Origin: Thermoproteota archaeon
GTDB lineage: Archaea; Korarchaeota; Korarchaeia; Korarchaeales; Korarchaeaceae
Length of the DNA stretch: 64,000 nt
Reading direction: 5' to 3'
Assembly: GCA_026986575.1 (NCBI GenBank)
Contig: JALSOH010000006.1
Location: 372,001-436,000, forward strand
This document shows, in pieces, positions 1 to 64,000 of this stretch. The first letter of the stretch is position 1. Every line of letters begins with the position of its first letter. The notes under the pieces are model-generated. The model worked only from the letters and a program-made list of their open reading frames with translations, was not told the origin of the DNA and ran no database searches. Position numbers and translations under genes: made by a program.

Positions 1-196
1 TCCTCCAAGTCCTCGGCACGATCACCCCTCTCTCCAACCTTCTCGACCTGTAAATCCTCGCGGCGCTTTCCTCTGGTGGCCTGAGGTAATTCATCACATC
101 TTCTCTGAGCTCTCTAGCAAGACGGAAGATCCTCCTGCCCGCTCTAGCTATGTCCCTTGTCTCTAGAAACTCCTTCCAGACTTCTTCTGGCCTCAT
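1..196 (-). CDS. Partial gene overlapping the end of smc, unknown product
   Basis: The ATG at 196 overlaps the smc stop codon in an ATGA arrangement, so the two are almost certainly co-transcribed and translationally coupled. About 65 residues are visible before the window edge; they begin MRPEEVWKEFLETRD and are rich in Arg and Glu. A kleisin (ScpA) is the usual partner in this position, but the visible part does not show a ScpA N-terminus I can recognise. It is either a divergent kleisin or another chromosome-associated protein. The protein is cut by the window boundary, so no domain can be assigned. Confidence 0.6.
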   Translation of the reverse strand, partial: MRPEEVWKEFLETRDIARAGRRIFRLARELREDVMNYLRPPEESAARIYRSRRLERGVIVPRTWR

Positions 197-2499
197 GAAG
201 CAGCCTCCTTCGATACAGCCACGATCTTCGACTCACCGTTCCTCATGGTCACCCCTATCAGGTGATCGGCCTCCTCCAGCGTCTCCTTCTTCAGGGAGAT
301 TGCTATGACTTGGGCCCTTTTCGATAGGTCCTTGAGGGCCCTAGCGTACCTCTTACAGTTCACACCGTCCAGCATGGCGTCAGCCTCATCGAACACGTAG
401 AGGGAGGAAGGTCTGAGCTTTTGAGCCGCGAGAATGAATGCCAAGGCACTGAGAGATTTCTCTCCACCGGAAAGGGAATCTATGGTGACCGGCTTCTTGT
501 TGGGAAGACTTACCCTCATCTCAAGTCCCTTCTCTGTGAGCTTGAGCTCCCCCCCACCTCCCTCAAAGAGCAGCTTTATCTGCTCATCGAACGCCACCGA
601 CAGCCTCCGAAGCGTCTCTTCTATGATCCCTTCTCTTTCCCTGTCAAGTCTCTCTATGAGCTCCTCTATTTCTCTCTTCCTCTCGGCGAACTCTTGATAC
701 TTCCCCCTGATTTCATTGAAGGCCTTCTTTCGAATCTCGTATTCCTCTTGAGCCTTGGGATTCACTGGTCCCATGAGCCTCAGCCTAGTTTGTATGGAAG
801 CCACTTCGGAGAACGGGTCAGGGACGGAGAGCGGTTCAACCTGCGCTAACTTCATCAACTCGGATTCAAGTACCTTCATCTTCTCCTTGAGCCTCCCCTT
901 CTCCTCGCTTATCTCCTCCAGCTTGGAGAGGTACATCTGTCTCCTGTTGAGAGCTTCTTGGTAGGCCCTCCTGAGTGTTGACACCTCCCTCCTGAGAGCC
1001 TCTAGGGCCTCCAGATTAGGATCCTCCTTAGGCAGACCCCCCAGCTCCTCCTTCTTATTAGCAGCATACTTTTTGAGGCTCTTCAACTCCTCTTCGATCT
1101 TCTTCACCTCCTCTCTCAGTTTGTTGACCCTCTCGATGTCCCTCTCCGGCTTCCCAGCTAGGAGGCTTCCCTCCCTCTCCACGATCTCCCCCTTCAGCGT
1201 CACGAATTTCGCCCTGCCAATGAGATCTCTAGTGATGGCGTCCAAGTCGTCCACGAGGATCGCGTTGAAGACCAATTTAGCGATGACCTCGAACTCCTCA
1301 TCGTATCGGAGGAAGCGGTAAAGGGGGCCCAAGGTGCCCTCTACCTCAGGTAGGTCCCTTACCCTGATGACATCCAAGGGGATTATCCTGAAACGGCCCT
1401 TGACGTTCCTCAATGCCTTAGCTATCCTCTTAGCCCCCTCCAAGTCTTTGACGACGATGTCGCCCAACCTGCCTCCCCCAACAGCCAGATAGGGGATTTC
1501 ATAGCCTTCCATGGGAGTTACCAGCTGAGACACAACGCCGAGAAAGGAGGGGTCGCTTCTGACGACCTCCGGTACATCTCTCACCCTAGCTAGAGCGTTT
1601 AAGGCGTCTCTCTGGGCCTCTAAAGCCCTCTCCAGGGTCTCTATTTGGTGAGACAGGGCCCTCAATTCCGCCTCTATCTGCTTCCTTCTCCTGACCGGGG
1701 AGTCCTTCACTAGACCTTCGATCCGCCTAAGTTCCTTCTCCCTCTCCTCGAGTTGAGTCCTCAAGGAATCTATGTCTGAGAAATCCTCCTCCATGTATGC
1801 CTTATCTAGAGATTCCAGTTTCTCTTTGACCTCTTCGAGTTGAACCATCAGCAGGTACTTCTTTACCCTTCTTAGCCTCTCCTCCAACTCGTTTCTCTCC
1901 TGAAGGGCCTTTACCTCCTTCTCGGCTCTCCTCAACTCCTTTTCCCTCTCCTTCATCAGCACCTCCATCTCTCTCAGGGACTGGTCGACCTCTCTCAGCT
2001 CTTCTAGGGCTTTTCCCTTCTTCTCATCGTACTCAGCCACTCCGCTTATCTCCTCCAGCAGCTTAGCCCTCTCCTTGGGGGACATCTCGACTATTGAAGT
2101 GATGTCCCCTTGGGTCACGAACGTGTACCTGTCGACGACGAAACCCATGTCCGCGAGCAGATCCATGACCTCCGCGGCGCTTTTCCTTCTTCCGTTCACC
2201 TTGTAGACGCTTTCCCCGTTGGGTCTAATCTCTCTACTCAAGCTTATCCTCTCGGAGGAATTCCTTATGAGGAGGCTGACCTGAGCCGCGTTAGACCCCT
2301 TCCTGACTAGGTTCTCTATCTTGGAAGCTCTTAGCCTCCTAGCTCTCCATCCCATGACGAAGGCTATGGCGTCCAATATGTTGCTTTTACCCGAGCCATT
2401 GGGACCCGTGATGGCAACTAGACCAGTGGGTAGAGGTATCGTAGCCCTTCGAAACGACTTGAAGTTGACCATGTGGATGCCGTCGACAGCTGCTTTCAT
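193..2499 (-). CDS. smc: Short-armed SMC chromosome segregation ATPase
   Basis: This is a structural-maintenance-of-chromosomes ATPase that would entrap and organise DNA as a dimer. The N-terminal head has a Walker A motif (GPNGSGKSN, about residues 33-41) and the typical FVTQGDI segment. A coiled coil follows, then a hinge-like globular region (about 310-440), a second coiled coil and the C-terminal head with the signature LSGGEKSLSALAF and Walker B LYVFDEADAMLD. At 768 residues it is far shorter than the roughly 1,150-1,200 residues of canonical SMC. Both coiled-coil arms are short while head and hinge are intact, so it looks naturally compact rather than truncated. It overlaps the next minus-strand gene by 4 bases. 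The hinge keeps glycines (AVGGGRLGD) seen at SMC hinge dimer interfaces. RecN or Rad50 are less likely: there is no zinc hook and the hinge is SMC-like. Confidence 0.88.
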   Translation of the reverse strand: MKAAVDGIHMVNFKSFRRATIPLPTGLVAITGPNGSGKSNILDAIAFVMGWRARRLRASKIENLVRKGSNAAQVSLLIRNSSERISLSREIRPNGESVYKVNGRRKSAAEVMDLLADMGFVVDRYTFVTQGDITSIVEMSPKERAKLLEEISGVAEYDEKKGKALEELREVDQSLREMEVLMKEREKELRRAEKEVKALQERNELEERLRRVKKYLLMVQLEEVKEKLESLDKAYMEEDFSDIDSLRTQLEEREKELRRIEGLVKDSPVRRRKQIEAELRALSHQIETLERALEAQRDALNALARVRDVPEVVRSDPSFLGVVSQLVTPMEGYEIPYLAVGGGRLGDIVVKDLEGAKRIAKALRNVKGRFRIIPLDVIRVRDLPEVEGTLGPLYRFLRYDEEFEVIAKLVFNAILVDDLDAITRDLIGRAKFVTLKGEIVEREGSLLAGKPERDIERVNKLREEVKKIEEELKSLKKYAANKKEELGGLPKEDPNLEALEALRREVSTLRRAYQEALNRRQMYLSKLEEISEEKGRLKEKMKVLESELMKLAQVEPLSVPDPFSEVASIQTRLRLMGPVNPKAQEEYEIRKKAFNEIRGKYQEFAERKREIEELIERLDREREGIIEETLRRLSVAFDEQIKLLFEGGGGELKLTEKGLEMRVSLPNKKPVTIDSLSGGEKSLSALAFILAAQKLRPSSLYVFDEADAMLDGVNCKRYARALKDLSKRAQVIAISLKKETLEEADHLIGVTMRNGESKIVAVSKEAAS

Positions 2500-2532
2500 T
2501 CATCAGCGTCTTATAGGCTAGGAATTTAACCT

Positions 2533-3474
2533 TTACGGGGGAATCAGTGCGTATGCGACTGAGAAGGCAGAAAGGTAGGCAACTCCCGACTCAATGGAGG
2601 ATCCCAAGGGCTTGGCGGAGATTAGTGTGGAGATCAGCCCAGCTAATAGGAGGGTCAGGGGTAGTTCCGCGGGGATCTGCAACGGGTACAGCAGGGGGGA
2701 GGTGACGACCTTCATCAGGACCACGTTAGACAGACCGATGGAAGATGAGATAACTAAGGACATCGCTTTTATGGACCTCATGCGAGCTCTCCATGCCGAT
2801 GTTATGCGCTTGAACTCCCTCAACATGGTAGAGGTCCTCCTCATCACCTTAGCTAAGGTCCTCCTATCGGACATCACCCGCAGGACATTCGCCCAAGGAG
2901 GGAGCTCCAAATCATTGAGATCGATGTCCAATACGAGGGGTTCATAGAGACCGAGATGCCTCAGAGCGTAAATCCTACCACCGCCCTTCTCTAGGGTCGA
3001 TGCTATGTAGTCCGCCGCTGCCGGGTCGTCAGATATACATCCTAGGGAAAGCCCTGGGATCAATGGGTACACCAAGGCTAGGGGGATGAGGTGAAAGGGC
3101 TCTATCCTCATCCCTCCCAGGGAGAGGGCTACTGCTATCCCCACTGAGAGGGCCATCCCCAAGGTCAAGGAGAGGTACATCCATCTCTCTCGCGCTTGAG
3201 CATCTGCTTCCAAGAGCTGGGAAATGAGAGTGAGTGAGGACTTGAGCGATTCATCTTTATCCCCACCCTCCTCAATCCCAGACAGTAGAGATCCAGCCTC
3301 GCCCATTTTCTTAGCTAGCGCACTACCGGCCCTCTCGCCTTCTACGGCTACCTCCTCATAGGCCGAGATGGCCCTAAGTCCTAGGGCGGGAGAGGCGCTC
3401 CAACCTAAGACCAGCCTCTGTACTAGGTCAGCTCTCCTCAAGTAGTCCCTTAATCCTCCTATAGACCTCTTCAT
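2533..3474 (-). CDS. TadC/FlaJ-like membrane component of a type IV pilus or secretion system
   Basis: A 313-residue integral membrane protein. Its N-terminal cytoplasmic helical part is followed by two membrane segments (about 100-150), a long cytoplasmic loop, and two to three C-terminal membrane segments. This is the layout of the TadC/GspF/FlaJ platform proteins that partner a TadA/GspE ATPase. The start overlaps the upstream ATPase gene by 47 bases, which strongly links the two. Sequence similarity to FlaJ is weak by eye, so the call rests on topology and on the ATPase neighbour. Confidence 0.6.
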   Translation of the reverse strand: MKRSIGGLRDYLRRADLVQRLVLGWSASPALGLRAISAYEEVAVEGERAGSALAKKMGEAGSLLSGIEEGGDKDESLKSSLTLISQLLEADAQARERWMYLSLTLGMALSVGIAVALSLGGMRIEPFHLIPLALVYPLIPGLSLGCISDDPAAADYIASTLEKGGGRIYALRHLGLYEPLVLDIDLNDLELPPWANVLRVMSDRRTLAKVMRRTSTMLREFKRITSAWRARMRSIKAMSLVISSSIGLSNVVLMKVVTSPLLYPLQIPAELPLTLLLAGLISTLISAKPLGSSIESGVAYLSAFSVAYALIPP

Positions 3475-4801
3475 TGGTCTCGGCGCCCTCCAGCCTCTTC
3501 ACATGCATTAACCAATCAGTCGATGGGCTCCCTGGATCATCCCACCCTCCATCTACCCAGCGCCTCATCTCAACTACCTTCTTTTCCTCCATCCTCACCG
3601 CCAAGGTCCCCTCAGGAAGGTTCACCCCCCAAGAGGTCCATTTCTGGATAAGACCCCGATAATCCTTGGCGTGGGTGGTCGCCATCACCTTCAATCCACT
3701 GAAGGAAGTGAGATCTAGGGCTTCAGCATGCTCCCTTCCCAAAATTTCTCCCAGAAACACCAAGTCCGGATTCCTGTGGAGAAGGAACTTGATGAAATCC
3801 AGCTTGCCCGATGTTATCTCATATGGGGTGTGGTGCATCCCGTACCTAGTGAGGTCCTCTATCTCCCTCACCTCCTCGACGCTCACTATCCTCCAGTGCC
3901 TGGGAAGGCTCGCGAGCAGGGCGTTGGATAGCGTAGTCTTACCGACCCCCGTCCTGCCGAAGATCAATACCGGATCGCCTCTGCCCAGCGAGTCCAACAT
4001 GAGGGCCGCTTCATACCCGGTCAGGGATCCTAGTGAAATGAGACGGGGTAAGCTCAGCCGCGACATGGCGCTCAGATTCCTCACATCCACAGCCCCCATC
4101 GATGCTGGAGGGAAGTCTAAGGCCATCCTGAAGTGGTACTCGCCCAACGAGAGATCGACTTCGTTGAGAGGAGAGCTGAAGTCCACACCGGCGTTCACAT
4201 CAGCCTCCACGAATGTCATCAGCCTGCTTACCTCTCCTTGGTCCATCAGGTAGTTCTCCACTACTATCCTACCCAGTTCTACGTGGTCCAGATAAAGAGG
4301 ACCATTGAAGTGAGCGTATGCCTCAGTAACATCTGGCGCCATGGCTATGGCCAGAAATGGCCAAAGCTTCGTGGATCTAACTGAAGACTCCAGTGCTAAT
4401 TCCTCATCTTCCAAATCCAATTCCCTTAAGATCTCATTAGCTCTGTCCACTCTGAGCTGGAGGGACTTCCATATCAGGTCCCCTTGGGATCTGTAGTCGT
4501 GGGAGTATATTCCCTTAACCATCATGGAAAGGATTATGGAAGCCACTTGCCTACCGGTACGTGATGTTAGCGGATGAGCCACGGCTTTCTTGCCCCTAAT
4601 CTCGAGCGATCCTCCAAGGAAAGGTATATCCCAAGATATGAGCTGTCCTACGACTTCAATAGGTCTGCATTTCCTCCTGAATATCCTCTGGCGGAAACCC
4701 AGTTTCATACCGAGGGATGCTTTTAGGGCGTGCTTGCCGCACCTAGCTATGAGGATAGAGGCCAGCTCCAGTGAACGCTCCTCTCCCACTCCCGATAGCA
4801 T
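3428..4801 (-). CDS. TadA/VirB11-family secretion or pilus assembly ATPase
   Basis: A 457-residue hexameric secretion ATPase that would power pilus or secretion-system assembly at the cytoplasmic face of the membrane. It has Walker A (FGRTGVGKTTLSN), an Asp box region (VSVEEVREIEDLTR), Walker B (NPDLVFLGEILGREHAEAL) and the His-box segment (VMATTHAKD), in the usual order for GspE/TadA proteins. The N-terminal 200 residues are family-specific and divergent. It overlaps the gene encoding the 228-residue membrane-anchored protein upstream and the TadC-like gene downstream. No prepilin peptidase or clear class III prepilin is seen in the window, so pilus versus protein secretion cannot be decided. 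Confidence 0.8.
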   Translation of the reverse strand: MLSGVGEERSLELASILIARCGKHALKASLGMKLGFRQRIFRRKCRPIEVVGQLISWDIPFLGGSLEIRGKKAVAHPLTSRTGRQVASIILSMMVKGIYSHDYRSQGDLIWKSLQLRVDRANEILRELDLEDEELALESSVRSTKLWPFLAIAMAPDVTEAYAHFNGPLYLDHVELGRIVVENYLMDQGEVSRLMTFVEADVNAGVDFSSPLNEVDLSLGEYHFRMALDFPPASMGAVDVRNLSAMSRLSLPRLISLGSLTGYEAALMLDSLGRGDPVLIFGRTGVGKTTLSNALLASLPRHWRIVSVEEVREIEDLTRYGMHHTPYEITSGKLDFIKFLLHRNPDLVFLGEILGREHAEALDLTSFSGLKVMATTHAKDYRGLIQKWTSWGVNLPEGTLAVRMEEKKVVEMRRWVDGGWDDPGSPSTDWLMHVKRLEGAETNEEVYRRIKGLLEES

Positions 4802-5429
4802 AGGAATACCTCCTCACGAGGAGAGCTGCTAGAATGAGTCCAATCGATATGGAAAGGGAGTAAACGTTGATGTCGTGGTCTGCGAGCACACGCACCCTTA
4901 GGGGCTCTTGGGATGGGTTGTAGAGGATCAAATATGTTCTATCGCTGACGCTGTCGCACGCGACCCTTATAGGGCCATCGCTCCTGACCAGGTCTCCTCC
5001 AACTTCATCATAACCCTCTATCTCGTACAGCGTAATTTGCCCATCGGAGGATGCTGAAAGGTTCCATTCACCCCTTTCCACTGGTATTAAGGACCCGCCG
5101 TCAGAGAAGTAGTAACCCCTACTCCATACTGCGTCATAATTACTCACTATCAGCTCAAGGCTGCTCCCCCTCACTTCCAGCAATGGAAATGAGACCAACT
5201 CGTTAATGGAGCTTCCTCTCGATACCTCCCTCAATCTCATATCCCTAAGATCCACGCATAAGCTCCCATTGGCTTGAAGGATCATCGTGCTCTGGCATTT
5301 GACTATCTCATAGGTCCCGTTCTCCAACACTAGGTTCCCCACTATGCTCTCACTGGGTATTAGACTGTAGACTAGAAGAACAGCACCCAAAATCAACAAG
5401 AGGAGAGGGGGAAGTGCAACAAATCTCAA
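4743..5429 (-). CDS. Membrane-anchored extracytoplasmic protein of the pilus/secretion operon
   Basis: I place the start at the TTG at 5429, which overlaps the upstream stop codon (TTGA) and has GAGGAGG a few bases before it; an earlier ATG at 5537 would lie deep inside the upstream gene. The 228-residue product begins with a hydrophobic segment rich in Leu, continues as a beta-rich extracytoplasmic domain with several N-glycosylation-type sites, and ends with a second hydrophobic segment (SIGLILAALLV) before a basic tail. The family is not recognised. Overlaps on both sides suggest that it belongs to the same apparatus as the TadA-like ATPase. Confidence 0.6.
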   Translation of the reverse strand: MRFVALPPLLLLILGAVLLVYSLIPSESIVGNLVLENGTYEIVKCQSTMILQANGSLCVDLRDMRLREVSRGSSINELVSFPLLEVRGSSLELIVSNYDAVWSRGYYFSDGGSLIPVERGEWNLSASSDGQITLYEIEGYDEVGGDLVRSDGPIRVACDSVSDRTYLILYNPSQEPLRVRVLADHDINVYSLSISIGLILAALLVRRYSYAIGSGRGAFTGAGLYPHS

Positions 5430-8002
5430 GATATCCTCCTCCTGATTACCAGAATCCCAATTAGAGAGACAGCCATTATCGCGACCACCATCTCTACATC
5501 CCAAGATCTCGGGCGATCCCTCCTCAAAACACGACATGAAGGTCTGAAGAGTTTTATCTCGCCCCTGTTACTTCCAACATTCCCGATTACTACGTTAGAT
5601 ACGTTTCTGTGGGACGTAAGTTTAAGATGTGTACTAGTTTGATTAAACAAGCTTCCTTCCCTAGGAGCCGTGACGTTTAACTCTATCTGGCCGAACAAGG
5701 TCCCTCCTCCAGTCAAATAAGCCCATCGAACATGCCAGATGCCTTCCTCATGAACGACGAAGTGAAAGGTAGTTTTATTTCTGACTGGGACCTCCCTGAT
5801 AGTGGTGCCACTTGGATCCACGACCCATACACTCCCCCTGGCTCCGTAGGGAGTCGCGGTAACGCTCACATCGTCTCCCACCTCTGGATTGCTCGGCACA
5901 ACCGTAACGGAGAACCTCTCTTTTTGGCTCGTGGTATTTGATGTATTGTTTTCCGGTCCTGAGTTTCCCGTGTCAGTGTGAAGTTGAGATGCTTCAGGCA
6001 ATTCCTCGTGAGCTGATTCTTGGTATTTCTCGGTCCTAAATTCAACATTAGGCTTGGTATGGTCCTCAGATCGATCCTTGACGTCCTCCCCTTCTTGAAC
6101 ATCGTTAACGTCCTCCCTATTATTCCCAGAGTCCTCCTCATAGCTGCTCCCTGTTGTGGTATTCAGGGAATCGTTTGATCCATCGCCTGATCCGTTATCA
6201 TCCTCATGAGATCCACTGCCTTCATCTTGGCCCACATTCCTGACCACCAAAACCGCAGAGTCCCTAGCCACCGCCCCATCCATATCCACTGCCTCAATGG
6301 AGATCTCAATAGAATCCTTCCCCTCAGGCACTGTGAACTCGACATCCTCAGCCGAACTTGACCCGGGCAATTGAATGGCCCTCCCATCGATGTAAAGGGT
6401 CGTTCTGAGTCCCGGAGCATCATCCGAGTAAATCGCGCTAACGATTACGGTCTCCCCGGGAGATGCTTCGCTTGGATTTACGCTGACATCCACTGTGGGA
6501 GGTCTGTTCTCCAGCACCACATCCCATCTCTCGGAGGCCTCCCCAAAAGGACTAGCCACGTACGCAGATACCACATAGTCGCCAGACCTCACATCTCTTG
6601 GGACAACTACCCTGTAATCCCCGGCCCCACTTATTGAGATCCTCTCCCCCATGAAGTCCAGATAACCATTGACATCATCTCCTTGGACATATATGGTATA
6701 CTCCTCACCCCTGTGAATCGTACGGGGAATTTCCCCCGATATCGAGGGAGGTACTCCCACGGTGATACTTTCCGTTGAGGATGAAGATGCACCGTCCCTA
6801 TCGACCGCATTGGCGGTGAAAGCGAGCTCTCCAGAGAATCCTTCAGGGATCCTAAACTCGAGGGAACCTCCATTCTCATCCATATTGAACTCGTTCCTGA
6901 GCCCCTCTCCCGTCACTGTCAAACGAACGTCCGTGCCCGGAGAATCATCCTCCACCGAGACTTGAACGTTTACGGTGTCTCCGGGAATCGCCACATTCTT
7001 GTCCAATGATATCTCAACCTGAGGGGGTATATTCAAGATCTCTAAGGTCCAACTAGCGGAGTTGCTTCCATCCACATCCTCCACGGTAACCTCCATCGGG
7101 TGCTGGCCAGCGTCGATGTCCCTAGGAACCTCTATTAGGTTCTCTCCCCTTTCCAGCGCGTACTCCCTCCTGAAGGCGGTTAAGACGCCCGTCAAGGTAT
7201 CTCCGTCATTCTCGGAAACAATTACCCTGAGCACGTCCCCTCTGTAGACTTGTGTTGGTGGGGTGAAGCTTACGGAGGGTGGCTCACCTAGCACCCTCAC
7301 CGCGGAGTCCTTCCTAGACACGGCAGTGACTCCGCTATAGGATTTGGTGACGGTGAAGGTGATCTCCCTGGTACCTGAGGGCGAGTCCACAAAGTTAACA
7401 CCCACCTTCGACCTGTAGAGCCCCCTAGATACCCTTCTGAGCCTGTAGGTAGACGATCCCAGCTTGGCAGTGACGGATAACTCGCCCACACCATCGTCCA
7501 CATCGTTCAGTCCGTCCACCTCTAGGGTGATCTCGTCCCTCTTGCTGATCTCCCTAGGAGTTATGGATGGGGACCATGAGGGAGGTATGTACACGATGTA
7601 AGAGCTCCCCATATCCTTGCTGTCAGCGTCGGTGGCTCCATTAACCCTGCAGGTCACCTTTATAGCGAGGCTAGCCCGCTCTCCGGCCTTCGTGTGCACG
7701 TAAATCCTGACGCTTCCGCTCCTTGTACTCATAGAAATCGTCTTGGAAAGAACATCTATGTTGCTTCCAGAGGCCTCAACGCTTAGTTGAGTGTTCTGAG
7801 GATCGCTCGTCGTCAGATCAAACCAGAATTTTACGATGATCTCGCCCGGCTTGGTCGCTTGGGGGAGTCTACTCGGAGAGGTTCTAGTTATCTCTATACT
7901 ACAATCATCCAAAGCGAGCGCCCTTCTCTGAATCGAAACGGAGAAGACTATTAACATGAGGAGGAACGGAATCCAATTATGTCGGTTATATTGGAGCCTC
8001 AT
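5426..8002 (-). CDS. Large cell-surface protein with repeated Ig/cadherin-like domains
   Basis: An 858-residue surface protein. I choose the ATG at 8002, preceded by GGTG, although a GTG one codon earlier is possible. An N-terminal signal peptide (IPFLLMLIVFSVSIQRRALA) leads into at least four tandem beta-sandwich repeats marked by recurring phrases such as PPSVSFTPP, IPPQVEIS, VPPSISGEIPR and RPPTVDVSV. A low-complexity acidic, Ser/Asn-rich linker (about residues 600-680) follows, then one more beta domain, a membrane segment (VEMVVAIMAVSLIGILVI) and an Arg tail. It is the first gene of the run leading to the TadA/TadC genes and is probably displayed by, or attached to, that apparatus. The exact function is unknown. 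Confidence 0.75.
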   Translation of the reverse strand: MRLQYNRHNWIPFLLMLIVFSVSIQRRALALDDCSIEITRTSPSRLPQATKPGEIIVKFWFDLTTSDPQNTQLSVEASGSNIDVLSKTISMSTRSGSVRIYVHTKAGERASLAIKVTCRVNGATDADSKDMGSSYIVYIPPSWSPSITPREISKRDEITLEVDGLNDVDDGVGELSVTAKLGSSTYRLRRVSRGLYRSKVGVNFVDSPSGTREITFTVTKSYSGVTAVSRKDSAVRVLGEPPSVSFTPPTQVYRGDVLRVIVSENDGDTLTGVLTAFRREYALERGENLIEVPRDIDAGQHPMEVTVEDVDGSNSASWTLEILNIPPQVEISLDKNVAIPGDTVNVQVSVEDDSPGTDVRLTVTGEGLRNEFNMDENGGSLEFRIPEGFSGELAFTANAVDRDGASSSSTESITVGVPPSISGEIPRTIHRGEEYTIYVQGDDVNGYLDFMGERISISGAGDYRVVVPRDVRSGDYVVSAYVASPFGEASERWDVVLENRPPTVDVSVNPSEASPGETVIVSAIYSDDAPGLRTTLYIDGRAIQLPGSSSAEDVEFTVPEGKDSIEISIEAVDMDGAVARDSAVLVVRNVGQDEGSGSHEDDNGSGDGSNDSLNTTTGSSYEEDSGNNREDVNDVQEGEDVKDRSEDHTKPNVEFRTEKYQESAHEELPEASQLHTDTGNSGPENNTSNTTSQKERFSVTVVPSNPEVGDDVSVTATPYGARGSVWVVDPSGTTIREVPVRNKTTFHFVVHEEGIWHVRWAYLTGGGTLFGQIELNVTAPREGSLFNQTSTHLKLTSHRNVSNVVIGNVGSNRGEIKLFRPSCRVLRRDRPRSWDVEMVVAIMAVSLIGILVIRRRIS

Positions 8003-8062
8003 CACCCTAGAAGGAGCTATCTCGTAAAGGAGGGTAACAGGATCAATTGAAAGGGAAAAGTA

Positions 8063-8497
8063 TCACCAAACTGCGAGCACCACCATGCTGAGGGTCCCGC
8101 TGACCCCTTCCATACCCCTGATCCTTTCGATCGTCTGGTTGAGGCTGACGGTATCGGGACTAGCTATCTCCACGACTATATCATACTCCCCGGTTACTTC
8201 GCATGCCTTGACGACGTCTCTTAGATCGGATATGGTCTTAGCGATCTCAGGGATGTTGTGTCCAGGCCTCACTTTCACGAGTACTATTGCCTTCATTCCA
8301 GATTCGCCGATTTCGATTGTGAACCTCTTTATCACACCGCTCTTAATCAACTTGCTGACTCTCTTCCTGATAGTTGCCTCGCTAACGTTCAATTTCTTCG
8401 CAATTTCAGTGTAGGGAGTTCTTGCATCCCTAATTAACATCTCCAGTATCTTCCGGTCCATCTCATCCAGCAATAGGCTCCCCGGGAATAGAGTCAT
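8063..8497 (-). CDS. Lrp/AsnC-family transcriptional regulator
   Basis: A 144-residue Lrp/AsnC regulator. The N-terminal HTH (LDEMDRKILEMLIRDARTPY, then AKKLNVSEATIRKRVSKL) is followed by a RAM/ligand-binding ferredoxin-like domain (KAIVLVKVRPGHNIPE, CEVTGEYDIVVEI, IRGMEGVSGTLSMVVL). The usual role is amino-acid-responsive control of transcription by an octameric ring. Its ATG overlaps the stop codon of the Nudix gene upstream (ATGA), so the two are co-expressed. The target genes cannot be read from the sequence. Confidence 0.9.
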   Translation of the reverse strand: MTLFPGSLLLDEMDRKILEMLIRDARTPYTEIAKKLNVSEATIRKRVSKLIKSGVIKRFTIEIGESGMKAIVLVKVRPGHNIPEIAKTISDLRDVVKACEVTGEYDIVVEIASPDTVSLNQTIERIRGMEGVSGTLSMVVLAVW

Positions 8498-9018
8498 GAT
8501 AAGTAATTAATTTGCCTTGATTGATCAGCTTCTCGTGACTGATGGATACGATAATCGCACCTTACCACAGTGGCTAATAGTTTGAGAAGCCTGTAGGACA
8601 TGCCCCAGACAACGTAACCGCAACAAGAGATGGCCCTGACTAGGATATCCCTCCTAGGGATGAACGCGAAACCCTCCCTCATATCCCTGAGATCCATCCA
8701 GAAGAGGTCCTCGACTTCTTCCCCCACCTCCGGGCTAACCTCACCCACCCTGAAGACGAAGGGTACGACCCGCATCCTCTTGCTCAAAGGGGATATCACG
8801 GGCATCCTCGCCGTCAGGGATTTGGGATCCAGTGAGAGGTTGACTTCCTCCCTCACCTCCCTAATGGCTGTATCCAGGCAGCTCTCATCCCCTGGCTCTA
8901 CACTCCCTCCCGGAAAGCTGACATTCCATGAGAACGGATCCCTAGGATCTGGTTTCCTCCTAATCATCAGGACCTTGCAGCCTTTGAGGAGTATCCCCAC
9001 CGCTGCATCGCATTCCAT
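8494..9018 (-). CDS. Nudix hydrolase
   Basis: A 174-residue Nudix hydrolase with a complete Nudix box (GGSVEPGDESCLDTAIREVREEVNL, residues about 37-61; the glutamates of REVREE would bind metal). The residues around it (FSWNVSFPGG before, FVFRVGE after) resemble CoA- or ADP-ribose-pyrophosphatase-like Nudix proteins. The substrate is uncertain. It is the first gene of a two-gene unit with the Lrp regulator and is divergent from uppS. Confidence 0.85.
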   Translation of the reverse strand: MECDAAVGILLKGCKVLMIRRKPDPRDPFSWNVSFPGGSVEPGDESCLDTAIREVREEVNLSLDPKSLTARMPVISPLSKRMRVVPFVFRVGEVSPEVGEEVEDLFWMDLRDMREGFAFIPRRDILVRAISCCGYVVWGMSYRLLKLLATVVRCDYRIHQSREADQSRQINYLS

Positions 9019-9066
9019 ACAACCATCAATAGTTTAAATTCCAGAGAGTAATAAAGGGTTGAGAAG

Positions 9067-9867
9067 GTGCCTCGATTGGGGCTGCTGGACCTACTCTATA
9101 GACTGGCAAGCCTGCTGGAGATGCCCCTCTACAAGAGATACTTGGAGTCAAAAGTGAGAGAAGGGGAAATTCCCAAGCATGTAGCCCTCATACTTGATGG
9201 AAATAGGAGATTCGCTCAGAAACTCGGACTCGATTACCTGAACGCCTACAGGATGGGGGCGAGCAGAACTGAGGAGCTGCTCGACTGGTTACTTGAGCTG
9301 GGAGTTGACCACGTCACACTCTACGCCTTCTCAACAGAGAACTTCTCTAGACCCAAGGAACAAGTGGAGGCCGTTTTTAAGGTGATAGAGGAGAAGCTGA
9401 GGGACCTTATGGAGAAAAAGGAGAAATTGCGGAGGAATAGGGTGAGGTTCAGGATAGTTGGGAAGAAGGAACTTCTCCCCGATCGCATCAGGGAACTAGC
9501 AGAGGAGCTGGAGGCCATGACCAAGGACTTCGGAAATAAGACCCTGAATCTAGCGGTGGCCTACGGTGGTAGAGCGGAGATAGTGGATGCCGTCAGGAAA
9601 ATAGCCAGAGAAGTGGCGGAGGGTAAGCTTGGACCGGAGGAGATAGATGAGAATGTCATAAGGTCCCATCTCTACGCCCCAGACCTTCCCGACCCAGACC
9701 TCATAATCAGGACATCGGGAGAGGAGAGGCTGAGCAACTTCCTGCTGTGGCAATCCGCCTACTCGGAGCTGTACTTTTGCGAGGTTTATCTCCCGGAGTT
9801 GAGGAAGGTAGATATCTTAAGAGCGATAAGAGACTATCAAAGGAGGAAGAGGAGATTTGGAGGCTAG
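9067..9867 (+). CDS. uppS: Cis-prenyltransferase (undecaprenyl/polyprenyl diphosphate synthase)
   Basis: A 266-residue cis-prenyl diphosphate synthase that extends an allylic diphosphate with isopentenyl diphosphate to make the lipid carrier for glycan transfer. The motifs are HVALILDGNRRFAQ (catalytic Asp), RMGASRTEELLDW, HVTLYAFSTENFSRP, and the C-terminal LIIRTSGEERLSNFLLWQSAYSELYF. The start is a GTG at 9067. The 3' end overlaps the next gene by 11 bases. The glycosyltransferase nearby (13511-14599) could use this type of carrier, but nothing in the sequence proves that link. Confidence 0.92.
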   Translation: MPRLGLLDLLYRLASLLEMPLYKRYLESKVREGEIPKHVALILDGNRRFAQKLGLDYLNAYRMGASRTEELLDWLLELGVDHVTLYAFSTENFSRPKEQVEAVFKVIEEKLRDLMEKKEKLRRNRVRFRIVGKKELLPDRIRELAEELEAMTKDFGNKTLNLAVAYGGRAEIVDAVRKIAREVAEGKLGPEEIDENVIRSHLYAPDLPDPDLIIRTSGEERLSNFLLWQSAYSELYFCEVYLPELRKVDILRAIRDYQRRKRRFGG

Positions 9868-10747
9868 AGAACCCAAGATAGATATTGGAGGGGCTATACT
9901 GGACTTGAACGTGCTCAGGGATGAGTATGGTATAAGGACGGACCTAACACATCAGGTGAAGGTTGAGGGGCTGGATGGACGACTCACTAGGCTCATGAAA
10001 GTGATGATCCCTGACTTCAACGTGTACCTGCTGGAGACCCCCCACATCCTGAGGTACATATCCCATCCGCACATAGCGGGGGAATCACTCGAGGTCCTCC
10101 TCTCGGAGAACTCCTCCCTCCTCAGGAGGATAGTGGACAGGTTCACCCTCCAGAGGTTCGGCAAGATAGTGGCCGCTGAGAGTCTGGTAAGGAAGATGGG
10201 ACTGGACATACCCTTTTTAAACGAGCTCAGGGACCTTGCCGATGTCGTCGCAATAGTGCCCACTCCTATCAGCAAGGAGTGGGTGGAGGCCTTTGAATCC
10301 AGCATCAGGGAGAGAGGAGGGAGGCTGAGGGTCATCCTCTTTCTAGGGCCCCTGAGTAGGGAGGATGTGAACATCTTGGGGGACGAGGCCAACTCCCTTG
10401 GCGTGGATTCGATATTCCTAGCTCCCGCTTTGCTCGGGAGCAGGGACAGCAGGGGGGCTCTTGTCGCCTACGGTATGGATATAGGTCTGCTTAGGCACGG
10501 TAAGGTGGTCGAGCTGGGATCGGTGGTGGACGAAATAACTCTCTGTAGGCTGCTCAGAGATTACCCTCCGGGCATAGATGTGTCCGGTCTGAGGGAGAGG
10601 ATCCAACCAGATCTGAATTACCTCAGATCGATCTTGGATGACATACTTTTTCTCCTAGAGCAACCGGTCTTCGATCCTTGGCAGATAGAGATCCTGATGA
10701 GGGAGGCCAAGAACCTGAGGAGGCAGCTGATGAGGTATGGCGGGTGA
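9857..10747 (+). CDS. Conserved-looking protein of unknown function in the uppS operon
   Basis: A 296-residue soluble protein that I do not recognise. It starts with a TTG inside the end of uppS and overlaps the next gene by 11 bases, so it sits in a translationally coupled run. It has an N-terminal beta-rich part, then a helical segment (LLRRIVDRFTLQRFGKIVAAESLVRKMG) and a Rossmann-like alternation of hydrophobic strands (VVAIVPTPIS, RVILFLGPL, SIFLAPALLG). No P-loop, signal peptide or membrane segment is visible. Confidence 0.7.
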   Translation: MEAREPKIDIGGAILDLNVLRDEYGIRTDLTHQVKVEGLDGRLTRLMKVMIPDFNVYLLETPHILRYISHPHIAGESLEVLLSENSSLLRRIVDRFTLQRFGKIVAAESLVRKMGLDIPFLNELRDLADVVAIVPTPISKEWVEAFESSIRERGGRLRVILFLGPLSREDVNILGDEANSLGVDSIFLAPALLGSRDSRGALVAYGMDIGLLRHGKVVELGSVVDEITLCRLLRDYPPGIDVSGLRERIQPDLNYLRSILDDILFLLEQPVFDPWQIEILMREAKNLRRQLMRYGG

Positions 10748-11462
10748 CCCCCCCGAGATCTTCCTCGTAGGAGTGGATGAAAGTCTGGGGAAGCTGGGGG
10801 ATTATGTTCTATCCAAGGGCCCCCTCACCGATAAGAGGTGGGGCGTCTCCGTAACTGGTCCCACAGAACTCCTCCTGAGGAATATGGGGCTGAGGGCCCT
10901 AGCTAGGTTATCGGTGTGGGAGAGGGATGCACTCAAGAGAATCCACGAAAAGGCCCTAGATAGCGTCCTAAGCTTCATCAGATCCTTGAATCCTGTTCCA
11001 GACTTCGTGCTAGTGGCAGATGACTGTGCCTCCTATGAGGGGCCTCTCCTACCTAGGTGGTACATTGAGGAACTTTATCTGAGCTCACACGAGCTCCTAG
11101 CCGAGGAGATAAGGTCTGTTGGCGCTGCAGCCTTCTTGCACGCGGACGGTAACTACGGGTCCTACTTCAGGGAGATTGGGAGAATATGGGACCTCGTGCA
11201 CCCGCTTGACATACATCCTAGGGGCGACCTCACGGACTATATGAGTTGGTTGAAGGCAGCAGCTAAGATCAGATCGAAAATAGGTAGCACGATCGCCACT
11301 GGAATAGCTTTCGAGCTAGGCAGTGAGGAATTAATCGTTAGAGCCGTGAAGGAACTCCTCAAACGGGACGTAGGGGATATAGTGCTCTCTAACTTCCATC
11401 CACCTATGACCAGATTGGATGTGAGGATGTTAGTGGGGATGATCAGGGATGCCCTGTCCTGA
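10737..11462 (+). CDS. Uroporphyrinogen decarboxylase-like (UroD/MtaA fold) protein
   Basis: A 241-residue protein resembling the C-terminal two thirds of the UroD / cobamide methyltransferase TIM-barrel family: VLVADDCASYEGPLLPRWY corresponds to the family's D-hG-hspxhF segment, LHADGNYGSYFREIGRIWDL to the H-x-CGN-like turn, and VHPLDIHPRGDL to the following strand. It is shorter than true HemE (about 340 residues) and lacks the usual N-terminal region, so I do not assign porphyrin decarboxylation. A methyltransferase-like or unknown activity is possible. It overlaps genes on both sides. Confidence 0.6.
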   Translation: MAGDPPEIFLVGVDESLGKLGDYVLSKGPLTDKRWGVSVTGPTELLLRNMGLRALARLSVWERDALKRIHEKALDSVLSFIRSLNPVPDFVLVADDCASYEGPLLPRWYIEELYLSSHELLAEEIRSVGAAAFLHADGNYGSYFREIGRIWDLVHPLDIHPRGDLTDYMSWLKAAAKIRSKIGSTIATGIAFELGSEELIVRAVKELLKRDVGDIVLSNFHPPMTRLDVRMLVGMIRDALS

Positions 11463-12054
11463 CCCGGAGCAGGTCGCCGAAGAGCTCCTCAAATCCATCA
11501 GGACGGGATGCGAAGCTTTTTGGAGCCAACTCAATGCGTTAACAGCGGACTGCAGGACTCCCACGAGGGGGATCGTTCCAAGATACGTGCTAATCTCGCT
11601 CGGAGACGCCATAGGTAAGAGAGCCCGCGTGGAGGACATCAGTCCGATGAAGGAGTGTTGGTGTGAGTCGGACGACGAGGTTAGAACGGTTCTAGCTGTT
11701 GTATTGAGTAGGTTGGCCATGATCTGTCCGGAAGAAGTGTTCTCTTCGCTGAGAGGGCTTGACTGCGGGGGCAGAATGCTTCTAGCGAGGTGGGTCTATC
11801 CTGTGCTAGGGCTGTGGAGCACATCCTACTTAGATTCCTTGGAGCGGCGAGATCTCTTCCTCTTGAGCTGGGCGTGGTACGCTAGGTACGTGCCAGAAGA
11901 CCTCGAGCTGTCCTTGGACAAGGTGCTCAGCAAATCGGATGTCATCGATAAATACTTGGTAATGGCGCTAAAGGAGCTCCGAAAGGTGAATCCCTCCAAG
12001 ATCGTGGATAAGTTGAGGGACAGGCCCGGCCTCCTCAGGAAAGTAATTCCTTGA
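11449..12054 (+). CDS. Hypothetical helical protein, last gene of the uppS run
   Basis: A 201-residue protein that I do not recognise. Its ATG lies 14 bases inside the end of the UroD-like gene. The sequence is mainly alpha-helical with several cysteines in the first half (MPCPDPEQ, RTGCEAFW, ADCRTPT, ECWCESDD, MICPEE, GLDCGG) but no regular metal-binding pattern. Its end converges with and overlaps the aroD gene by 20 bases on the opposite strand. Confidence 0.6.
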   Translation: MPCPDPEQVAEELLKSIRTGCEAFWSQLNALTADCRTPTRGIVPRYVLISLGDAIGKRARVEDISPMKECWCESDDEVRTVLAVVLSRLAMICPEEVFSSLRGLDCGGRMLLARWVYPVLGLWSTSYLDSLERRDLFLLSWAWYARYVPEDLELSLDKVLSKSDVIDKYLVMALKELRKVNPSKIVDKLRDRPGLLRKVIP

Positions 12055-12673
12055 TAAGGAGAGCCTCTTTCAAAGTAAGCTGACCTGGTGCAGCTGCTTC
12101 TCCCAAGAAAGAGTAGATGAGAGGCGATCCTAAGAGAGCAGCCATTCTCCTGCTAAACGAGGCCTTCTCACCCATGGAGAAGGCAACCAGCCTTCCCCGG
12201 TGATCCACTCTCTTGTAGAGGTTCAGGACGCGGTACGCCTCGAGTTCGTCCATCGCTAAGGTAACCACTTTGGCCAGCCCGCCAGCACTGAGAAGCCGAT
12301 TGGATATCCGCAACAAGACATCCATGTCTGGCGTTCCACTGGGATCGTGCCAGGAATAGATGGCGTTAGCGATCCTAAGGCCTCTCATAGCGAGTTCGAA
12401 CTCCACATCCACTAGCCTCGAGATCCTCGCCAGGGATTCTAGGTACTCATGTGAGGGTTCAGATCCCCTTCCCCCATGCCTCTCAGTCCTCCATGTGAGC
12501 AGAGTTCTCCCCTCCATCCCCTCTATCAGATCTCTAACCCTCTCGAGATCAGGAGGGGAATCCCAGATGAGGTCCATCCTGAACTCCACGATATCGCTTC
12601 CCATCGACAGGGCCCGCTTAGCCTCTTTTCTGGCCTCTTCCAAGTTTCCACTGACGGAGGTGACGATCATCAT
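12035..12673 (-). CDS. aroD: Type I 3-dehydroquinate dehydratase
   Basis: A 212-residue class I (Schiff-base) 3-dehydroquinate dehydratase, shikimate pathway. Visible family features are DIVEFRMDL (substrate-binding Glu/Arg), LLTWRTERHGG, the active-site His in NAIYSWHDPSGTP, the Schiff-base Lys in LAKVVTLA, and the C-terminal FLGEAAAPGQLTL. It starts at an ATG-ATG directly overlapping the stop of the adjacent aldolase-like gene, so the two act in one aromatic biosynthesis unit. Confidence 0.92.
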   Translation of the reverse strand: MMIVTSVSGNLEEARKEAKRALSMGSDIVEFRMDLIWDSPPDLERVRDLIEGMEGRTLLTWRTERHGGRGSEPSHEYLESLARISRLVDVEFELAMRGLRIANAIYSWHDPSGTPDMDVLLRISNRLLSAGGLAKVVTLAMDELEAYRVLNLYKRVDHRGRLVAFSMGEKASFSRRMAALLGSPLIYSFLGEAAAPGQLTLKEALLIKELLS

Positions 12674-13449
12674 TTCAGGTGCACCGCTGCCTCCTCAGGG
12701 TCACATCCCTCGAAGATTATCGAGGCTATGGCTCTCACCATCTTCTCCGGATTCTCATGCTGGAACACGTTCCTCCCAAAGGCCACGCCAGCAGCTCCCG
12801 CCTCCATGGCGCCGGCCACCATTTTCAGCACATCCAAGTCGTCCTTCATCTTAGGCCCGCCAGCTATTATGACCGGAACGCTCACCCCCTCTGTGACGAT
12901 CTTGAACGTGTCGGGATCGCCTGTGTAGGGAACCTTGACGATATCTGCGCCTAACTCTGCCCCCACCCTAGCCACATGGGCGATGAGGTTTGGATCATAC
13001 TTATCGCTGACGTTGGGGCCCCTAGCGTACATCATCGCGAGCAGAGGCATGCCCAACTCGTCCGCCTCAGACGCCACCTCACCCAACTTGATGAGCATGT
13101 CCGGTTCACTGGGCTCCCCTCCAACGTTCACGTGAACGCTAACACCGTCAGCACCGAGCCTAACTGCCTCGAGGACGTCTCCCACCCTGACCTTCCTGTT
13201 GGGTTCGGGACCGAGGGAAGTGCTGGCCGAGAGGTGCATCAGCACCGGGAGGTGGGCCCCCTTTAGAGCCTTGATCATCCCCTTGTGGAGGACGACGCAT
13301 GTGGCCCCACCAGAGGAGACCCTCTCCACGGCCCTCTCCACGTTCTCTATGCCCCTTATGGGCCCATCGGTCAAACCATGATCCATGGGAACACAGAGGA
13401 TCTTCCCCTCCCTAATTATCCTAGATAACCTCACTTCCTTGCCCCACAT
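12670..13449 (-). CDS. 2-amino-3,7-dideoxy-D-threo-hept-6-ulosonate synthase (archaeal aromatic pathway aldolase)
   Basis: A 259-residue class I aldolase of the archaeal FBA/ADTH synthase family. Typical segments are ILCVPMDHGLTDGP, VVLHKGMI, DGVSVHVNVGG, LLAMMYARGPN, DIVKVPYTGD (Schiff-base Lys), VPVIIAGGPK and GAAGVAFGRNVFQHENP. ADTH synthase and fructose-bisphosphate aldolase class IB are close relatives. I favour ADTH synthase because the gene overlaps aroD, which places it in the non-DAHP archaeal route to dehydroquinate. The matching type II dehydroquinate synthase is not in this window. Confidence 0.82.
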   Translation of the reverse strand: MWGKEVRLSRIIREGKILCVPMDHGLTDGPIRGIENVERAVERVSSGGATCVVLHKGMIKALKGAHLPVLMHLSASTSLGPEPNRKVRVGDVLEAVRLGADGVSVHVNVGGEPSEPDMLIKLGEVASEADELGMPLLAMMYARGPNVSDKYDPNLIAHVARVGAELGADIVKVPYTGDPDTFKIVTEGVSVPVIIAGGPKMKDDLDVLKMVAGAMEAGAAGVAFGRNVFQHENPEKMVRAIASIIFEGCDPEEAAVHLK

Positions 13450-13510
13450 GGCGATCGATCACCGGACCGAGAGATGAATTATAAGGGTCCCTGCAACAGA
13501 AGCTGTAGAT

Positions 13511-14599
13511 ATGGAAGCAGCATCCCTCCTACTGAATCTCAGCATCGCAATCCTATCAGCTTACATGCTCTACAACGCCATAGAAAACTTGAGAGGCTTC
13601 AGAAGATTACCTAGACCAGATGAGACCTCATACTGCAGCAAGAGGATCTCCGTTATAATTCCCGCGAGGAACGAGGAGGGGAGGATAGGGAAGGCATTGA
13701 CCTCGATCTTGGGGAAGCTAGATCCGAACGACGAGGTCCTAGTGGTGGACGATGCCAGCTCGGACAATACGTACTCCGAGGCAATGGACCACTGCGACGA
13801 GAGGTGCATCCTGATAAAGGTTCTAGAGAGACCTGATGGGTGGAATGGGAAGCCTTGGGCATGCTATCAAGGTTACTTGCACTCCCGCGGCGATGTCCTC
13901 CTCTTCATGGACGCGGATGTCATCGTCAAGAGGGGAATAGAGGGAGTATGCGGTCTGCTCAATGAATACGACGCGCTTTCTCAGGTTCCAAGGATAAAGT
14001 GCGGCTCGCTGGCATGCGGATCCATAGAGATAGCCTTCACCTCTCTGCTCAGACTCACCTATCCCTACTGGAACATGAGTTATGAGAAGGGCTGGCTCGC
14101 TGGTGCCTTCATGTGGTGGAAGAGGTCGTCCTACGAGATCGTGGGGACCCACGAGTCCGTTAAGGATAGTCCGGTGGAGGACGCGGAGCTAGGCAGGAGG
14201 GCCGCGGGGAAGGGAATGAAGATAGCTTTCTTCACCGGTGAAATAGCGGAAAGCTCTTGGATCTCCTCTTGGCACGAGGGCCTACTCACCCTCACGAGGA
14301 TAATGACTGCTAGGGCGCCAAGGCCATTATCAGCTCTATTGGTGGCGTCAGTACTCATTTACGTGGCATTAGCCTCCTATTTGGTCCCAGTAACAGCGAT
14401 TATGGGTTACACGAATCCGATAATTTCGATCGTTTACTTGGTGTCCGTCTTTGGATATGCAGGCATCTCCTTCAAGGAAGTGGATGCAAATCCATTGTCC
14501 CTCGCTCTAGCGCCTGTCGGTCTCATTTTGCTGTCCGTGGCCATGGTGAGATCATCCCTAGGCGCTGAAATAGAGTGGAAAGGTAGGCTCTTGAAGTGA
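13511..14599 (+). CDS. Membrane-associated family 2 glycosyltransferase
   Basis: A 362-residue GT2 glycosyltransferase. An N-terminal membrane segment is followed by the GT-A domain with ISVIIPARNEEGRIG, VLVVDDASSDNT, DGWNGKPWACYQG, the metal-binding DVLLFMDADV and a C-terminal acceptor-side motif (DSPVEDAELGRRA). Three to four membrane helices close the protein. The DGWNGKPWA motif resembles the CrtQ/CruC-like and hopanoid-type GT2 subgroup, so a lipid or isoprenoid acceptor is plausible; the sugar and acceptor are not deducible. Confidence 0.85.
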   Translation: MEAASLLLNLSIAILSAYMLYNAIENLRGFRRLPRPDETSYCSKRISVIIPARNEEGRIGKALTSILGKLDPNDEVLVVDDASSDNTYSEAMDHCDERCILIKVLERPDGWNGKPWACYQGYLHSRGDVLLFMDADVIVKRGIEGVCGLLNEYDALSQVPRIKCGSLACGSIEIAFTSLLRLTYPYWNMSYEKGWLAGAFMWWKRSSYEIVGTHESVKDSPVEDAELGRRAAGKGMKIAFFTGEIAESSWISSWHEGLLTLTRIMTARAPRPLSALLVASVLIYVALASYLVPVTAIMGYTNPIISIVYLVSVFGYAGISFKEVDANPLSLALAPVGLILLSVAMVRSSLGAEIEWKGRLLK

Positions 14600-14610
14600 A
14601 CCGGACTCGC

Positions 14611-15010
14611 CTACCCAAGTAGCTCCTCAAACATCTTCTTCTCCTTGCAGGTGGGACAATACCACACGAGCTCCGCGTATCTCTCGTCACCCCTCTTCCT
14701 TATCCTCTGCTCGAGCTTTTGGATCATCCTTACTGTCCCATCAAGCGGAGCGCCGCACCCTCTGCACTTGGCTATCTCGTCCTCAGCTTCCTCCACGAAA
14801 TTCCCAGTTATGAGCAGATGCGGATTTATCTCCCTGCTCAGCTCTATGGCGCTCTCCGGGCAGGATTCCTCACATGCTCCGCATCCTATGCACAGCTGAT
14901 GGGAGAATTCGAGTTTCAGCGTATCCCCCCCTAACAATTTTGAGGGCCTTCGTCGGACACACTTTTGGACAGACGCCGCAAAGCGTGCACTCATCGGAGG
15001 ATACCGACAC
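14611..15010 (-). CDS. Dicluster 2[4Fe-4S] ferredoxin-like protein with an apparent frameshift
   Basis: The open frame 14611-14994 (ATG start, 127 codons) carries one cluster motif CIGCGACEESCP, then a CRGCG and CPTCKEKK pair that may bind zinc or iron. Just upstream in another frame, from a GTG at 15010, the sequence reads ECTLCGVCPKVCPTKALKI, a perfect first ferredoxin cluster. The two frames meet at a run of seven C (plus strand 14925-14931; G on the coding strand). With six G the protein would read through as KIVRGDTLKLEFSHQLCIGC, a normal dicluster ferredoxin. So either the run carries a one-base indel or assembly error, or expression needs frameshifting. The N-terminus of the annotated-style ORF (MSARFAASVQKCVRRRPSK) is then an out-of-frame artefact. 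It overlaps the polyferredoxin gene upstream. Confidence 0.75.
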
Positions 15011-15884
15011 TCTGAAGAAAGTTTAGGTGCTTCAAGTCAATCCATTCATCCCTGTCCTCCAGCTCGGATGCAATCAGGGCTGCTTCCAGCGATGCGTACT
15101 CGTTGAACCTCTCTATCTGAACGGACCTCCTCTCACCTCTTGGCAAGGTACTGAGCTCCTTCAAGTACGGGTCCAAGAGGTCAAGCCCGATGCCCCTGAA
15201 TTCAACCCCCATCTCCTTGGAGAGCAGTACGGCAACGAGCGGGAAGGACCCCTCTTGGGATCTAATGACGCTCCCATCCCTCACCTCCTCAAGCTTCGAT
15301 AGGGGAACTGCGTGAATGACATCGGATTCCCTCGCAAACCTCCTGAAACCGATGAGCGTGAAGCTAGGGGGTGTCAGATAGCCGACGGGACAAGCATTGA
15401 CGCACACCCCGCACTCCGTGCACCTGCTCAGGTCTATCTTGACAGGTTTCTCCTTAATTATGGCATTCTCAGGGCAGCTGTCGATGCAGAGGTAGCAGTG
15501 ATCGAGACTCGCACACCTGCTATCTACGAGGGGAGCATCCATGTAGTCGAAGGAGGCCTTGGCCATTCTTCTGATGAGTATCCTCCTCTTGAGGGGCTTC
15601 TCACCCATCACCCTGTATGGGGCCTCCGATTCGAGGTACTTGGAGTACTCCACGTACTTATTGGGGTCTTCCCAAGGTGGCGAGTAGACCACTCGGAGCC
15701 AGTTGGCTCCATACTTCCTGATCAGCCTTACAATCACCTTGGCCCTCTCGGGAGGACCCCTCAGCACCACTGAGATACCTTCGTCCAACTTCTGAGCTAT
15801 TTCTAGGGCTAAAGATTCCGCATCGGTCTCCTCACGTACCTCTATCAACTCGACCTCTTGAGACAAAAGTGAGCACCCTTCCAC
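14991..15884 (-). CDS. Iron-sulfur protein with two 4Fe-4S cluster motifs
   Basis: A 297-residue protein. The N-terminal domain (about 1-110) is of unknown type. A ferredoxin domain (about 120-170) has cluster motifs CASLDHCYLCIDSCP and CTECGVCVNACP, and a helical C-terminal domain follows. The start is uncertain: a GTG at 15884 gives the full frame and an internal TTG near 15850 is an alternative. It overlaps the following dicluster ferredoxin gene, so the pair probably forms an electron-transfer module. No catalytic partner (oxidoreductase large subunit) is adjacent, so its redox partner is unknown. Confidence 0.75.
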   Translation of the reverse strand: MEGCSLLSQEVELIEVREETDAESLALEIAQKLDEGISVVLRGPPERAKVIVRLIRKYGANWLRVVYSPPWEDPNKYVEYSKYLESEAPYRVMGEKPLKRRILIRRMAKASFDYMDAPLVDSRCASLDHCYLCIDSCPENAIIKEKPVKIDLSRCTECGVCVNACPVGYLTPPSFTLIGFRRFARESDVIHAVPLSKLEEVRDGSVIRSQEGSFPLVAVLLSKEMGVEFRGIGLDLLDPYLKELSTLPRGERRSVQIERFNEYASLEAALIASELEDRDEWIDLKHLNFLQSVGILR

Positions 15885-15921
15885 CGAGACCTAACATCCA
15901 AAAAAGATTGAGGGGCGCCGA

Positions 15922-16359
15922 TCACTCGGCTCCAAGCAGGACCCTCAGCAGCAGCATCGAGGCATCCATGACGTCTCTCATCGAGAGAACGCCGACGGGC
16001 TTGCCCTCCTCATCCACCACGGGTAGGTGGGATATGTCGGCATCCTTCATCTTCCTAGTGGCCTCTTCTACTGGCTCCTCAGGCTTTATGGTAATCGGAT
16101 TCTCGGTCATCACATCCCTGACCGGTATCCCCTTACCGCAAAGGCCCCTGTATCCCGTATACAATATATCCCTCTGGGTGACGATTCCAACGAGCTTACC
16201 ATCCTCATCTACTATGAGTACGCTCCCAACTTGGTTCTCCCACATGGTCTTGATGGCATCATCAACCGTCGCGGTCACCGGGAGTGTGATCGGAGGTTTA
16301 CTCATTATGTCCTCGACTCGAAGGGGGACCTTCCTCTTAGGTTTCCATGCAGGGGACAT
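15922..16359 (-). CDS. Tandem CBS-domain protein
   Basis: A 145-residue Bateman module with two CBS domains: VEDIMSKPPITLPVTATVDDA with VGSVLIVDEDGKLVGIVTQRDIL, then VRDVMTENPITIKPEEPVEEA with ISHLPVVDEEGKPVGVLSMRDVM. Such proteins bind adenine nucleotides or similar ligands and regulate partners. The start ATG at 16359 has AGGTGAT six bases upstream and a TATA-like TTTAAAG farther upstream. It is a stand-alone gene. Confidence 0.92.
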   Translation of the reverse strand: MSPAWKPKRKVPLRVEDIMSKPPITLPVTATVDDAIKTMWENQVGSVLIVDEDGKLVGIVTQRDILYTGYRGLCGKGIPVRDVMTENPITIKPEEPVEEATRKMKDADISHLPVVDEEGKPVGVLSMRDVMDASMLLLRVLLGAE

Positions 16360-16549
16360 GCTATCACCTAATCAGCTTGAATAGGCAATAGCTTTAAACA
16401 TCACCGCACCTTGTCGGTTCCGGGAGCTGCGGGGCCTTCTCCCATATCCGGTAGTCTTCCTCTCGACGAACTCCCCTCCCGCTTGGAATAATCAATCGAC
16501 GTACAAACAGTTAATTTTCCTCACTAACGACTTGAATACGGTGACTCGG

Positions 16550-18505
16550 ATGCATAGAATGGGTAAGATCGCAGCGACCGTCCTTCTTATGCTCACATTA
16601 CTGGCGCCTCTAACCTCTGAGGCCTCTAACAGGAGCAGAGCATTCACCAGAGTTCCAGCAGTATATCAGACACCGGAAGGAATATCGATGGGTTCATTGG
16701 GAAACTTAACCGTCGAGGTCGAGCCTGGAGAGGGCTATGTTTACTTCTCCGCTGATCCTCTAACCCAGATAGACACTCAAGGGGCAGCCAGAACTGCTGC
16801 CTTGGTCGCTAGCTACACCTTAGGCAGGGATCCCCTTTCCTACAACTTCTACTATCGGTTGGAGTCCGATAGCATGATAATAGGTGGACCTAGCGCGGGG
16901 GCGGCCATGACCGTAGCTACGATAGCCGCTCTGCTGGGAAAGGAAGTCAGGCAGGATGTCGTGATGACGGGAATGGTGAACCCCGATGGGACGGTGGGGC
17001 CGGTGGGGGGTATACCGGAGAAGCTGGAAGCTGCCGCTAAGGGCGGAGCTAGGGTGTTCTTGGTTCCTGCAGGTCAGAGGGTAGTCGAGAGGACCGTGCC
17101 CAAGCAGGTGAAGATAGGGCCCCTCATAATGACTACCGTGGAGAAGGAGAAGGTGGACCTCGCCGAACTAGGGAAGAAACTAGGAGTGGAGGTCAAGGAG
17201 GTGAGCACAATCGCTGACGCTGCGCGCTACATGATCGGTATAGAGCTGGAGCGCCCAACCGCTAAGGAACCGACCCTCCCGAAGGAGCTCAAAGCGGTGA
17301 TAGAGAGGTGGGTAGATCACTATCTGAAGGAAAGCGAGTCCATAAGGGAGTGGGTGGAGGCGAACCTCAGCAAGCTTAGCTACATGGCTAGGAACGCGGT
17401 CGAGAAGGTTCTGGCATTATCGGAGGAGCTGTCGAACAAGGCCAAGAAGGAGTTGACGAGCGGACTGTATTATACAGCCTCGAGCTCAGCCTTCCAGTCT
17501 ACCTTCGAGGCCGAGTACGCGAGGTCCCTCGTCTACTTCGCCATATCTGGTCCCAAATCCATCGATCTTATAGCTGAGAGGGTGAGTGACAGGATAGATT
17601 CAGTCGGAAGTAAACTGAATGGGACGAGACCCAGCAGCCTGAGCTCTTTGGAGGCGTTGATAGCCGCCAAGACCCGTTACTACATGGCTAGAGACGCCCT
17701 CTCCAGAGCGACCCTGCTGGCATCCAAGAAAGTGTATTTCGACTCCACGGACTGGGGCGCCCTCCACTGGTTGTCCTACGCGTACTGGAGGGCGGAAACG
17801 GCTGAGACTTGGACATGGCTCTTCGGAGTGGGTAAGGGAGAGACAGTGCCGGAATCACGCTTGAGGAAAGTGGCTTCGGTCATGCTATACGAGGCGGAGA
17901 GCGTGGTATCATATGCGGTCAGCCTACTGCAGGACATTGGAGCCACATCCGATCTGCTCAACGAGGCCTCTGATGATCTCGATAGGGCAGGAGCTGCATT
18001 CTCTTCTGGAGACCTGTACGGGAGCTTGGGCCTGACCACCAGCGCCTTGGCGAAGGCGACGGCATCGATACACCAATGGTTCACCAGCGACCCCGAGGCC
18101 GTCCGGGATGCCCTCAGGAAGATGAGCTACTCCTCGATAAACGAACTACTTCGCAAGGGCATAATCCCCGTATTGGCATTAAGCTATGCGGAGACTGCCA
18201 AGATCTATGAGAGGTCAGGGAACCAATTTGATTCGATAGTCTACTTCGAGCTGAGCTCGGCTCACGCCCACATGCTGTCCTTGCTTACCTTGGCGGGTGG
18301 CCAGCCCAAGCAGACCCTTACCACGACGCCTACCGCAACGGGATCAGAGCTCCCCGCAACAACGCCCACCACGGTGATTGTCACAGTACCCCGAACTGTG
18401 ACATCGACCCCAGAGAGAACGGGCCTCCCCACTTCCCAGATGGTTCTGCTACTCGGGGCCCTCCTCATAGGGCTCCTCGCTGGCTACCTACTAGGTAAGC
18501 GATAA
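16550..18505 (+). CDS. Secreted, membrane-anchored Lon-like (S16) serine protease
   Basis: I choose the ATG at 16550, five bases after GGTGA; upstream in-frame TTG at 16532 is less likely. The 651-residue product has a signal sequence (IAATVLLMLTLLAPLTSEAS), then a Lon-type peptidase domain (about 30-240). The catalytic Ser lies in IIGGPSAGAAMTVA, and GTVGPVGGIPEKLEAAAKGG contains the catalytic Lys. A long helical domain follows, then a Thr/Pro-rich stalk and a C-terminal membrane helix (VLLLGALLIGLLAGYLLG). This matches the archaeal extracytoplasmic Lon-like family without an AAA+ domain, so it is ATP-independent and probably faces the outside. Confidence 0.88.
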   Translation: MHRMGKIAATVLLMLTLLAPLTSEASNRSRAFTRVPAVYQTPEGISMGSLGNLTVEVEPGEGYVYFSADPLTQIDTQGAARTAALVASYTLGRDPLSYNFYYRLESDSMIIGGPSAGAAMTVATIAALLGKEVRQDVVMTGMVNPDGTVGPVGGIPEKLEAAAKGGARVFLVPAGQRVVERTVPKQVKIGPLIMTTVEKEKVDLAELGKKLGVEVKEVSTIADAARYMIGIELERPTAKEPTLPKELKAVIERWVDHYLKESESIREWVEANLSKLSYMARNAVEKVLALSEELSNKAKKELTSGLYYTASSSAFQSTFEAEYARSLVYFAISGPKSIDLIAERVSDRIDSVGSKLNGTRPSSLSSLEALIAAKTRYYMARDALSRATLLASKKVYFDSTDWGALHWLSYAYWRAETAETWTWLFGVGKGETVPESRLRKVASVMLYEAESVVSYAVSLLQDIGATSDLLNEASDDLDRAGAAFSSGDLYGSLGLTTSALAKATASIHQWFTSDPEAVRDALRKMSYSSINELLRKGIIPVLALSYAETAKIYERSGNQFDSIVYFELSSAHAHMLSLLTLAGGQPKQTLTTTPTATGSELPATTPTTVIVTVPRTVTSTPERTGLPTSQMVLLLGALLIGLLAGYLLGKR

Positions 18506-18561
18506 GGGCGCATTACATCTTCCTCTCACCCATTTTATCCCTTCAGCACCGGACACACCTG

Positions 18562-18777
18562 ATGGCAACTCTAATAGATGACCTTGTGGAGTATAGGAGA
18601 GGCAGGAACTGGCTGAAGAGGAACGCTCCCTTGCTCAGGATGAGTTATAGAGGTAAGTATGTGGCGGTACTTGGGAACAGGGTCGTGGACAGCGACGAGG
18701 ACAGGTACAACCTCCTACAGAGACTCTGGTCTAGGGGACTCTATCCTGGACCTGTTATAATTCATCTCGTAGATTGA
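18562..18777 (+). CDS. DUF5678-like small protein
   Basis: A 71-residue protein with the pattern LRMSYRGKYVAVLGNRVVDSDED followed by a short helix and a final strand (PGPVIIHLVD), which matches the archaeal/bacterial DUF5678 family of small proteins of unknown function, often near toxin-antitoxin-like genes. The start ATG at 18562 lies 57 bases after the protease gene. About 190 bases without a gene follow, containing only a TATA-like GGGTTAAAAG before potD. Confidence 0.7.
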   Translation: MATLIDDLVEYRRGRNWLKRNAPLLRMSYRGKYVAVLGNRVVDSDEDRYNLLQRLWSRGLYPGPVIIHLVD

Positions 18778-18963
18778 AGCCGTTTCCCAGCTATTTGAGG
18801 TCCACTGAATCACCTCGATCACTGATAAGCCTGAACAGATCACCATACAGGTTACTCCCTTAGGGACCCCTATTCAGTTAAAGAAAAATCCTAACCTTCC
18901 GGTGAAGTTCGATGGGAAGTAAGGGTTAAAAGCAAGCCGAATTAGGCCAGTTTAGGGTTCATC

Positions 18964-20190
18964 ATGACGAGCCGAAGGGAATTTTTGAAGATAGCGATAG
19001 CCGGTGTTGCCGGCCTTGTTGTCGGCGGAGCGGCCGGCTGGTCGCTTAGAGGACCAGGAATAAGCCCCGAGAAGATAGCTGAGTATGAGAAGGAGATAGA
19101 GAAGCTCAGGAAGCAGCTCGCGGAGAAAGGTGTGGTGACCACCACCGTGACGAAGACGATATCAGCGATGCCCAAGCATGAAGGTGCTTTGCATGTTTAC
19201 AACTGGTCCTATTACATTCAAGAAGCTTTGCTTGACATATTCGCTCAAGAGACAGGCATACCGAGAGATAAGATAGTCTACGATGTGTTCGAAGACCCGG
19301 CCGAGCCCTTCGCCAAGCTCGAGGCTGGTGGTAGCGGCTACGATGTGATAGTCCTTCCTGACAACGACGCGGCCCTCGCCATAAGGAGGGGGTATGTAAG
19401 GAAGCTGGATAAGTCCCTCATACCAAACGCCAAGTTCATGGATCCGAACTTCCTGAACCCACCGTTCGATCCCGGCAACAAGTACAGCTTCGTGTACATG
19501 TGGGGTACCACAGGTTACTCTTGGAGGAACGACCTCTGCCCTGAGGGGGTTAAGACGGTAAAGCAGATATTCGATCCCAATTACGGATTCCTCGAGAAGT
19601 ACAAGAAGAAGATAACCATGCTTCAAGAGGCTATAGAGGTTGTTCTCTCGGCCAAGGCCTATTTAGGCAAGGATCCCAACGACTGGAGCAATAGGACGAT
19701 GGAGGAAGTGAAGGAGGTCCTCATAAAGCAGAAGCCCTACCTCGCAGCCTATGCTGGTACCAGCGAGTACTTCCAAGGACTGGCTAATGGAAGTATATAC
19801 GTGGCTCACGCATATAACGGTGATATAGCAGTCTTTAAGGAGGAGGAACACCCGGAGCTTGCCGATAAGATAAGCTATGGCATACCTGAGGAGGGTGGAA
19901 CCAAGTGGACCGACAACCTCCTAATACCAAAGGACGCCCCGCATCCCATCGCCGCCCACCTGTTCATAAACTTCCTGCTCGACCCAGCAGTCGCGGCCGT
20001 TAACTCGAACTATATAAAATACGCGAACCCCGTGAAGGCATCTCAGCCACTCATGGAGGAGGATGTGCTCAAAGATCCGATAGTGTACCCGCCTGAGGAT
20101 GTGCAGAAGAGGCTGTGGTTCGTGCCAGTACTCACTGACGAACAGAAGGCCAAATTAAATGAGGTGTGGGAGGAGGTCCAGGCGGCTTAG
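18964..20190 (+). CDS. potD: Polyamine-type ABC transporter substrate-binding protein with Tat signal
   Basis: A 408-residue extracytoplasmic binding protein of the spermidine/putrescine (PotD/PotF) family. The twin-arginine motif SRREFLK plus a hydrophobic stretch (IAIAGVAGLVVGGAAG) indicates Tat export with membrane retention. Mature-protein features are LHVYNWSYYIQEALLDIF, GYDVIVLPDND, SFVYMWGTTGYSWRND and a C-terminal YPPEDVQKRLWFV. It lies on the opposite strand from potABC, with the saccharopine-dehydrogenase-like gene between, and its end overlaps that gene by 4 bases. Substrate specificity (putrescine, spermidine or another cation) cannot be read. Confidence 0.88.
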   Translation: MTSRREFLKIAIAGVAGLVVGGAAGWSLRGPGISPEKIAEYEKEIEKLRKQLAEKGVVTTTVTKTISAMPKHEGALHVYNWSYYIQEALLDIFAQETGIPRDKIVYDVFEDPAEPFAKLEAGGSGYDVIVLPDNDAALAIRRGYVRKLDKSLIPNAKFMDPNFLNPPFDPGNKYSFVYMWGTTGYSWRNDLCPEGVKTVKQIFDPNYGFLEKYKKKITMLQEAIEVVLSAKAYLGKDPNDWSNRTMEEVKEVLIKQKPYLAAYAGTSEYFQGLANGSIYVAHAYNGDIAVFKEEEHPELADKISYGIPEEGGTKWTDNLLIPKDAPHPIAAHLFINFLLDPAVAAVNSNYIKYANPVKASQPLMEEDVLKDPIVYPPEDVQKRLWFVPVLTDEQKAKLNEVWEEVQAA

Positions 20191-21395
20191 AGGAGTCTCT
20201 CCTCCTCCACGAATATCTTCATTCCCCTCTTTTTCAGCTCCTCGAAGAACGGCAGGGGTTCTATTACCTCCTCTGGGTGCTTCACACCCACGGCCTTAAT
20301 CTTGCCAGTGGCCATCCACTGGACCGTTATCGAGGTCGGCGTTCCGACGGTCACGGCCTGCGCGCTCAGGTTCCACTTCTTGTGCCACTCAGTATGTATG
20401 TCAACGGTGATCCTGACCCTCTTACCTCCTTTCTCACCCTCAGCTATGACCCTCATAACGTCGTAGTCGTTGGGAGGTATCTCCTTACCCTCCAGAGTTT
20501 CCATGACCAGCTTCCTCACCAGATCCCTAGGCACGATTTCAACGTCGCCTACCTTCACTGAGGTCTTCTTGGTGAGTCCCAGATCCGTGAGCAGCTTATA
20601 CTTGAGGAACAGGTCGTCGGGGAACGATATTCTGTAATCCACGAACTTCAGGCCCTTGTGTTTGAACACCTCGCCTACAGTCCAGACCTCAGGGTGCTCG
20701 ATATAGTACATCTTTTGTCTGCCCACTGGCTCGGGGAAGTCCATGACCTCGTAATCCCTGACCGGCTCCACCAGCTTGATTTCCCCGTTCTCCCAAACCT
20801 CCACCGGGTCCATGAACTCGTCGAATATGCAGTCTAGGGAGTAGGGAACGGGGAGCGGTATCCCGAGTTTGTCGTAGTCGTTGAAGTCTACCCATCCCTC
20901 TCTGAGTAGGATCTTCTCGACCCTGTCGAGCAGCTCGACCGCGTATCTAGCCTCCACATTTATCATCCCGGGACATCCGCCCATGCCCGGAATGGCGAGT
21001 AAGCCCGCCTTCCTGTAATCTTCGTCCATTTCCAGCTGCTTCTTCAGTATGGGGACCTCGCTACCCAGATCGGTGTAGTGCACGCCGGCCTTGAGGGCCG
21101 CCTGCATCACTTGGGGTATGAAATAGTAGATTATCCCGTTGACCACGACGTCGGCTCCCTCGAGGAGTTTAGCGGTCTCTTCAACGTTTCTTACATCAAC
21201 TCTGGCATATTCGAGCTTCTTTCTGGTAGTGAACTTCTTTGCATCTTCTACAACGGCCTTCGCCCTCTCCTCGTAGAGGTCAGCTACCAGTATCTCGTCC
21301 ACGTGAGGGCTTACCTCATCATCCGCAAGATCGTAGACTATCGCCGGAGCTACGACCCCAGCTCCCAAAACTACAACGCGAACCAATCGATTCAC
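20187..21395 (-). CDS. Saccharopine dehydrogenase-like oxidoreductase
   Basis: The protein is 402 residues from the GTG at 21395; a TTG at 21386 behind GGTGA is an alternative, and a TATA-like TTTTTATATTT lies about 25 bases upstream. The Rossmann fold starts VRVVVLGAGVVAPAIVYDLA. GADVVVNGIIYYFIPQVMQAALKAGVHYTDLGSEV and GMGGCPGMINVEARYA fit the saccharopine dehydrogenase / carboxynorspermidine synthase family (NAD(P)-dependent C-N bond formation or cleavage). Its position between potD and potABC suggests a role in metabolism of the imported amine, for example carboxynorspermidine-type or lysine-type chemistry. That link is inference. Confidence 0.78.
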   Translation of the reverse strand: MNRLVRVVVLGAGVVAPAIVYDLADDEVSPHVDEILVADLYEERAKAVVEDAKKFTTRKKLEYARVDVRNVEETAKLLEGADVVVNGIIYYFIPQVMQAALKAGVHYTDLGSEVPILKKQLEMDEDYRKAGLLAIPGMGGCPGMINVEARYAVELLDRVEKILLREGWVDFNDYDKLGIPLPVPYSLDCIFDEFMDPVEVWENGEIKLVEPVRDYEVMDFPEPVGRQKMYYIEHPEVWTVGEVFKHKGLKFVDYRISFPDDLFLKYKLLTDLGLTKKTSVKVGDVEIVPRDLVRKLVMETLEGKEIPPNDYDVMRVIAEGEKGGKRVRITVDIHTEWHKKWNLSAQAVTVGTPTSITVQWMATGKIKAVGVKHPEEVIEPLPFFEELKKRGMKIFVEEERLL

Positions 21396-21574
21396 CCCAA
21401 AGGAGGAAGAGGGGGAAATATAAAAACCCTTCGAATAAAGGGCCATGAATGTCTAGTTATTTTATTAACATTGGCGATAGAAGTAACTATCTTTGTGAAC
21501 TTAGTCCATTATAAATAAATTAGTTGCGTAAGATTCGACTTGTAAAGATTGCAGATGAGCTCGTGGGGATCCTT

Positions 21575-21650
21575 TCAAGCCCCCCTGGGGGGGAAGAGGG
21601 CTTATCCGACAAAAATCGGATCTATGACGCCCGATTTTATCCTCAAGTAT
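21575..21650. other. Structured intergenic element with competing hairpins
   Basis: In the 287-base gap between potC and the saccharopine-dehydrogenase-like gene there is a run of inverted repeats: AAGCCC..GGGCTT enclosing a C6/G7 palindrome, TCCGA-caaaaa-TCGGA, and AAAATCGG pairing alternatively with CCGATTTT further on. The second and third pairings share TCGG and exclude each other. It could be a leader regulating the downstream minus-strand gene or simply a 3' processing structure. No known riboswitch consensus was recognised. Confidence 0.35.
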
Positions 21651-21656
21651 ATTTAC

Positions 21657-21682
21657 TAAAAAGGGCAGAAAAGAGGGAAAAA
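21657..21682 (-). terminator. Oligo-T tract after potC, probable archaeal terminator
   Basis: Immediately after the potC stop codon, the minus strand reads TTTTTCCCTCTTTTC followed by CCCTTTTTAG. Archaeal RNA polymerase terminates at such oligo-T tracts without a required hairpin. Confidence 0.4.
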
Positions 21683-22465
21683 TTACTGCTTCTCCATGGT
21701 CAGCTTCGCGTAAATGTAGGCGATTGTCATAGAGATAGCCATGATAACAGTGGTCAGAGCGTTGAGCTCAGGACCGACGCCTCCTCTAGCCGATTGAGAC
21801 CATATTATGAGGGGCAATGTCTGGAAGCCGGGGCCTGTGGTGAACGCGGTCTTTATGAAGTCGTCGAAGGAGAGGGTGAACGCTATCAGAGCTGCCGCTA
21901 TGATGCCGGGCATGGAAAGGGGCAGGGTTATCTTGAGGAATGTCTGAACCTCATTCGCTCCCAAGGTGAGTGAAGCCTCCTCAAGCGATCTGTCGAAGCC
22001 CGCGAGCCTTGCCCTCACCACGACGTAGACGAAGGATATGTCGAAGGCTATGTGACCCAGCAGAACGGTTAGCCAGCCTAGGTCATAGCCGGAGAACTTG
22101 TAGAAGAGGAGTAGAGAGAGTGCCTCCGCTATCTCAGGGATTATTATAGGGACATAGAGCAGGCTGTCTATGGCACCTTTCCCTCCTATATCCAGCCTCA
22201 CCATTCCATAGGCTGCCAAAGTACCCAGAAACAGGGAGACAAGCGTGGTGATCACGGCAACATTAAGGCTGTTGTAGAAAGCCACCCACACGACCTTGTC
22301 CCCCAGTAAGACCTGATACCACTTGAGGGAGAAGCCAGTGAACTGCCCCAACGTTCTGGACTCGTTGAACGAGAATATGATAACTATTATGATCGGCACA
22401 TAGAGGAAGGCGTAGACAAATGCCGAGTAGAGGCCCATCAACTTGTCCCTCAGGCTCATGCTCAT
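21683..22465 (-). CDS. potC: Polyamine-type ABC transporter permease (PotC)
   Basis: A 260-residue permease with six membrane segments and the EAA loop EEASLTLGANEVQTFLKITLPLSMPGI, the site that contacts the ATPase. It starts at an ATG overlapping the end of potB by 4 bases (an ATG two codons later is also possible). With PotA, PotB and PotD it completes a type I importer for spermidine/putrescine-like substrates. Confidence 0.9.
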   Translation of the reverse strand: MSMSLRDKLMGLYSAFVYAFLYVPIIIVIIFSFNESRTLGQFTGFSLKWYQVLLGDKVVWVAFYNSLNVAVITTLVSLFLGTLAAYGMVRLDIGGKGAIDSLLYVPIIIPEIAEALSLLLFYKFSGYDLGWLTVLLGHIAFDISFVYVVVRARLAGFDRSLEEASLTLGANEVQTFLKITLPLSMPGIIAAALIAFTLSFDDFIKTAFTTGPGFQTLPLIIWSQSARGGVGPELNALTTVIMAISMTIAYIYAKLTMEKQ

Positions 22466-23289
22466 ATCTCCAACTCACCTACCTTCCTCATGTAGATGAT
22501 CAGGGTGATCAGGACTACTGCTATGTACAGTATGGAGAGAGCAGCGCCGCGCCACCAGTTGTGGAACTTGAGGAAGAGGTCCCAAGTGAGGGTACCTATG
22601 GTAGTGACGCTCACGCCGCCGAGCATTGAGGGAACTACGAACTCTCCTATGGCTGGGACGAACACGAGGATTGTTCCAGAGGCTATACCGGGCTTTGAGA
22701 GAGGTAAGGTAACCTTAAGGAATGTCTTGAACGGGGAGGCACCCAAAGTGTAGGACGCCTCTAGTAGGGACTTATCCAGCTTCTCCAAGTTAGCGTAGAG
22801 CGGCAGCACCATGAAAGGAAGATAGTCGTAGATCATGCCTATCACGACCGCCTCGTAAGTGAACATCATCTTCATCATTGTGAAGATGTTCATTAGGGCG
22901 TAGGTCCTGAGCAGGAAGTCGACCCAATAAGGGACCATGACGCTGACCACGAGGAGGTTCTTCCACTTCTTCGGCGCCTTGACCGCTATGAAGTAAGCTA
23001 CGGGGTAGGCCATTAATATGCTACCCACTGTAGTTATCGCCGCCAGAATCACAGAATTGTAGAAGACCTTCAGGTAGACCCACCTAAGGGCCTGCTGGTA
23101 ATATTTGATGGTGAGCTCCCAAGTGATCACGCCCCTCCTCCCTATGAAGCCGAAACTGTAGAGTATGGTGATTATGAAGGGGGCGAAGAAGTAAACGGCC
23201 AAGTAGATCAGCGGAGGGCCGAGCACCAGCAGGGCCACGAGGAGCTTGTATTTCCTCACAAAGTCTATGAGGGACTCCATCCACGACAT
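22462..23289 (-). CDS. potB: Polyamine-type ABC transporter permease (PotB)
   Basis: A permease of 275 residues with six membrane segments and the EAA loop LEASYTLGASPFKTFLKVTL. I place the start at the ATG at 23289, which overlaps the potA stop region; an earlier ATG at 23328 lies inside potA. Second gene of the potABC operon. Confidence 0.9.
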   Translation of the reverse strand: MSWMESLIDFVRKYKLLVALLVLGPPLIYLAVYFFAPFIITILYSFGFIGRRGVITWELTIKYYQQALRWVYLKVFYNSVILAAITTVGSILMAYPVAYFIAVKAPKKWKNLLVVSVMVPYWVDFLLRTYALMNIFTMMKMMFTYEAVVIGMIYDYLPFMVLPLYANLEKLDKSLLEASYTLGASPFKTFLKVTLPLSKPGIASGTILVFVPAIGEFVVPSMLGGVSVTTIGTLTWDLFLKFHNWWRGAALSILYIAVVLITLIIYMRKVGELEI

Positions 23290-23290
23290 G

Positions 23291-24400
23291 CTACTCGGCC
23301 TCCAGCTCGAAAACCCCAGCCTCATCACCAGAATCCCAGCCTATCCTGATAGCCTCGCCCTCCCTGAGCTTCCTTGCCTCTGGGTGAGTGGCCGGGACGT
23401 TCACCTTGACCTCGGTGTCATCCAGCGCGACCATGACTATCAGGACATCTCCCTTGTACACTATCTCCCTTATCTTACCCTCGAATTTGTTATCAGCTCC
23501 CTCAGCCGTCTTACCAACCCTTATTCTCTCGGGTCTGAGGCTCACTACGACCTTCTTACCGCTCTGGATGTCTGAAACCACCTTGACGACTCCGAAGCTC
23601 GTCTCAACAGCACCGTTTCTCAAAACCCCCTCGAAGAAATTGGCCTCTCCGATGAAGTTGGCGACAAACTTGGTTCTCGGCTTCTCGTAAACCTCGTAGG
23701 GTGTGCCCACCTGTTCGACCCTCCCCTCATGGATTACCGCTATCCTATCGGACATGACGAGGGCCTCTCCCTGATCATGGGTGACGTAGACGAACGTTGT
23801 GCCAACGGTCCTCTGAATCCTCTTGAGCTCCAGCATCATGTGCTGCCTTATCTTCAGGTCAAGGGCACCCAGCGGCTCATCCAAGAGTAGCACGGCTGGC
23901 TGAGTCACCAAGGCCCTAGCTATGGCAACTCTTTGCTGCTGACCACCTGAGAGCTGGCTCGGCTTCCTCTCCGCGAACATCTCGTGAGGCATCTTCACCA
24001 GCTCAAGAGCATCGTACACCCTCTTCTTTATCTCATCCTCAGGGAACTTTCTGAGCCTCAAACCGTAAGCTATGTTCTCGAAGACAGTCATGTGGGGGAA
24101 GAGGGCGAGGTGCTGGAAGACCATCCCTATGTTCCTCTTGTAGGGTGGGAGGTTCGTGACATCCTTCCCCTCGAGGATGACGACGCCCTCATCGGGCTTC
24201 TCGAGACCAGCGATTATCCTGAGGAGAGTAGTCTTCCCCGAGCCGCTAGGACCGAGCAGGGAGAAGAATTCATTCCTCTTTATCTCTATGTTGACATGAT
24301 CTGATGCCACAACCTTCCCGAACCGCTTAACGATGTTACGGAGAACGACCATATCCTCGACTTCGGAGGTGATATACTCAGCCTTCTCCATCATCTCCAT
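23291..24400 (-). CDS. potA: Polyamine-type ABC transporter ATPase (PotA)
   Basis: A 369-residue ATPase with Walker A GPSGSGKTTLLR, Q-loop GMVFQHLALFPHM, signature QLSGGQQQRVAIARAL, Walker B AVLLLDEPLGALD and the switch His in FVYVTHDQGEAL. A C-terminal TOBE domain follows (VVSLRPERIRVG). I choose the ATG at 24400 because a TATA-like AAATATAAG sits about 20 bases upstream, giving a near-leaderless start; an ATG at 24457 is possible but would lie upstream of that TATA box. First gene of the operon potA-potB-potC. Confidence 0.92.
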   Translation of the reverse strand: MEMMEKAEYITSEVEDMVVLRNIVKRFGKVVASDHVNIEIKRNEFFSLLGPSGSGKTTLLRIIAGLEKPDEGVVILEGKDVTNLPPYKRNIGMVFQHLALFPHMTVFENIAYGLRLRKFPEDEIKKRVYDALELVKMPHEMFAERKPSQLSGGQQQRVAIARALVTQPAVLLLDEPLGALDLKIRQHMMLELKRIQRTVGTTFVYVTHDQGEALVMSDRIAVIHEGRVEQVGTPYEVYEKPRTKFVANFIGEANFFEGVLRNGAVETSFGVVKVVSDIQSGKKVVVSLRPERIRVGKTAEGADNKFEGKIREIVYKGDVLIVMVALDDTEVKVNVPATHPEARKLREGEAIRIGWDSGDEAGVFELEAE

Positions 24401-24537
24401 CTCCGAGTCCCAACAGGGGCTTATATTTTGATTTTTCGGATGTCTGAGGCTCCGCACCTTCAGGAAAAAGAATTAACAGATATGCTCGAGCCAGTCACCG
24501 CAAAAATTTGGGGATTGGAGGGTTCAAGGAGAAGGCC

Positions 24538-26352
24538 TCAGGAGAGCCCGAGATCCCTCGAAAGTTCTAGCCTGTCGAGGGTTTCCCTGAGAGGCACGCC
24601 CTTTCTATCCCATCCCCTGAGCTTATAGTACTCGTCGAGGGCCTTCTCGTACTCCTCCCTCGGGAGCTTGACTCCCTTTATCGGGCCCTTGGTGTGCGCC
24701 TCCTCAAAGAACCTGTCAGGCGGATAGTCGTCCTGTCTCTTGAAGCCAGCTCTCACGTTGTACATCCTGGAGAGGTTCCAGATCCTCTCCCCCACTTCCT
24801 GCAGGTAGGATTCCTTGAAGTCCACATCCAGCGTGGCGCTGAGCAGGTCAGCCATTTCCTTGTACCCGACGATCCAGAAATCGCAGATGATCAGGCTCCA
24901 CTTGACGCTGTTCAGATCCTGCAAATCCTTGGTGAGTTTGGCCTTACCCTCGAAGGTGAGGGGCGGCATGTCCCCGAAGGCCTCGCTCGCTATGGTCCAA
25001 GCCCTGAGGTGACAGGCTCCCCTATCCGAGGTTGCGTAGGCCAAGGCCATTCCCCAGCTGGATCTGGGATCGTAAGCGGGGATCTCAGATCCCTTTATGT
25101 GCATCGCATATTTCTCACTGCCTCTTCCTATTCTCTCAGCAGCCCTCTTTACTCCATCAGCTAGGGTATTGCCGATGCCCTCCCTGTACGCTATCATCCT
25201 CACCAGTTTGGCCAGTGCCTCAGGCTCGCCCCAGTCTACGTGGAACCCTATCTCCTCATCCGTAATTATTTCCCTCTCCCTTATCTCAAGGAGGAATCCA
25301 AGGGTGGCTCCGAGGCTTATAGTATCTAGGCCTAACTGGTCGGCCAGCTCGCCGAGATGAGCCAGTTCATCCATGTCCTTGAGGGAGAGGTTAGATCCCA
25401 TCATCCCTATCGTCTCGTACTCAGGGGCCTTTATCACTCCTCTCCTCGTCTTAATCTTCCTCTTACAGGCGAGTGGGCACGAATGACAGGCGAACCTGCT
25501 GTCTAGCTTGGCCTTCACCACATCGGTGTTTATGTAGTTCGCGTACTCGTAGTAGCCCTCCCTGAAGTTGAGGTGCGGCAGGGCACCCACATTGTTGCTG
25601 AGATCCACTATGACAGGGGTACCGTCGGTCCTAGCCCAAAGATTCGTCTCGGTGAGCACGCTCTCCTTCATCAGCTTGGCTACGGTCTCCCTGAACCTCG
25701 CGGGATTGGGGAAATCTATGCTCCTGTTACTGGCCTCGACCACTATCCCCTTGAGCTTCTTCGACCCGAATACCGCGCCCACACCTCCCCTACCGGCGAT
25801 GAAGTGCTCGTCAACCACCGCTGAGGCCATGTAGCTGAGGTTCTCTCCAGCCGGACCTATCACTAGGGTCCTAGCAAGCTTATCGTGATCCCTCTTCAGT
25901 TCCTCCGTGGCTTCCGGAACGGTTTTCCCCCAAAGATGACTGGCATCCCTTATCTCCACTTCCTCATCTTTTACAGATATGTAGGCGGGTTTCTCCGCCT
26001 TCCCTTGGATTATCATGAGGTCATATCCCGCATACTTGAGCTCGGGACCGAAGGCCCCTCCCACATAACTGTCATTTAATGTGCCCGTTTTCGGGGATTT
26101 GGTCACTACCGTGAACCTTCCGGTGAGCGGGGCCACGGTCCCGGTCAGCGGACCAGTGGCAATTATAATCTTGTTTTCAGGCCATAGAGCCCCTGTGGAC
26201 GGTGGAACTTCCTCATAAAGGTACCTTATTCCCAAACCCCTTCCTCCAAGGTAGAGAGCGGCCCAATCTCTCCTCGTGTTCTCGACAACTATTTTATTCT
26301 CGGACAGGTCTACTCTCAAAACCTTTCCTGCATACGGGGCTACCATGTTCAC
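24538..26352 (-). CDS. aor: Aldehyde:ferredoxin oxidoreductase (tungsten enzyme)
   Basis: A 604-residue member of the AOR family, which oxidises aldehydes to carboxylates with ferredoxin as acceptor, using a tungstopterin and one 4Fe-4S cluster. Seen: N-terminal YAGKVLRVDLSENKI and GGRGLGIRYLYEE, pterin-binding GRGGVGAVFGSKKLKG, cluster ligands CHSCPLAC and a later Cys (SLIICDFWIV), and YEKALDEYYKLRGWD near the end. AOR subtypes (AOR, FOR, GAPOR, WOR) cannot be separated safely by eye. It is divergent from the class III aminotransferase, with about 80 bases between, and downstream of the potABC promoter region, suggesting oxidation of aldehydes produced from amines. Confidence 0.9.
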   Translation of the reverse strand: MNMVAPYAGKVLRVDLSENKIVVENTRRDWAALYLGGRGLGIRYLYEEVPPSTGALWPENKIIIATGPLTGTVAPLTGRFTVVTKSPKTGTLNDSYVGGAFGPELKYAGYDLMIIQGKAEKPAYISVKDEEVEIRDASHLWGKTVPEATEELKRDHDKLARTLVIGPAGENLSYMASAVVDEHFIAGRGGVGAVFGSKKLKGIVVEASNRSIDFPNPARFRETVAKLMKESVLTETNLWARTDGTPVIVDLSNNVGALPHLNFREGYYEYANYINTDVVKAKLDSRFACHSCPLACKRKIKTRRGVIKAPEYETIGMMGSNLSLKDMDELAHLGELADQLGLDTISLGATLGFLLEIREREIITDEEIGFHVDWGEPEALAKLVRMIAYREGIGNTLADGVKRAAERIGRGSEKYAMHIKGSEIPAYDPRSSWGMALAYATSDRGACHLRAWTIASEAFGDMPPLTFEGKAKLTKDLQDLNSVKWSLIICDFWIVGYKEMADLLSATLDVDFKESYLQEVGERIWNLSRMYNVRAGFKRQDDYPPDRFFEEAHTKGPIKGVKLPREEYEKALDEYYKLRGWDRKGVPLRETLDRLELSRDLGLS

Positions 26353-26433
26353 CTACCTCATGGCGTATCGCTCTCTAATAAACCCTGAGGCTAGGTTTTA
26401 TAAGGATCTGGTGGGCCTAGCGTTGGTGGTACT

Positions 26434-27795
26434 TTGGCTGGCTGGTTAGGGGAAGTCCCCGACTTCTTCTCCGAGGAACTCGGGAGGTACACGGAGAGGA
26501 CCCGTAGGTCCGAACAGATCTTTAGAGAGGCTCGAAAATACGTACCTCACGGTGTAAATAGCAATATGAGGTTCTTCGAGCCCTATCCTATCTATATAGC
26601 CAGGGGTAAGGGCGGAAAGGTCTGGGATGTTGACGGTAACGAGTACGTGGACCTCAACCTCGCTATGGGCGCGGTGTTCTCGGGCCACAGCCATCCGGCG
26701 GTGGTTGAGGCAGTTCAGGAGGTGATACAAGAAGGAACTGCCTTTGGAACGGATGTGCCCGAGGCCAGACTCGTCGCAAAGGAGCTGGCTAGGAGATGGG
26801 GTCTCGATAAGGTGAGGTTCAGCAACTCAGGTGCGGAGGCAACGATGCACGCCATAAGGATAGCTAGGGCGTACACGGGCAAGGAGAAGATAGTAAAGTT
26901 CGAGGGGAACTATCACGGAGCTCACGACTACGTCTTGGTGAGCATAAAGTCACCTCCCGGTCAGATGGGCAGGAAGTTCCCGAGAAGGATACCCGTAGGT
27001 CCGGGGATACCCGGCACTACTCTGGAGTCCGTCCTGATAGCCAGGTACAACGACCTAAACTCCGTGGAGAGGCTGTTCAGGAAGCATGAGGAGGAGATAG
27101 CCGCCGTCATAGTGGAGCCCGTGGCTATGAACATAGGCGTCGTTCCTCCCAAGCCTGGTTTCCTCGAGGGACTGAGGAAGCTTACCGATGAGTATGGAGC
27201 CCTCCTGATCTTCGATGAGGTGAAGACTGGCGTTAAACTCGCGCCTGGTGGGGCGACGGAGTTCTTCGGCATAAAGCCAGATCTGGCGGTGACGGCAAAG
27301 AGCATAGGCGGCGGCTTCCCTGTATCGGCGATCATGGGAAGGGAGGAGGTCATGTCCGTCGTGGGTCCGCACAGCGCCGTTCATGCCGGCACATTCAACG
27401 CCAACAGGCTGGTGATGGCCGCAGCTCTAGCGACCCTCACGAAGGTCCTGACCATAGATGCCTACCCGAGAGCCCACAGGCTCTGCGACGAGCTCAGTAG
27501 GGCATTCCAAGACATAGTGGACGACTACAGGATACCCGCGGTGGTCCAGTGGATAGGTCCGAACGGTCACATCTACCCAGGCGCGACGGAACCGGTGGTG
27601 GACCTGCCAACGTTCTACCAGCAAGACGACGCTGCTTGGTGGCGCTATTGGATAGCTATGATGAACAGGGGCGTGTTCATAGAACCCGTGGTAAGCGATG
27701 ACGAGTGGACCGTCAGCGTGGTCCACACGAAGGAGGACATAGAGAGGGCCATAGAGGCCTTCAAAGAGGCCGCTAAGTTCATGAGACCCGCCTAA
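26434..27795 (+). CDS. Class III PLP aminotransferase, glutamate-1-semialdehyde aminomutase-like
   Basis: A 453-residue class III aminotransferase. GVNSNMRFFEPYPIYIARGKG and VWDVDGNEYVDL are at the N-terminus; FSNSGAEATMHAIRIARAYTG, LLIFDEVKTG (PLP Asp) and the PLP Lys in DLAVTAKSIGGGFPVSA follow. Sequence style is nearest the GSA-aminomutase subgroup, but a heme role is unlikely because no heme genes are near. A transaminase feeding aldehydes to the divergent AOR is the more economical reading. The start is a TTG at 26434 preceded by GGTGGT. Confidence 0.82.
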   Translation: MAGWLGEVPDFFSEELGRYTERTRRSEQIFREARKYVPHGVNSNMRFFEPYPIYIARGKGGKVWDVDGNEYVDLNLAMGAVFSGHSHPAVVEAVQEVIQEGTAFGTDVPEARLVAKELARRWGLDKVRFSNSGAEATMHAIRIARAYTGKEKIVKFEGNYHGAHDYVLVSIKSPPGQMGRKFPRRIPVGPGIPGTTLESVLIARYNDLNSVERLFRKHEEEIAAVIVEPVAMNIGVVPPKPGFLEGLRKLTDEYGALLIFDEVKTGVKLAPGGATEFFGIKPDLAVTAKSIGGGFPVSAIMGREEVMSVVGPHSAVHAGTFNANRLVMAAALATLTKVLTIDAYPRAHRLCDELSRAFQDIVDDYRIPAVVQWIGPNGHIYPGATEPVVDLPTFYQQDDAAWWRYWIAMMNRGVFIEPVVSDDEWTVSVVHTKEDIERAIEAFKEAAKFMRPA

Positions 27796-27918
27796 ACCCT
27801 ACTTTCCTTTTCTTCTTGCCTATACTAGTTCACGATTGGATTGCACCCCCTTAATCTTATCGGGCACTGAAAATACTACATCCATCCGTTTAAGTTCTCC
27901 GAGGAGGGTGACTGCTAA

Positions 27919-28503
27919 TCACTTGAACACACTATCTATTAACCTTCTAAGAGTTTTCCTGACTTTAGGTGGATTGTCCACAGAGATGGGCAACCTCTCA
28001 ATGCTCTTCCTCAGAACCTCCTTCAGGTCAAGATCTAGCTCACTGCTCATCGCTTTCACATACTCCCAGTCGATCCTATCCCCGACCTCCGTGAGTATAA
28101 CCGCTATATCAGCGAGGTCCCTCTCCCTGCGAGCTAGTGCCTTGAGTAAGAGCGCATCCTCGGGCGATATGACCCATACCCTCCTCCCGTCAATTTCCGC
28201 CTCTACGGCCCTCTCTAAGAGCTGCCTCACGCTCAATCCAGAGACTCTCTCCACATAAACGTCTATATCCCCTTTCATCCTATGCTTAAATTCGAGCTTT
28301 CCGAGGCGAGGGTTCTCCAACAAAACATAGCCCATACCAGATAATCCCTGCTTAAGCTTCCAGAGATCTGCCGGATCTACAGCGACATCGACATCATGGG
28401 TGGTCCTGAAAGGCCTGATGGCCGATACAGCCAGAGCTCCAAGTAGCGCGTACCTGACCTTTCTCTCCTCCGCTACGGATAAGAAATCTTCAATAGAGGA
28501 CAT
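27919..28503 (-). CDS. AbiEii/MNT-like nucleotidyltransferase (putative toxin)
   Basis: A 194-residue minimal nucleotidyltransferase: YALLGALAVSAIRPFRTTHDVDVAV gives the hG[GA] turn and the two catalytic Asp (37 and 39), with a third acidic residue in GDIDVYVE. A helical tail with LRRERD-type basic/acidic stretch and an ISPEDALLLKALARRERDLADIAVIL segment is typical of AbiEii/DUF6036 proteins. The start overlaps the upstream winged-helix gene by 14 bases. Together they resemble the AbiE-type toxin-antitoxin pair; family members transfer nucleotides to RNA, but no activity is proven here. Confidence 0.72.
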   Translation of the reverse strand: MSSIEDFLSVAEERKVRYALLGALAVSAIRPFRTTHDVDVAVDPADLWKLKQGLSGMGYVLLENPRLGKLEFKHRMKGDIDVYVERVSGLSVRQLLERAVEAEIDGRRVWVISPEDALLLKALARRERDLADIAVILTEVGDRIDWEYVKAMSSELDLDLKEVLRKSIERLPISVDNPPKVRKTLRRLIDSVFK

Positions 28504-29155
28504 CAGTCATCTCCTCCACAACTGTAGGGATCTTCCCACCGAGGGCTGCCAGATCCAGAACGCCTCTCCCCAACCAGGTGATGAGCTCCAACTTCAACCT
28601 CTCCTCCGTCACCACCGGCCAACCAGATATAACCTCGCTAGCTGGTAGCTCTCTCACTGGGATGAGGACGAGATCAGCCAGCCCGTGGGCCCTCCTTCCC
28701 AGAGAGATCCATCTCTCTAAGTCCCGCTCCCTCACATAGGCAAAGGCTGCAGACGGTGTCTGGAACCCTGTTCTTATGTAAGCAGCCGTTTCGTAGCATA
28801 GCACGTAGTCATCTCCCTCACTACTTTCCTTAAGGAGCTCCATTGATCTCTTCCAGCCTCCGGCCTGGAGACGCACGGCCCTATCAAACAGCTTCTCTAT
28901 GTGGAAAACTCCCAGTACATCCTCAGCCTCCATTTTACCAATGATCTTGGCCCTATCAGTCGGGATAAAGACATTCTCCTCTCTTCTGAGCCATCCCCTA
29001 TCTTCAAGTTCTCTCATCTTTCTATAGACAGTAGTCTTTGGTAAAGATGCCTCAATAGCAGCTCTAGAGGGAGTTAGGGGTCCCCTGAGGGCGAGCCATA
29101 TGAGGAAGAGGGAGGACTCATCTATTCCCATATATGGTAAGAGACCCACTTTCAT
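28490..29155 (-). CDS. AbiEi-like winged-helix protein (putative antitoxin/regulator)
   Basis: A protein of 221 codons from the ATG at 29155. A second ATG at 29131 fits better with the TATA-like TTTTATAGG at about 29160-29167 and a leaderless start, giving 213 residues. The N-terminal winged helix (LFLIWLALRGPLTPSRAAIE, LPKTTVYRKMRELEDRGWLRRE) is followed by a domain with DYVLCYETAAYIRTG and VLIPVRELP that resembles the AbiEi-type C-terminal domain. It overlaps the nucleotidyltransferase gene, so the pair is co-translated. The following 287 bases up to the amidinotransferase hold no convincing gene, only a CTTCTC..GAGAAG hairpin near 29223. Confidence 0.65.
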   Translation of the reverse strand: MKVGLLPYMGIDESSLFLIWLALRGPLTPSRAAIEASLPKTTVYRKMRELEDRGWLRREENVFIPTDRAKIIGKMEAEDVLGVFHIEKLFDRAVRLQAGGWKRSMELLKESSEGDDYVLCYETAAYIRTGFQTPSAAFAYVRERDLERWISLGRRAHGLADLVLIPVRELPASEVISGWPVVTEERLKLELITWLGRGVLDLAALGGKIPTVVEEMTDVLY

Positions 29156-29442
29156 ACCTATAAAATTTTACCATTAATGGATTAACGAAGCTCAAAGTGG
29201 TCTCCCAGATCTGGAAGCTCTTCTCATCCGCCGAGAAGATGAAGATGGTGGGTGTAAAAGTCCATGGACCGTGACTATCGTTTACATCTTCTGATCGTCG
29301 TTCACTCGATGAGGCAGACCATCCTCACTCCCGTCCCGAGGTATCGGACATGGATAGAGAATGCATTCTTTAATGTTAATGGGTCTGGGATCTACAGGCC
29401 ACTGAAACTAATCCTTTTCAATTTTCCCCTAGGAAGCTCCGT

Positions 29443-30759
29443 ATGAACTTGCGTTCCCTGTTAGAGCGCTTGACTAATGAGGAAGACGCATCTATACGTG
29501 TGGCCATTAATGAGTCCTCCGATCCTCCCGTGATAAGGAGAAGCTATTCCCAAATTTTCTATGGAAAGGATCTCCCACCTCAACCGCCTGTGGAGGTAAT
29601 TAAAGCGGGGGACCTGCGGGATGCCGACCTGTTCGTTGCGGTCGACTTGGTAATCTCCCTGACGGGAGCTTCCTCCCCCGATGAGGTCAAATCTGGAGCT
29701 GAATCTCTCCTTAGAGAACTAGCTAGGAAGGTAAGGTTGAGGGCGGAGGACTCGAAGAAGAGCAATGTGGCGCTGGCCCTGCCAGAGAGGCGCCACTTGG
29801 AGGAGGTTAAGGGAAAGTGGACCAAGTGGGTGTGGAAGCGAACTGCCTACGACGGGACCCCAGCTCCAGACTTCAATGGCTGGGTCAGGGACTTGATCTC
29901 TTTGGCAGATGCAATAAGGGGGGAGGGAGTGAGGGTCGTCTTCATGGCTGGCGAGTCCGGCAAGGTTCTGGAGGAGATGGGATACGAGGTCGTCAGTGTG
30001 AGCATCGAGGAGACGCTGCCTAAGCTGGGCTACCCTAGGGATCCCAGCGTAGCGTGGTCCGAGCAGCCGATCCTCATGAACATGGCGCTGGACATAAGGG
30101 GGGGCGAAGAAGAGGTCGCTAGATCCTTCTTTCAGAAGAATGGCTTGACTCCGGTGTTCAGGCCTAGGTGGTGGCGTAATGGTGAGATACTCGTCAGAGC
30201 CAAGGCCGAGGGAGGGAACTTCATACTGGTCGAGGGGGAGGGAGGGAAACGAGCCTTGTTCACCGGAATTGGAGTTAGGGGGAGTAACGTGGCCGCTCCC
30301 AAATTACTCCAAGAGTTCCTCATCTCGCAGGGCCTGAATATCGAGGTTTACGGGGTTCCCCTACCCGGCTACATACGGGATTGGCGAACAGGGGCCGTCC
30401 ATCTCGACGTTGTGATGATGCACGCAGGTCCCGTGACTTTCGTGAGCCCGGGCAGGATGGGGTTCTACTCACTTGTTAAGTACGGCGAGTCCCTCGAGAT
30501 AGTAGAGTTGGGTCAAGTGTTCCGTGACTTGGGCATAACAGTGGACGAGATACCTGCTGAGGGCAGCGAGATCACCATGGTGAACGGTCTCAACTTGGGG
30601 AACGGGAAGATAGTGGTGGATTCCTTCAACAGGGACGCGAACAGGTACTTGGAGAGGGAGTGGGGGCTAGACCTCATTGAGGTGAGCATACCCCAGATAG
30701 AGGCCGGCGGCGGAGGTGCGAGGTGCGCTACTAGGGAGTTCTACGTATCACGCGAGTGA
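29443..30759 (+). CDS. Arginine deiminase-like amidinotransferase-superfamily protein
   Basis: A 438-residue guanidine-modifying enzyme. The superfamily signatures are present: GYPRDPSVAW, EGGNFILVEGEG, the catalytic His in TGAVHLDVVMM, and the C-terminal Gly-rich loop with catalytic Cys, EAGGGGARCATREF. It might be an arginine deiminase or another amidinohydrolase; agmatine deiminase is less likely from length. The last codons (YVSRE then stop) come directly after a 36-base perfect repeat that recurs at 34514-34549, where the same reading frame instead ends YK then stop. The gene's 3' end therefore seems to have been replaced when the AT-rich island inserted. The catalytic Cys is retained. 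Confidence 0.85.
   Translation: MNLRSLLERLTNEEDASIRVAINESSDPPVIRRSYSQIFYGKDLPPQPPVEVIKAGDLRDADLFVAVDLVISLTGASSPDEVKSGAESLLRELARKVRLRAEDSKKSNVALALPERRHLEEVKGKWTKWVWKRTAYDGTPAPDFNGWVRDLISLADAIRGEGVRVVFMAGESGKVLEEMGYEVVSVSIEETLPKLGYPRDPSVAWSEQPILMNMALDIRGGEEEVARSFFQKNGLTPVFRPRWWRNGEILVRAKAEGGNFILVEGEGGKRALFTGIGVRGSNVAAPKLLQEFLISQGLNIEVYGVPLPGYIRDWRTGAVHLDVVMMHAGPVTFVSPGRMGFYSLVKYGESLEIVELGQVFRDLGITVDEIPAEGSEITMVNGLNLGNGKIVVDSFNRDANRYLEREWGLDLIEVSIPQIEAGGGGARCATREFYVSRE
30693..30744 (+). repeat. Left copy of a 52-bp direct repeat flanking the AT-rich island
   Basis: This stretch, inside the 3' end of the amidinotransferase gene, matches 34498-34549 at 48 of 52 bases; the last 36 (30709-30744) are identical. 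All four differences fall on third codon positions and are synonymous, so both copies encode QIEAGGGGARCATREFY. The repeat covers the catalytic Cys codon. Confidence 0.9.
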
Positions 30760-30886
30760 GCTATCGTAAAACCCCTCAAGGAACTCATTGCTTTTCTAGA
30801 TGGGAAGAATCGGGCTACTTTACCGCTGATTAGATATACTCAATAGTTCAGCCGTTATTCCGACCCATACCGTAGGAAAAGGGGAA

Positions 30887-32257
30887 TTAGAGAGGAACGT
30901 CGCACAGGTATCTCAACATAAACAGAGAGAGCAGCAAGATGCAAGTATCTATCAGCAGGAAGGCAGAGTACAGCGCACCTACATCCACCACGAACCCGTT
31001 CAGTGATTCCAAGAAGACCATGATGAACACGGACTCGGCCACTACCATGATGGGGGTGAGCTTTAACCACCCAATGGACTGGAAGGTCCACATGGATTCT
31101 CTCTTCGGTAGCAGCCTGCATATCAGGAGATTATACAGGGAGGAGAAGGATATCACGGTAAAGATGAATACTGTGAGGTAGTAGACCAAGTTCCCTCCTG
31201 AGATCAGTGAAAATACGACGATAGGGATGTTTATCGCGAGACATATGATCACGTAAAGGGCGTACTTCGACAGGGAGACCTGTAACTTGGTTAAAGGCAG
31301 GATATAGAGGAGGGAAGAGCCAGAGCCCTCCAAGGAGTACAACCAGATTGTGAAGAGAGGGAGTATCACACCCAGCTCCAAGAGGGAAGCCAAGGTCAGG
31401 TTGAGCAACGCCGCGTTTGAACTTACTTCAGAAGTGTAGATCGTGATGATAGAGTGTGGAAATACGGAAAATAGTATTAAAGCCAGTATCCAAGGTCTCC
31501 TCCTGATCAAGATCAACTCCTTCTTTAGGAGAGTCATGTGAGGCAATTCTGCGTACTCATTCCCGGCAGGAGCGACATTAGGAAACTCATGCAATCTCCC
31601 TATTACTCTACCGAAGGCCATTGCAGTTAAGTAGAAATATCCTATCAGAAGTATACTTCTCTCTAAGATAGACGAGCTAAAGAGAATCGTAAGAAGAGGA
31701 CCTAAATACGTAAAAAGAATAATAGAACCTACCCAACTTAAGGTGATTAACCACGGAACTCTCCTAAATGAAATTTCCACGCAGGCCATTCCCAGTATAG
31801 TACCTAATACAGCTAGAAAACTACTAAGCCATACTAGGATGAAGATAGCATTAAACCGGAAGTCGAGGAGAGTATAGTAGGGGGGGATTAAGAGCGGGGA
31901 GAGGGCAAGACCACCCCAAAGTAAATGCGCAATAATTACTGCTGCAATGACAGTTCTAGGCCTAATAGGCAACATCAGTATTGGCATCAGAGACTTAGTG
32001 TCCTTGATAGATCTGTAATTGATAATAGACAGTGTAAAGAACGAAAATATATAAACCAGTTGACTAACTTTAATGTAAGATTGAATACTATCTCCATCTC
32101 TAACCAATATTATGAGGAAGAAGGACATTATGATAGAGGCTATAAATAGCAAAATATTAGACAATAGAATCCTAACTAAACTAATAGAATTACCACTTCT
32201 ATAGCTTCCTTCGCGGATTATTATCAAAGCTATCCGGAGAGGCAGAGGAATTCTCAA
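30887..32257 (-). CDS. Polytopic membrane protein resembling ABC-2 type permeases
   Basis: A 456-residue protein with about ten to twelve membrane segments, starting with a TTG at 32257. Its C-terminal half aligns by eye with the membrane protein at 42849-44327: KKELILIRRRPW against LREMRIVLRTPR, and LLYILPLTKLQVSLSKY against ALYLLPLTRSRVAAIK. The family looks like the permease half of an ABC-2 exporter, but no ATPase is adjacent. Base composition shifts within the gene: the part nearest the left repeat is less AT-rich than the rest. Possible role: export or immunity for the peptide encoded at 33091-33345 (inference). Confidence 0.65.
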   Translation of the reverse strand: MRIPLPLRIALIIIREGSYRSGNSISLVRILLSNILLFIASIIMSFFLIILVRDGDSIQSYIKVSQLVYIFSFFTLSIINYRSIKDTKSLMPILMLPIRPRTVIAAVIIAHLLWGGLALSPLLIPPYYTLLDFRFNAIFILVWLSSFLAVLGTILGMACVEISFRRVPWLITLSWVGSIILFTYLGPLLTILFSSSILERSILLIGYFYLTAMAFGRVIGRLHEFPNVAPAGNEYAELPHMTLLKKELILIRRRPWILALILFSVFPHSIITIYTSEVSSNAALLNLTLASLLELGVILPLFTIWLYSLEGSGSSLLYILPLTKLQVSLSKYALYVIICLAINIPIVVFSLISGGNLVYYLTVFIFTVISFSSLYNLLICRLLPKRESMWTFQSIGWLKLTPIMVVAESVFIMVFLESLNGFVVDVGALYSAFLLIDTCILLLSLFMLRYLCDVPL

Positions 32258-32359
32258 GGTTCCATACCCTAAAGATTTACTCGTCTACTTAAAAATTAAT
32301 GGACATTAGTATGACTTGCATTCATCATATCATGGCTGAATAATTTATTAGTTAAAAAG

Positions 32360-32986
32360 TTAATCCAATGTGAAAATAACAACGTTATATATATGGATAT
32401 ATAGCAAAATAGCTAAGGAAAAGATAGCTGAAGATGCACACCTTATATCGAATTTTCCGGATAATTTATATAAGGAACATAGCCAGAAAAAGAAAATTAT
32501 CAAGTCTATTGCTATAAACAGATAAGGGCTAATGATAAGATCAAATTCGGACCTCAATAATATAAAAAAAGAAGGTATTACAAATTCAATTAGTCTAAGT
32601 AGAAAGACCGAACTCTCTCCTATCTGAAGAAATATCAAATAAAATCCGAAGCTTAGGAGCGTGTCTCTTAATTTTATTGTATGTTCCTTACAGAAAGTCG
32701 TAATGGTTAAGTAAAATATCTCAGTAACAAGGAATAGGACGAATAAACTAGCTAACCCATGTGCAAGAAAACCTGCCGCGATCACTAAGAATAATCCTCC
32801 AAGAAAATTCTGAAGAAGCACCGTAAATTCTCTGAGGAGATACATTGTCAAACTTGTAGTATACAATAGAGATGAGATCAGTATAGTTGATAGTAGAATG
32901 ATAACCTTTCGATGAGGGCTAACATTATCTAGAAAAAGACAGAAACCCCAAACTCTATTCAATATCCTGATTACAAGGAATTTCAC
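32360..32986 (-). CDS. Hypothetical membrane protein of the AT-rich island
   Basis: A 208-residue protein, almost wholly hydrophobic, with five or six predicted membrane segments. It starts at a GTG (32986) seven bases after a strong AAAGGAGG ribosome-binding site, which supports translation. Family not recognised; the general layout is like Yip1-type membrane proteins. It is divergent from the small peptide gene, with about 100 bases of very AT-rich promoter DNA between. Confidence 0.6.
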   Translation of the reverse strand: MKFLVIRILNRVWGFCLFLDNVSPHRKVIILLSTILISSLLYTTSLTMYLLREFTVLLQNFLGGLFLVIAAGFLAHGLASLFVLFLVTEIFYLTITTFCKEHTIKLRDTLLSFGFYLIFLQIGESSVFLLRLIEFVIPSFFILLRSEFDLIISPYLFIAIDLIIFFFWLCSLYKLSGKFDIRCASSAIFSLAILLYIHIYNVVIFTLD

Positions 32987-33090
32987 AAGAATGCCTCCTT
33001 TAGACTCATAATACCATGTTCTCTGACCGGTGCGTTGATCTTAAGTAAATTTTTATATATTTGCGCCCTAATTATAAATGTGGTGGTTCC

Positions 33091-33345
33091 GTGGATCAGA
33101 GGAAAATAGTTTCAGTAATCCTGATGTTGCAAATCATATTTCTTGCGGCGCCCTTTTGGATGAGCGGAAAAGCAGGAATGATATGGGGAGCTATAGCATA
33201 TCACGTCCATACACATTATCATAACCATCTAGCTTCGCACGTAGCTTTACATATGGCTATCACTCATATCATGATATACACCTTAGCAGGGTCTGGGTTT
33301 GGACCCATCGGAGCGTTAGCTGGCTTTCTAATAGGAATAGCATAA
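33091..33345 (+). CDS. Small hydrophobic His- and Gly-rich peptide, possible bacteriocin precursor
   Basis: An 84-residue peptide. The GTG at 33091 follows GGTGG by four bases and a TATA box (TTTTTATATA) at about 33049-33058. A hydrophobic N-terminal 23 residues are followed by a segment with eight histidines (residues 38-59, YHVHTHYHNHLASH onward; His 46, 50 and 54 fall on one helix face) and a Gly/Ala-rich end (GSGFGPIGALAGFLIGIA). There is no Cys. Size, hydrophobicity and the adjacent SpoIIM/DUF95 gene recall precursors of circular bacteriocins. Alternatives: a small metal-binding membrane peptide or a holin-like protein. Confidence 0.6.
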   Translation: MDQRKIVSVILMLQIIFLAAPFWMSGKAGMIWGAIAYHVHTHYHNHLASHVALHMAITHIMIYTLAGSGFGPIGALAGFLIGIA

Positions 33346-33385
33346 ACCTAATTCTCTAACATTTTTATATCTTAGGTGAGGAGAC

Positions 33386-33796
33386 ATGTTATCCAAAAAG
33401 CGAAATCTTGTTGGTATTATGATATTTTTCATACTCATGACAATTTTCTTCGGAGTCTTTTCATATCAGTTGTGGATCTCTGAACCGGAGGATTTCCTCT
33501 TATATTTCGCTGTAGGATTTACCTCTAGCATTCTTATATTCCTACTTTTCTCTGGAGATGTTGATCCTTTGGATATGTCTTGGAGGGGAATAGATGTAAA
33601 AGATAGGAGAACTCTCCTAAAGTATCTAATCTTAATAGGCCTAGTAGGTGCACTGCTAGGATCAGCACTCCCTCATGCTCTTGGATATCAGAATGAATTT
33701 CTGTATATAGCAGCTTGGTATACAGTAGGGCTGGGTGTAGCAGTTGCTTCGCTCTTGATATTGCCCATACTCAGCTATTTTCATAACAGAAAATAA
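33386..33796 (+). CDS. Four-helix small membrane protein of the AT-rich island
   Basis: A 136-residue membrane protein with four predicted helices and a short cytoplasmic loop (DPLDMSWRGIDVKDRRTLLKY). It has its own TATA-like ATTTTTATATC and a ribosome-binding site AGGTGAGGAG four bases before the ATG. Family not recognised. By position it could be an immunity or assembly factor for the peptide encoded just upstream, which is inference only. Confidence 0.6.
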   Translation: MLSKKRNLVGIMIFFILMTIFFGVFSYQLWISEPEDFLLYFAVGFTSSILIFLLFSGDVDPLDMSWRGIDVKDRRTLLKYLILIGLVGALLGSALPHALGYQNEFLYIAAWYTVGLGVAVASLLILPILSYFHNRK

Positions 33797-33811
33797 AGTA
33801 GAAACACGGAG

Positions 33812-34435
33812 GTGGATGTTATAAATATCGGTGAAAAAGGTATTTGGATAGCAGCTCTTCTCCTGTATTTTGTGGGGTTCGGCTTGTCTCTTCTGGACAA
33901 CTCCACCCTGCAACATCCTACTACTCTCCGATGGAAATACATTGACTTAAAACTAAATCGCGAATATTATTTTATAATTACCTATGATTTTTTTAAAATT
34001 TGTCGAATGGATGACTACTCAAAAATTAAACTCATTTTGATAAACAATTTAGAGAGTGTTGTATTGACTGTGATGGGAGGAGTTGCTCTCTCGATACCGA
34101 CCGTCGTATCTACACTGTACAATGGATATCTTTTTGGCTCTTTTATCGGAGGTGCGCTTGCGAGTGGGCTAAGTTTAATCGAAATAATAAAACTAACTGT
34201 GTTTCATGGATTTATAGAGATAGCAGGATTCTTGATGGCGACTGTTGCAGGAATGCGTATCTCACTTTTATTAAAAGATTTATTGATATCATTACCTGAA
34301 GATCAAGATTTCTCTAAGAAGATGCGATTAAAAATTATAAGTATTATGAAACTCTTCCTATACTCTCTAATTTTTATTACTATAGCGGGATTGATAGAGG
34401 TGTACATCTCAATAGACCTAATCCTCTGCGGATAA
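33812..34435 (+). CDS. SpoIIM/DUF95-family membrane protein
   Basis: A 207-residue protein with a GTG start preceded by CGGAG. The core has the SpoIIM/DUF95 signatures in order: INNLESVVLTVMGG (77-90), LYNGYLFGSFIGG (102-114) and FHGFIEIAGFLMATVAG (131-147), within about five membrane segments. DUF95 proteins are a hallmark of circular bacteriocin clusters, where they are needed for maturation or secretion, but the family also occurs elsewhere in archaea. It lies 15 bases after the four-helix protein gene, suggesting a transcript 33386-34435. Confidence 0.82.
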   Translation: MDVINIGEKGIWIAALLLYFVGFGLSLLDNSTLQHPTTLRWKYIDLKLNREYYFIITYDFFKICRMDDYSKIKLILINNLESVVLTVMGGVALSIPTVVSTLYNGYLFGSFIGGALASGLSLIEIIKLTVFHGFIEIAGFLMATVAGMRISLLLKDLLISLPEDQDFSKKMRLKIISIMKLFLYSLIFITIAGLIEVYISIDLILCG

Positions 34436-34497
34436 CTCACCTATATTAATTTTAGGCAAATAATCAGGAGTTTCACTTACCTGCTATTTTGAAACAG

Positions 34498-34555
34498 CCA
34501 AATTGAGGCTGGAGGCGGAGGTGCGAGGTGCGCTACTAGGGAGTTCTACAAATGA
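34498..34555 (+). repeat. Right copy of the 52-bp repeat with a relic amidinotransferase C-terminus
   Basis: Bases 34498-34549 repeat 30693-30744 (48 of 52 identical; 34514-34549 perfect). In frame from 34499 it encodes QIEAGGGGARCATREFY followed by K and a TGA stop at 34553-34555. This is probably the original chromosomal end of the amidinotransferase gene, left behind after the island inserted. There is no start codon or body upstream, so it is not a functional gene. Confidence 0.85.
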
Positions 34556-34601
34556 AAATTCGTTAAACTTATATTATCACGGGGTTATATCGGCCGGTGG
34601 G

Positions 34602-35159
34602 ATGTTGGTCAGGCCCATGACCTTGTACGCCTTGGCCTCTTCCTTCGGAGGAGAGTCCATGGCCCACATGCGCTACATCCTCTTCGCCGAGAAGGCGGAG
34701 AGGGAAGGCTTTCCCAACGTCGCCAGATTGTTCAGGGCGATCGCCTATGCTGAGAGGGTCCACGCGAACAACCACTTCAACGCACTCTCCGAACTCAAGG
34801 GAGACCTGAAGGTGGTGGCCGGAGCGACCTTCGGCCCCGGGAGCACCTCCAAGAACTTGGAGCTTGCAATTATGGGGGAGGAATACGAGGTAGAGGAAAT
34901 GTATCCTGCATACATATCGGTGGCCGAGCTTCAGGGGGAGAGGAGAGCTGCTACAAGCTTCAAATGGGCCTTGGAGGCTGAGAAAATACATGCTGAGCTG
35001 TTCAGAGAGGCGAAGGATTATGTGGACAGGGGAGAGGATTACCCATTGGATGGGAAGATCTGGATATGTCCCGTATGCGGGCATACTCACGTGGGCCCGG
35101 AACCTCCGGAGAGATGCCCGGTCTGCGGGGCGCCTAGGGATAGGTACGAGGGTTTCTGA
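34602..35159 (+). CDS. Rubrerythrin
   Basis: A 185-residue rubrerythrin-type peroxidase. The four-helix diiron domain shows ALASSFGGESMAHMRYILFAEKAEREG, RLFRAIAYAERVHANNH and EEMYPAYISVAELQGE; the C-terminal rubredoxin-like domain has two CPVCG knuckles (IWICPVCGHTH and ERCPVCGAPRD). I start it at the ATG at 34602, preceded by GGTGGG and a TATA-like TTATATTAT about 25-30 bases upstream. An open frame to 34503 would run into the repeat. It detoxifies peroxide in anaerobes. Confidence 0.92.
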   Translation: MLVRPMTLYALASSFGGESMAHMRYILFAEKAEREGFPNVARLFRAIAYAERVHANNHFNALSELKGDLKVVAGATFGPGSTSKNLELAIMGEEYEVEEMYPAYISVAELQGERRAATSFKWALEAEKIHAELFREAKDYVDRGEDYPLDGKIWICPVCGHTHVGPEPPERCPVCGAPRDRYEGF

Positions 35160-35239
35160 TCCCTCTATCCCTTCTTTAGTTGGTGGGGATTTGAAAGCGC
35201 GTAAGTTAACTTATTACTGAACCGGTGATCTTGAGGCGT

Positions 35240-36154
35240 ATGAAACCAAATGGCCTGACGATCATCCTCCTGCTGGTAGTCGCGCTATCCCTCTCCCAGC
35301 TCATGTCTCAGAGCATCACCGCCCGAATAGAGCCCTCTTACATAGAAGCTTCTCCAGGGGAGAGCGTTGATCTGAGGTTGATCGTGAGGAACTTGGGCTC
35401 TAAGGAGATAGAGGTCACCGGGCTGAGGGTTTACGTCACTTCGGAGGAGGTGTTCTTCCTACCCATCCGCGCCAACTTCGGCGAGTATCAGATCCCCTTC
35501 GACGAGCCCACTAAGGTGGCACCCGGCGAGGAGGAGGCGATTCACAAGACCATCGAGGTCCCTGACGTGCCCGTCTTCGGCAAATTCCTCCTCAAGATCC
35601 GAGTGGAGACCACGGGCGGGAATGCTTTCTCCCTGCTGAGGGTCGATCTCAAACATTCGAACACTTCCATAGGGGTCTTCCTCTTCCTCCTGCTGGTACT
35701 CCTGCTCATAGTCTACGCGTTGATCAGGATGGTTAGGGGCAGGCTCTCCAGCGCTGGGAGGTTCAAGAGGAGGGTGAGCAAGGTCGATGCCCTCCTTGCC
35801 GAGAAGGAGAGGATCTTGGAACTGATGAGGAGGCTGGAGGAAAAGAGAGGGGAAGGGAAAGTAGGGGAGACTGAGTACAGGAGACTCAAGGAGGAGTACG
35901 AGAGGTCCCTCCGGGAGGTGCAGGCTAAGCTGGACTCGTACTTGGAACCGTTCAAATCCATGCTGGCGAACATAGAGCAGGAGATAGAGAAGCTCAAGGA
36001 GGATAGGGAGGTGGTGAGGGCCAAGATGGAGGTGGGCGATCTCTCCAAGGGAGAAGGGAAGAGAGCACTCAAAGAGAAGAATAGGGCCATCAAATCGCTG
36101 GAAGAAAGGGCTAGGGTCCTGAGGGACAGGATAGAGAGGATAGAGAGGACCTGA
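35240..36154 (+). CDS. Membrane protein with extracytoplasmic beta domain and cytoplasmic coiled coil
   Basis: A 304-residue protein from the ATG at 35240 (a GTG at 35225 is possible). Signal-anchor (LTIILLLVVALSLSQLMS), then a beta-sandwich like NEW3/CARDB domains (IEASPGESVDLRLIVRNLGS), a membrane helix (GVFLFLLLVLLLIVYALI) and a long charged coiled coil facing the cytoplasm. The composition suggests a scaffold linking surface and cytoplasm; no specific family is recognised. Confidence 0.7.
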   Translation: MKPNGLTIILLLVVALSLSQLMSQSITARIEPSYIEASPGESVDLRLIVRNLGSKEIEVTGLRVYVTSEEVFFLPIRANFGEYQIPFDEPTKVAPGEEEAIHKTIEVPDVPVFGKFLLKIRVETTGGNAFSLLRVDLKHSNTSIGVFLFLLLVLLLIVYALIRMVRGRLSSAGRFKRRVSKVDALLAEKERILELMRRLEEKRGEGKVGETEYRRLKEEYERSLREVQAKLDSYLEPFKSMLANIEQEIEKLKEDREVVRAKMEVGDLSKGEGKRALKEKNRAIKSLEERARVLRDRIERIERT

Positions 36155-36197
36155 CTCCTCCTTCAATTATTTTAACTTGTTCCTACCGCGTAGCCCT

Positions 36198-37661
36198 ATG
36201 GATCGGATCGTCTCTCCAGAAGTGAAGGAGCTGGTCAGGAGGTACAGGGACATTAGATCCCTCGGCTACGCCCTCTCCCTCTTGGGATGGGACATGGAGA
36301 CCTACATGCCCCCCGGTGCCTTCAGGGAGAGGGGAGAGATAAGGGGAATCCTCAGGACCCAGGTCCAGAGGCTGTACACCCATCCAGAGTTCATATCCTT
36401 GGTTGAGAGTGCTAAGCCGCAGAACGACCTCGAGAGGGGCATAATCCGGGTTCTGAAAAGGTGGATAAAATACTACACTAAAATACCTAGGGAGTTCATA
36501 GAGGAGGAGGAACGTACCACTGCTGAGGCCTTCCAGGTTTGGAGGGAGGCGAAGGCTAAGTCGAATTTTGAGATGTTCAGGCCGGTACTCGAGAAGATCG
36601 TGGAGCTGGAGAGGAGGAAGGCCGACTACCTAGGGTACGAGGATCATCCCTACGATGCCCTGCTTGACCTGTACGAGGAGGGTCTCACGGTCAAGAAGTG
36701 CGAGAGGATGTTCTCAAAGGTCCCCCGGATATCTGATCTGTTCAAGAAGGTGAAGGATCGATATCCAGAGAGGCATCCTCTAGAGGACGAATCCTACGAT
36801 GAGACCTTCCTGAGGAGGCTAATAGAATACGTCTTGGGGGTTCTAGGGTTCGACTTCAACAGAGGCAGGGTGGACACGTCACCTCACCCCTTCACAGTCG
36901 AGATGGGCCTCTATGACATCAGGATCACCGTGAGGTTCGAGGGAAAGGACTTCAGGAGGGCCCTCATGGCTGTTGTACACGAGTTCGGCCACGCCACCTA
37001 CGAGATGAACATAAGCGAGGATCTGTGGATGACTCCCGTTCAGACGGGTGTCTCGCTTGGAGTTCACGAATCACAGTCTAGGTTCTGGGAGAACGTGGTG
37101 GGGAGGTCCAGGGCGTTCGTCAGGAGGTTCAGGAACGAGATGATCATGGCCCTCCCGTTCCTCAAGGGATACGATGAGGAGGAGATGTACAGGTACCTCA
37201 CGCTTGTCAGGCCCGAGCTGATAAGGGTGGAAGCGGACGAGGTGCAGTATGTCCTCCACATATACCTCAGGTACAAGCTGGAGAGGGCGATGATCGAGGG
37301 AAGCGTGAACGTAAAGGAGCTTCCTGAGATATGGAACGACACGATGGAGGAGCTAGTCGGGGTAAGGCCACCCAACGACTCCTTGGGCGTGCTGCAGGAT
37401 ATTCACTGGGCTCATGCTTCCATAGGCTACTTCCCCACGTACGCTATCGGCACAATGCTCGCGGCCCAGTACTATAGGAGGCTCGACTTGAGGGAGGCTG
37501 TGGATAGAGCAGAATTCTCTACCCTGATGAGCGTCCTGAGAGAGAGGATACATAGGTGGGGGGCCGTCTATCCACCCGATGAGCTAATAGTCAGGGCCAC
37601 AGGCGAGGAGTTCAATCCCGAGCACTTCCTCCATTACTTGGAGGAGAAGTACCTGTCCTAG
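36198..37661 (+). CDS. Thermostable carboxypeptidase Taq family (M32) metallopeptidase
   Basis: A 487-residue M32 carboxypeptidase. The zinc site HEFGHATYE (HExxH) follows VVHEFG, with the family's downstream GVSLGVHESQSRFWEN, VRPELIRVEADEVQYVLHI and DIHWAHASIGYFPTYAIG. It releases C-terminal residues from peptides. Start ATG at 36198 gives MDRIVSPEVKEL. The 3' end overlaps the convergent surface-protein gene by 50 bases. Confidence 0.95.
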   Translation: MDRIVSPEVKELVRRYRDIRSLGYALSLLGWDMETYMPPGAFRERGEIRGILRTQVQRLYTHPEFISLVESAKPQNDLERGIIRVLKRWIKYYTKIPREFIEEEERTTAEAFQVWREAKAKSNFEMFRPVLEKIVELERRKADYLGYEDHPYDALLDLYEEGLTVKKCERMFSKVPRISDLFKKVKDRYPERHPLEDESYDETFLRRLIEYVLGVLGFDFNRGRVDTSPHPFTVEMGLYDIRITVRFEGKDFRRALMAVVHEFGHATYEMNISEDLWMTPVQTGVSLGVHESQSRFWENVVGRSRAFVRRFRNEMIMALPFLKGYDEEEMYRYLTLVRPELIRVEADEVQYVLHIYLRYKLERAMIEGSVNVKELPEIWNDTMEELVGVRPPNDSLGVLQDIHWAHASIGYFPTYAIGTMLAAQYYRRLDLREAVDRAEFSTLMSVLRERIHRWGAVYPPDELIVRATGEEFNPEHFLHYLEEKYLS

Positions 37662-39015
37662 CCCTCCACCATTTTCTCACCACAAGCGTCGCCACGAGGA
37701 GTGCTGCCAACAGCAGAACTATCCAATACAACCCCGTCACCTCAGGAACCTCCTTACCCTCCGTGGCTGTGCTCTCGGAGGTAGTGGGAGCGGAAGTGGA
37801 AGTAATAGCGCTGGTGCTGGTGGTCGGTGAGGCGACCTTAGTCCGTGTTGGGGATTGAGTAGCTGGGGTTTTACTAGTTTGCGTTTCTCCAACTTTCTTC
37901 TCGGGGATTTCGCTGTTTAAAACTGCAGTTATCTTCCCATAGCTCGCCACCAGCTTGCCCTCCCCTCTAACCTCCAGGGTCACATTGAAAGGTGGAACCC
38001 CGACTACCTCGGTGGCGTTCACGCGCAAGTCACCGAAGGGGGTCAGCTTCACCCTTATTGAAATGTCGGCCCCTCCCAGCCTCTTCACCACAAGTTTTAC
38101 CTTCCCACTACCGTTTATCTCCTCAGGGCTGAACGATAGCGACACCTCCGGGGCCTTCACTCTCACCTTCACCACGACTAGACTAGGTCCCGACTTAGCG
38201 ATGGCGGTCCTGTAGTACTCGCTCTCCACCCTCACCTCGTGCACTCCCTCGCTTATATTGGTCTCTAGGATCCCATTCCTATCGGTGAAACCGTAAAACA
38301 CTCCATCCACATAAACGGACGCATTTCTGACCGGATAACCTGCTTCAGTGACTACTTTGACGGTCAGATTCCTGTACTCAGGCTGGGGCCTCCTCTCCCG
38401 CGAGACCGCCGTAAAGTCACAGCAGCCGACGGTCGATTCTCCCATGCTCTCAGCTAGAATGCAGACCCTCCTCTCACCCTCAGGCCCATCATCCAATCGG
38501 GAGATGGAGTAAAGCCCAGCCTTTAGAGATCCCTCGAATAGAACAATGGTATTGGTCCCTCGCTCCAGTACTACAGTGACGTTGGAGTCCCTGCTCACGA
38601 AGAACAGGAAGGTAATATTACTTCCGACATCGATCTCATTACCGCATCCTTGGAGGATCCGTATTCCAGCCTCCATCACGTTCCTCAGTTTCTTGAGGTA
38701 ATGATCGCCGCACTCCAAGATCACGGTCTGCCTGCAGCACTTGGTCTCCAAGTATCCCTTGACCTCCACGAAGTCTCCAACCTCTACGGCGTCAATGTGG
38801 GGGATTCCAGAGCAGCTATCCTTGCCTTTTAATACTTCGATAACACCCCCCTCTGTGAGAGGACCCTCCAGCACTTCCTCAACCCATACGATCGCGTAAC
38901 CTTTACCCACAGCACCAACGTGACCCCTGAAGATTACCGTGGAGGAACCTTGGGTGGTGATTAGGGGTATCATGAGGAGGGACGCTAGGACGGCCACCTT
39001 AGCTAGGTTCATCAT
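37612..39015 (-). CDS. Cys-rich N-terminal, C-terminally anchored surface protein
   Basis: A 467-residue protein from the ATG at 39015 (an upstream ATG at 39084 would add a non-signal-like extension). Signal peptide (LAKVAVLASLLMIPLITTQG), then a Cys-containing OB-fold-like domain (DSCSGIPHIDAVEVGDFVEV, ETKCCRQTVILECGDH) similar in style to the NTR/TIMP fold. PEGA-like (YVDGVFYGFTDRNGILETNI) and further beta domains follow, then a Thr/Ser/Pro stalk and a membrane helix (YWIVLLLAALLVATLVV). Function unknown; probably a surface layer or adhesion component. Confidence 0.72.
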   Translation of the reverse strand: MMNLAKVAVLASLLMIPLITTQGSSTVIFRGHVGAVGKGYAIVWVEEVLEGPLTEGGVIEVLKGKDSCSGIPHIDAVEVGDFVEVKGYLETKCCRQTVILECGDHYLKKLRNVMEAGIRILQGCGNEIDVGSNITFLFFVSRDSNVTVVLERGTNTIVLFEGSLKAGLYSISRLDDGPEGERRVCILAESMGESTVGCCDFTAVSRERRPQPEYRNLTVKVVTEAGYPVRNASVYVDGVFYGFTDRNGILETNISEGVHEVRVESEYYRTAIAKSGPSLVVVKVRVKAPEVSLSFSPEEINGSGKVKLVVKRLGGADISIRVKLTPFGDLRVNATEVVGVPPFNVTLEVRGEGKLVASYGKITAVLNSEIPEKKVGETQTSKTPATQSPTRTKVASPTTSTSAITSTSAPTTSESTATEGKEVPEVTGLYWIVLLLAALLVATLVVRKWWRARTGTSPPSNGGSARD

Positions 39016-39164
39016 GCAGGGTATTGGGGAACCTCTATTAACCCTTTTGCTGCATATTAGTAAGTAAGATGGAGTAAGATTCATAGTTCCCCAAAAAAGA
39101 GGTCATCTAATCGTTTCTCATATGACAGCGGTTGAAGTTAGCTAGGAAACCTTCTTCCGCTTTT

Positions 39165-39320
39165 TTACCCAAAATAATTGCTCGCAATACCCGAAGTTAG
39201 GATTTCTAATTTATGAAAAACTTGATATGAAAAAAGAGGGCAGTTCCCTTTATAAGACCCATTCGCCGGTTTAGTGAGGGTAACACCCCCACAGCGCCGT
39301 CCTAATCTTTTTTCTTCCAT
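39165..39320 (-). CDS. Possible small ORF (51 codons) in the gap before the radical SAM gene
   Basis: In the roughly 350-base gap 39016-39367, the minus strand has an ATG at 39320 preceded by GAGGAG and, about 25 bases up, a TATA-like TTTTTATTG, followed by 51 codons (MEEKRLGRRCGGVTLTKPAN at the start). It is not recognised. On the plus strand the same region has a TATA-like CTTTATAAG near 39250, a hairpin GTGAGGG-taaca-CCCCCAC and then TTTTTTCTT, which could equally be a small RNA of about 50 bases. The two readings compete. Confidence 0.25.
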   Translation of the reverse strand: MEEKRLGRRCGGVTLTKPANGSYKGNCPLFSYQVFHKLEILTSGIASNYFG

Positions 39321-39367
39321 TTTTTCTCCTCAGGACCCTCTATCAATAAAAAGGGAACCAAAAATAG

Positions 39368-40240
39368 TCATATAATGCCTGATAGGTGTCTACTACGCTG
39401 GGGGAGTAGATGGGTTCCGTCGCATGAAGGGGCTCTCAGCAGGTCCCTAAATCCCTCTCTACACACAGAGGCGGTCATTCCTAGTTTAAGAGCCTCTTCG
39501 ACTGCATGTTTCAGTAGGCGATACCTCTTAGATGTGGGCATGTACCTATATCCCCTCACTATAACCCCCTCATCGTAGTAAAGGCGTCTCCACACATTGG
39601 CCAAATTCGGGAAGGAGAGAACCATCCTCGTGAAATTATCGGGTTTTGCCTTGTACGTGGAGAAGACCACGTGCTCAGCCCCCGAGTCCCTTATCTCCCT
39701 GAGCAGCTCCTTCAGATCTCTAGGATCGTCTGTGAGCTCGGGTATTATGGGATCCACTCGAGCCCCCTTCCTCACCTCCATTGATGCTAGGGCATCGAGC
39801 CTAGAACTGGGTGGGGGGGCGAAAGGTTCGAGTTTTGAGGCCAATTCCCTATCCAGTGTGGTAATGGTGACCATCAACCCGTCAAATAATCCCTGATCTC
39901 TCATGAAACCCACTCCCTTCGTGGTTAGGAGGACCCTGAATCCTTTAGAGCGGAGCACCTCGAGAGAGGCTCTAGTCAGTCCTAGGACCATCTCCTCTGG
40001 GGGATATGGGTCGCTGCTCGTGGACATGTCGACCGGGAGGGAAGGATCAACCCTCTCAAGGTCCCTCTTCAACCTCTTCAGGAAGTCCTTTTTGGGCCTG
40101 CTGGGCTTTCGACCCACATAGGATGTGGCGTAGCAGTAGAGGCAGTAGTGAGAACAGCCCGTGTAGGGATGTAGGGAGTACTTGGGAGGGCATGTGCAGA
40201 GGGGGCTCTTCCAAGGATCGAAAGGTCGGAGAACATCCAT
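39368..40240 (-). CDS. Radical SAM protein of the SplB-like family
   Basis: A 290-residue radical SAM protein with the cluster motif in GCSHYCLYCYATSYVG (Cys spaced 3 and 2 apart), followed by SLPVDMSTSSDPYPPEE and LTTKGVGFMRDQG, which match the spore-photoproduct-lyase-related archaeal proteins of COG1533. The reaction is unknown; true photoproduct repair is not implied because these homologues occur in non-sporulating archaea. Confidence 0.85.
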   Translation of the reverse strand: MDVLRPFDPWKSPLCTCPPKYSLHPYTGCSHYCLYCYATSYVGRKPSRPKKDFLKRLKRDLERVDPSLPVDMSTSSDPYPPEEMVLGLTRASLEVLRSKGFRVLLTTKGVGFMRDQGLFDGLMVTITTLDRELASKLEPFAPPPSSRLDALASMEVRKGARVDPIIPELTDDPRDLKELLREIRDSGAEHVVFSTYKAKPDNFTRMVLSFPNLANVWRRLYYDEGVIVRGYRYMPTSKRYRLLKHAVEEALKLGMTASVCREGFRDLLRAPSCDGTHLLPQRSRHLSGII

Positions 40241-40279
40241 CGTTAAGAGGCTGAGTGACCCTACTTATAGGTGCGCGCA

Positions 40280-40819
40280 ATGGACAGGAAGGCGCTGCTG
40301 TTGTGTATCGCGGTGATCGCTATAATACTGGTCCAATTCAACCATCTGCTACCCAAGGGAAAAAATACAGGGAGCGATCAAGCAAGGGTCAGCGCTTACT
40401 TCTGCCCGGAGGACGGTTGCAGCCAAGTAGTCATTCGGTGGATCGAGAGGGCCAACAAATCGATTGATCTGGCGATGTACTCCTTCACACTGGATTCCAT
40501 AGGGGAGACCTTGGTGAGGGCGAAGGAGAGGGGCATCCGGGTCAGGGTGATACTCGAATCTGAGAGGATCGACAGGTACAGCGAATACGGAAGGCTCAGG
40601 GCAGCTGGCGTGGAAGTTGAGCTCGATCGGAACAGCTACCTGATGCACAATAAATTCATGGTAATCGATGGGGGCGTGGTGCTGACGGGCAGCTTCAACT
40701 ACACTTGGTCAGGGGATAAGAAGAATGACGAGAACTTGGTGGTCATAGTGGATGAGGGGATTGCCTCAGCATTCGAGTCAGAGTTCAATGAGATGTGGTC
40801 GGGGATCTTCGGGAAGTGA
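40280..40819 (+). CDS. Secreted/membrane-anchored phospholipase D-family nuclease
   Basis: A 179-residue single-HKD PLD-family protein like bacterial Nuc endonuclease. An N-terminal membrane anchor or signal (LLLCIAVIAIILVQFNHLL) is followed by ANKSIDLAMYSFT and the HKD motif HNKFMVIDGGVVLTGSFNYT. Such proteins dimerise to form one active site and cleave DNA or phosphodiesters. ATG at 40280 is preceded by AGGTG. It probably acts outside the membrane. Confidence 0.85.
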   Translation: MDRKALLLCIAVIAIILVQFNHLLPKGKNTGSDQARVSAYFCPEDGCSQVVIRWIERANKSIDLAMYSFTLDSIGETLVRAKERGIRVRVILESERIDRYSEYGRLRAAGVEVELDRNSYLMHNKFMVIDGGVVLTGSFNYTWSGDKKNDENLVVIVDEGIASAFESEFNEMWSGIFGK

Positions 40820-40889
40820 TCAATCAGGTGTAAAAACCTCAAGCGGGTACAAAGCGTGGGAACTGCCACGAGTCCCTATTTTTGATCCT

Positions 40890-42779
40890 TCAACCCCGCT
40901 TGGTACTGAGCAGGGAGCGCAAGAAGTCGAAGGGCCTGTAGGCCCGCCTCACCATCTCCACATACCTCTGCGCATCATATCCCCCTCTTCCCATCTCCAC
41001 CGGATAGGGAAAGGTCGCCTCAATGTACCTAATCGATCCACCGCTCGCATTGATCAAGGAGGCTGCTCTCCAGTGGCTGATCTCCCTACTATAGGGAGGA
41101 TCAATCCTCTTCTCCATTACTAGGAGCTCTTCAGGCACCTTGTAACGTATCAGGGAGTTCTCAGTATCTTCAAACATCCTTTGAACCTTCATAAGAGCCG
41201 ATAGTAGGGTACTGGGATCTCCTGCCTCTCCTAACAGGTCAAGCGATCTCTCCACGAGGTGCCTGAGCAGAGGAGGCATGTCCCTCCTGACGATCCCCTT
41301 GGCCTTTATGCCACCCTCCACCAACCTCCCCAAGTATCTAGAGGGCACCCCCAACTCACCTCCCTCCTCCGGCGGGAAGAACACCAGCCAGCTGTAAACA
41401 GAATCGACCCTTATCTTGTATCCCAGCTCGTTCTCTATCTCCTCAGCTAGAGAATGGGGATCGGGGGTCCTCACGAAGAGGGAATCCACCAGGAAGTGGA
41501 TCACCTCACCCCTCCTAGATGCCACTTCCATAGCTCTGAATGCGAGATGCCTCGCCATGGCGGTGACGCTCTCATATGATTCTATGCTACCGAACCTCGC
41601 GTTTCTATACCCTAGATATCCGAAGCAGGCCACCAATACCCATTTTATCGCTTCTAACCTGTCAGAATCGCCCATTGACTTGTATAACCTCTTCCTTCTC
41701 ACTAGTTCGCTTACTGCCTCCGATACCAATCCTCTCCTCTCCCTGCATATCCTGTGGCCCACCCCAGGGATCTCGAACCAGTCAGAGCATGAGGGATCGT
41801 TTACTGTCTCCGGGCTTATGTTCTCCTGACTTATTATTGATGGGAAGAAGGAGTCGAAGTCCAGCTGGGCTACGCCCCAGTAGATCCCCGCTTTGGGAGT
41901 GAGAATGAGGCCTCCCCTATCTGCTCTCACCAGCTCCCCGATGCTCTTCCATCCCTCTACCCTCACGGCCACGTTCGGTACCAAGTATTTCCTCTCCATG
42001 GCCTTGAAGGCTTCCACGCTGGTAAGCACCTTCCCTATCGTGTAGCCGGACGCCAGCCTGATCGGAGCATGAGAGAGGGAGCTCCACTCCATGAGTCCCC
42101 TCACGGTAACGCCCAGCGGTAAGGAGTCTACTAGCACGCCTCTCTTCAAGGCAGATCTGACTCCGGGAATCGAGAGGGCTAGCTTCCTCCACTTAGAGCC
42201 CTCCAGAACAATCACATGAGGCGAGTAAGATTCGACGATATCACCCGCCTCTCTCGGGCCCAGCGTGATGAGATCACCGTTAAGGGAGACCTCCACCTCC
42301 CTGACATACCTCCAAGAGGGAACGTTGGGAGGGCCGGCCCATCCCCTGAAACCCATCCTCACGTACTTGGGCTCGGGTATATCTCCACCGCACGAGGAGG
42401 GGATGAGGCCAGATCTCCACAGGACCTGCTGAAGCTGAGGTGGAAAGGTGTTCCACAGCTCCACCTTGTCGCGAAGAGCCCTAAAAACGCGCCTGTAGAG
42501 GCTTGGCTCTACTTCGATGACGGCCACATGGAGCGAGCTCCTGTAAAGTGGGGGTTTGATCCATTCCTCCACCCTCATGTCTAGATCATGGGCATCAACG
42601 AACTCCTCCAGCCACCTCTCATAAGAGGCGTATATCTCTAACGAGATCCTCCTCCTTTCAATCCTACGCCCATCCCCGTTGACGAAGAGGAGCTCCAATT
42701 CGTCACCTAACTTGGCGTCCAGCAGCCACTCGCACACATTCCGCAGTCGGCAGTCATAATTCAAAGGGAACGTTTTCAC
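40890..42779 (-). CDS. Divergent family B DNA polymerase
   Basis: A 629-residue protein with the polymerase part of family B. Motif A is QLDFDSFFPSIISQENISPE (about 305-324, catalytic Asp 307 present). A VGHRICRERRGLVSE..RRKRLYK region follows. Motif B is weakened (IKWVLVACFGYLGY, without the usual Asn), and motif C is IHFLVDSLFV where the first Asp of DTD is Leu but the second, catalytic one (Asp 432) is kept. The N-terminal 300 residues are short and lack an obvious exonuclease I motif. It is shorter than replicative PolB (about 780 or more residues). This resembles archaeal PolB2-type paralogues with altered motifs; activity is uncertain. Confidence 0.8.
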   Translation of the reverse strand: MKTFPLNYDCRLRNVCEWLLDAKLGDELELLFVNGDGRRIERRRISLEIYASYERWLEEFVDAHDLDMRVEEWIKPPLYRSSLHVAVIEVEPSLYRRVFRALRDKVELWNTFPPQLQQVLWRSGLIPSSCGGDIPEPKYVRMGFRGWAGPPNVPSWRYVREVEVSLNGDLITLGPREAGDIVESYSPHVIVLEGSKWRKLALSIPGVRSALKRGVLVDSLPLGVTVRGLMEWSSLSHAPIRLASGYTIGKVLTSVEAFKAMERKYLVPNVAVRVEGWKSIGELVRADRGGLILTPKAGIYWGVAQLDFDSFFPSIISQENISPETVNDPSCSDWFEIPGVGHRICRERRGLVSEAVSELVRRKRLYKSMGDSDRLEAIKWVLVACFGYLGYRNARFGSIESYESVTAMARHLAFRAMEVASRRGEVIHFLVDSLFVRTPDPHSLAEEIENELGYKIRVDSVYSWLVFFPPEEGGELGVPSRYLGRLVEGGIKAKGIVRRDMPPLLRHLVERSLDLLGEAGDPSTLLSALMKVQRMFEDTENSLIRYKVPEELLVMEKRIDPPYSREISHWRAASLINASGGSIRYIEATFPYPVEMGRGGYDAQRYVEMVRRAYRPFDFLRSLLSTKRG

Positions 42780-42848
42780 ACATATCGGGAAAGTTTTGTA
42801 GCTCCTAACAACGTTAATAAGGCCTCGCCGATCATCTCAATTGGAGGC

Positions 42849-44327
42849 ATGCATTGGAGGAGGGCTGCAGAGATCATAGCCATGGAAGCAGCCTACAGAT
42901 CAGCCAGAAAGCATGGAAAGGGTAGGGAGTTCATCAGGATAACAGGGAGGAGCGCCCTGAGGTATAACATCCTCCTAGCCGTCATGTTCTCCCTACTATC
43001 TTCTTCCCTCGGACTGGGAGCACTCCTCGGGAGGGAGGTATCATATCTCCTCCTCTCCATGCTCTTTATGATGGATGTGGTCATGGGAATCCTCACAATG
43101 GCCCTGAACCTTCAGATGCTCATCTCTGACAGGCTGCTGGATCCCCTCAAGCAGCTCCCCATAGATGAAGGGGGAGTCAGGAGCATCTTGCTCTGGATAG
43201 GCTTATACTGGGGAGGCGCCGCTCTTCCCTTTCTCCTCATGCCGGCTGGTCTGATATCCTCCCTCATATTGAGGGACCTGTCCACACTGCTAGCAAGCGT
43301 GCTGATGTCATTCTCGTCGCTCAACCTTTCCCTTGGACTGGGGTACCTAGCCGGGTCGTACAGCGCTAACTACACGAAGAGCGGGAAGGGGCTATTGAGA
43401 TCGACCCTCGCTTGGCTGTCTCTATTGAGTTTAGGATTCGCTATAGGTCCCGTCGCGTCATGGTTCCTGAGCTCCATCGAGACAGGAGCCCGCATACCTG
43501 AATGGATGGTCCCCTTGAGCTTCTGCTACCTCACCTCACCACGCGCCCTCATCTCATCCTCGGCGCTCCTCTTCCTGTCAGTGGCTATCATGACCCTCGG
43601 CTCCAAGAGGTTCTGGAGGAAGATATCGGTCGGGGAGGTCTCGGCACCCCCGCGTCCCCCGAAGTGGAGCCTGACCAGTGGACTGTGGGCGGCTCTGCTC
43701 AGGGAGATGAGAATAGTCCTCAGGACCCCGAGAGTCCTAGCCTCCCTGATAATATATTCCTTGGTCTTCCCGGTATCCCTCATATCACCCCAGAAGACCT
43801 TCCTAGGCGGCTTCCTAGGTCCGAACTATACATCTCTGTTTATGCTCTCGGTTGGGGGGCTTGGGGGATTCTCAGTGGTCTACCTCTATATATCCGAGTC
43901 CTCTGGGGCCAAGGCCCTGTACCTGCTTCCCCTGACCAGATCTAGAGTGGCAGCCATCAAGACACTCGCCTTCCTCCTCCTCAACCTGCCGCTCCTCTTA
44001 GCAGTCGCGCTCGTTCTGTGGATCGCGTCCGGGTGGAAGGGGATCTCCAACGCCCTAATATACGTGGCCTCCTTTTCGGGATCCTCCCTGCTTAACTCCT
44101 CCGTCTACGCGGTGATGCTCCCTGATGCCCCGTCCCACTGGACCTCCGAGACCTTCGGAAGGAACCTGATAGCTGCGATCTTCAGCGTGGAATCGGGTTT
44201 CTACTTCTTCCTAGGTCTAGCTCCCCTCTTGCTAGGCTTAAGAGAGGGAAGCATCGTGCTGGGAACATTGGCAGCTGTCTGGCTCGCTGATGCCATCCTG
44301 CTAATGATGGGCAGGAGGATCCTATAG
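42849..44327 (+). CDS. Polytopic membrane protein resembling ABC-2 type permeases
   Basis: A 492-residue membrane protein with about twelve hydrophobic segments in two halves separated by a cytoplasmic loop (KRFWRKISVGEVSAPPRPPKW). It appears paralogous to the island protein at 30887-32257. No ATPase gene is adjacent. It is divergent from the PolB-like gene. Role unknown, possibly export. Confidence 0.65.
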   Translation: MHWRRAAEIIAMEAAYRSARKHGKGREFIRITGRSALRYNILLAVMFSLLSSSLGLGALLGREVSYLLLSMLFMMDVVMGILTMALNLQMLISDRLLDPLKQLPIDEGGVRSILLWIGLYWGGAALPFLLMPAGLISSLILRDLSTLLASVLMSFSSLNLSLGLGYLAGSYSANYTKSGKGLLRSTLAWLSLLSLGFAIGPVASWFLSSIETGARIPEWMVPLSFCYLTSPRALISSSALLFLSVAIMTLGSKRFWRKISVGEVSAPPRPPKWSLTSGLWAALLREMRIVLRTPRVLASLIIYSLVFPVSLISPQKTFLGGFLGPNYTSLFMLSVGGLGGFSVVYLYISESSGAKALYLLPLTRSRVAAIKTLAFLLLNLPLLLAVALVLWIASGWKGISNALIYVASFSGSSLLNSSVYAVMLPDAPSHWTSETFGRNLIAAIFSVESGFYFFLGLAPLLLGLREGSIVLGTLAAVWLADAILLMMGRRIL

Positions 44328-44384
44328 TGAAAGTTTCCTAGGTGCCGAGATTAATTCCGCAGATGTGCACTGTTTCAACTCACG

Positions 44385-45023
44385 GTGAGCCCTCAATGCG
44401 TGGACCACCTGTCTACTGGCATACCAGATCTAGACGAGTTGCTAGGCGGTGGCGTGGAGAGGAACTCATTCACGGAGTTCTATTCCTCCAGCTTCAACGT
44501 TCTCAGGCTGCTCTACCACAGGCTCATCCTCTCCTTGGTGGGTAGTGGAGTGATCTCGGTTCATGTCCAAGAATTCTCCGGATTGGATCCCTACCTACTC
44601 AGATCCATAGCTAAGAGGCTGGGAGTCGACTGGAATCTGGTGGAGAAGAACTTCAGGATAGCTAGGGGCTTCAAGGTCGAGGATGTGATGGCCTTAGTTG
44701 ACACGGTCGCTCACCTGAGCGTCCCCGTGGTGCTGATATTCGATCCCTTCCTCCACGGAGGGGGTCCAGATCTCAGCTGGAAGATCAGGGATCTAATCAA
44801 GGGGACTACCGTGGTGTCTATCAACAGGGGCTCAACCCACCCTAGGGGAGGGAGGTACCATTCTCACACGGTCCACGCTCTGATCAGAATGAGTCCGTTG
44901 GGAGAGATCGTGAGGGTCGAGCTGGTGAAGCATCCCTCTCTTCCCAGTTCCACGACCTACATCACGATGAGGGAGCTGATGGGAGAATGGGGAGGTCAGC
45001 GCCCACTCTTAGAATGGCTGTGA
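44385..45023 (+). CDS. RadA/KaiC-like protein lacking the Walker A motif
   Basis: A 212-residue RecA-fold protein, GTG start at 44385. The beginning (LSTGIPDLDELLGGGVERNSFTEFYS) aligns with the RadA/RadB/KaiC core, but where the P-loop should be (GEPGTGKT in the neighbour at 45798) it reads FTEFYSSSFN, so ATP binding is probably lost. A Walker-B-like strand (VPVVLIFDPFLHGG) and a later HSHTVHALIRM remain. It may be a non-ATPase RecA paralogue acting as a mediator with the active recombinase. Confidence 0.7.
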   Translation: MSPQCVDHLSTGIPDLDELLGGGVERNSFTEFYSSSFNVLRLLYHRLILSLVGSGVISVHVQEFSGLDPYLLRSIAKRLGVDWNLVEKNFRIARGFKVEDVMALVDTVAHLSVPVVLIFDPFLHGGGPDLSWKIRDLIKGTTVVSINRGSTHPRGGRYHSHTVHALIRMSPLGEIVRVELVKHPSLPSSTTYITMRELMGEWGGQRPLLEWL

Positions 45024-45235
45024 GATGTGAGCTGGAGAGGTTGAGGCGGATCTCCAAAGTGGAGAGGGATCCCGAAATTAGAAGGTCCTTGGAAGAGGTT
45101 CTCAGGGTTGGTGAGAAACTTCTGGACGCTTACTCGGTCGAACCACCCACTGATGCGATGGAGGTAGTGCTGTTAAGTGCCATAGTGGAACTCTTCTCTA
45201 GGTGTCGCGACCTATCGGTCAATGGAACAAATTAG
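45014..45235 (+). CDS. Small helical protein coupled to the RadA-like gene
   Basis: 73 residues from the ATG at 45014, which overlaps the end of the RadA-like gene by 10 bases. Two to three charged amphipathic helices (CELERLRRISKVERDPEIRR, EVLRVGEKLLDAYSV). Not recognised. Tight overlap suggests a partner protein. Confidence 0.55.
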   Translation: MAVRCELERLRRISKVERDPEIRRSLEEVLRVGEKLLDAYSVEPPTDAMEVVLLSAIVELFSRCRDLSVNGTN

Positions 45236-45295
45236 AACAATAAAATAAATTTATCTTACTTTTAAGTCACGAGACCCGGAAAGTAGGGTAGAGCG

Positions 45296-45391
45296 ATGAG
45301 CGGTGCTGAGGCAGCTGCCATCGTTCTCATAGTCATAGCAGCCCCGATCTTATTACATAATTTAACTTATGATTATTTACTCTCGAGGTGA
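45296..45391 (+). CDS. Small membrane protein, 31 residues
   Basis: An ORF of 31 codons starting ATG at 45296, with a TATA-like TTTTAAG about 30 bases upstream: one hydrophobic helix (AAAIVLIVIAAPILLHNL) and a short polar tail. Short single-helix proteins are often missed. Translation is plausible but unproven. The gap 45236-45797 holds this ORF and the one at 45522. Confidence 0.35.
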   Translation: MSGAEAAAIVLIVIAAPILLHNLTYDYLLSR

Positions 45392-45521
45392 GAACAGAGG
45401 CCAGCAACATCTTTCTCGCAGTCCTTCACACCTAGGCTTAAGCCAAACCGAAGCAAAAACTGGGCCTAAACAGAAGCCAGCCCCCGACCATGTCACCGCA
45501 GAGGACCCTTAGAGGAGTGAG

Positions 45522-45677
45522 ATGGAGATCTGGTACGATAAGGCGACTGGCGAGTGCGTCAAAGCGGCTTTATACATTCCCGGGGTTGGAAGGATACAGG
45601 TCTTGGATATCCAAGCATGGACTGCTCGTCAAGTGGACCTCTTAAGAGTAGAAGGGGTTCTTGTGGCCTACGTGTGA
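45522..45677 (+). CDS. Small ORF of 51 codons with a strong ribosome-binding site
   Basis: The ATG at 45522 follows GAGGAGTGAG and opens 51 codons (MEIWYDKATGECVKAALYIP at the start, ending VLVAYV), with a beta-rich, protein-like composition. An overlapping ORF from 45490 in another frame has the same length but a basic, unlikely sequence. No family recognised. Confidence 0.45.
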   Translation: MEIWYDKATGECVKAALYIPGVGRIQVLDIQAWTARQVDLLRVEGVLVAYV

Positions 45678-45797
45678 TCTTAAGACGTAAAGACGTATTC
45701 AAATACAGGTAGCCTCTAGCGGGACCTAGCTGGCTGAGCCCCTCCTGGAACTAAGAGTTCCCACGAGCGACTCTCATGAATCGTTAAAGATCGTTGG

Positions 45798-48269
45798 ATG
45801 GGGGAATCCAAACGACCGGACCGGAAAGGAAAAAAGGCCTCCATGTATAAACTCAAGGATGGACACATAGAGAGGCTCTCAACTGGAGTCAAGGAGCTAG
45901 ATAGAATACTTGGAGGTGGAATACCGAGGGGCTTCCTCGTGGCAGTCGCGGGAGAGCCAGGGACTGGGAAGACGGTACTTTGCATTCGCTTCTCATGGCA
46001 GGGTATCTTGGACGGTGATAAGGTGATCTACGTGACCACAGAGGAGTCTAGGGAATCAGTAATAAGGCAAGCTGAGACCTTGGGCATGAGGCTGGGCGAT
46101 GCGGTGACAAGAGGGAAGGCAATAGTAATTGACGCTCTCTTGGGGAGCGACAGATGGAGCCTCAGGTCCTTGAACCCCGAGGACATGGTGGAGAAGGTAG
46201 TGGAGGCGAAGAGGGAACTCGGCTATGGGAGGGCGCGACTGGTCATAGACAGCATGAGCGCCTTCTGGCTCGATAAGCCAGCAATGGCCCGCAAGTACTC
46301 CTACTACCTGAAGAAGGTGCTCCATAAGTGGGATTTCACTATTCTGGCCACTACTCAATACGCTATTACGACCTCTATCACCGGTAACCAGCTCGTCGCC
46401 GTGAAGGGAGAGAAGGAAGTGGAAGTGCTACCCATTAGGGAGCTCAGAGAAAAATTCGGGAACTCTTCCTCCAATTTAACATGCCTTTCCTTGAGGAGCG
46501 ACTTGGAGGCTGGGTGGTCTAGGATACTAGCAATAAGCGAGCACGAATCTAGGGAGCCCATCTATAAGATCAGGCTCGAGGGCGGCAGGTCGATTGAGGT
46601 AACGGGAGATCACAGCATATACGTTTGGCGAAACGGAATCGAGGTGATACCCGCTAGGGAGATCAGGGTGGGTGATTTCCTGATATCCCTACGGAGGTTC
46701 GCTGTTCCGGGAATCGGGAAGGCAAAGATAGATGTCGTCTCCTCCTTGATGGATTCCGGCCTGGATCCCTCTCTCATATACCTCAGGGGAGTTGACGACA
46801 TATCCCTGAATGATCCGAGGGTACTGAATGTGATCAGGGCTAAGAAAAGCGGTCACGATACCCTTAGGTACTACTGGCGCGGGCAGAAGGTTCTACCTCT
46901 GGAGGTCCTCCTCTCGGCCGGAGTCACCGGGTTCAGCGCGAGCAAGGTATCGATCGCGTTTAGGAGTGAGAGAGGAAGGGTAATAGTCATGAAGAAGGGA
47001 GTGAAATCTAGTATACAGGTGGACGGAAGGCTGGGGAGGCTTTTAGGGTACTACGTCGCTGAGGGCCATCTGAAGGATAACAAGACAGTCCTGACATTCG
47101 GAAGTCACGAAGTAAGTTACGCAAGGGATGCCGCAGATCTGTTCAAGGAGGTCTTTGGTGTGGACGCCAAGGTAAGAAGCGTGGGATCCAAACTGGTGGT
47201 TGAGGTCGATAGTGCGGTGGTGAGAATGGTCCTAGAGGATATCCTTGGAGTCAAGACAGGAGCTCACGCGAAGGAAGTTCCTCCCTTCATATTCCTAGCT
47301 CCTCGCGATGTAAAGATGAATTTCTTGATAGGGCTGTACAGGGGAGACGGTCACTTGAGGAGGAGTGGGCGGGACTTGACCCTGACGACGGCTAGTGAGA
47401 GGCTCTTAAACGGAGTCATCTTGCTCTTGCTCGAGCAGGGGATCGTTCCACACATATCTAGGAGGGGAAACGCGTATAACCTAGTTATATCCTACGCGGG
47501 CGGCTTGAAGAGGCTCAAGGAGGTCGTTGAGGCCATCCGTCCTGATGTCAGGATGAGGGACGGTCTAACTAGCTCGGCTCTCGAGGGTATACCTAGGGAA
47601 TTACTCGTCGAGATCCTCTCCTCACTGGGTACCCCAAGGAGCGGGACTTACACAAACCTGAACAAGGTGAGGGTCTCCTATTGGAGAGCTAAGAAGTCGC
47701 TGAACTCCGGTCCTGTGAAGAGGTTCTTGGAATTCGTCGATGGTAAAGGAAGCTCCAAGATCAGGAAGGAACTTCGGAGGAAGGGGCTGATCAATGCAAA
47801 TGAGGAGCTCACTGAAAAGGGCCTCAAACTTATGGAGAAGGTAGAAATCGCTAAATCTCTGATGGATTCAGATGTTATGTTCTTGAGGGTCAAGGAGATC
47901 GAAGTGTTGGAGGGACGCCATCCAGTTTACGATGTGGCGGTGGAGGGAGAGCAGAACTTCTTCGCTGGCTTGGGCTGGATACTCTGCCACAATTCAGAGG
48001 CGTTTGGCTTCGGTTTAGAGCATATAGCCGATGGGATCATCAGGTTCAGGAGAGTAGTTAGGGGAGGGAGGCTGAAGAGGTTCCTCTTGGTGGAGAAGAT
48101 GAGACAGACCCCCCATGACCTGAGGATGTATGAAGTGGTGATAGAGCCTAGCAGGGGGATGAGGCTCGTGGGACCCGTGGGTCTGAGAGCTGAAGATTTC
48201 GCACTGCCCCAGAGCGTCACCAAGAGGATACTCGAAGCTAAGAAGAGGTCGGAGGAGGAGCTCTCGTGA
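45798..48269 (+). CDS. KaiC/GvpD-like RecA-superfamily ATPase interrupted by an intein
   Basis: 823 codons. The extein is a single-domain KaiC-type ATPase of about 283 residues: LSTGVKELDRILGGGIPRG, Walker A AGEPGTGKTVL, Walker B RLVIDSMSAFW, then TILATTQYAITT directly continued after the intein by SEAFGFGLEHIADGIIRF, the typical KaiC continuation. Residues 193-732 are the intein. KaiC-like archaeal ATPases act in signalling or motility control; the role here is unknown. Start at 45798; an ATG at 45843 is an alternative. Confidence 0.9.
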   Translation: MGESKRPDRKGKKASMYKLKDGHIERLSTGVKELDRILGGGIPRGFLVAVAGEPGTGKTVLCIRFSWQGILDGDKVIYVTTEESRESVIRQAETLGMRLGDAVTRGKAIVIDALLGSDRWSLRSLNPEDMVEKVVEAKRELGYGRARLVIDSMSAFWLDKPAMARKYSYYLKKVLHKWDFTILATTQYAITTSITGNQLVAVKGEKEVEVLPIRELREKFGNSSSNLTCLSLRSDLEAGWSRILAISEHESREPIYKIRLEGGRSIEVTGDHSIYVWRNGIEVIPAREIRVGDFLISLRRFAVPGIGKAKIDVVSSLMDSGLDPSLIYLRGVDDISLNDPRVLNVIRAKKSGHDTLRYYWRGQKVLPLEVLLSAGVTGFSASKVSIAFRSERGRVIVMKKGVKSSIQVDGRLGRLLGYYVAEGHLKDNKTVLTFGSHEVSYARDAADLFKEVFGVDAKVRSVGSKLVVEVDSAVVRMVLEDILGVKTGAHAKEVPPFIFLAPRDVKMNFLIGLYRGDGHLRRSGRDLTLTTASERLLNGVILLLLEQGIVPHISRRGNAYNLVISYAGGLKRLKEVVEAIRPDVRMRDGLTSSALEGIPRELLVEILSSLGTPRSGTYTNLNKVRVSYWRAKKSLNSGPVKRFLEFVDGKGSSKIRKELRRKGLINANEELTEKGLKLMEKVEIAKSLMDSDVMFLRVKEIEVLEGRHPVYDVAVEGEQNFFAGLGWILCHNSEAFGFGLEHIADGIIRFRRVVRGGRLKRFLLVEKMRQTPHDLRMYEVVIEPSRGMRLVGPVGLRAEDFALPQSVTKRILEAKKRSEEELS
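46374..47993 (+). mobile_element. Intein with LAGLIDADG homing endonuclease
   Basis: 540 residues (193-732 of the precursor). It begins with Ser and ends ILCHN followed by Ser, the His-Asn/Ser pattern of the C-terminal splice junction. The splicing block B is EVTGDHSIYV (Thr-x-x-His, 269-272). The homing-endonuclease motifs are LLGYYVAEG (about 415-423) and LIGLYRGDG (about 510-518), spaced about 95 residues apart as in two-motif LAGLIDADG enzymes. Block F/G is HPVYDVAVEGEQNFFAG. The insertion lies in the conserved TTQYAITT/SEAFG core of the ATPase, a typical hot spot. All visible splicing residues are intact. Confidence 0.93.
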
Positions 48270-48313
48270 ATCTGGGGGGTGACCGTTTTTTATCGCATCA
48301 CACCACCCTGTAA

Positions 48314-49192
48314 GTGGTGCTTCAGGTGCCGGACCTCTCCAAATACTTAGACGATCACGACGCACAGCTCGTCAGGGAGCACTACTCCAGACCTGACGTT
48401 AAAAGCGAGGTCGTGAGGTTCTCCAGAGGTCGCTGGCTGGCCTTGGCTGGCGAGAGATGGATAAGACACTTCGGTAGGGCGCCTCTCACCATAGACTCCC
48501 TGAAGCTGCCGGGCACCCTGCTGGCCACCGGAACTAGGTCCATCTATGCAACCACATCCGTTTATAGGAGACTCAAATCCCGTGAGGATCCCTACGACGA
48601 CTCCAACGTTGTGGCAGTCACACCTTACCTAGACATCGACAATGAACTAGAGGCCTGGAGGGCGACGATAGAAGCGGCGAGGGCAATAACTGACGAGCTG
48701 GAGAGACTCGGCGTGATCAAGTCGGTCTACATCCTGTGGTCGGGGAACGGAGCTCATGTTAGGGTGCATGAACATGCCCTCTCTAAAGAGTTCAGGGATC
48801 TGGACCACGCTTGGGCTCTCGCCGAGTACCTCAGGATCAGGGTTGAGGTGAGAGTGGCCGAGATAAGGGCGAGACGCGAGGTCCTCGAGATGAAGGTCGA
48901 GAACCAGATCAAACCCCGATCCCTCTTCACGGTCCCGCTTAGTCTGCATCGAGGAATAGATCGAGTTGCGGTCTGCTTCAAGCCTGAAAGCCTAGATGAC
49001 TTCGATCCATCTTGGACCTCACCGAACGATTTCAGGCACGACCTCTCTTGGGATGACCACGAGGTTGGGGAGGCGGATGAGGCCTCCAAAGTCGCTATGG
49101 AAGTAGTGGGCGGATATCCAATAAGGAGGAGCTGGAAGAGGAAGGAACCCCCAGTGGATGAGATGGTGAGGAGGTGGAATGACCTTGACTGA
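48314..49192 (+). CDS. Archaeo-eukaryotic primase small-subunit-like protein (PriS-like)
   Basis: A 292-residue protein, GTG start. It has PriS-superfamily features: VVAVTPYLDIDNELE, where DID would be the catalytic acidic pair, and VYILWSGNGAHVRVHEHALS, the conserved strand-His-turn region. Replicative PriS is larger and usually linked to priL, so this appears to be a PriS-like paralogue of the archaeal AEP group. It overlaps the metalloprotease gene by 14 bases. Confidence 0.75.
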   Translation: MVLQVPDLSKYLDDHDAQLVREHYSRPDVKSEVVRFSRGRWLALAGERWIRHFGRAPLTIDSLKLPGTLLATGTRSIYATTSVYRRLKSREDPYDDSNVVAVTPYLDIDNELEAWRATIEAARAITDELERLGVIKSVYILWSGNGAHVRVHEHALSKEFRDLDHAWALAEYLRIRVEVRVAEIRARREVLEMKVENQIKPRSLFTVPLSLHRGIDRVAVCFKPESLDDFDPSWTSPNDFRHDLSWDDHEVGEADEASKVAMEVVGGYPIRRSWKRKEPPVDEMVRRWNDLD

Positions 49193-49565
49193 CAGGGAAA
49201 AAGCCATCGTCGTATCTCTGATACTTCAAGGAAGGGTGGAAGAAGCTTTGGAACTCGTATGCTCCGCCTACGGGAAGGTGCCTCCCAAGGTGAAGGTCGG
49301 CAGGGTGAAGGGACACGACAAGGCCCTGGCAGTATATGATGCTAAGAGGGAAACGATCTTCGTTTCTAGAGGAGATCTACTCAGGAATCCCTTCATAATC
49401 CTGCATGAGACCTATCATCACATCAGGATGTTCGCTGGAAGGCATAGGGGTACGGAAAAGCACGCTGACAGATTCGCCCAGTCGTTCTTAGAAGCCTACT
49501 GCCATGTGGTTGGGAGCGAGATGGGATACCAACCTCCTTGGTGCCGGGCCTTGGGATCTACTTGA
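49179..49565 (+). CDS. Small zinc metalloprotease-like protein
   Basis: A 128-residue protein with HETYHHIRMFAGRHRGTEKHADRFAQSFL, i.e. an HExxH site with a further downstream His/Asp typical of minimal gluzincin/SprT-like peptidases. No signal peptide, so it is intracellular. Overlap with the PriS-like gene hints at a DNA-related role such as protein-adduct clearance (inference). Confidence 0.68.
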   Translation: MTLTDREKAIVVSLILQGRVEEALELVCSAYGKVPPKVKVGRVKGHDKALAVYDAKRETIFVSRGDLLRNPFIILHETYHHIRMFAGRHRGTEKHADRFAQSFLEAYCHVVGSEMGYQPPWCRALGST

Positions 49566-49624
49566 GGTGTAAAGTCGTAAACCGATAGTCGTATCATCTT
49601 TTTCTCCTCGAGAGGTAGGAACCA

Positions 49625-50860
49625 ATGATGAGGTACCTCCTCCCCGCACTACTCTTAACGCTCTTAATTGTGATGGGCTCGGTCCGAGCCGATCCGGAGA
49701 CCAATACTCCCGAGACGAGCCCCCAAAGACAACTGGCAGATGTCTGGTCAGACAGGGGAGGGAAGGGACTCAACGTCAGCTGTGGGCACTACAGGGTTGG
49801 GGAGGAGGTGACTCTTTACTTCCAAGTCTCCAAAGTGATGTACATAGAGCTTTATATCATAAGGCCCGACGGGAGCAAGATCAGGCTCATGAACATCTCC
49901 ATGACTGGTCCAGGGGTCGTGTACAAGACACCACCCATACTCCTGATAGATGAGGGTCCTAGGACCGTCCAGCTCGTGGGAGCTAGGAGCCATCAAGTCC
50001 TCGACTCCTGCAACTTCTACGTGACGAAGGAAGTGGTGGGTGGAGACGTGTGGACCGACGAAGGTGGGAGGGGGCGTGGGACTCCCGGTGGGACCTTTCC
50101 CCCACTGAAACCTATCAGGGTCGCGCTTAGAATCAACTCCACCGCTGAAGTCGAGCTTAGGGCCATCACATCTAGGGGAGAGCAGGTGCTCTTCAAGGGT
50201 AAACTAGAGGCCAACGAGGTGAGGTACGTTTACTTGGAAGCCCTTCAGGAGGGTGTGATCACGCTGAAACTACTGCACGATGGCAAGGAGCTCGACACCT
50301 GCCGCCTCCTCATCACCCTACCGGTCGAGGAGAACCCCCCTATACTGGAGGTTAATGGGATCTCAGTGTCCGGTCTCACTGTGACTGTGAACGGAAAGGT
50401 GGAACCGGGGACCCCTAACGCGACAGTTATCCTCCGATGGATGTGGGGGGACGGAACCGAGGACGAAGGTGAATTTCCCAAGTCCCACACGTACAGCAAG
50501 GGAGGCAAGTACACGATAACCGTAATAGCAGAGCAGAGCGATGGTCTCTCATCCAATTTCACCTATACCATCCAAGTGAGCTCTCCTGAAACCGCGACCG
50601 AGGTGAAGGGGGAGTCAGGGGCGATGGAGACTTCCACAAGCAGTCGACCCCTAATACCCCCCACTATCACTAGGGTGATCACCGTAACGCCTGAACGCAT
50701 CGAAACTTCCTCATCACCCTATCCGGCGCTGTCGTTCCTTCTGGGATCGGTAGTTACGGTATTCTCCTTCCTGATAATCTCGCGCCTCTTGAGGAGGCAG
50801 GACACGGGAGAGGGGATGCCTGGGTCGGGCCAAGGTGACACGGGAGCAGGTGAAGATTAA
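49625..50860 (+). CDS. PKD-domain surface protein with C-terminal anchor
   Basis: A 411-residue protein. ATG at 49625 is preceded by GAGGTAGG. Signal peptide (LLPALLLTLLIVMGSVRA), two related beta domains beginning DVWSDRGGKGLNVSCG and DVWTDEGGRGRGTPGG, a PKD domain (VILRWMWGDGTEDEGE, HTYSKGGKYTITVIAE), a Ser/Thr/Pro stalk and a membrane helix (ALSFLLGSVVTVFSFLIISRLL). Extracellular structural or binding protein. Confidence 0.78.
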   Translation: MMRYLLPALLLTLLIVMGSVRADPETNTPETSPQRQLADVWSDRGGKGLNVSCGHYRVGEEVTLYFQVSKVMYIELYIIRPDGSKIRLMNISMTGPGVVYKTPPILLIDEGPRTVQLVGARSHQVLDSCNFYVTKEVVGGDVWTDEGGRGRGTPGGTFPPLKPIRVALRINSTAEVELRAITSRGEQVLFKGKLEANEVRYVYLEALQEGVITLKLLHDGKELDTCRLLITLPVEENPPILEVNGISVSGLTVTVNGKVEPGTPNATVILRWMWGDGTEDEGEFPKSHTYSKGGKYTITVIAEQSDGLSSNFTYTIQVSSPETATEVKGESGAMETSTSSRPLIPPTITRVITVTPERIETSSSPYPALSFLLGSVVTVFSFLIISRLLRRQDTGEGMPGSGQGDTGAGED

Positions 50861-50876
50861 TATCTTCTACCGTATT

Positions 50877-51290
50877 ATGACGCGGATAATAGTGAAGGAC
50901 GTATTCGAGATAGGTTACCGGTACCTGATGCCCTTCCTCAGGGCCACCCTAGTTAGGATGCTCGTGGAAAGAGGGTTGAGCGAGGTTAAGATTGCTTCCA
51001 TACTCGTCATGACCCAGTCAGCGGTTTCACGCTACGCCAACATGAAGAGAGGCAGCGTGGTGGATCTCTCGAATAGGAAGGATGTGATGGAGAGGGTCCA
51101 GTCGTTGGCCAGCAGGATAGTCGAGGAGGAGCTGGACCCCTTCACGATTCAGATGGAGCTGACGAAGATAGCCCTTTATTCGTTGGCCAAGGGTTATGTC
51201 TGTGAATTTCACGAGAAGATAGATCCGAGGATAGATCCGGACAAGTGCAACGTCTGTAAAACGTTGTTTAAAGAGTTTGTCACTTTATAA
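50877..51290 (+). CDS. Archaeal HTH transcriptional regulator with C-terminal Cys pair
   Basis: 137 residues from the ATG at 50877, with TATA-like ATTAATATC close upstream; a GTG-type start at 50835 would overlap the surface gene. The HTH is LRATLVRMLVERGLSEVKIA..MTQSAVSRYANM, and the C-terminus has CEFHEKIDP and CNVCKTLF. This matches the archaeal XRE-like COG2522 family of predicted regulators. Its target is unknown. It lies 3' to 3' with the cas operon. Confidence 0.75.
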   Translation: MTRIIVKDVFEIGYRYLMPFLRATLVRMLVERGLSEVKIASILVMTQSAVSRYANMKRGSVVDLSNRKDVMERVQSLASRIVEEELDPFTIQMELTKIALYSLAKGYVCEFHEKIDPRIDPDKCNVCKTLFKEFVTL

Positions 51291-51405
51291 GTTGATTATT
51301 TTTGCTCCCCATGGTGTACTGGTTTTCATCACAGTTCAGCGCTTCCAGCGATATATTGAGGATGCGTTGAAACCCAACTGATAAAAAGGATATCGATATC
51401 TTATA

Positions 51406-51470
51406 AGAGGCCCGGTCGGCCCGTGATAGGGCCCGGGTGACCCAACCAACTCGCCCCCGTCCAGGCCGCT
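51406..51470. other. GC-rich structured element between the HTH gene and cas3'
   Basis: Bases 51411-51437 form a strong hairpin (CCCGG, bulge TCG, GCCC, loop GTGATA, GGGC, CCGGG). An outer 7-bp stem with one mismatch can close the whole element (51406-51412 with 51464-51470). A TATA-like ATAAAAAG lies about 25 bases before on the plus strand, so a small RNA of about 65 bases is possible. T-loop consensus is absent, so it is not a normal tRNA. Confidence 0.35.
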
Positions 51471-51473
51471 TAT

Positions 51474-53498
51474 TCAACCACAAGGGCGATTTAACTCTTT
51501 CTCATTTATTATCTCCAGAGCCCGTTCAACAGCTCCCATTCCATATTTCCCATCAGGTGCCCTCTCGTAGGCTACCACTCTATCTGACTCCCCCTCTGGA
51601 ACTATGAAGTCCAGATCCTGGGATGCAGGTTGTAGATTGGTTTCCAGTGAAATGAACTCGTCGCTCCACTTGAATCCCCTCCCGAACCTCCTGTCAGCGA
51701 ATATGAAATAGATAGCTGGACTAGTGAATTCTCTCCTGTAATTGTCCAGCAGGGGAAGTTGGATCTCGAACTTCTCCTTCCACTTTGCGTAAATGCCAAC
51801 CACTCCGATGGATAGGAGCCACTTAGGCAGTTTAGCTGATCTCCACCTAAGATCGTATCTCCCCTTGCCAGTTCTGACCCTGACAACTGGGTTCGGTTTT
51901 GATCCAGATCTCTCCCTCATTTCGTAGACGAGGGACTCCATGAGATCAGAGTACCATACCTTGAGCTCGTGTTGTTTCGATATCGCCATAACCGTGGACG
52001 CCACCTTCATGAGAGGTAGTGATAGCTCCTCACCGTCATCTGATGCCGAACTAACCCTTACTGTGGAGGTCAGATAGATTTTAGGGACTTCAAACCGCTG
52101 ATCTCCTCTTTCTATAGCCGTGAACTTCCTGTGAAATTCTTTGTCAGCGCAAGGGGAGATGTAAGAGGTGAAGAAATCAGCTCTTTTGCTCTTAGCCACT
52201 TCTAAAAAGGGAGGCAGGTTTTCCTTTCCATTCCTCAGGTTCAAACCATTTGAAAAGACACTTGAGATCTCTCTCCTCGCCCATGGCAGGTCCACATTGA
52301 AGAAGATCCCATGGGAGCCGTATCTCCTAGCTAGCCTGCCCAGCCTCTGGACCACTTTCATAACGCTCATTGAGTTCACCGAGACCATGGAGGCGGGATA
52401 CACGTCCAGATCCTCAAGCTCTATTCCCACTTCACCCACACTGGTCATCAAGATCGTGTCGGCCCCTTCTATCCGCTCAATATATCTCTCCCACAGCTTC
52501 CTAGGCATCTGAGAGTGGAGAATGACGGACTCCCCTCCTAATCTCTCTTGGAGGGATACAAGCATGTTAACGCTGTCAGCGTAGATTATCCGGGGAGCCT
52601 CCAACTCATTAACCAGTTCAACCAATCCCTCGAAATCGGAACGACCAAACGAGATGAGCTTATCCCCGGCCTCTCTATCTACTAGCTCCAGATTCCTCCT
52701 CTCTAGCGGGACAGACCTATTGATCACTCTAGTTCCAAACAGGTCCTCGAGCGAGCGAAGAGCCCTCTCTATGGAAAGAGGATCCATCGTGGCGCTTATG
52801 AAGAGGAGGAAAGTAGGCCCGCTCAGGGGTGCCGATATCTTCCATCTACCTATTTCTAGGAGAAGTGTCAGGAGCCTCACGAAGCTCTTGCCCGTGTAGA
52901 AGTGGGGCTCATCTATTATGTAGAGGTCCACCTCCGCAAGCCCTGAGATCAAGTTGAAAGGGGTTATCCTATCTCCTATCCCCAAGCTAGATGATCTTCT
53001 GACTGCTAGCGATGCCAGCATCTGCGGATTGGTGAGAACTAACCTCATCTCCTCCTTCAACTTGGAGAAAGCTCTCATCACTCTTTCAGCCTTGTCCTCA
53101 CGATTCATATCCCCTCTTATCTCGATGACCTCCACATCGCCTAGGGCATCCCTCATACCCCTATAGAGATCCAACGATCTCCCTCCCATCTGAGAGGCTA
53201 GGAACTTGGTAGGCGCTATGTAGACCGAGTTTAACTTGCTCAATCCCAATGAGAGCTGCTTTGCCACGGCTGCAGCGGCGATTAGGGAAAGGTGGCTCTT
53301 TCCAGCCCCAGTGTCTGCTGACACGTAGAGGGGGATGACGGAGTTGCTTTCCCTGACCTCCTCGGACAGTCTCAAGATTTCTGCCAGCACCTCATGCTGT
53401 GACTTGGTTAGAGAGAGGCTCAATCCCCCGTAATTTCTCTCGAGAAACTCCCTTCTCAGCGGAGGCTCCCAGTAGGCTCCCAACTCCCTGTAGGCCAA
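51474..53498 (-). CDS. cas3: CRISPR-associated helicase Cas3' (type I-D, no HD domain)
   Basis: A 674-residue superfamily 2 helicase that would unwind target DNA after Cascade binding. Motifs: Walker A ADTGAGKSHLSLIA, DEAD-like VDLYIIDEPHFYTG, motif III LFISATMDP, and motif VI VVQRLGRLARRYG. No HD nuclease domain is present, as expected for type I-D, where the HD lies on Cas10d. It is the last gene of the operon and its frame overlaps csc1 by 43 bases. The GC-rich element follows directly. Confidence 0.85.
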   Translation of the reverse strand: MAYRELGAYWEPPLRREFLERNYGGLSLSLTKSQHEVLAEILRLSEEVRESNSVIPLYVSADTGAGKSHLSLIAAAAVAKQLSLGLSKLNSVYIAPTKFLASQMGGRSLDLYRGMRDALGDVEVIEIRGDMNREDKAERVMRAFSKLKEEMRLVLTNPQMLASLAVRRSSSLGIGDRITPFNLISGLAEVDLYIIDEPHFYTGKSFVRLLTLLLEIGRWKISAPLSGPTFLLFISATMDPLSIERALRSLEDLFGTRVINRSVPLERRNLELVDREAGDKLISFGRSDFEGLVELVNELEAPRIIYADSVNMLVSLQERLGGESVILHSQMPRKLWERYIERIEGADTILMTSVGEVGIELEDLDVYPASMVSVNSMSVMKVVQRLGRLARRYGSHGIFFNVDLPWARREISSVFSNGLNLRNGKENLPPFLEVAKSKRADFFTSYISPCADKEFHRKFTAIERGDQRFEVPKIYLTSTVRVSSASDDGEELSLPLMKVASTVMAISKQHELKVWYSDLMESLVYEMRERSGSKPNPVVRVRTGKGRYDLRWRSAKLPKWLLSIGVVGIYAKWKEKFEIQLPLLDNYRREFTSPAIYFIFADRRFGRGFKWSDEFISLETNLQPASQDLDFIVPEGESDRVVAYERAPDGKYGMGAVERALEIINEKELNRPCG

Positions 53499-54364
53499 GA
53501 GAGGTCCCCCTCAGTCACTAAGTAAGTTTCACCATCCATCACGGCGTAGTACCCAGATGAAGCTTCGAACTCTCCCCAAACAGCAGGTATCACCTCGGCC
53601 TTGGGTTGATACCCCTTCATCCTCTGGAAGATCTTCATCGTTCCAACGGGTCTGAGACCGTTCTCCTCGAGGCACTCGCTCACACCCTCCCCACACAAGA
53701 GCGGTTGTATGAGCCTACCCCTTACCTTATCGCCGACCCTCACGAGTTTGACCTTCTTCACCACAATGGGATGCATCTTGCCCCTGAAGGAGTGCTTGGC
53801 ACCGAATCCGAATTCCCTCATGGCGCTCTCCAATAAAATGAGGGCCCTCTCCAGTTCGTTCCTATCGTATGATAGTAGGGAGAATCTCCAGATGGCTCCA
53901 GGTGCCCAGAAGTAGTGTACGGTGTAGTTGATTACCCTCCTAGTGAGGTCTGAGTCAAGCCCGAATAACTGGTACCCGTACACCTTTAAGGGACCCATCC
54001 CAGCCCTCTTTATCGTGCCTAATGCCGTCGCAGTTCCATCCAAGATTACGTTGAAGTCCTCCCTGATCACCTTGCTTGATCTGAGCATGACCCCATCAGT
54101 CACGCCAACACGGGGTAACTTGCGCGACAGGAGTGTGCTATATTCCATGCCTATCTCGCTTTTGGAATTCACCCACCTGTTGTAGTAAGAGTAGAAGTTC
54201 TCCCCTTGGACGCTCATCACGACCCTCAGCATGGCTCCGGCCACTGCCGTCCTATAAATGAATCCCCCAGGCCTGAAGACATTCACCTTCATGGTGGTCT
54301 GGGTGGAGCACACGGGCTCGACATTAACGGCCCTTATGAAATAGAGATAGGGCTGGGAGGTCAA
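53456..54364 (-). CDS. csc1: Csc1/Cas5-like subunit of type I-D Cascade
   Basis: A 302-residue RAMP-like protein between csc2 and cas3', the usual position of csc1 (Cas5d-type). It overlaps csc2 by 4 bases. Visible: early glycine turn FRPGGFIYRTAVAGAMLR and a KAKHSF-like basic loop FGFGAKHSFRGKMHP. It would hold the 5' end of the crRNA. It is longer than typical Csc1 (about 220-260) and sequence similarity is weak by eye, so the assignment relies on gene order. Confidence 0.62.
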   Translation of the reverse strand: MTSQPYLYFIRAVNVEPVCSTQTTMKVNVFRPGGFIYRTAVAGAMLRVVMSVQGENFYSYYNRWVNSKSEIGMEYSTLLSRKLPRVGVTDGVMLRSSKVIREDFNVILDGTATALGTIKRAGMGPLKVYGYQLFGLDSDLTRRVINYTVHYFWAPGAIWRFSLLSYDRNELERALILLESAMREFGFGAKHSFRGKMHPIVVKKVKLVRVGDKVRGRLIQPLLCGEGVSECLEENGLRPVGTMKIFQRMKGYQPKAEVIPAVWGEFEASSGYYAVMDGETYLVTEGDLSWPTGSWEPTGSLR

Positions 54365-55677
54365 CCGATTCCCCCCTCTCTCCCCCTTTTCTTCTGCTGT
54401 TGGGGAGCGAGATCCTTTATTGCATCATTATAGTTATTCCTGGCCCTCTTCGGCTTTCCCAGAAAATCTATAACCGAGGCAGCGTGTTCCACGAGCAGCC
54501 TGAACGCGTCATCCCTCTCCAAGAGGGACATCCCCTCACTCATGTAGTCTTCGAGCCTTTTTATCGCCTTCTCCCCTACATACCTTACCAGCACCGACTT
54601 CTCTCCTAACTTAGCCACGCATATTCCCCTACAATCGCCTACGACGTCGAAGAATGTGGCCTTATATCCAGCTTCTGGGTCCCTTACATCTATGGGCATC
54701 GACGGAGGCGGTGGATTTGCTAGATAACCCTCTACTGAGAAGACCTCATCCACGACTATCAGAGGGATACCCTCCTTCACACAGTGATCCCAAACGCCGG
54801 CGCCCGATGAGGTCTTGGCCCCCTTCCTGACATCTTTCACGAGATGCTCGTAGGCGAGCATGGCCAGCTCCAGTTTGGTAGGATTGAAGAGAGTTGTCTT
54901 GAAATATCCAGGCCCTTTGAACATGTACTCTACGAAGAACATCATTTCCTCACTAGTTCCCCCCTCCTGAGTCGTGCCAGCCCTAGGAACCCTGTTCCTC
55001 ACGATCTTCTCCAGTAGTGAGGGCTCGAGTATCCGACTGCCGGCAGGCAGGCCCAGCTCCTTCGCAGCTGACTTCACCGTGAAGTAAGTCTTGAAGTCGG
55101 TCTCCTTGTACTTCTTCTCCCAGTTGACCGGAACGGCTCCCTGCGTGGCGGTTGAGGCGGCAGCCCCCTCAGCTATGCAAGCTGGGCAAACCCCGCATGG
55201 ATCAAGAGGGGTGCAAGAGGCCATCTTCATCACCACATTCCAAAGAGCCCTCTTAGCTGCGTCGTCCTCTAGAATATCATTGGCGACCTCCTCCACTATC
55301 TTCAAGTACTCCTTGGCCTCCCTCCCACTCTTGTCATTGGCTATGGCATCTAGAAATGGGTGCATGATCCTTCGGAGCGTCTCCCTGAAGAAGCTCTCCC
55401 TGACGTAGTTGAACTTGGTGGCCCTTATCCTCGCCCTAGAATCGAACTCGTACTTTCCGTCCTTCTCGTAGAGGAAGGGTTCCAGATCTGTTACTGCTTC
55501 GTTTATTTCCAACCTCTCATTACCTGAAAAGGCCCTATCGAACTGTATGCATCCCCATACTCTCACAGCCGGTATGGAAGGGAGTAACCCTATCTCCCTT
55601 CCGAGGCCGGACGGTACCTTCGAGAGGATGTCCGGCAACTCGCCGGGATCGCTCACAACCTCCCACTTGAACTCCAT
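54361..55677 (-). CDS. csc2: Csc2/Cas7-type backbone subunit of type I-D Cascade
   Basis: A 438-residue protein; Csc2 forms the crRNA-binding filament. A zinc-binding motif CTPLDPCGVCPACIAEG (Cys 155, 161, 164, 167) matches the zinc insertion known for archaeal Csc2. The glycine-containing RAMP-like segments (PRAGTTQEGGTSEEMMFFVE, GAGVWDHCVKEG) fit Cas7. The C-terminal basic tail (QQQKKRGREGG) is unusual. The gene lies 17 bases after the small gene 55695-56273. Confidence 0.75.
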   Translation of the reverse strand: MEFKWEVVSDPGELPDILSKVPSGLGREIGLLPSIPAVRVWGCIQFDRAFSGNERLEINEAVTDLEPFLYEKDGKYEFDSRARIRATKFNYVRESFFRETLRRIMHPFLDAIANDKSGREAKEYLKIVEEVANDILEDDAAKRALWNVVMKMASCTPLDPCGVCPACIAEGAAASTATQGAVPVNWEKKYKETDFKTYFTVKSAAKELGLPAGSRILEPSLLEKIVRNRVPRAGTTQEGGTSEEMMFFVEYMFKGPGYFKTTLFNPTKLELAMLAYEHLVKDVRKGAKTSSGAGVWDHCVKEGIPLIVVDEVFSVEGYLANPPPPSMPIDVRDPEAGYKATFFDVVGDCRGICVAKLGEKSVLVRYVGEKAIKRLEDYMSEGMSLLERDDAFRLLVEHAASVIDFLGKPKRARNNYNDAIKDLAPQQQKKRGREGGIG

Positions 55678-55694
55678 AAAACCACCTCCTTATA

Positions 55695-56273
55695 CTAATC
55701 ACTTAAACCGGCCTGAAACGGGAGAGGAACAGGAGAGGAGTTAGAACCAGCTTGACTCTGACTGGAACATCCCAAGCCCCTCTTGGAGCTGTCAAACAGA
55801 GAACTGAGCCTACCGTCCCAGCCGAAGTGCACGTAGATGTATGAGACGTCTCTAACCCCCATGATCCCTATCACCACCTTCCTCGCCCTTTCAGATCGAT
55901 TTGATAGCTCCTTCACGAGAACATCAGTTAACTTAGCCAGCGACTTTTCCGCCACGCAGCTGATCGACCCCCTCAGCTTTGACCTTATCTTATCCATGGC
56001 GTAATTCAGGAACTTACCAGAGTAGTTCTTCAAGGTCCTTACTGGGTCTAGCTTGGGATCAACGCAGGAGGCGAATCTCATGAAGAGTGAAAATTTCTCC
56101 GTCTGACTGCTGTCACTGCCCAGCAGGTTGGCGCTTCTTGACACCAAGAAGAGCAAGGCTCCCAGCGTAAAGGATATCTCCTCGCTTTCCAACTCTCCCA
56201 AGGATTTGAGCCTCCTCTCCAGCTCCTCGAACGAGGACGGGATGATCTCAACCCCACTTAGGCCCTCACCCAT
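55695..56273 (-). CDS. Unrecognised cas-operon protein, candidate stand-alone small subunit
   Basis: A 192-residue mainly helical protein between cas10d and csc2; its start overlaps cas10d by 8 bases. In most type I-D systems the small subunit (Cas11d) is translated from within cas10d. Here a separate helical gene of about that size range (N-terminal helical part ELERRLKSLGELESEEISFT, LGALLFLVSRSANLLG) may do that job. There is no HTH or nuclease motif. The last 30 residues are Ser/Gln-rich and probably disordered. Confidence 0.5.
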   Translation of the reverse strand: MGEGLSGVEIIPSSFEELERRLKSLGELESEEISFTLGALLFLVSRSANLLGSDSSQTEKFSLFMRFASCVDPKLDPVRTLKNYSGKFLNYAMDKIRSKLRGSISCVAEKSLAKLTDVLVKELSNRSERARKVVIGIMGVRDVSYIYVHFGWDGRLSSLFDSSKRGLGCSSQSQAGSNSSPVPLPFQAGLSD

Positions 56274-58257
56274 TTTTGTTCAGCACCTCCCTGACCATCC
56301 TCAATGCCCCCAGCTCCCGAGACTCTCGCAAGTATTCCACGAGATCCATGAACTTCTCGAGCGTCAACCCCTTGGGAATCTTACCATCCATCTCCTTCAG
56401 TAGGATGGCCCCTATCTGAGCCCTGTCACCTTCCAACTTATGAACCATCCCTTCAGGCTTCAATCCCAGGTTTCTGAGCTTCTTGATGGATTTCCCTATT
56501 CTCTCCAGCAATTCAACGTAGTCCTCCGGATCCCACACCCCCCTCACGAGGATGTGGTCCCAGACCTGTCCCGGAGACATGGGCCCGTTCCCGATTCTCA
56601 GCCCCCATTCGAACTTGTAAGTCACGCGACCACAGGGAAGAACCACCTTCTCCTCCCCTAGCCCTTCCATCAAATCTGAGAGGAGAGAATTTAGCTCCCC
56701 CAAGAGATCCTCTCCTCTCGATTTCATGAGGGAAACCATGACGCTCAATCCGTACCTCCTGAAATCCCTCGAAGTGAAGGATGATCTGAGTTTAGAGAGC
56801 ATAAGTTCCCTGAGGTAGTAGGAGAATACCTCGACAACTAGGGGGTCCGTGTCCCCCGAGCAAGGAGGTGAAGTGATCTCCATGATCCTCTCGGTCCCGT
56901 AGAGAACGAAGGTCACTGGGACACCGCTATCATAGGAGCTCCTGCTGAAGAGCCAGAGGCATGTCGGGCAGAGGGGTCTATCGTTATGCTCAAGTCTGCC
57001 CTTGTAGTTGTAAATGCTATCGGATACGGCCCTCAGGTAACCTAGCTGCATGCTCTTCTCGAGAGTTACCATTTCACCGCTTAATCCCCTTGAGACTCCC
57101 TCACTATCGCCTAGATATTCCCTCAGCTCCTTTGTGTCCAGTACTTTAGCCATCGGCCTTCCGCAGGAGTAGCAGGGAAAGCCTTTATCCGTAGGAACAG
57201 GCCTGAAACCAGAGTGCAAGGCGTCTACCAGGGCATCCCTGAGCCTTACATCGAAGTTTTCCTTCCCCGCCACAAGGTTTATCTTCCAGTGACGGAGCGT
57301 TACTAGGTCCTCGAGTATATTGTTGGGAACGTTACTGAACTCCTTTCTCAAATTGAATTCCTCTTCAGGAGCTCCCAACCAGACGGCTACAATGATTGAG
57401 CTATTATCTTCTACCACCGAGCCCCTCAGGAGGGATAAACCGCCCCACTCGGTTCTCACTATTTCCTTGTCAACGATCTTCCTCAATGAATCATAGAAAC
57501 CTAAGAAAGCAGATACAACTGCCGTGGGCCTGGCTTCAAATAATGCGCGGTTGAGGGATAGAGAGATGACATGTATCGCCGGCTCACCCACCATCTGCTG
57601 GAGTGATCTTATCATCTCCACAATCTCGGTCACATCCGATTTGAAGGAGGGACCTCCCTCCCAAGCTGATGCTATGGAGTCAGCAACCCTCAAGCTCATG
57701 GAGTGGGCCTTGGCTAGGGGGATGGGATCTGGAAGGGGACATCCGATCTCATCAAAGAAGGAACCCAATGCCTCGGCAACCATTTCTATCTTCTCGGGCG
57801 TCCTCATTCCCTCATGAGATGCGTTAGCAGCTCTCAACACGTTCTCAATTATGGAGCCTTCCACCTCCCTCAGGAGGTCCCGTACCGAGCTCGGTAGGAT
57901 CGCCATCTCCTCATCCAGCAAGGATGACATGAGCAACCTTAGGGCCTCCTTATTCCTCTCCACATCCAAATTGCCGTGTCCATCGAACCTTCTCATTGCA
58001 TCCATATCTCTGACCATGTCCTCCGGCACAAACAGCTTATCGTAATCGTGGTAAAGGCTCTCCAAGAAGACTAGATCGCTGTAGGAATCCAGCAGCTCTT
58101 GGCCCATACCGCATTCCTTCGCGTGACGGGCGATCACGTATTGAGAGGGAAGGTTAAATATGGTTCTGAGGGTGTATACAGCTATCCCATGCTCGTAGAA
58201 GGTCTGGGTATTCCTTCCCCACTTACCCAGATTGGCCCTAATCATCGCCGGGGGCAT
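56266..58257 (-). CDS. cas10d: Cas10d (Csc3) large subunit with N-terminal HD nuclease
   Basis: A 663-residue large subunit. HD site LESLYHDYDKLF (His 70, Asp 71) with a further His-rich helix (NASHEG). Zinc-type pairs CYSCG (362, 365) and LCPTC (430, 433) are typical of Cas10-like zinc ribbons. No GGDD cyclase motif, as in type I-D. First gene of the effector operon; TATA-like CTTATAAT at about 58279-58286 lies 20-30 bases before the ATG. Confidence 0.8.
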   Translation of the reverse strand: MPPAMIRANLGKWGRNTQTFYEHGIAVYTLRTIFNLPSQYVIARHAKECGMGQELLDSYSDLVFLESLYHDYDKLFVPEDMVRDMDAMRRFDGHGNLDVERNKEALRLLMSSLLDEEMAILPSSVRDLLREVEGSIIENVLRAANASHEGMRTPEKIEMVAEALGSFFDEIGCPLPDPIPLAKAHSMSLRVADSIASAWEGGPSFKSDVTEIVEMIRSLQQMVGEPAIHVISLSLNRALFEARPTAVVSAFLGFYDSLRKIVDKEIVRTEWGGLSLLRGSVVEDNSSIIVAVWLGAPEEEFNLRKEFSNVPNNILEDLVTLRHWKINLVAGKENFDVRLRDALVDALHSGFRPVPTDKGFPCYSCGRPMAKVLDTKELREYLGDSEGVSRGLSGEMVTLEKSMQLGYLRAVSDSIYNYKGRLEHNDRPLCPTCLWLFSRSSYDSGVPVTFVLYGTERIMEITSPPCSGDTDPLVVEVFSYYLRELMLSKLRSSFTSRDFRRYGLSVMVSLMKSRGEDLLGELNSLLSDLMEGLGEEKVVLPCGRVTYKFEWGLRIGNGPMSPGQVWDHILVRGVWDPEDYVELLERIGKSIKKLRNLGLKPEGMVHKLEGDRAQIGAILLKEMDGKIPKGLTLEKFMDLVEYLRESRELGALRMVREVLNKNG

Positions 58258-58278
58258 CCAATCACCCTACTATCAGCT

Positions 58279-58328
58279 ATTATAAGATTTTGATGCATTT
58301 GTTTCAAAAAATGGGGGGGAGATGAAAC
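58279..58328 (-). promoter_or_regulatory. Promoter of cas10d operon with interrupted palindrome
   Basis: TATA-like CTTATAAT at 58279-58286 (minus strand), and 14-16 bases farther upstream a 28-bp element, 58301-58328, that reads GTTTC then AAAAA on one side and GAAAC on the other. A matching element with the same 28-bp span stands before cas6 (62406-62433). Nothing else is found in the 300 bases 58258-58557 except the promoter of the plus-strand gene (TTATTAAAA near 58530). Confidence 0.55.
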
Positions 58329-58557
58329 GCTCGACAAACGATCCTCCCTCACTGAGGGATGGGCTTCGGACTGGGAGGGAACTTCGGTCCCATGGTCTCA
58401 CTAATAGCTTTAATGAGGTTCCTGGAAAATCAAAGTTCCCTGACAGCTTAATTCTCTAAATTAACGGATGATGGGACTCTAGAGATCATTAAAATCTACG
58501 GGATCGCTATTTCAATTGGGCGGATATTTATTAAAATCGGGAACCTCCAAGCCCAGA

Positions 58558-60084
58558 ATGCGCCTCCTGAAACGCCTTCTCTCTGAGATCAGGAGAGCTT
58601 CTTCGATCATGAGAGTGGATCCCCTGAGATCATCACCTAGGGAGGTGATGCTTGAAAACTTCGATCCAACCCCTGGCTACAGGTACGGGGTTGCTACCTC
58701 TGAAGGTAGGATGAGGATCTCCTCCAAGCTCAGCGACGAGCTCATAGAGTTAGTTATCAGGAGAGAGGCTTTTATACATCTCTTACCCGAAGGAGAGGGT
58801 GAGCTCCCCCAGATAATTGACCTGGCTTGGGCATACTCAGAACCCCCTGAAGACCTGTGGAAATCATGCTACTCAGCTCCAAAGTACGCCATGTTCCAGA
58901 ACTATGAGCCTTTCAAGATGTTCTATACCCTGCCAAGCAGGAAAAAGAGAATGGAAGCCTTAAGGCGTATTTTACTGGCTGTCAGGTCTCTCTCATCCCA
59001 AAGGGCATTGGATTTCCCTAGATACCATTATATCCTGAGGAGGATGCTTGCTCCCTTCTTTAAACCTACTCCAGCCGATAACAAGATGTTAAAGGTGCTC
59101 AAAAAGGACCCGTATGCCAGCAGGGACAAGTTGAGGAGGGAGACCGGTCTAAGCCCGGCATCGATATCTAGGAGTTTGAGCAGGCTGAGAGACATGGGAT
59201 TCATCTCCGGTCCTGCCAATGTTGACCTGAGCAAGTTGGGGCTACTTACGCTGGTCGTGACCTTTCCCAACAGAAGGGAACTAAGGGATTCCTTAATGAC
59301 CTTCCCCTTCACATACAGGGTGTTTGAACCAGTCTCAAGGGATGTGGACGCTCACGCTTTTCTGCTGATACCCAGGGAGGCCCTCAATTACATGGAATCT
59401 CTTGAGGAAATGGGACTTGGTGTGTATCAGGTGATCAAGCAGAAATTCATCCTGAACCTCTCACCCCCTAAGAATCCCATGGAGCTCCTGCTTGAGGCCC
59501 TTCAGGAGGAGCATGCCGATGTGGAATCAGGAATTGAGGTGAGCTGGCCCAAGAGAAAGATCAGTAGGGAGGATTTAAGGGTCTTGAACGTAGCTCTACT
59601 GAAAGGGGAGGTTAAGCCGTCCCATTTGAAGGAGATTGGCGTCTCTTCCCCGAGATACAAGCTCAGGAAACTCAAGGAGGAAGGGATCTTATCCCATTTC
59701 TACACTCTAGGCGTACCTCCTGCTGGTGATGACCTCCTCCTAAGGTTGGAGCTTGAGGAAAACCAGTTCAGGAGATTGGTCGAGGCTATAGGGAAGGTAT
59801 CCACCGTTATAGCTGCTTACATACGGGGTTCCTCATGGGAGGGGTCCATGGGGAGCCTCCTACCCAAGGATTATCTCAGGGGGAGGCTGGTCAGGGGGCT
59901 GAAACTTCTGCTGGGGGATAGGCTCATTTTGGCAGAGGATGCTATAGATTATTTGGGCGAGTGGACCATTCCCTTGCACCTATGGGATGAGGAGAAGCAG
60001 AGGTTCATGTGGGAGGATGATCTGAGCCTGCTACTCACTAGGATCAGGTTGGCCGTCAGGGAAGGCGTCTTGGGATTTTCTTAG
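58558..60084 (+). CDS. Tandem Lrp-like HTH/RAM protein in the CRISPR locus
   Basis: 508 residues from the ATG at 58558, with TATA-like ATTTATTAAAA about 25 bases upstream; a TTG at 58516 would lie before the TATA box. After a unique 170-residue N-terminal domain comes a winged helix (LKVLKKDPYASRDKLRRETG, SPASISRSLSRLRDMGFI) with an Lrp-like ferredoxin-fold domain, then a second HTH (LNVALLKGEVKPSHLKEIGV, SSPRYKLRKLKEEGILS) with another such domain. Probably a DNA-binding regulator of the locus, divergent from cas10d. Not Csa3, which has a CARF domain; this one does not. Confidence 0.6.
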   Translation: MRLLKRLLSEIRRASSIMRVDPLRSSPREVMLENFDPTPGYRYGVATSEGRMRISSKLSDELIELVIRREAFIHLLPEGEGELPQIIDLAWAYSEPPEDLWKSCYSAPKYAMFQNYEPFKMFYTLPSRKKRMEALRRILLAVRSLSSQRALDFPRYHYILRRMLAPFFKPTPADNKMLKVLKKDPYASRDKLRRETGLSPASISRSLSRLRDMGFISGPANVDLSKLGLLTLVVTFPNRRELRDSLMTFPFTYRVFEPVSRDVDAHAFLLIPREALNYMESLEEMGLGVYQVIKQKFILNLSPPKNPMELLLEALQEEHADVESGIEVSWPKRKISREDLRVLNVALLKGEVKPSHLKEIGVSSPRYKLRKLKEEGILSHFYTLGVPPAGDDLLLRLELEENQFRRLVEAIGKVSTVIAAYIRGSSWEGSMGSLLPKDYLRGRLVRGLKLLLGDRLILAEDAIDYLGEWTIPLHLWDEEKQRFMWEDDLSLLLTRIRLAVREGVLGFS

Positions 60085-61492
60085 AGATCAGGGATTTGAG
60101 CCAGTTAACGTAATCACTGTCCACATCTGGGAGATATATACTCACTTCAGGATGACCACTGCCCTCCCTTTTGGCCAGCTCCGCGCGCACGAGGCCCTCC
60201 CTCATCAGGGCTTCCATGACCCTCCTCCTGCTTAGTATCCCCCTAGGATTCGAGAACCTGCCCCCAAGAAGGACCTCAATCTCCTCGACGGAAAGGCCCT
60301 TCTCCCTCTTCCTATCACTTATCTTCTTGGACAGGGATTTTTCGCACTCCTCTCCGGGATTGTATTCAGAGCACAGCCTCCTGCTCACTATCCTAGCAAA
60401 AATCTTTGAGCCTTTATAATCGGAGTCTAGGGCGTCCTTCATGCAAAGCATGGTGAGGACGAGAGCCTCCAAGTCTGAAAGCAAAGGGGTCCTGAACATA
60501 GGTGTTCTAAGCCCCAGCCTCGACATGGTCAGAAGAACCCTGTGGAGATCCTTGATTCTGACGCCAGAGAGGAACTCCCCGTGTATATATGAGTATGCCT
60601 CGTACCCCCTCCTTATTTCTGACTTGAAGGGCTCTGACAACCTCTTATAGGCGGAGTACATCCTCCTAGAAGGATAGAGGATCTTTGATGTCCAGAGGTC
60701 CGGGTTGAGATACACCAGACCCACGAACGCAGCCCAAGAATCCGATTCTTCTCTCCAGAGAGATGGGTTCGTGTAGAAAACCTTCTGCCCGAGTACGATG
60801 TCCGCCGCCATACGGAGTATCCGCCTCATCTTCCTCCTAGTATCCCTGTGAACACTCCCTGATTTCACCAATTGAGTTAGAAAGCCGTCCTTTGAGACTA
60901 AAGTTATATCCTTATATCTTAGCGGTTTCGATGGAAGAGGAACTTCTTTAAACGGAGATATTAGCTTCTCAGCGTCTCTCCTTCTGACATGGGCCAAAGA
61001 TCCCTCTAGGACGTAAATTTCAGTGTAAAAATTGGATGACCTGCTGCCCGGTAGGTCTGACAGCTTTCTATTCAGATATCCTCTAAAAGCATGAGAAAGG
61101 ATTCTCCATCTGGATATCAGGCTATCTAAATTCATATTTTTTCTGAGGAAAACGTTAACGGCCAATCTTACTGAAAAGAGCCCAAAGGAGTAGGAGTGCT
61201 CCATAAGGATTGGCAGCTCCGGTGAGGGAAGGCCCACGCGGTTGGGATCCAAACTGAAACCCTCCTCCAAGTTTACCTCATTGCCGCTCAGCCGCCTCAC
61301 TTTCCTCTCCACCAAGAAGCCTGCACACGGGAATTCCGGCCCGGGATTTCCATCTCTCAACTCCTTACTCTTGACGGCTCTACCCACCCCTCTCACGTCG
61401 TCCTTGGTCAAGGAGAGACATACCTCAGCAATTCTACTCATCATCCCACTTGGGTCAACCTTGTAGAACCTAGGCCTGAGACCAGCTCTCAT
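60056..61492 (-). CDS. Unknown protein in the cas6 operon with a C-terminal HTH-like end
   Basis: A 478-residue protein that I do not recognise. It starts 23 bases after cas6 on the same strand, so the two are likely co-transcribed, and its end overlaps the convergent tandem-Lrp gene by 29 bases. It is Arg/Lys-rich and mainly helical. The C-terminus (SNPRGILSRRRVMEALMREG, LVRAELAKREGSGHPEV) looks like a winged helix. No nuclease, P-loop or membrane motif was found. A crRNA- or DNA-binding accessory role is a guess from position. Confidence 0.55.
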   Translation of the reverse strand: MRAGLRPRFYKVDPSGMMSRIAEVCLSLTKDDVRGVGRAVKSKELRDGNPGPEFPCAGFLVERKVRRLSGNEVNLEEGFSLDPNRVGLPSPELPILMEHSYSFGLFSVRLAVNVFLRKNMNLDSLISRWRILSHAFRGYLNRKLSDLPGSRSSNFYTEIYVLEGSLAHVRRRDAEKLISPFKEVPLPSKPLRYKDITLVSKDGFLTQLVKSGSVHRDTRRKMRRILRMAADIVLGQKVFYTNPSLWREESDSWAAFVGLVYLNPDLWTSKILYPSRRMYSAYKRLSEPFKSEIRRGYEAYSYIHGEFLSGVRIKDLHRVLLTMSRLGLRTPMFRTPLLSDLEALVLTMLCMKDALDSDYKGSKIFARIVSRRLCSEYNPGEECEKSLSKKISDRKREKGLSVEEIEVLLGGRFSNPRGILSRRRVMEALMREGLVRAELAKREGSGHPEVSIYLPDVDSDYVNWLKSLISKKIPRRLP

Positions 61493-61515
61493 TAAAGTTA
61501 GAAGGACCTTCCTTA

Positions 61516-62334
61516 TCAGGCGGATCCCCTCTTCGATCTTCCCTTGCGATGAGGGTGCAATCTCACTGCCACCACGCCGAAACCCATGGTCGTCCTCCTC
61601 CCAAGCCCCGAGAACTCGGCAAATCTCATTAAAGCTGCAGCCATCCTCCCAACGTAGGCATCCAGCCTTCTCATGCTGTAAGAGAGCCTTCCCAGCCAGC
61701 TCTCCCTAACGACTCTCTCATCGCCGAACCACAGCTCCACCACGGCTTCCTTGAACCAAGTGGGATTTTCGGGCTCGGCTAGGTAGAGGTGCCTCACTAG
61801 TGTACCGGGGAGTCTAAGTTCCTCCGGCGCATTCGAGTTCCAGGCCTCGAATGGCCTCTCAAGTACGTGAGGCAGGGGCGGAGGGAACTCCTTGTCAAGT
61901 ATGGTGTTTGTGATGAGCTTGAAAATAACTCTCCTCGCTACCGGAGACCTGAGGAGGAGGTTCTCGTAATCCTTCCTTCCTATCTTAACTTCAGCTACCT
62001 CCAGTGGGACACCATTAACCTCGAGGTCGGCCTTTAGTATTCCCTCGACCAGAGGATCAACGAACTCATCTCTCAGGAGTTTAAAGGTAGCCCTTACTTC
62101 TCCCCCCTTGGGGACCGAGGCGTACCTTCCCCTAACGAACTCCCTAGCGGTCGTGAGCCTGGTTACCGAGTAGGGAGCACCCATTCCGAGAGAGGAACTG
62201 AGATCATGTAACTTCCTCGATAGATCCTTAGACTCAGCCGATAATGATCTGAAAAGCATGGATTGCACCAGTCTTCCTGAAGAAGGAAGTTCATACAGCA
62301 ATCTATCACTGGCCAGTAGGTAAGCTGTAATCAT
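61516..62334 (-). CDS. cas6: CRISPR RNA endonuclease Cas6
   Basis: 272 residues from the ATG at 62334. The longer frame up to 62442 adds a non-Cas6 extension and would cross the promoter, so I reject it. A ferredoxin-fold RAMP with ARREFV-like loop and the C-terminal glycine-rich loop GLGRRTTMGFGVVAV is diagnostic of Cas6. It cleaves the pre-crRNA repeats. The likely general base is not evident by eye. First gene of the second cas cluster. Confidence 0.85.
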   Translation of the reverse strand: MITAYLLASDRLLYELPSSGRLVQSMLFRSLSAESKDLSRKLHDLSSSLGMGAPYSVTRLTTAREFVRGRYASVPKGGEVRATFKLLRDEFVDPLVEGILKADLEVNGVPLEVAEVKIGRKDYENLLLRSPVARRVIFKLITNTILDKEFPPPLPHVLERPFEAWNSNAPEELRLPGTLVRHLYLAEPENPTWFKEAVVELWFGDERVVRESWLGRLSYSMRRLDAYVGRMAAALMRFAEFSGLGRRTTMGFGVVAVRLHPHRKGRSKRGSA

Positions 62335-62383
62335 CGCGGGCAATTGACCCACCCTAATGGCTCCGTGATGTAGTTCGACTAAT

Positions 62384-62458
62384 GCATAAAAAGTATTGTT
62401 CCATTGTTTCAAAAAGGACCGCAATCTTGAAACTATTGACAAATTACCTCTTTTTATT
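62384..62458. promoter_or_regulatory. Divergent promoter of cas6 and the PD-(D/E)XK gene with shared palindrome
   Basis: Minus strand: TATA-like CTTTTTATGC at 62384-62393 for cas6, with a start about 50 bases downstream. Plus strand: TATA-like CTTTTTATT at about 62450-62458 for the gene at 62478, giving a near-leaderless start. Between them 62406-62433 is a 28-bp interrupted palindrome, TTGTTTCAAAAA at one side and TGAAAC at the other, identical in geometry to the one before cas10d. An activator or autoregulated repressor site fits both. Confidence 0.55.
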
Positions 62459-62477
62459 CACCGAAGGTAATCGAGAG

Positions 62478-63770
62478 ATGGCCATCCCAGAGACACTCGC
62501 CTCGGTCCTCAATGAGAAATTCAACTCCCTTAGCTTGGTTGAGAGGAGGAAGAGGGATCTCCTAGACCTAGCTGAGGGAATGCTGAAAGAGATAGCCACA
62601 TCGTTGGGAAGTGATGGGAGAAGGATAAAATACGTGAAGAAGGGGATCCTTCTCGATGACAGATACCTGATCTTCCTCGCGGAGAAGATGGACTCCATCC
62701 TGATAGAGAAGCTGAGCGCGAGGTACAGTCCCGAGGAGATGTTTCTCATCTGCTGGTATTCAACGGAATCGGCTGTTAGCCTCGCTAGGGAACGAAGGGC
62801 CAGTCTACTCATTCTATCCAGATCCCAAGTTCTGAGCACGGATACTGAGTTCTCCAAGGCCATACTGAAGCTCTGGGAGGAGAAAGGATTCTATTTAGAA
62901 TATTTCAGGAGTCTAAGCTCTGAGGAAAACATTTTCGATCAAGAGACCTTTTTCCTTGCGGAACTCATCGCTCTCAGGGAGTTCTACAGAGAAGAGGTGT
63001 CGAAAAATCTAGATTCCAAGGTCATTGAACTACTTGACGACTTGGAGGAAATGGTGTTGAAAGAGGAAGATGAAACCGAAATTAATAGACTCCTCATCGC
63101 CATACTAGAGGCCTATCCAGCGAAGATAGATGAGAGGAACTCGGCCAAGCCTGGCAAACCGGATGTAATAGCATACTCACCACTTTGGACCTTATTTGAA
63201 CTAAAGAACGAGGAAGCAAATAGGTCTCACGTAGATCAGGCCAGAAAATATGCCAGTGAGTATAGAGGAACCTCTAGATCTCCCTTAGGCGTACCTTGGA
63301 GGACCGTCTTGATAGCGACCGAGGTTTCCCCTGATGTCCACTCCTATGCGCTCAAGAAAGGCATTAGGACTATGACTTGGGGGGTTCTGATAGGCTTTTT
63401 GAGGGATGTATACTCGAAAGGAGTGCCGCTGGAGCTTCTGAGGGACTCACTTGATAGCACCGATCCACAAAACACCTTGGTTTCCCGGGTGGACGATTAC
63501 CTTGAGGCATTGAGGGCCCGAGCTGAATTGCTTAAGGAGATCCTCTCTGTGAACGGAATTGACAGGAGAGAATTGGATAGGATAGTGGCATCGAAAGACT
63601 ATCCGTGGATCGGAGAGCTGGAGGAGATGATTCACGAGCTATCTGGTCCTTTAATCGGTTTCTTAGTCGTAGAAGAGGACCTAATCTCCTACAGAGGGCC
63701 CCATTCCATTAGCAGGGCCCTCAGGGCTCTCGGCTATTTAGGGGGTATGGTAAATGATGGACTCTGGTAG
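62478..63770 (+). CDS. PD-(D/E)XK-type nuclease in the CRISPR locus
   Basis: 430 residues from the ATG at 62478; the frame extends to 62382 but that part crosses the promoter. A nuclease core is visible near the middle: KPGKPDVIAYSPLWTLFELK, with the Asp in PDV and the Glu-x-Lys in ELK, followed by a QARKYASEY helix as in many PD-(D/E)XK restriction-type enzymes. N-terminal helical domain (about 1-150) and a helical C-terminus. It is divergent from cas6 and shares its regulatory region. It overlaps the winged-helix gene downstream by 17 bases. It is not Cas4, because the iron-sulfur Cys are absent. Confidence 0.62.
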   Translation: MAIPETLASVLNEKFNSLSLVERRKRDLLDLAEGMLKEIATSLGSDGRRIKYVKKGILLDDRYLIFLAEKMDSILIEKLSARYSPEEMFLICWYSTESAVSLARERRASLLILSRSQVLSTDTEFSKAILKLWEEKGFYLEYFRSLSSEENIFDQETFFLAELIALREFYREEVSKNLDSKVIELLDDLEEMVLKEEDETEINRLLIAILEAYPAKIDERNSAKPGKPDVIAYSPLWTLFELKNEEANRSHVDQARKYASEYRGTSRSPLGVPWRTVLIATEVSPDVHSYALKKGIRTMTWGVLIGFLRDVYSKGVPLELLRDSLDSTDPQNTLVSRVDDYLEALRARAELLKEILSVNGIDRRELDRIVASKDYPWIGELEEMIHELSGPLIGFLVVEEDLISYRGPHSISRALRALGYLGGMVNDGLW

Positions 63771-64000
63771 TGTGTACATCCCCTCCTACACGTACCCCGG
63801 CCTAGATGTGATCTACCGTGTGAGGGAAGAGGCCAAGGGTATAACAGCTAGACGAATCTCTAAAAGGCTCAATGTGAAGGAATGGAAGGTGAAATCAGCT
63901 CTGGGTATTCTCAGGGTTATGGGACTGATTAGGTCAGAAAGGAAGGGTGGAAGGACGGTCTACACATCTCAGGGAAACGGGTTGACGGAGGCCTACGCTG
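63754..64000 (+). CDS. Partial winged-helix protein at the window edge
   Basis: Two adjacent ATG (63754 and 63757) open a frame that runs past the end. About 82 codons are visible: an N-terminal MMDSGSVYIPSYTYPGLD, then a winged-helix (VIYRVREEAKGITARRISKR, LNVKEWKVKSALGILRVMGL, IRSERKGGRTVYTS). It overlaps the PD-(D/E)XK gene, so the two are one operon, and it could be the locus regulator. Confidence 0.6.
   Translation, partial: MMDSGSVYIPSYTYPGLDVIYRVREEAKGITARRISKRLNVKEWKVKSALGILRVMGLIRSERKGGRTVYTSQGNGLTEAYA

Follow-up and report, generated by a model that had tools for sequence, protein, structure and literature searches.

A low-GC island at the 3′ end of an arginine-deiminase-like gene

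The window, a 64,000-nucleotide stretch on contig C6 of a 1.9-Mb archaeal genome (G000, analysed alongside a phylum sample of 29 genomes), contains a 3.8-kb island whose exact extent is ~30745–34497 and whose GC fraction is 0.387, against at least 0.498 in every other 3.75-kb segment of the window. Five genes are arranged in two divergent arms. The minus-strand arm comprises the genes for a 456-aa multi-transmembrane (TM) protein (30887–32257) and a 208-aa membrane protein (32360–32986), and the plus strand carries the genes for an 84-aa precursor-like peptide (33091–33345), a 136-aa membrane protein (33386–33796) and a short SpoIIM/DUF95 protein of 207 aa (33812–34435). All five genes claimed in the first-pass annotation are real; the two-armed layout, the flanking repeat and the empty sites described below go beyond it.

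On either side of the island lies one copy of a direct repeat of 52 bp; the two copies are identical at 92% of positions and share an exact 36-bp core. The left, attL-like copy spans 30693–30744 (exact core 30709–30744) and the right, attR-like copy 34498–34549 (exact core 34514–34549). The repeat corresponds to the 3′ end of an arginine-deiminase-like (ADI) gene, the ...GGGGARCATREFY motif included, and the right copy is a second ADI 3′ end. The insertion target is the ADI gene itself (29443–30759, plus strand; PF02274, E 1.4e-9), whose last four codons (VSRE) are supplied by the element; the ADI of relatives terminates in FYV*, FYI* or FYK*. On the other side lies a rubrerythrin gene (34503–35159, plus strand), with its true start 3′ of the right repeat, which directly adjoins ADI in relatives without the island. 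Four of these relatives (G008, G012, G014 and G018) retain an empty site, with near-identical downstream DNA: their ADI end continues directly into the DNA found here after the right repeat, which is why we conclude that the element exchanged the final codons of ADI for its own and kept the gene whole. The island is a precise insertion of a foreign, laterally moved cassette.

The two repeat copies differ at four positions, all synonymous in the ADI frame, and a 25-nt stretch of the right copy (CAAATTGAGGCTGGAGGCGGAGGTG) also occurs unchanged in the ADI of G011; the gene end on the element therefore probably stems from a different lineage. That G011 might harbour a second insertion in this place was considered and rejected, because the candidate (L036:317–612, on contig C93 of that genome) is a broken ADI copy beside an M32 carboxypeptidase gene. 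G011 also has an intact ADI gene elsewhere, 60% identical to the one in the window.

No match to a recombinase family was obtained for any of the five island proteins; two PF00589 genes (tyrosine recombinases) are present elsewhere in the same genome. The element may have entered by site-specific integration in trans, may have lost an integrase, or may derive from a circle that recombined homologously. The att core has no match in viral contigs, plasmid and phage searches returned no match, and PADLOC found nothing meaningful. Gene-end direct repeats, a target gene left whole, foreign GC content and empty sites are all shared with integrative elements that target gene 3′ ends; unlike these, the island measures only 3.8 kb, carries membrane-protein cargo, has no integrase of its own and sits in a protein gene rather than a tRNA gene. 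The 3′ end of ADI is an unusual insertion site for so small a mobile cassette.

The island proteins and the 84-aa peptide

The 456-aa protein has 13 predicted TM segments and resembles a diverged ABC-2/12TM_1-like permease without an ATPase. Its match to 12TM_1 (PF09847) is sub-threshold (E 0.0026; 17.4 bits, cut-off 33.2), and 13 further genomes from the phylum encode distant relatives of ~500 aa (best E 1.5e-10). It can be regarded as a distant relative of the archaeal 12TM_1/ABC-2-type permeases but is shorter, falls below the Pfam cut-off and has no partner ATPase in the island. The 208-aa protein, with ~6 predicted TM segments, has no Pfam, PHROG or PADLOC match and no relative among the 29 genomes. 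The description of two large membrane proteins, one of them exporter-like, holds, as does the reported absence of an ABC ATPase from the island.

The small four-helix membrane protein of the first-pass annotation is the 136-aa product, with four predicted TM segments and a ribosome-binding site (GGTGAGGAG) preceding its gene. No homologue was found in the 26–29 genomes of the class or phylum or in profile databases, and we consider it a candidate for the role that a small, cationic and hydrophobic immunity protein plays in circular bacteriocin clusters. The SpoIIM/DUF95 assignment of its neighbour is clear (PF01944, E 1.1e-17; 64.9 bits, cut-off 26.9), and this protein is related to the SpoIIM proteins of the other cassettes described below (hhalign E 1e-6 to 3e-5). 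Scans of genomes and of viral contigs with the window's SpoIIM gave no match.

The 84-aa peptide is read from a GTG start at 33091, with a TATA-like stretch (TTTTTATATAT) ~30 bp upstream. It agrees with its earlier description as a Cys-free peptide with a hydrophobic leader, a Gly/Ala-rich core and eight histidines: the leader would occupy approximately residues 1–24, with the hydrophobic segment in residues 5–22 and a putative cleavage site, and the hydrophobic ~60-aa core is 32% Gly+Ala and includes the His-rich stretch HVHTHYHNH..H...H....H. No relatives were found in the 29 genomes and no match in viral contigs, so the case for this peptide is one of architecture. A weak match at L007 (E 0.0096) contains two internal stops and was rejected as a homologue. 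Neither Pfam nor NCBIfam gave a match, and thus no known bacteriocin family model fits; a sequence comparison with the PDB returned chance matches only. Homology to a membrane subunit, which had been named as a finding that would count against a bacteriocin-like precursor, was sought in profile databases and PDB sequences, and none was found. The predicted structure of the peptide shows three core helices at a mean pLDDT of 67 with no significant PDB match, and speaks neither for nor against the saposin-like helical bundle looked for in a circular bacteriocin; it is one of two models in all, both of low confidence and without a structural match.

SpoIIM cassettes and leader-type peptides across the phylum

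Three further types of SpoIIM cassette, with sequence-unrelated peptides, were identified in the genus, each in two to three species and with conserved gene order. Type A consists of a ~103-aa peptide, SpoIIM, a ~190-aa TM protein, an ABC ATPase and two permeases, and is found in G000 (C4:149.5 kb), G014 and G009. It is complete in the first two (L033:6463–9974 on G000 C4; L076:876–4390 in G014), just downstream of apparent rRNA genes. A genome scan with the type A SpoIIM gave matches in two already known genomes only, and type A peptides have no match in viral contigs. Type B combines a hydrophobic 81-aa peptide with an M48 protease, SpoIIM and a 199-aa TM protein in G000 (C4:164 kb; L034:6695–9034), G014 (L077:4223–6562) and G009, where it is truncated by a contig end. 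The M48 zinc protease (E 3e-22) adjoins SpoIIM in three or four loci and is a candidate for leader removal from SpoIIM peptides. Type C, with an 86–91-aa peptide, one or more small TM proteins, SpoIIM and a ~235-aa TM protein, occurs in G000 (contig C1), G017 and G009; the G000 locus (L032) lies among short PIN-domain toxin/antitoxin-like ORFs at 199–600, 3641–4075 and 7422–7811. An apparently tandem-duplicated, partly decayed SpoIIM cassette with no peptide gene left was also noted in G009 (L074:3395–6051, contig C18), consisting of two 113-aa TM genes, a truncated SpoIIM-like ORF, SpoIIM and M48.

As with the window's peptide, no bacteriocin model matched the peptides of types A, B and C. 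The cores of types B (G000 vs G014: dN 0.036, dS 0.414) and C (G000 vs G017: dN 0, dS 0.188; leader dN 0.05) show strong purifying selection. For type A, the G000 and G014 peptides differ too little for dN/dS to be informative; with the G009 peptide as reference, 40 of the 76 core positions and 10 of the 26 leader positions are invariant across the three genomes, and the core ends, VW.GTYVRT and FTIGFT.G, are among the most conserved parts.

The peptides of the four types, including the one in the window, display no sequence likeness between types. Homology of the window and type A peptides was rejected as unproven (shuffle p ~0.02; hhalign probability 0.3%), and the idea that helper TM proteins form a single family across types was likewise not supported. 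Since no relationship between types is detectable for peptides or helper proteins and the SpoIIM proteins are related by hhalign, SpoIIM is the one constant partner. The sister loci suggest that archaea possess an entire repertoire of cassettes of this kind.

SpoIIM matches are present in each of the 17 more complete genomes of the phylum and almost invariably fall in one long reading frame (~475–577 aa). This long archaeal form has the SpoIIM domain in common with the cassette proteins but is usually single-copy and has no adjacent peptide, whereas the cassette form is short (170–235 aa) and patchy, with four genes in G000, five in G009, two in G014, one in G017 and weak matches in three distant genomes. 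Of the 15 short SpoIIM genes, 9 have a neighbouring leader-type peptide according to an automatic filter, and a tenth, in the type A locus L033 of G000, was missed by the filter because of its start region and was added by hand; the filter found such a peptide beside none of 21 long SpoIIM genes and at 2 of 140 background positions. The associated p value of 2e-9 is indicative only, because the filter thresholds were set after some of these peptides had been seen and the count of nine includes G009 C57b, a locus cut by a contig end whose peptide belongs to the neighbouring cassette. No peptide belonging to the locus itself could be recognized at five short SpoIIM loci (G009 C38, G009 C18, G023, G025 and G026). 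It had been proposed that a SpoIIM occurring mostly without such peptides in relatives would speak against a link; in the one phylum searched in depth, the opposite was seen for the short genes.

Comparison with circular bacteriocin clusters

Bacterial circular bacteriocin clusters encode a precursor, a DUF95/SpoIIM protein, an ABC ATPase with a membrane protein, and a small hydrophobic immunity protein, the leaders of the precursors being 2–48 aa long (PMC6131525). SpoIIM has been called class-defining for these clusters (PMC13289728). Yip1 membrane proteins are common partners, and M48 and M50 peptidases occur in a few clusters (PMC8659200). The island resembles such clusters in its SpoIIM/DUF95 protein and several TM proteins, and its 84-aa peptide, with a leader and a core of ~60 aa, is built like the precursors of the enterocin AS-48, circularin A, carnocyclin A and gassericin A types, which combine a leader with a hydrophobic core of ~60–70 aa. 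The sister types add to the likeness, type A with an ABC ATPase and permeases and type B with an M48 protease. In contrast to the bacterial clusters, the island is archaeal, encodes no ATPase, specifies a His-rich core and is inserted at a gene 3′ end; none of the archaeal peptides matches a known bacteriocin family. We found no description of SpoIIM peptide cassettes in archaea in the papers examined, although a 2019 survey of archaeal antimicrobial peptides (10.1128/mBio.00715-19) may mention them.

The first-pass annotation had read the island as a circular-bacteriocin-like cassette. SpoIIM, the leader-type peptide and their recurrent pairing uphold the likeness, and the lack of an ATPase (present in type A) and of a match to any known bacteriocin model is the reason why we do not file the window's cassette as a circular bacteriocin cluster; that it works like one is the best reading. 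We therefore favor, at slightly better than even odds (about 0.55), a laterally acquired cassette whose product is a membrane-active peptide, made and exported as circular bacteriocins are, with both the ring and the activity putative. The data show the insertion, the gene content and the link between SpoIIM and peptides that are conserved in the sister cassettes; we infer how each protein acts, and likewise that the leader is removed and that the peptide is exported, cyclized and antimicrobial. In this reading, the cassette recombined into the chromosome within the end of ADI and replaced its last codons, so that the gene stays whole. The hydrophobic leader would guide the precursor to the membrane and would then be removed. 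SpoIIM may act in maturation, possibly in head-to-tail joining of the core, and in export, where the permease-like 456-aa protein could assist together with an ATPase acting in trans, which the genome's own type A cassette might provide, and the 136-aa TM protein may confer immunity.

The peptide could instead be a linear, leader-cleaved pore-forming or signalling peptide that never forms a ring, with SpoIIM and the TM proteins serving export or immunity. Every peptide found resembles a signal sequence followed by a hydrophobic core, and SpoIIM systems have no known cyclase (PMC8659200), yet the ends of the type A core are highly conserved, as expected if they must meet, and bacterial SpoIIM is tied to circular bacteriocins (PMC13289728, PMC6131525), which makes this alternative unlikely. 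We judge it quite improbable that SpoIIM and the permease-like protein form a membrane complex in which the peptide serves as a small subunit, structural or metal-binding, without any role in antagonism. Its eight histidines could bind Zn, Ni, Cu or heme, the gene content of the island is membrane-only and the long housekeeping SpoIIM is widespread in archaea, but the cores of the other peptide types contain only zero to three histidines, the cassettes are patchy, that of the window was laterally inserted, and the genes of a subunit would be conserved together with its complex. A selfish cassette stabilizing the inserted DNA by a toxin and antitoxin or a holin-like peptide would account for the patchy, mobile, low-GC insertion and the membrane-active look of the peptide, but is very improbable given that processing and export account for the SpoIIM, M48 and ABC partners of the sister cassettes better than a toxin-antitoxin pair does.

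Returning to the preferred bacteriocin-like reading, a broader version of it is more doubtful: that the phylum owns at least four unrelated SpoIIM-dependent families of ribosomal peptides, which share only SpoIIM, make use of an optional M48 protease or ABC exporter, have spread in part as small integrase-less cassettes, and yield head-to-tail circular archaeocins. Should these families make such archaeocins, the maturation of circular peptides would have SpoIIM as its universal core in archaea and bacteria alike. No enzyme for leader loss or ring closure of circular bacteriocins is identified in the literature examined; as the only protein common to four unrelated peptide families, SpoIIM would be pointed to as the constant part, and the M48 protease beside it in type B offers a concrete candidate for leader removal and, independently and in archaea, fits the report of such peptidases in bacterial clusters. 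If true, thermostable circular peptides from vent archaea would extend known archaeal antagonism.

Two other regions of the window were noted, both on the minus strand. A helicase gene (DEAD/Helicase_C) followed in one run by four ORFs without a Pfam match (51474–58257) may represent a defence or CRISPR-type operon, and a 629-aa homologue of family-B DNA polymerases with a partial Pfam domain match (40890–42779) is possibly an inactive paralogue.
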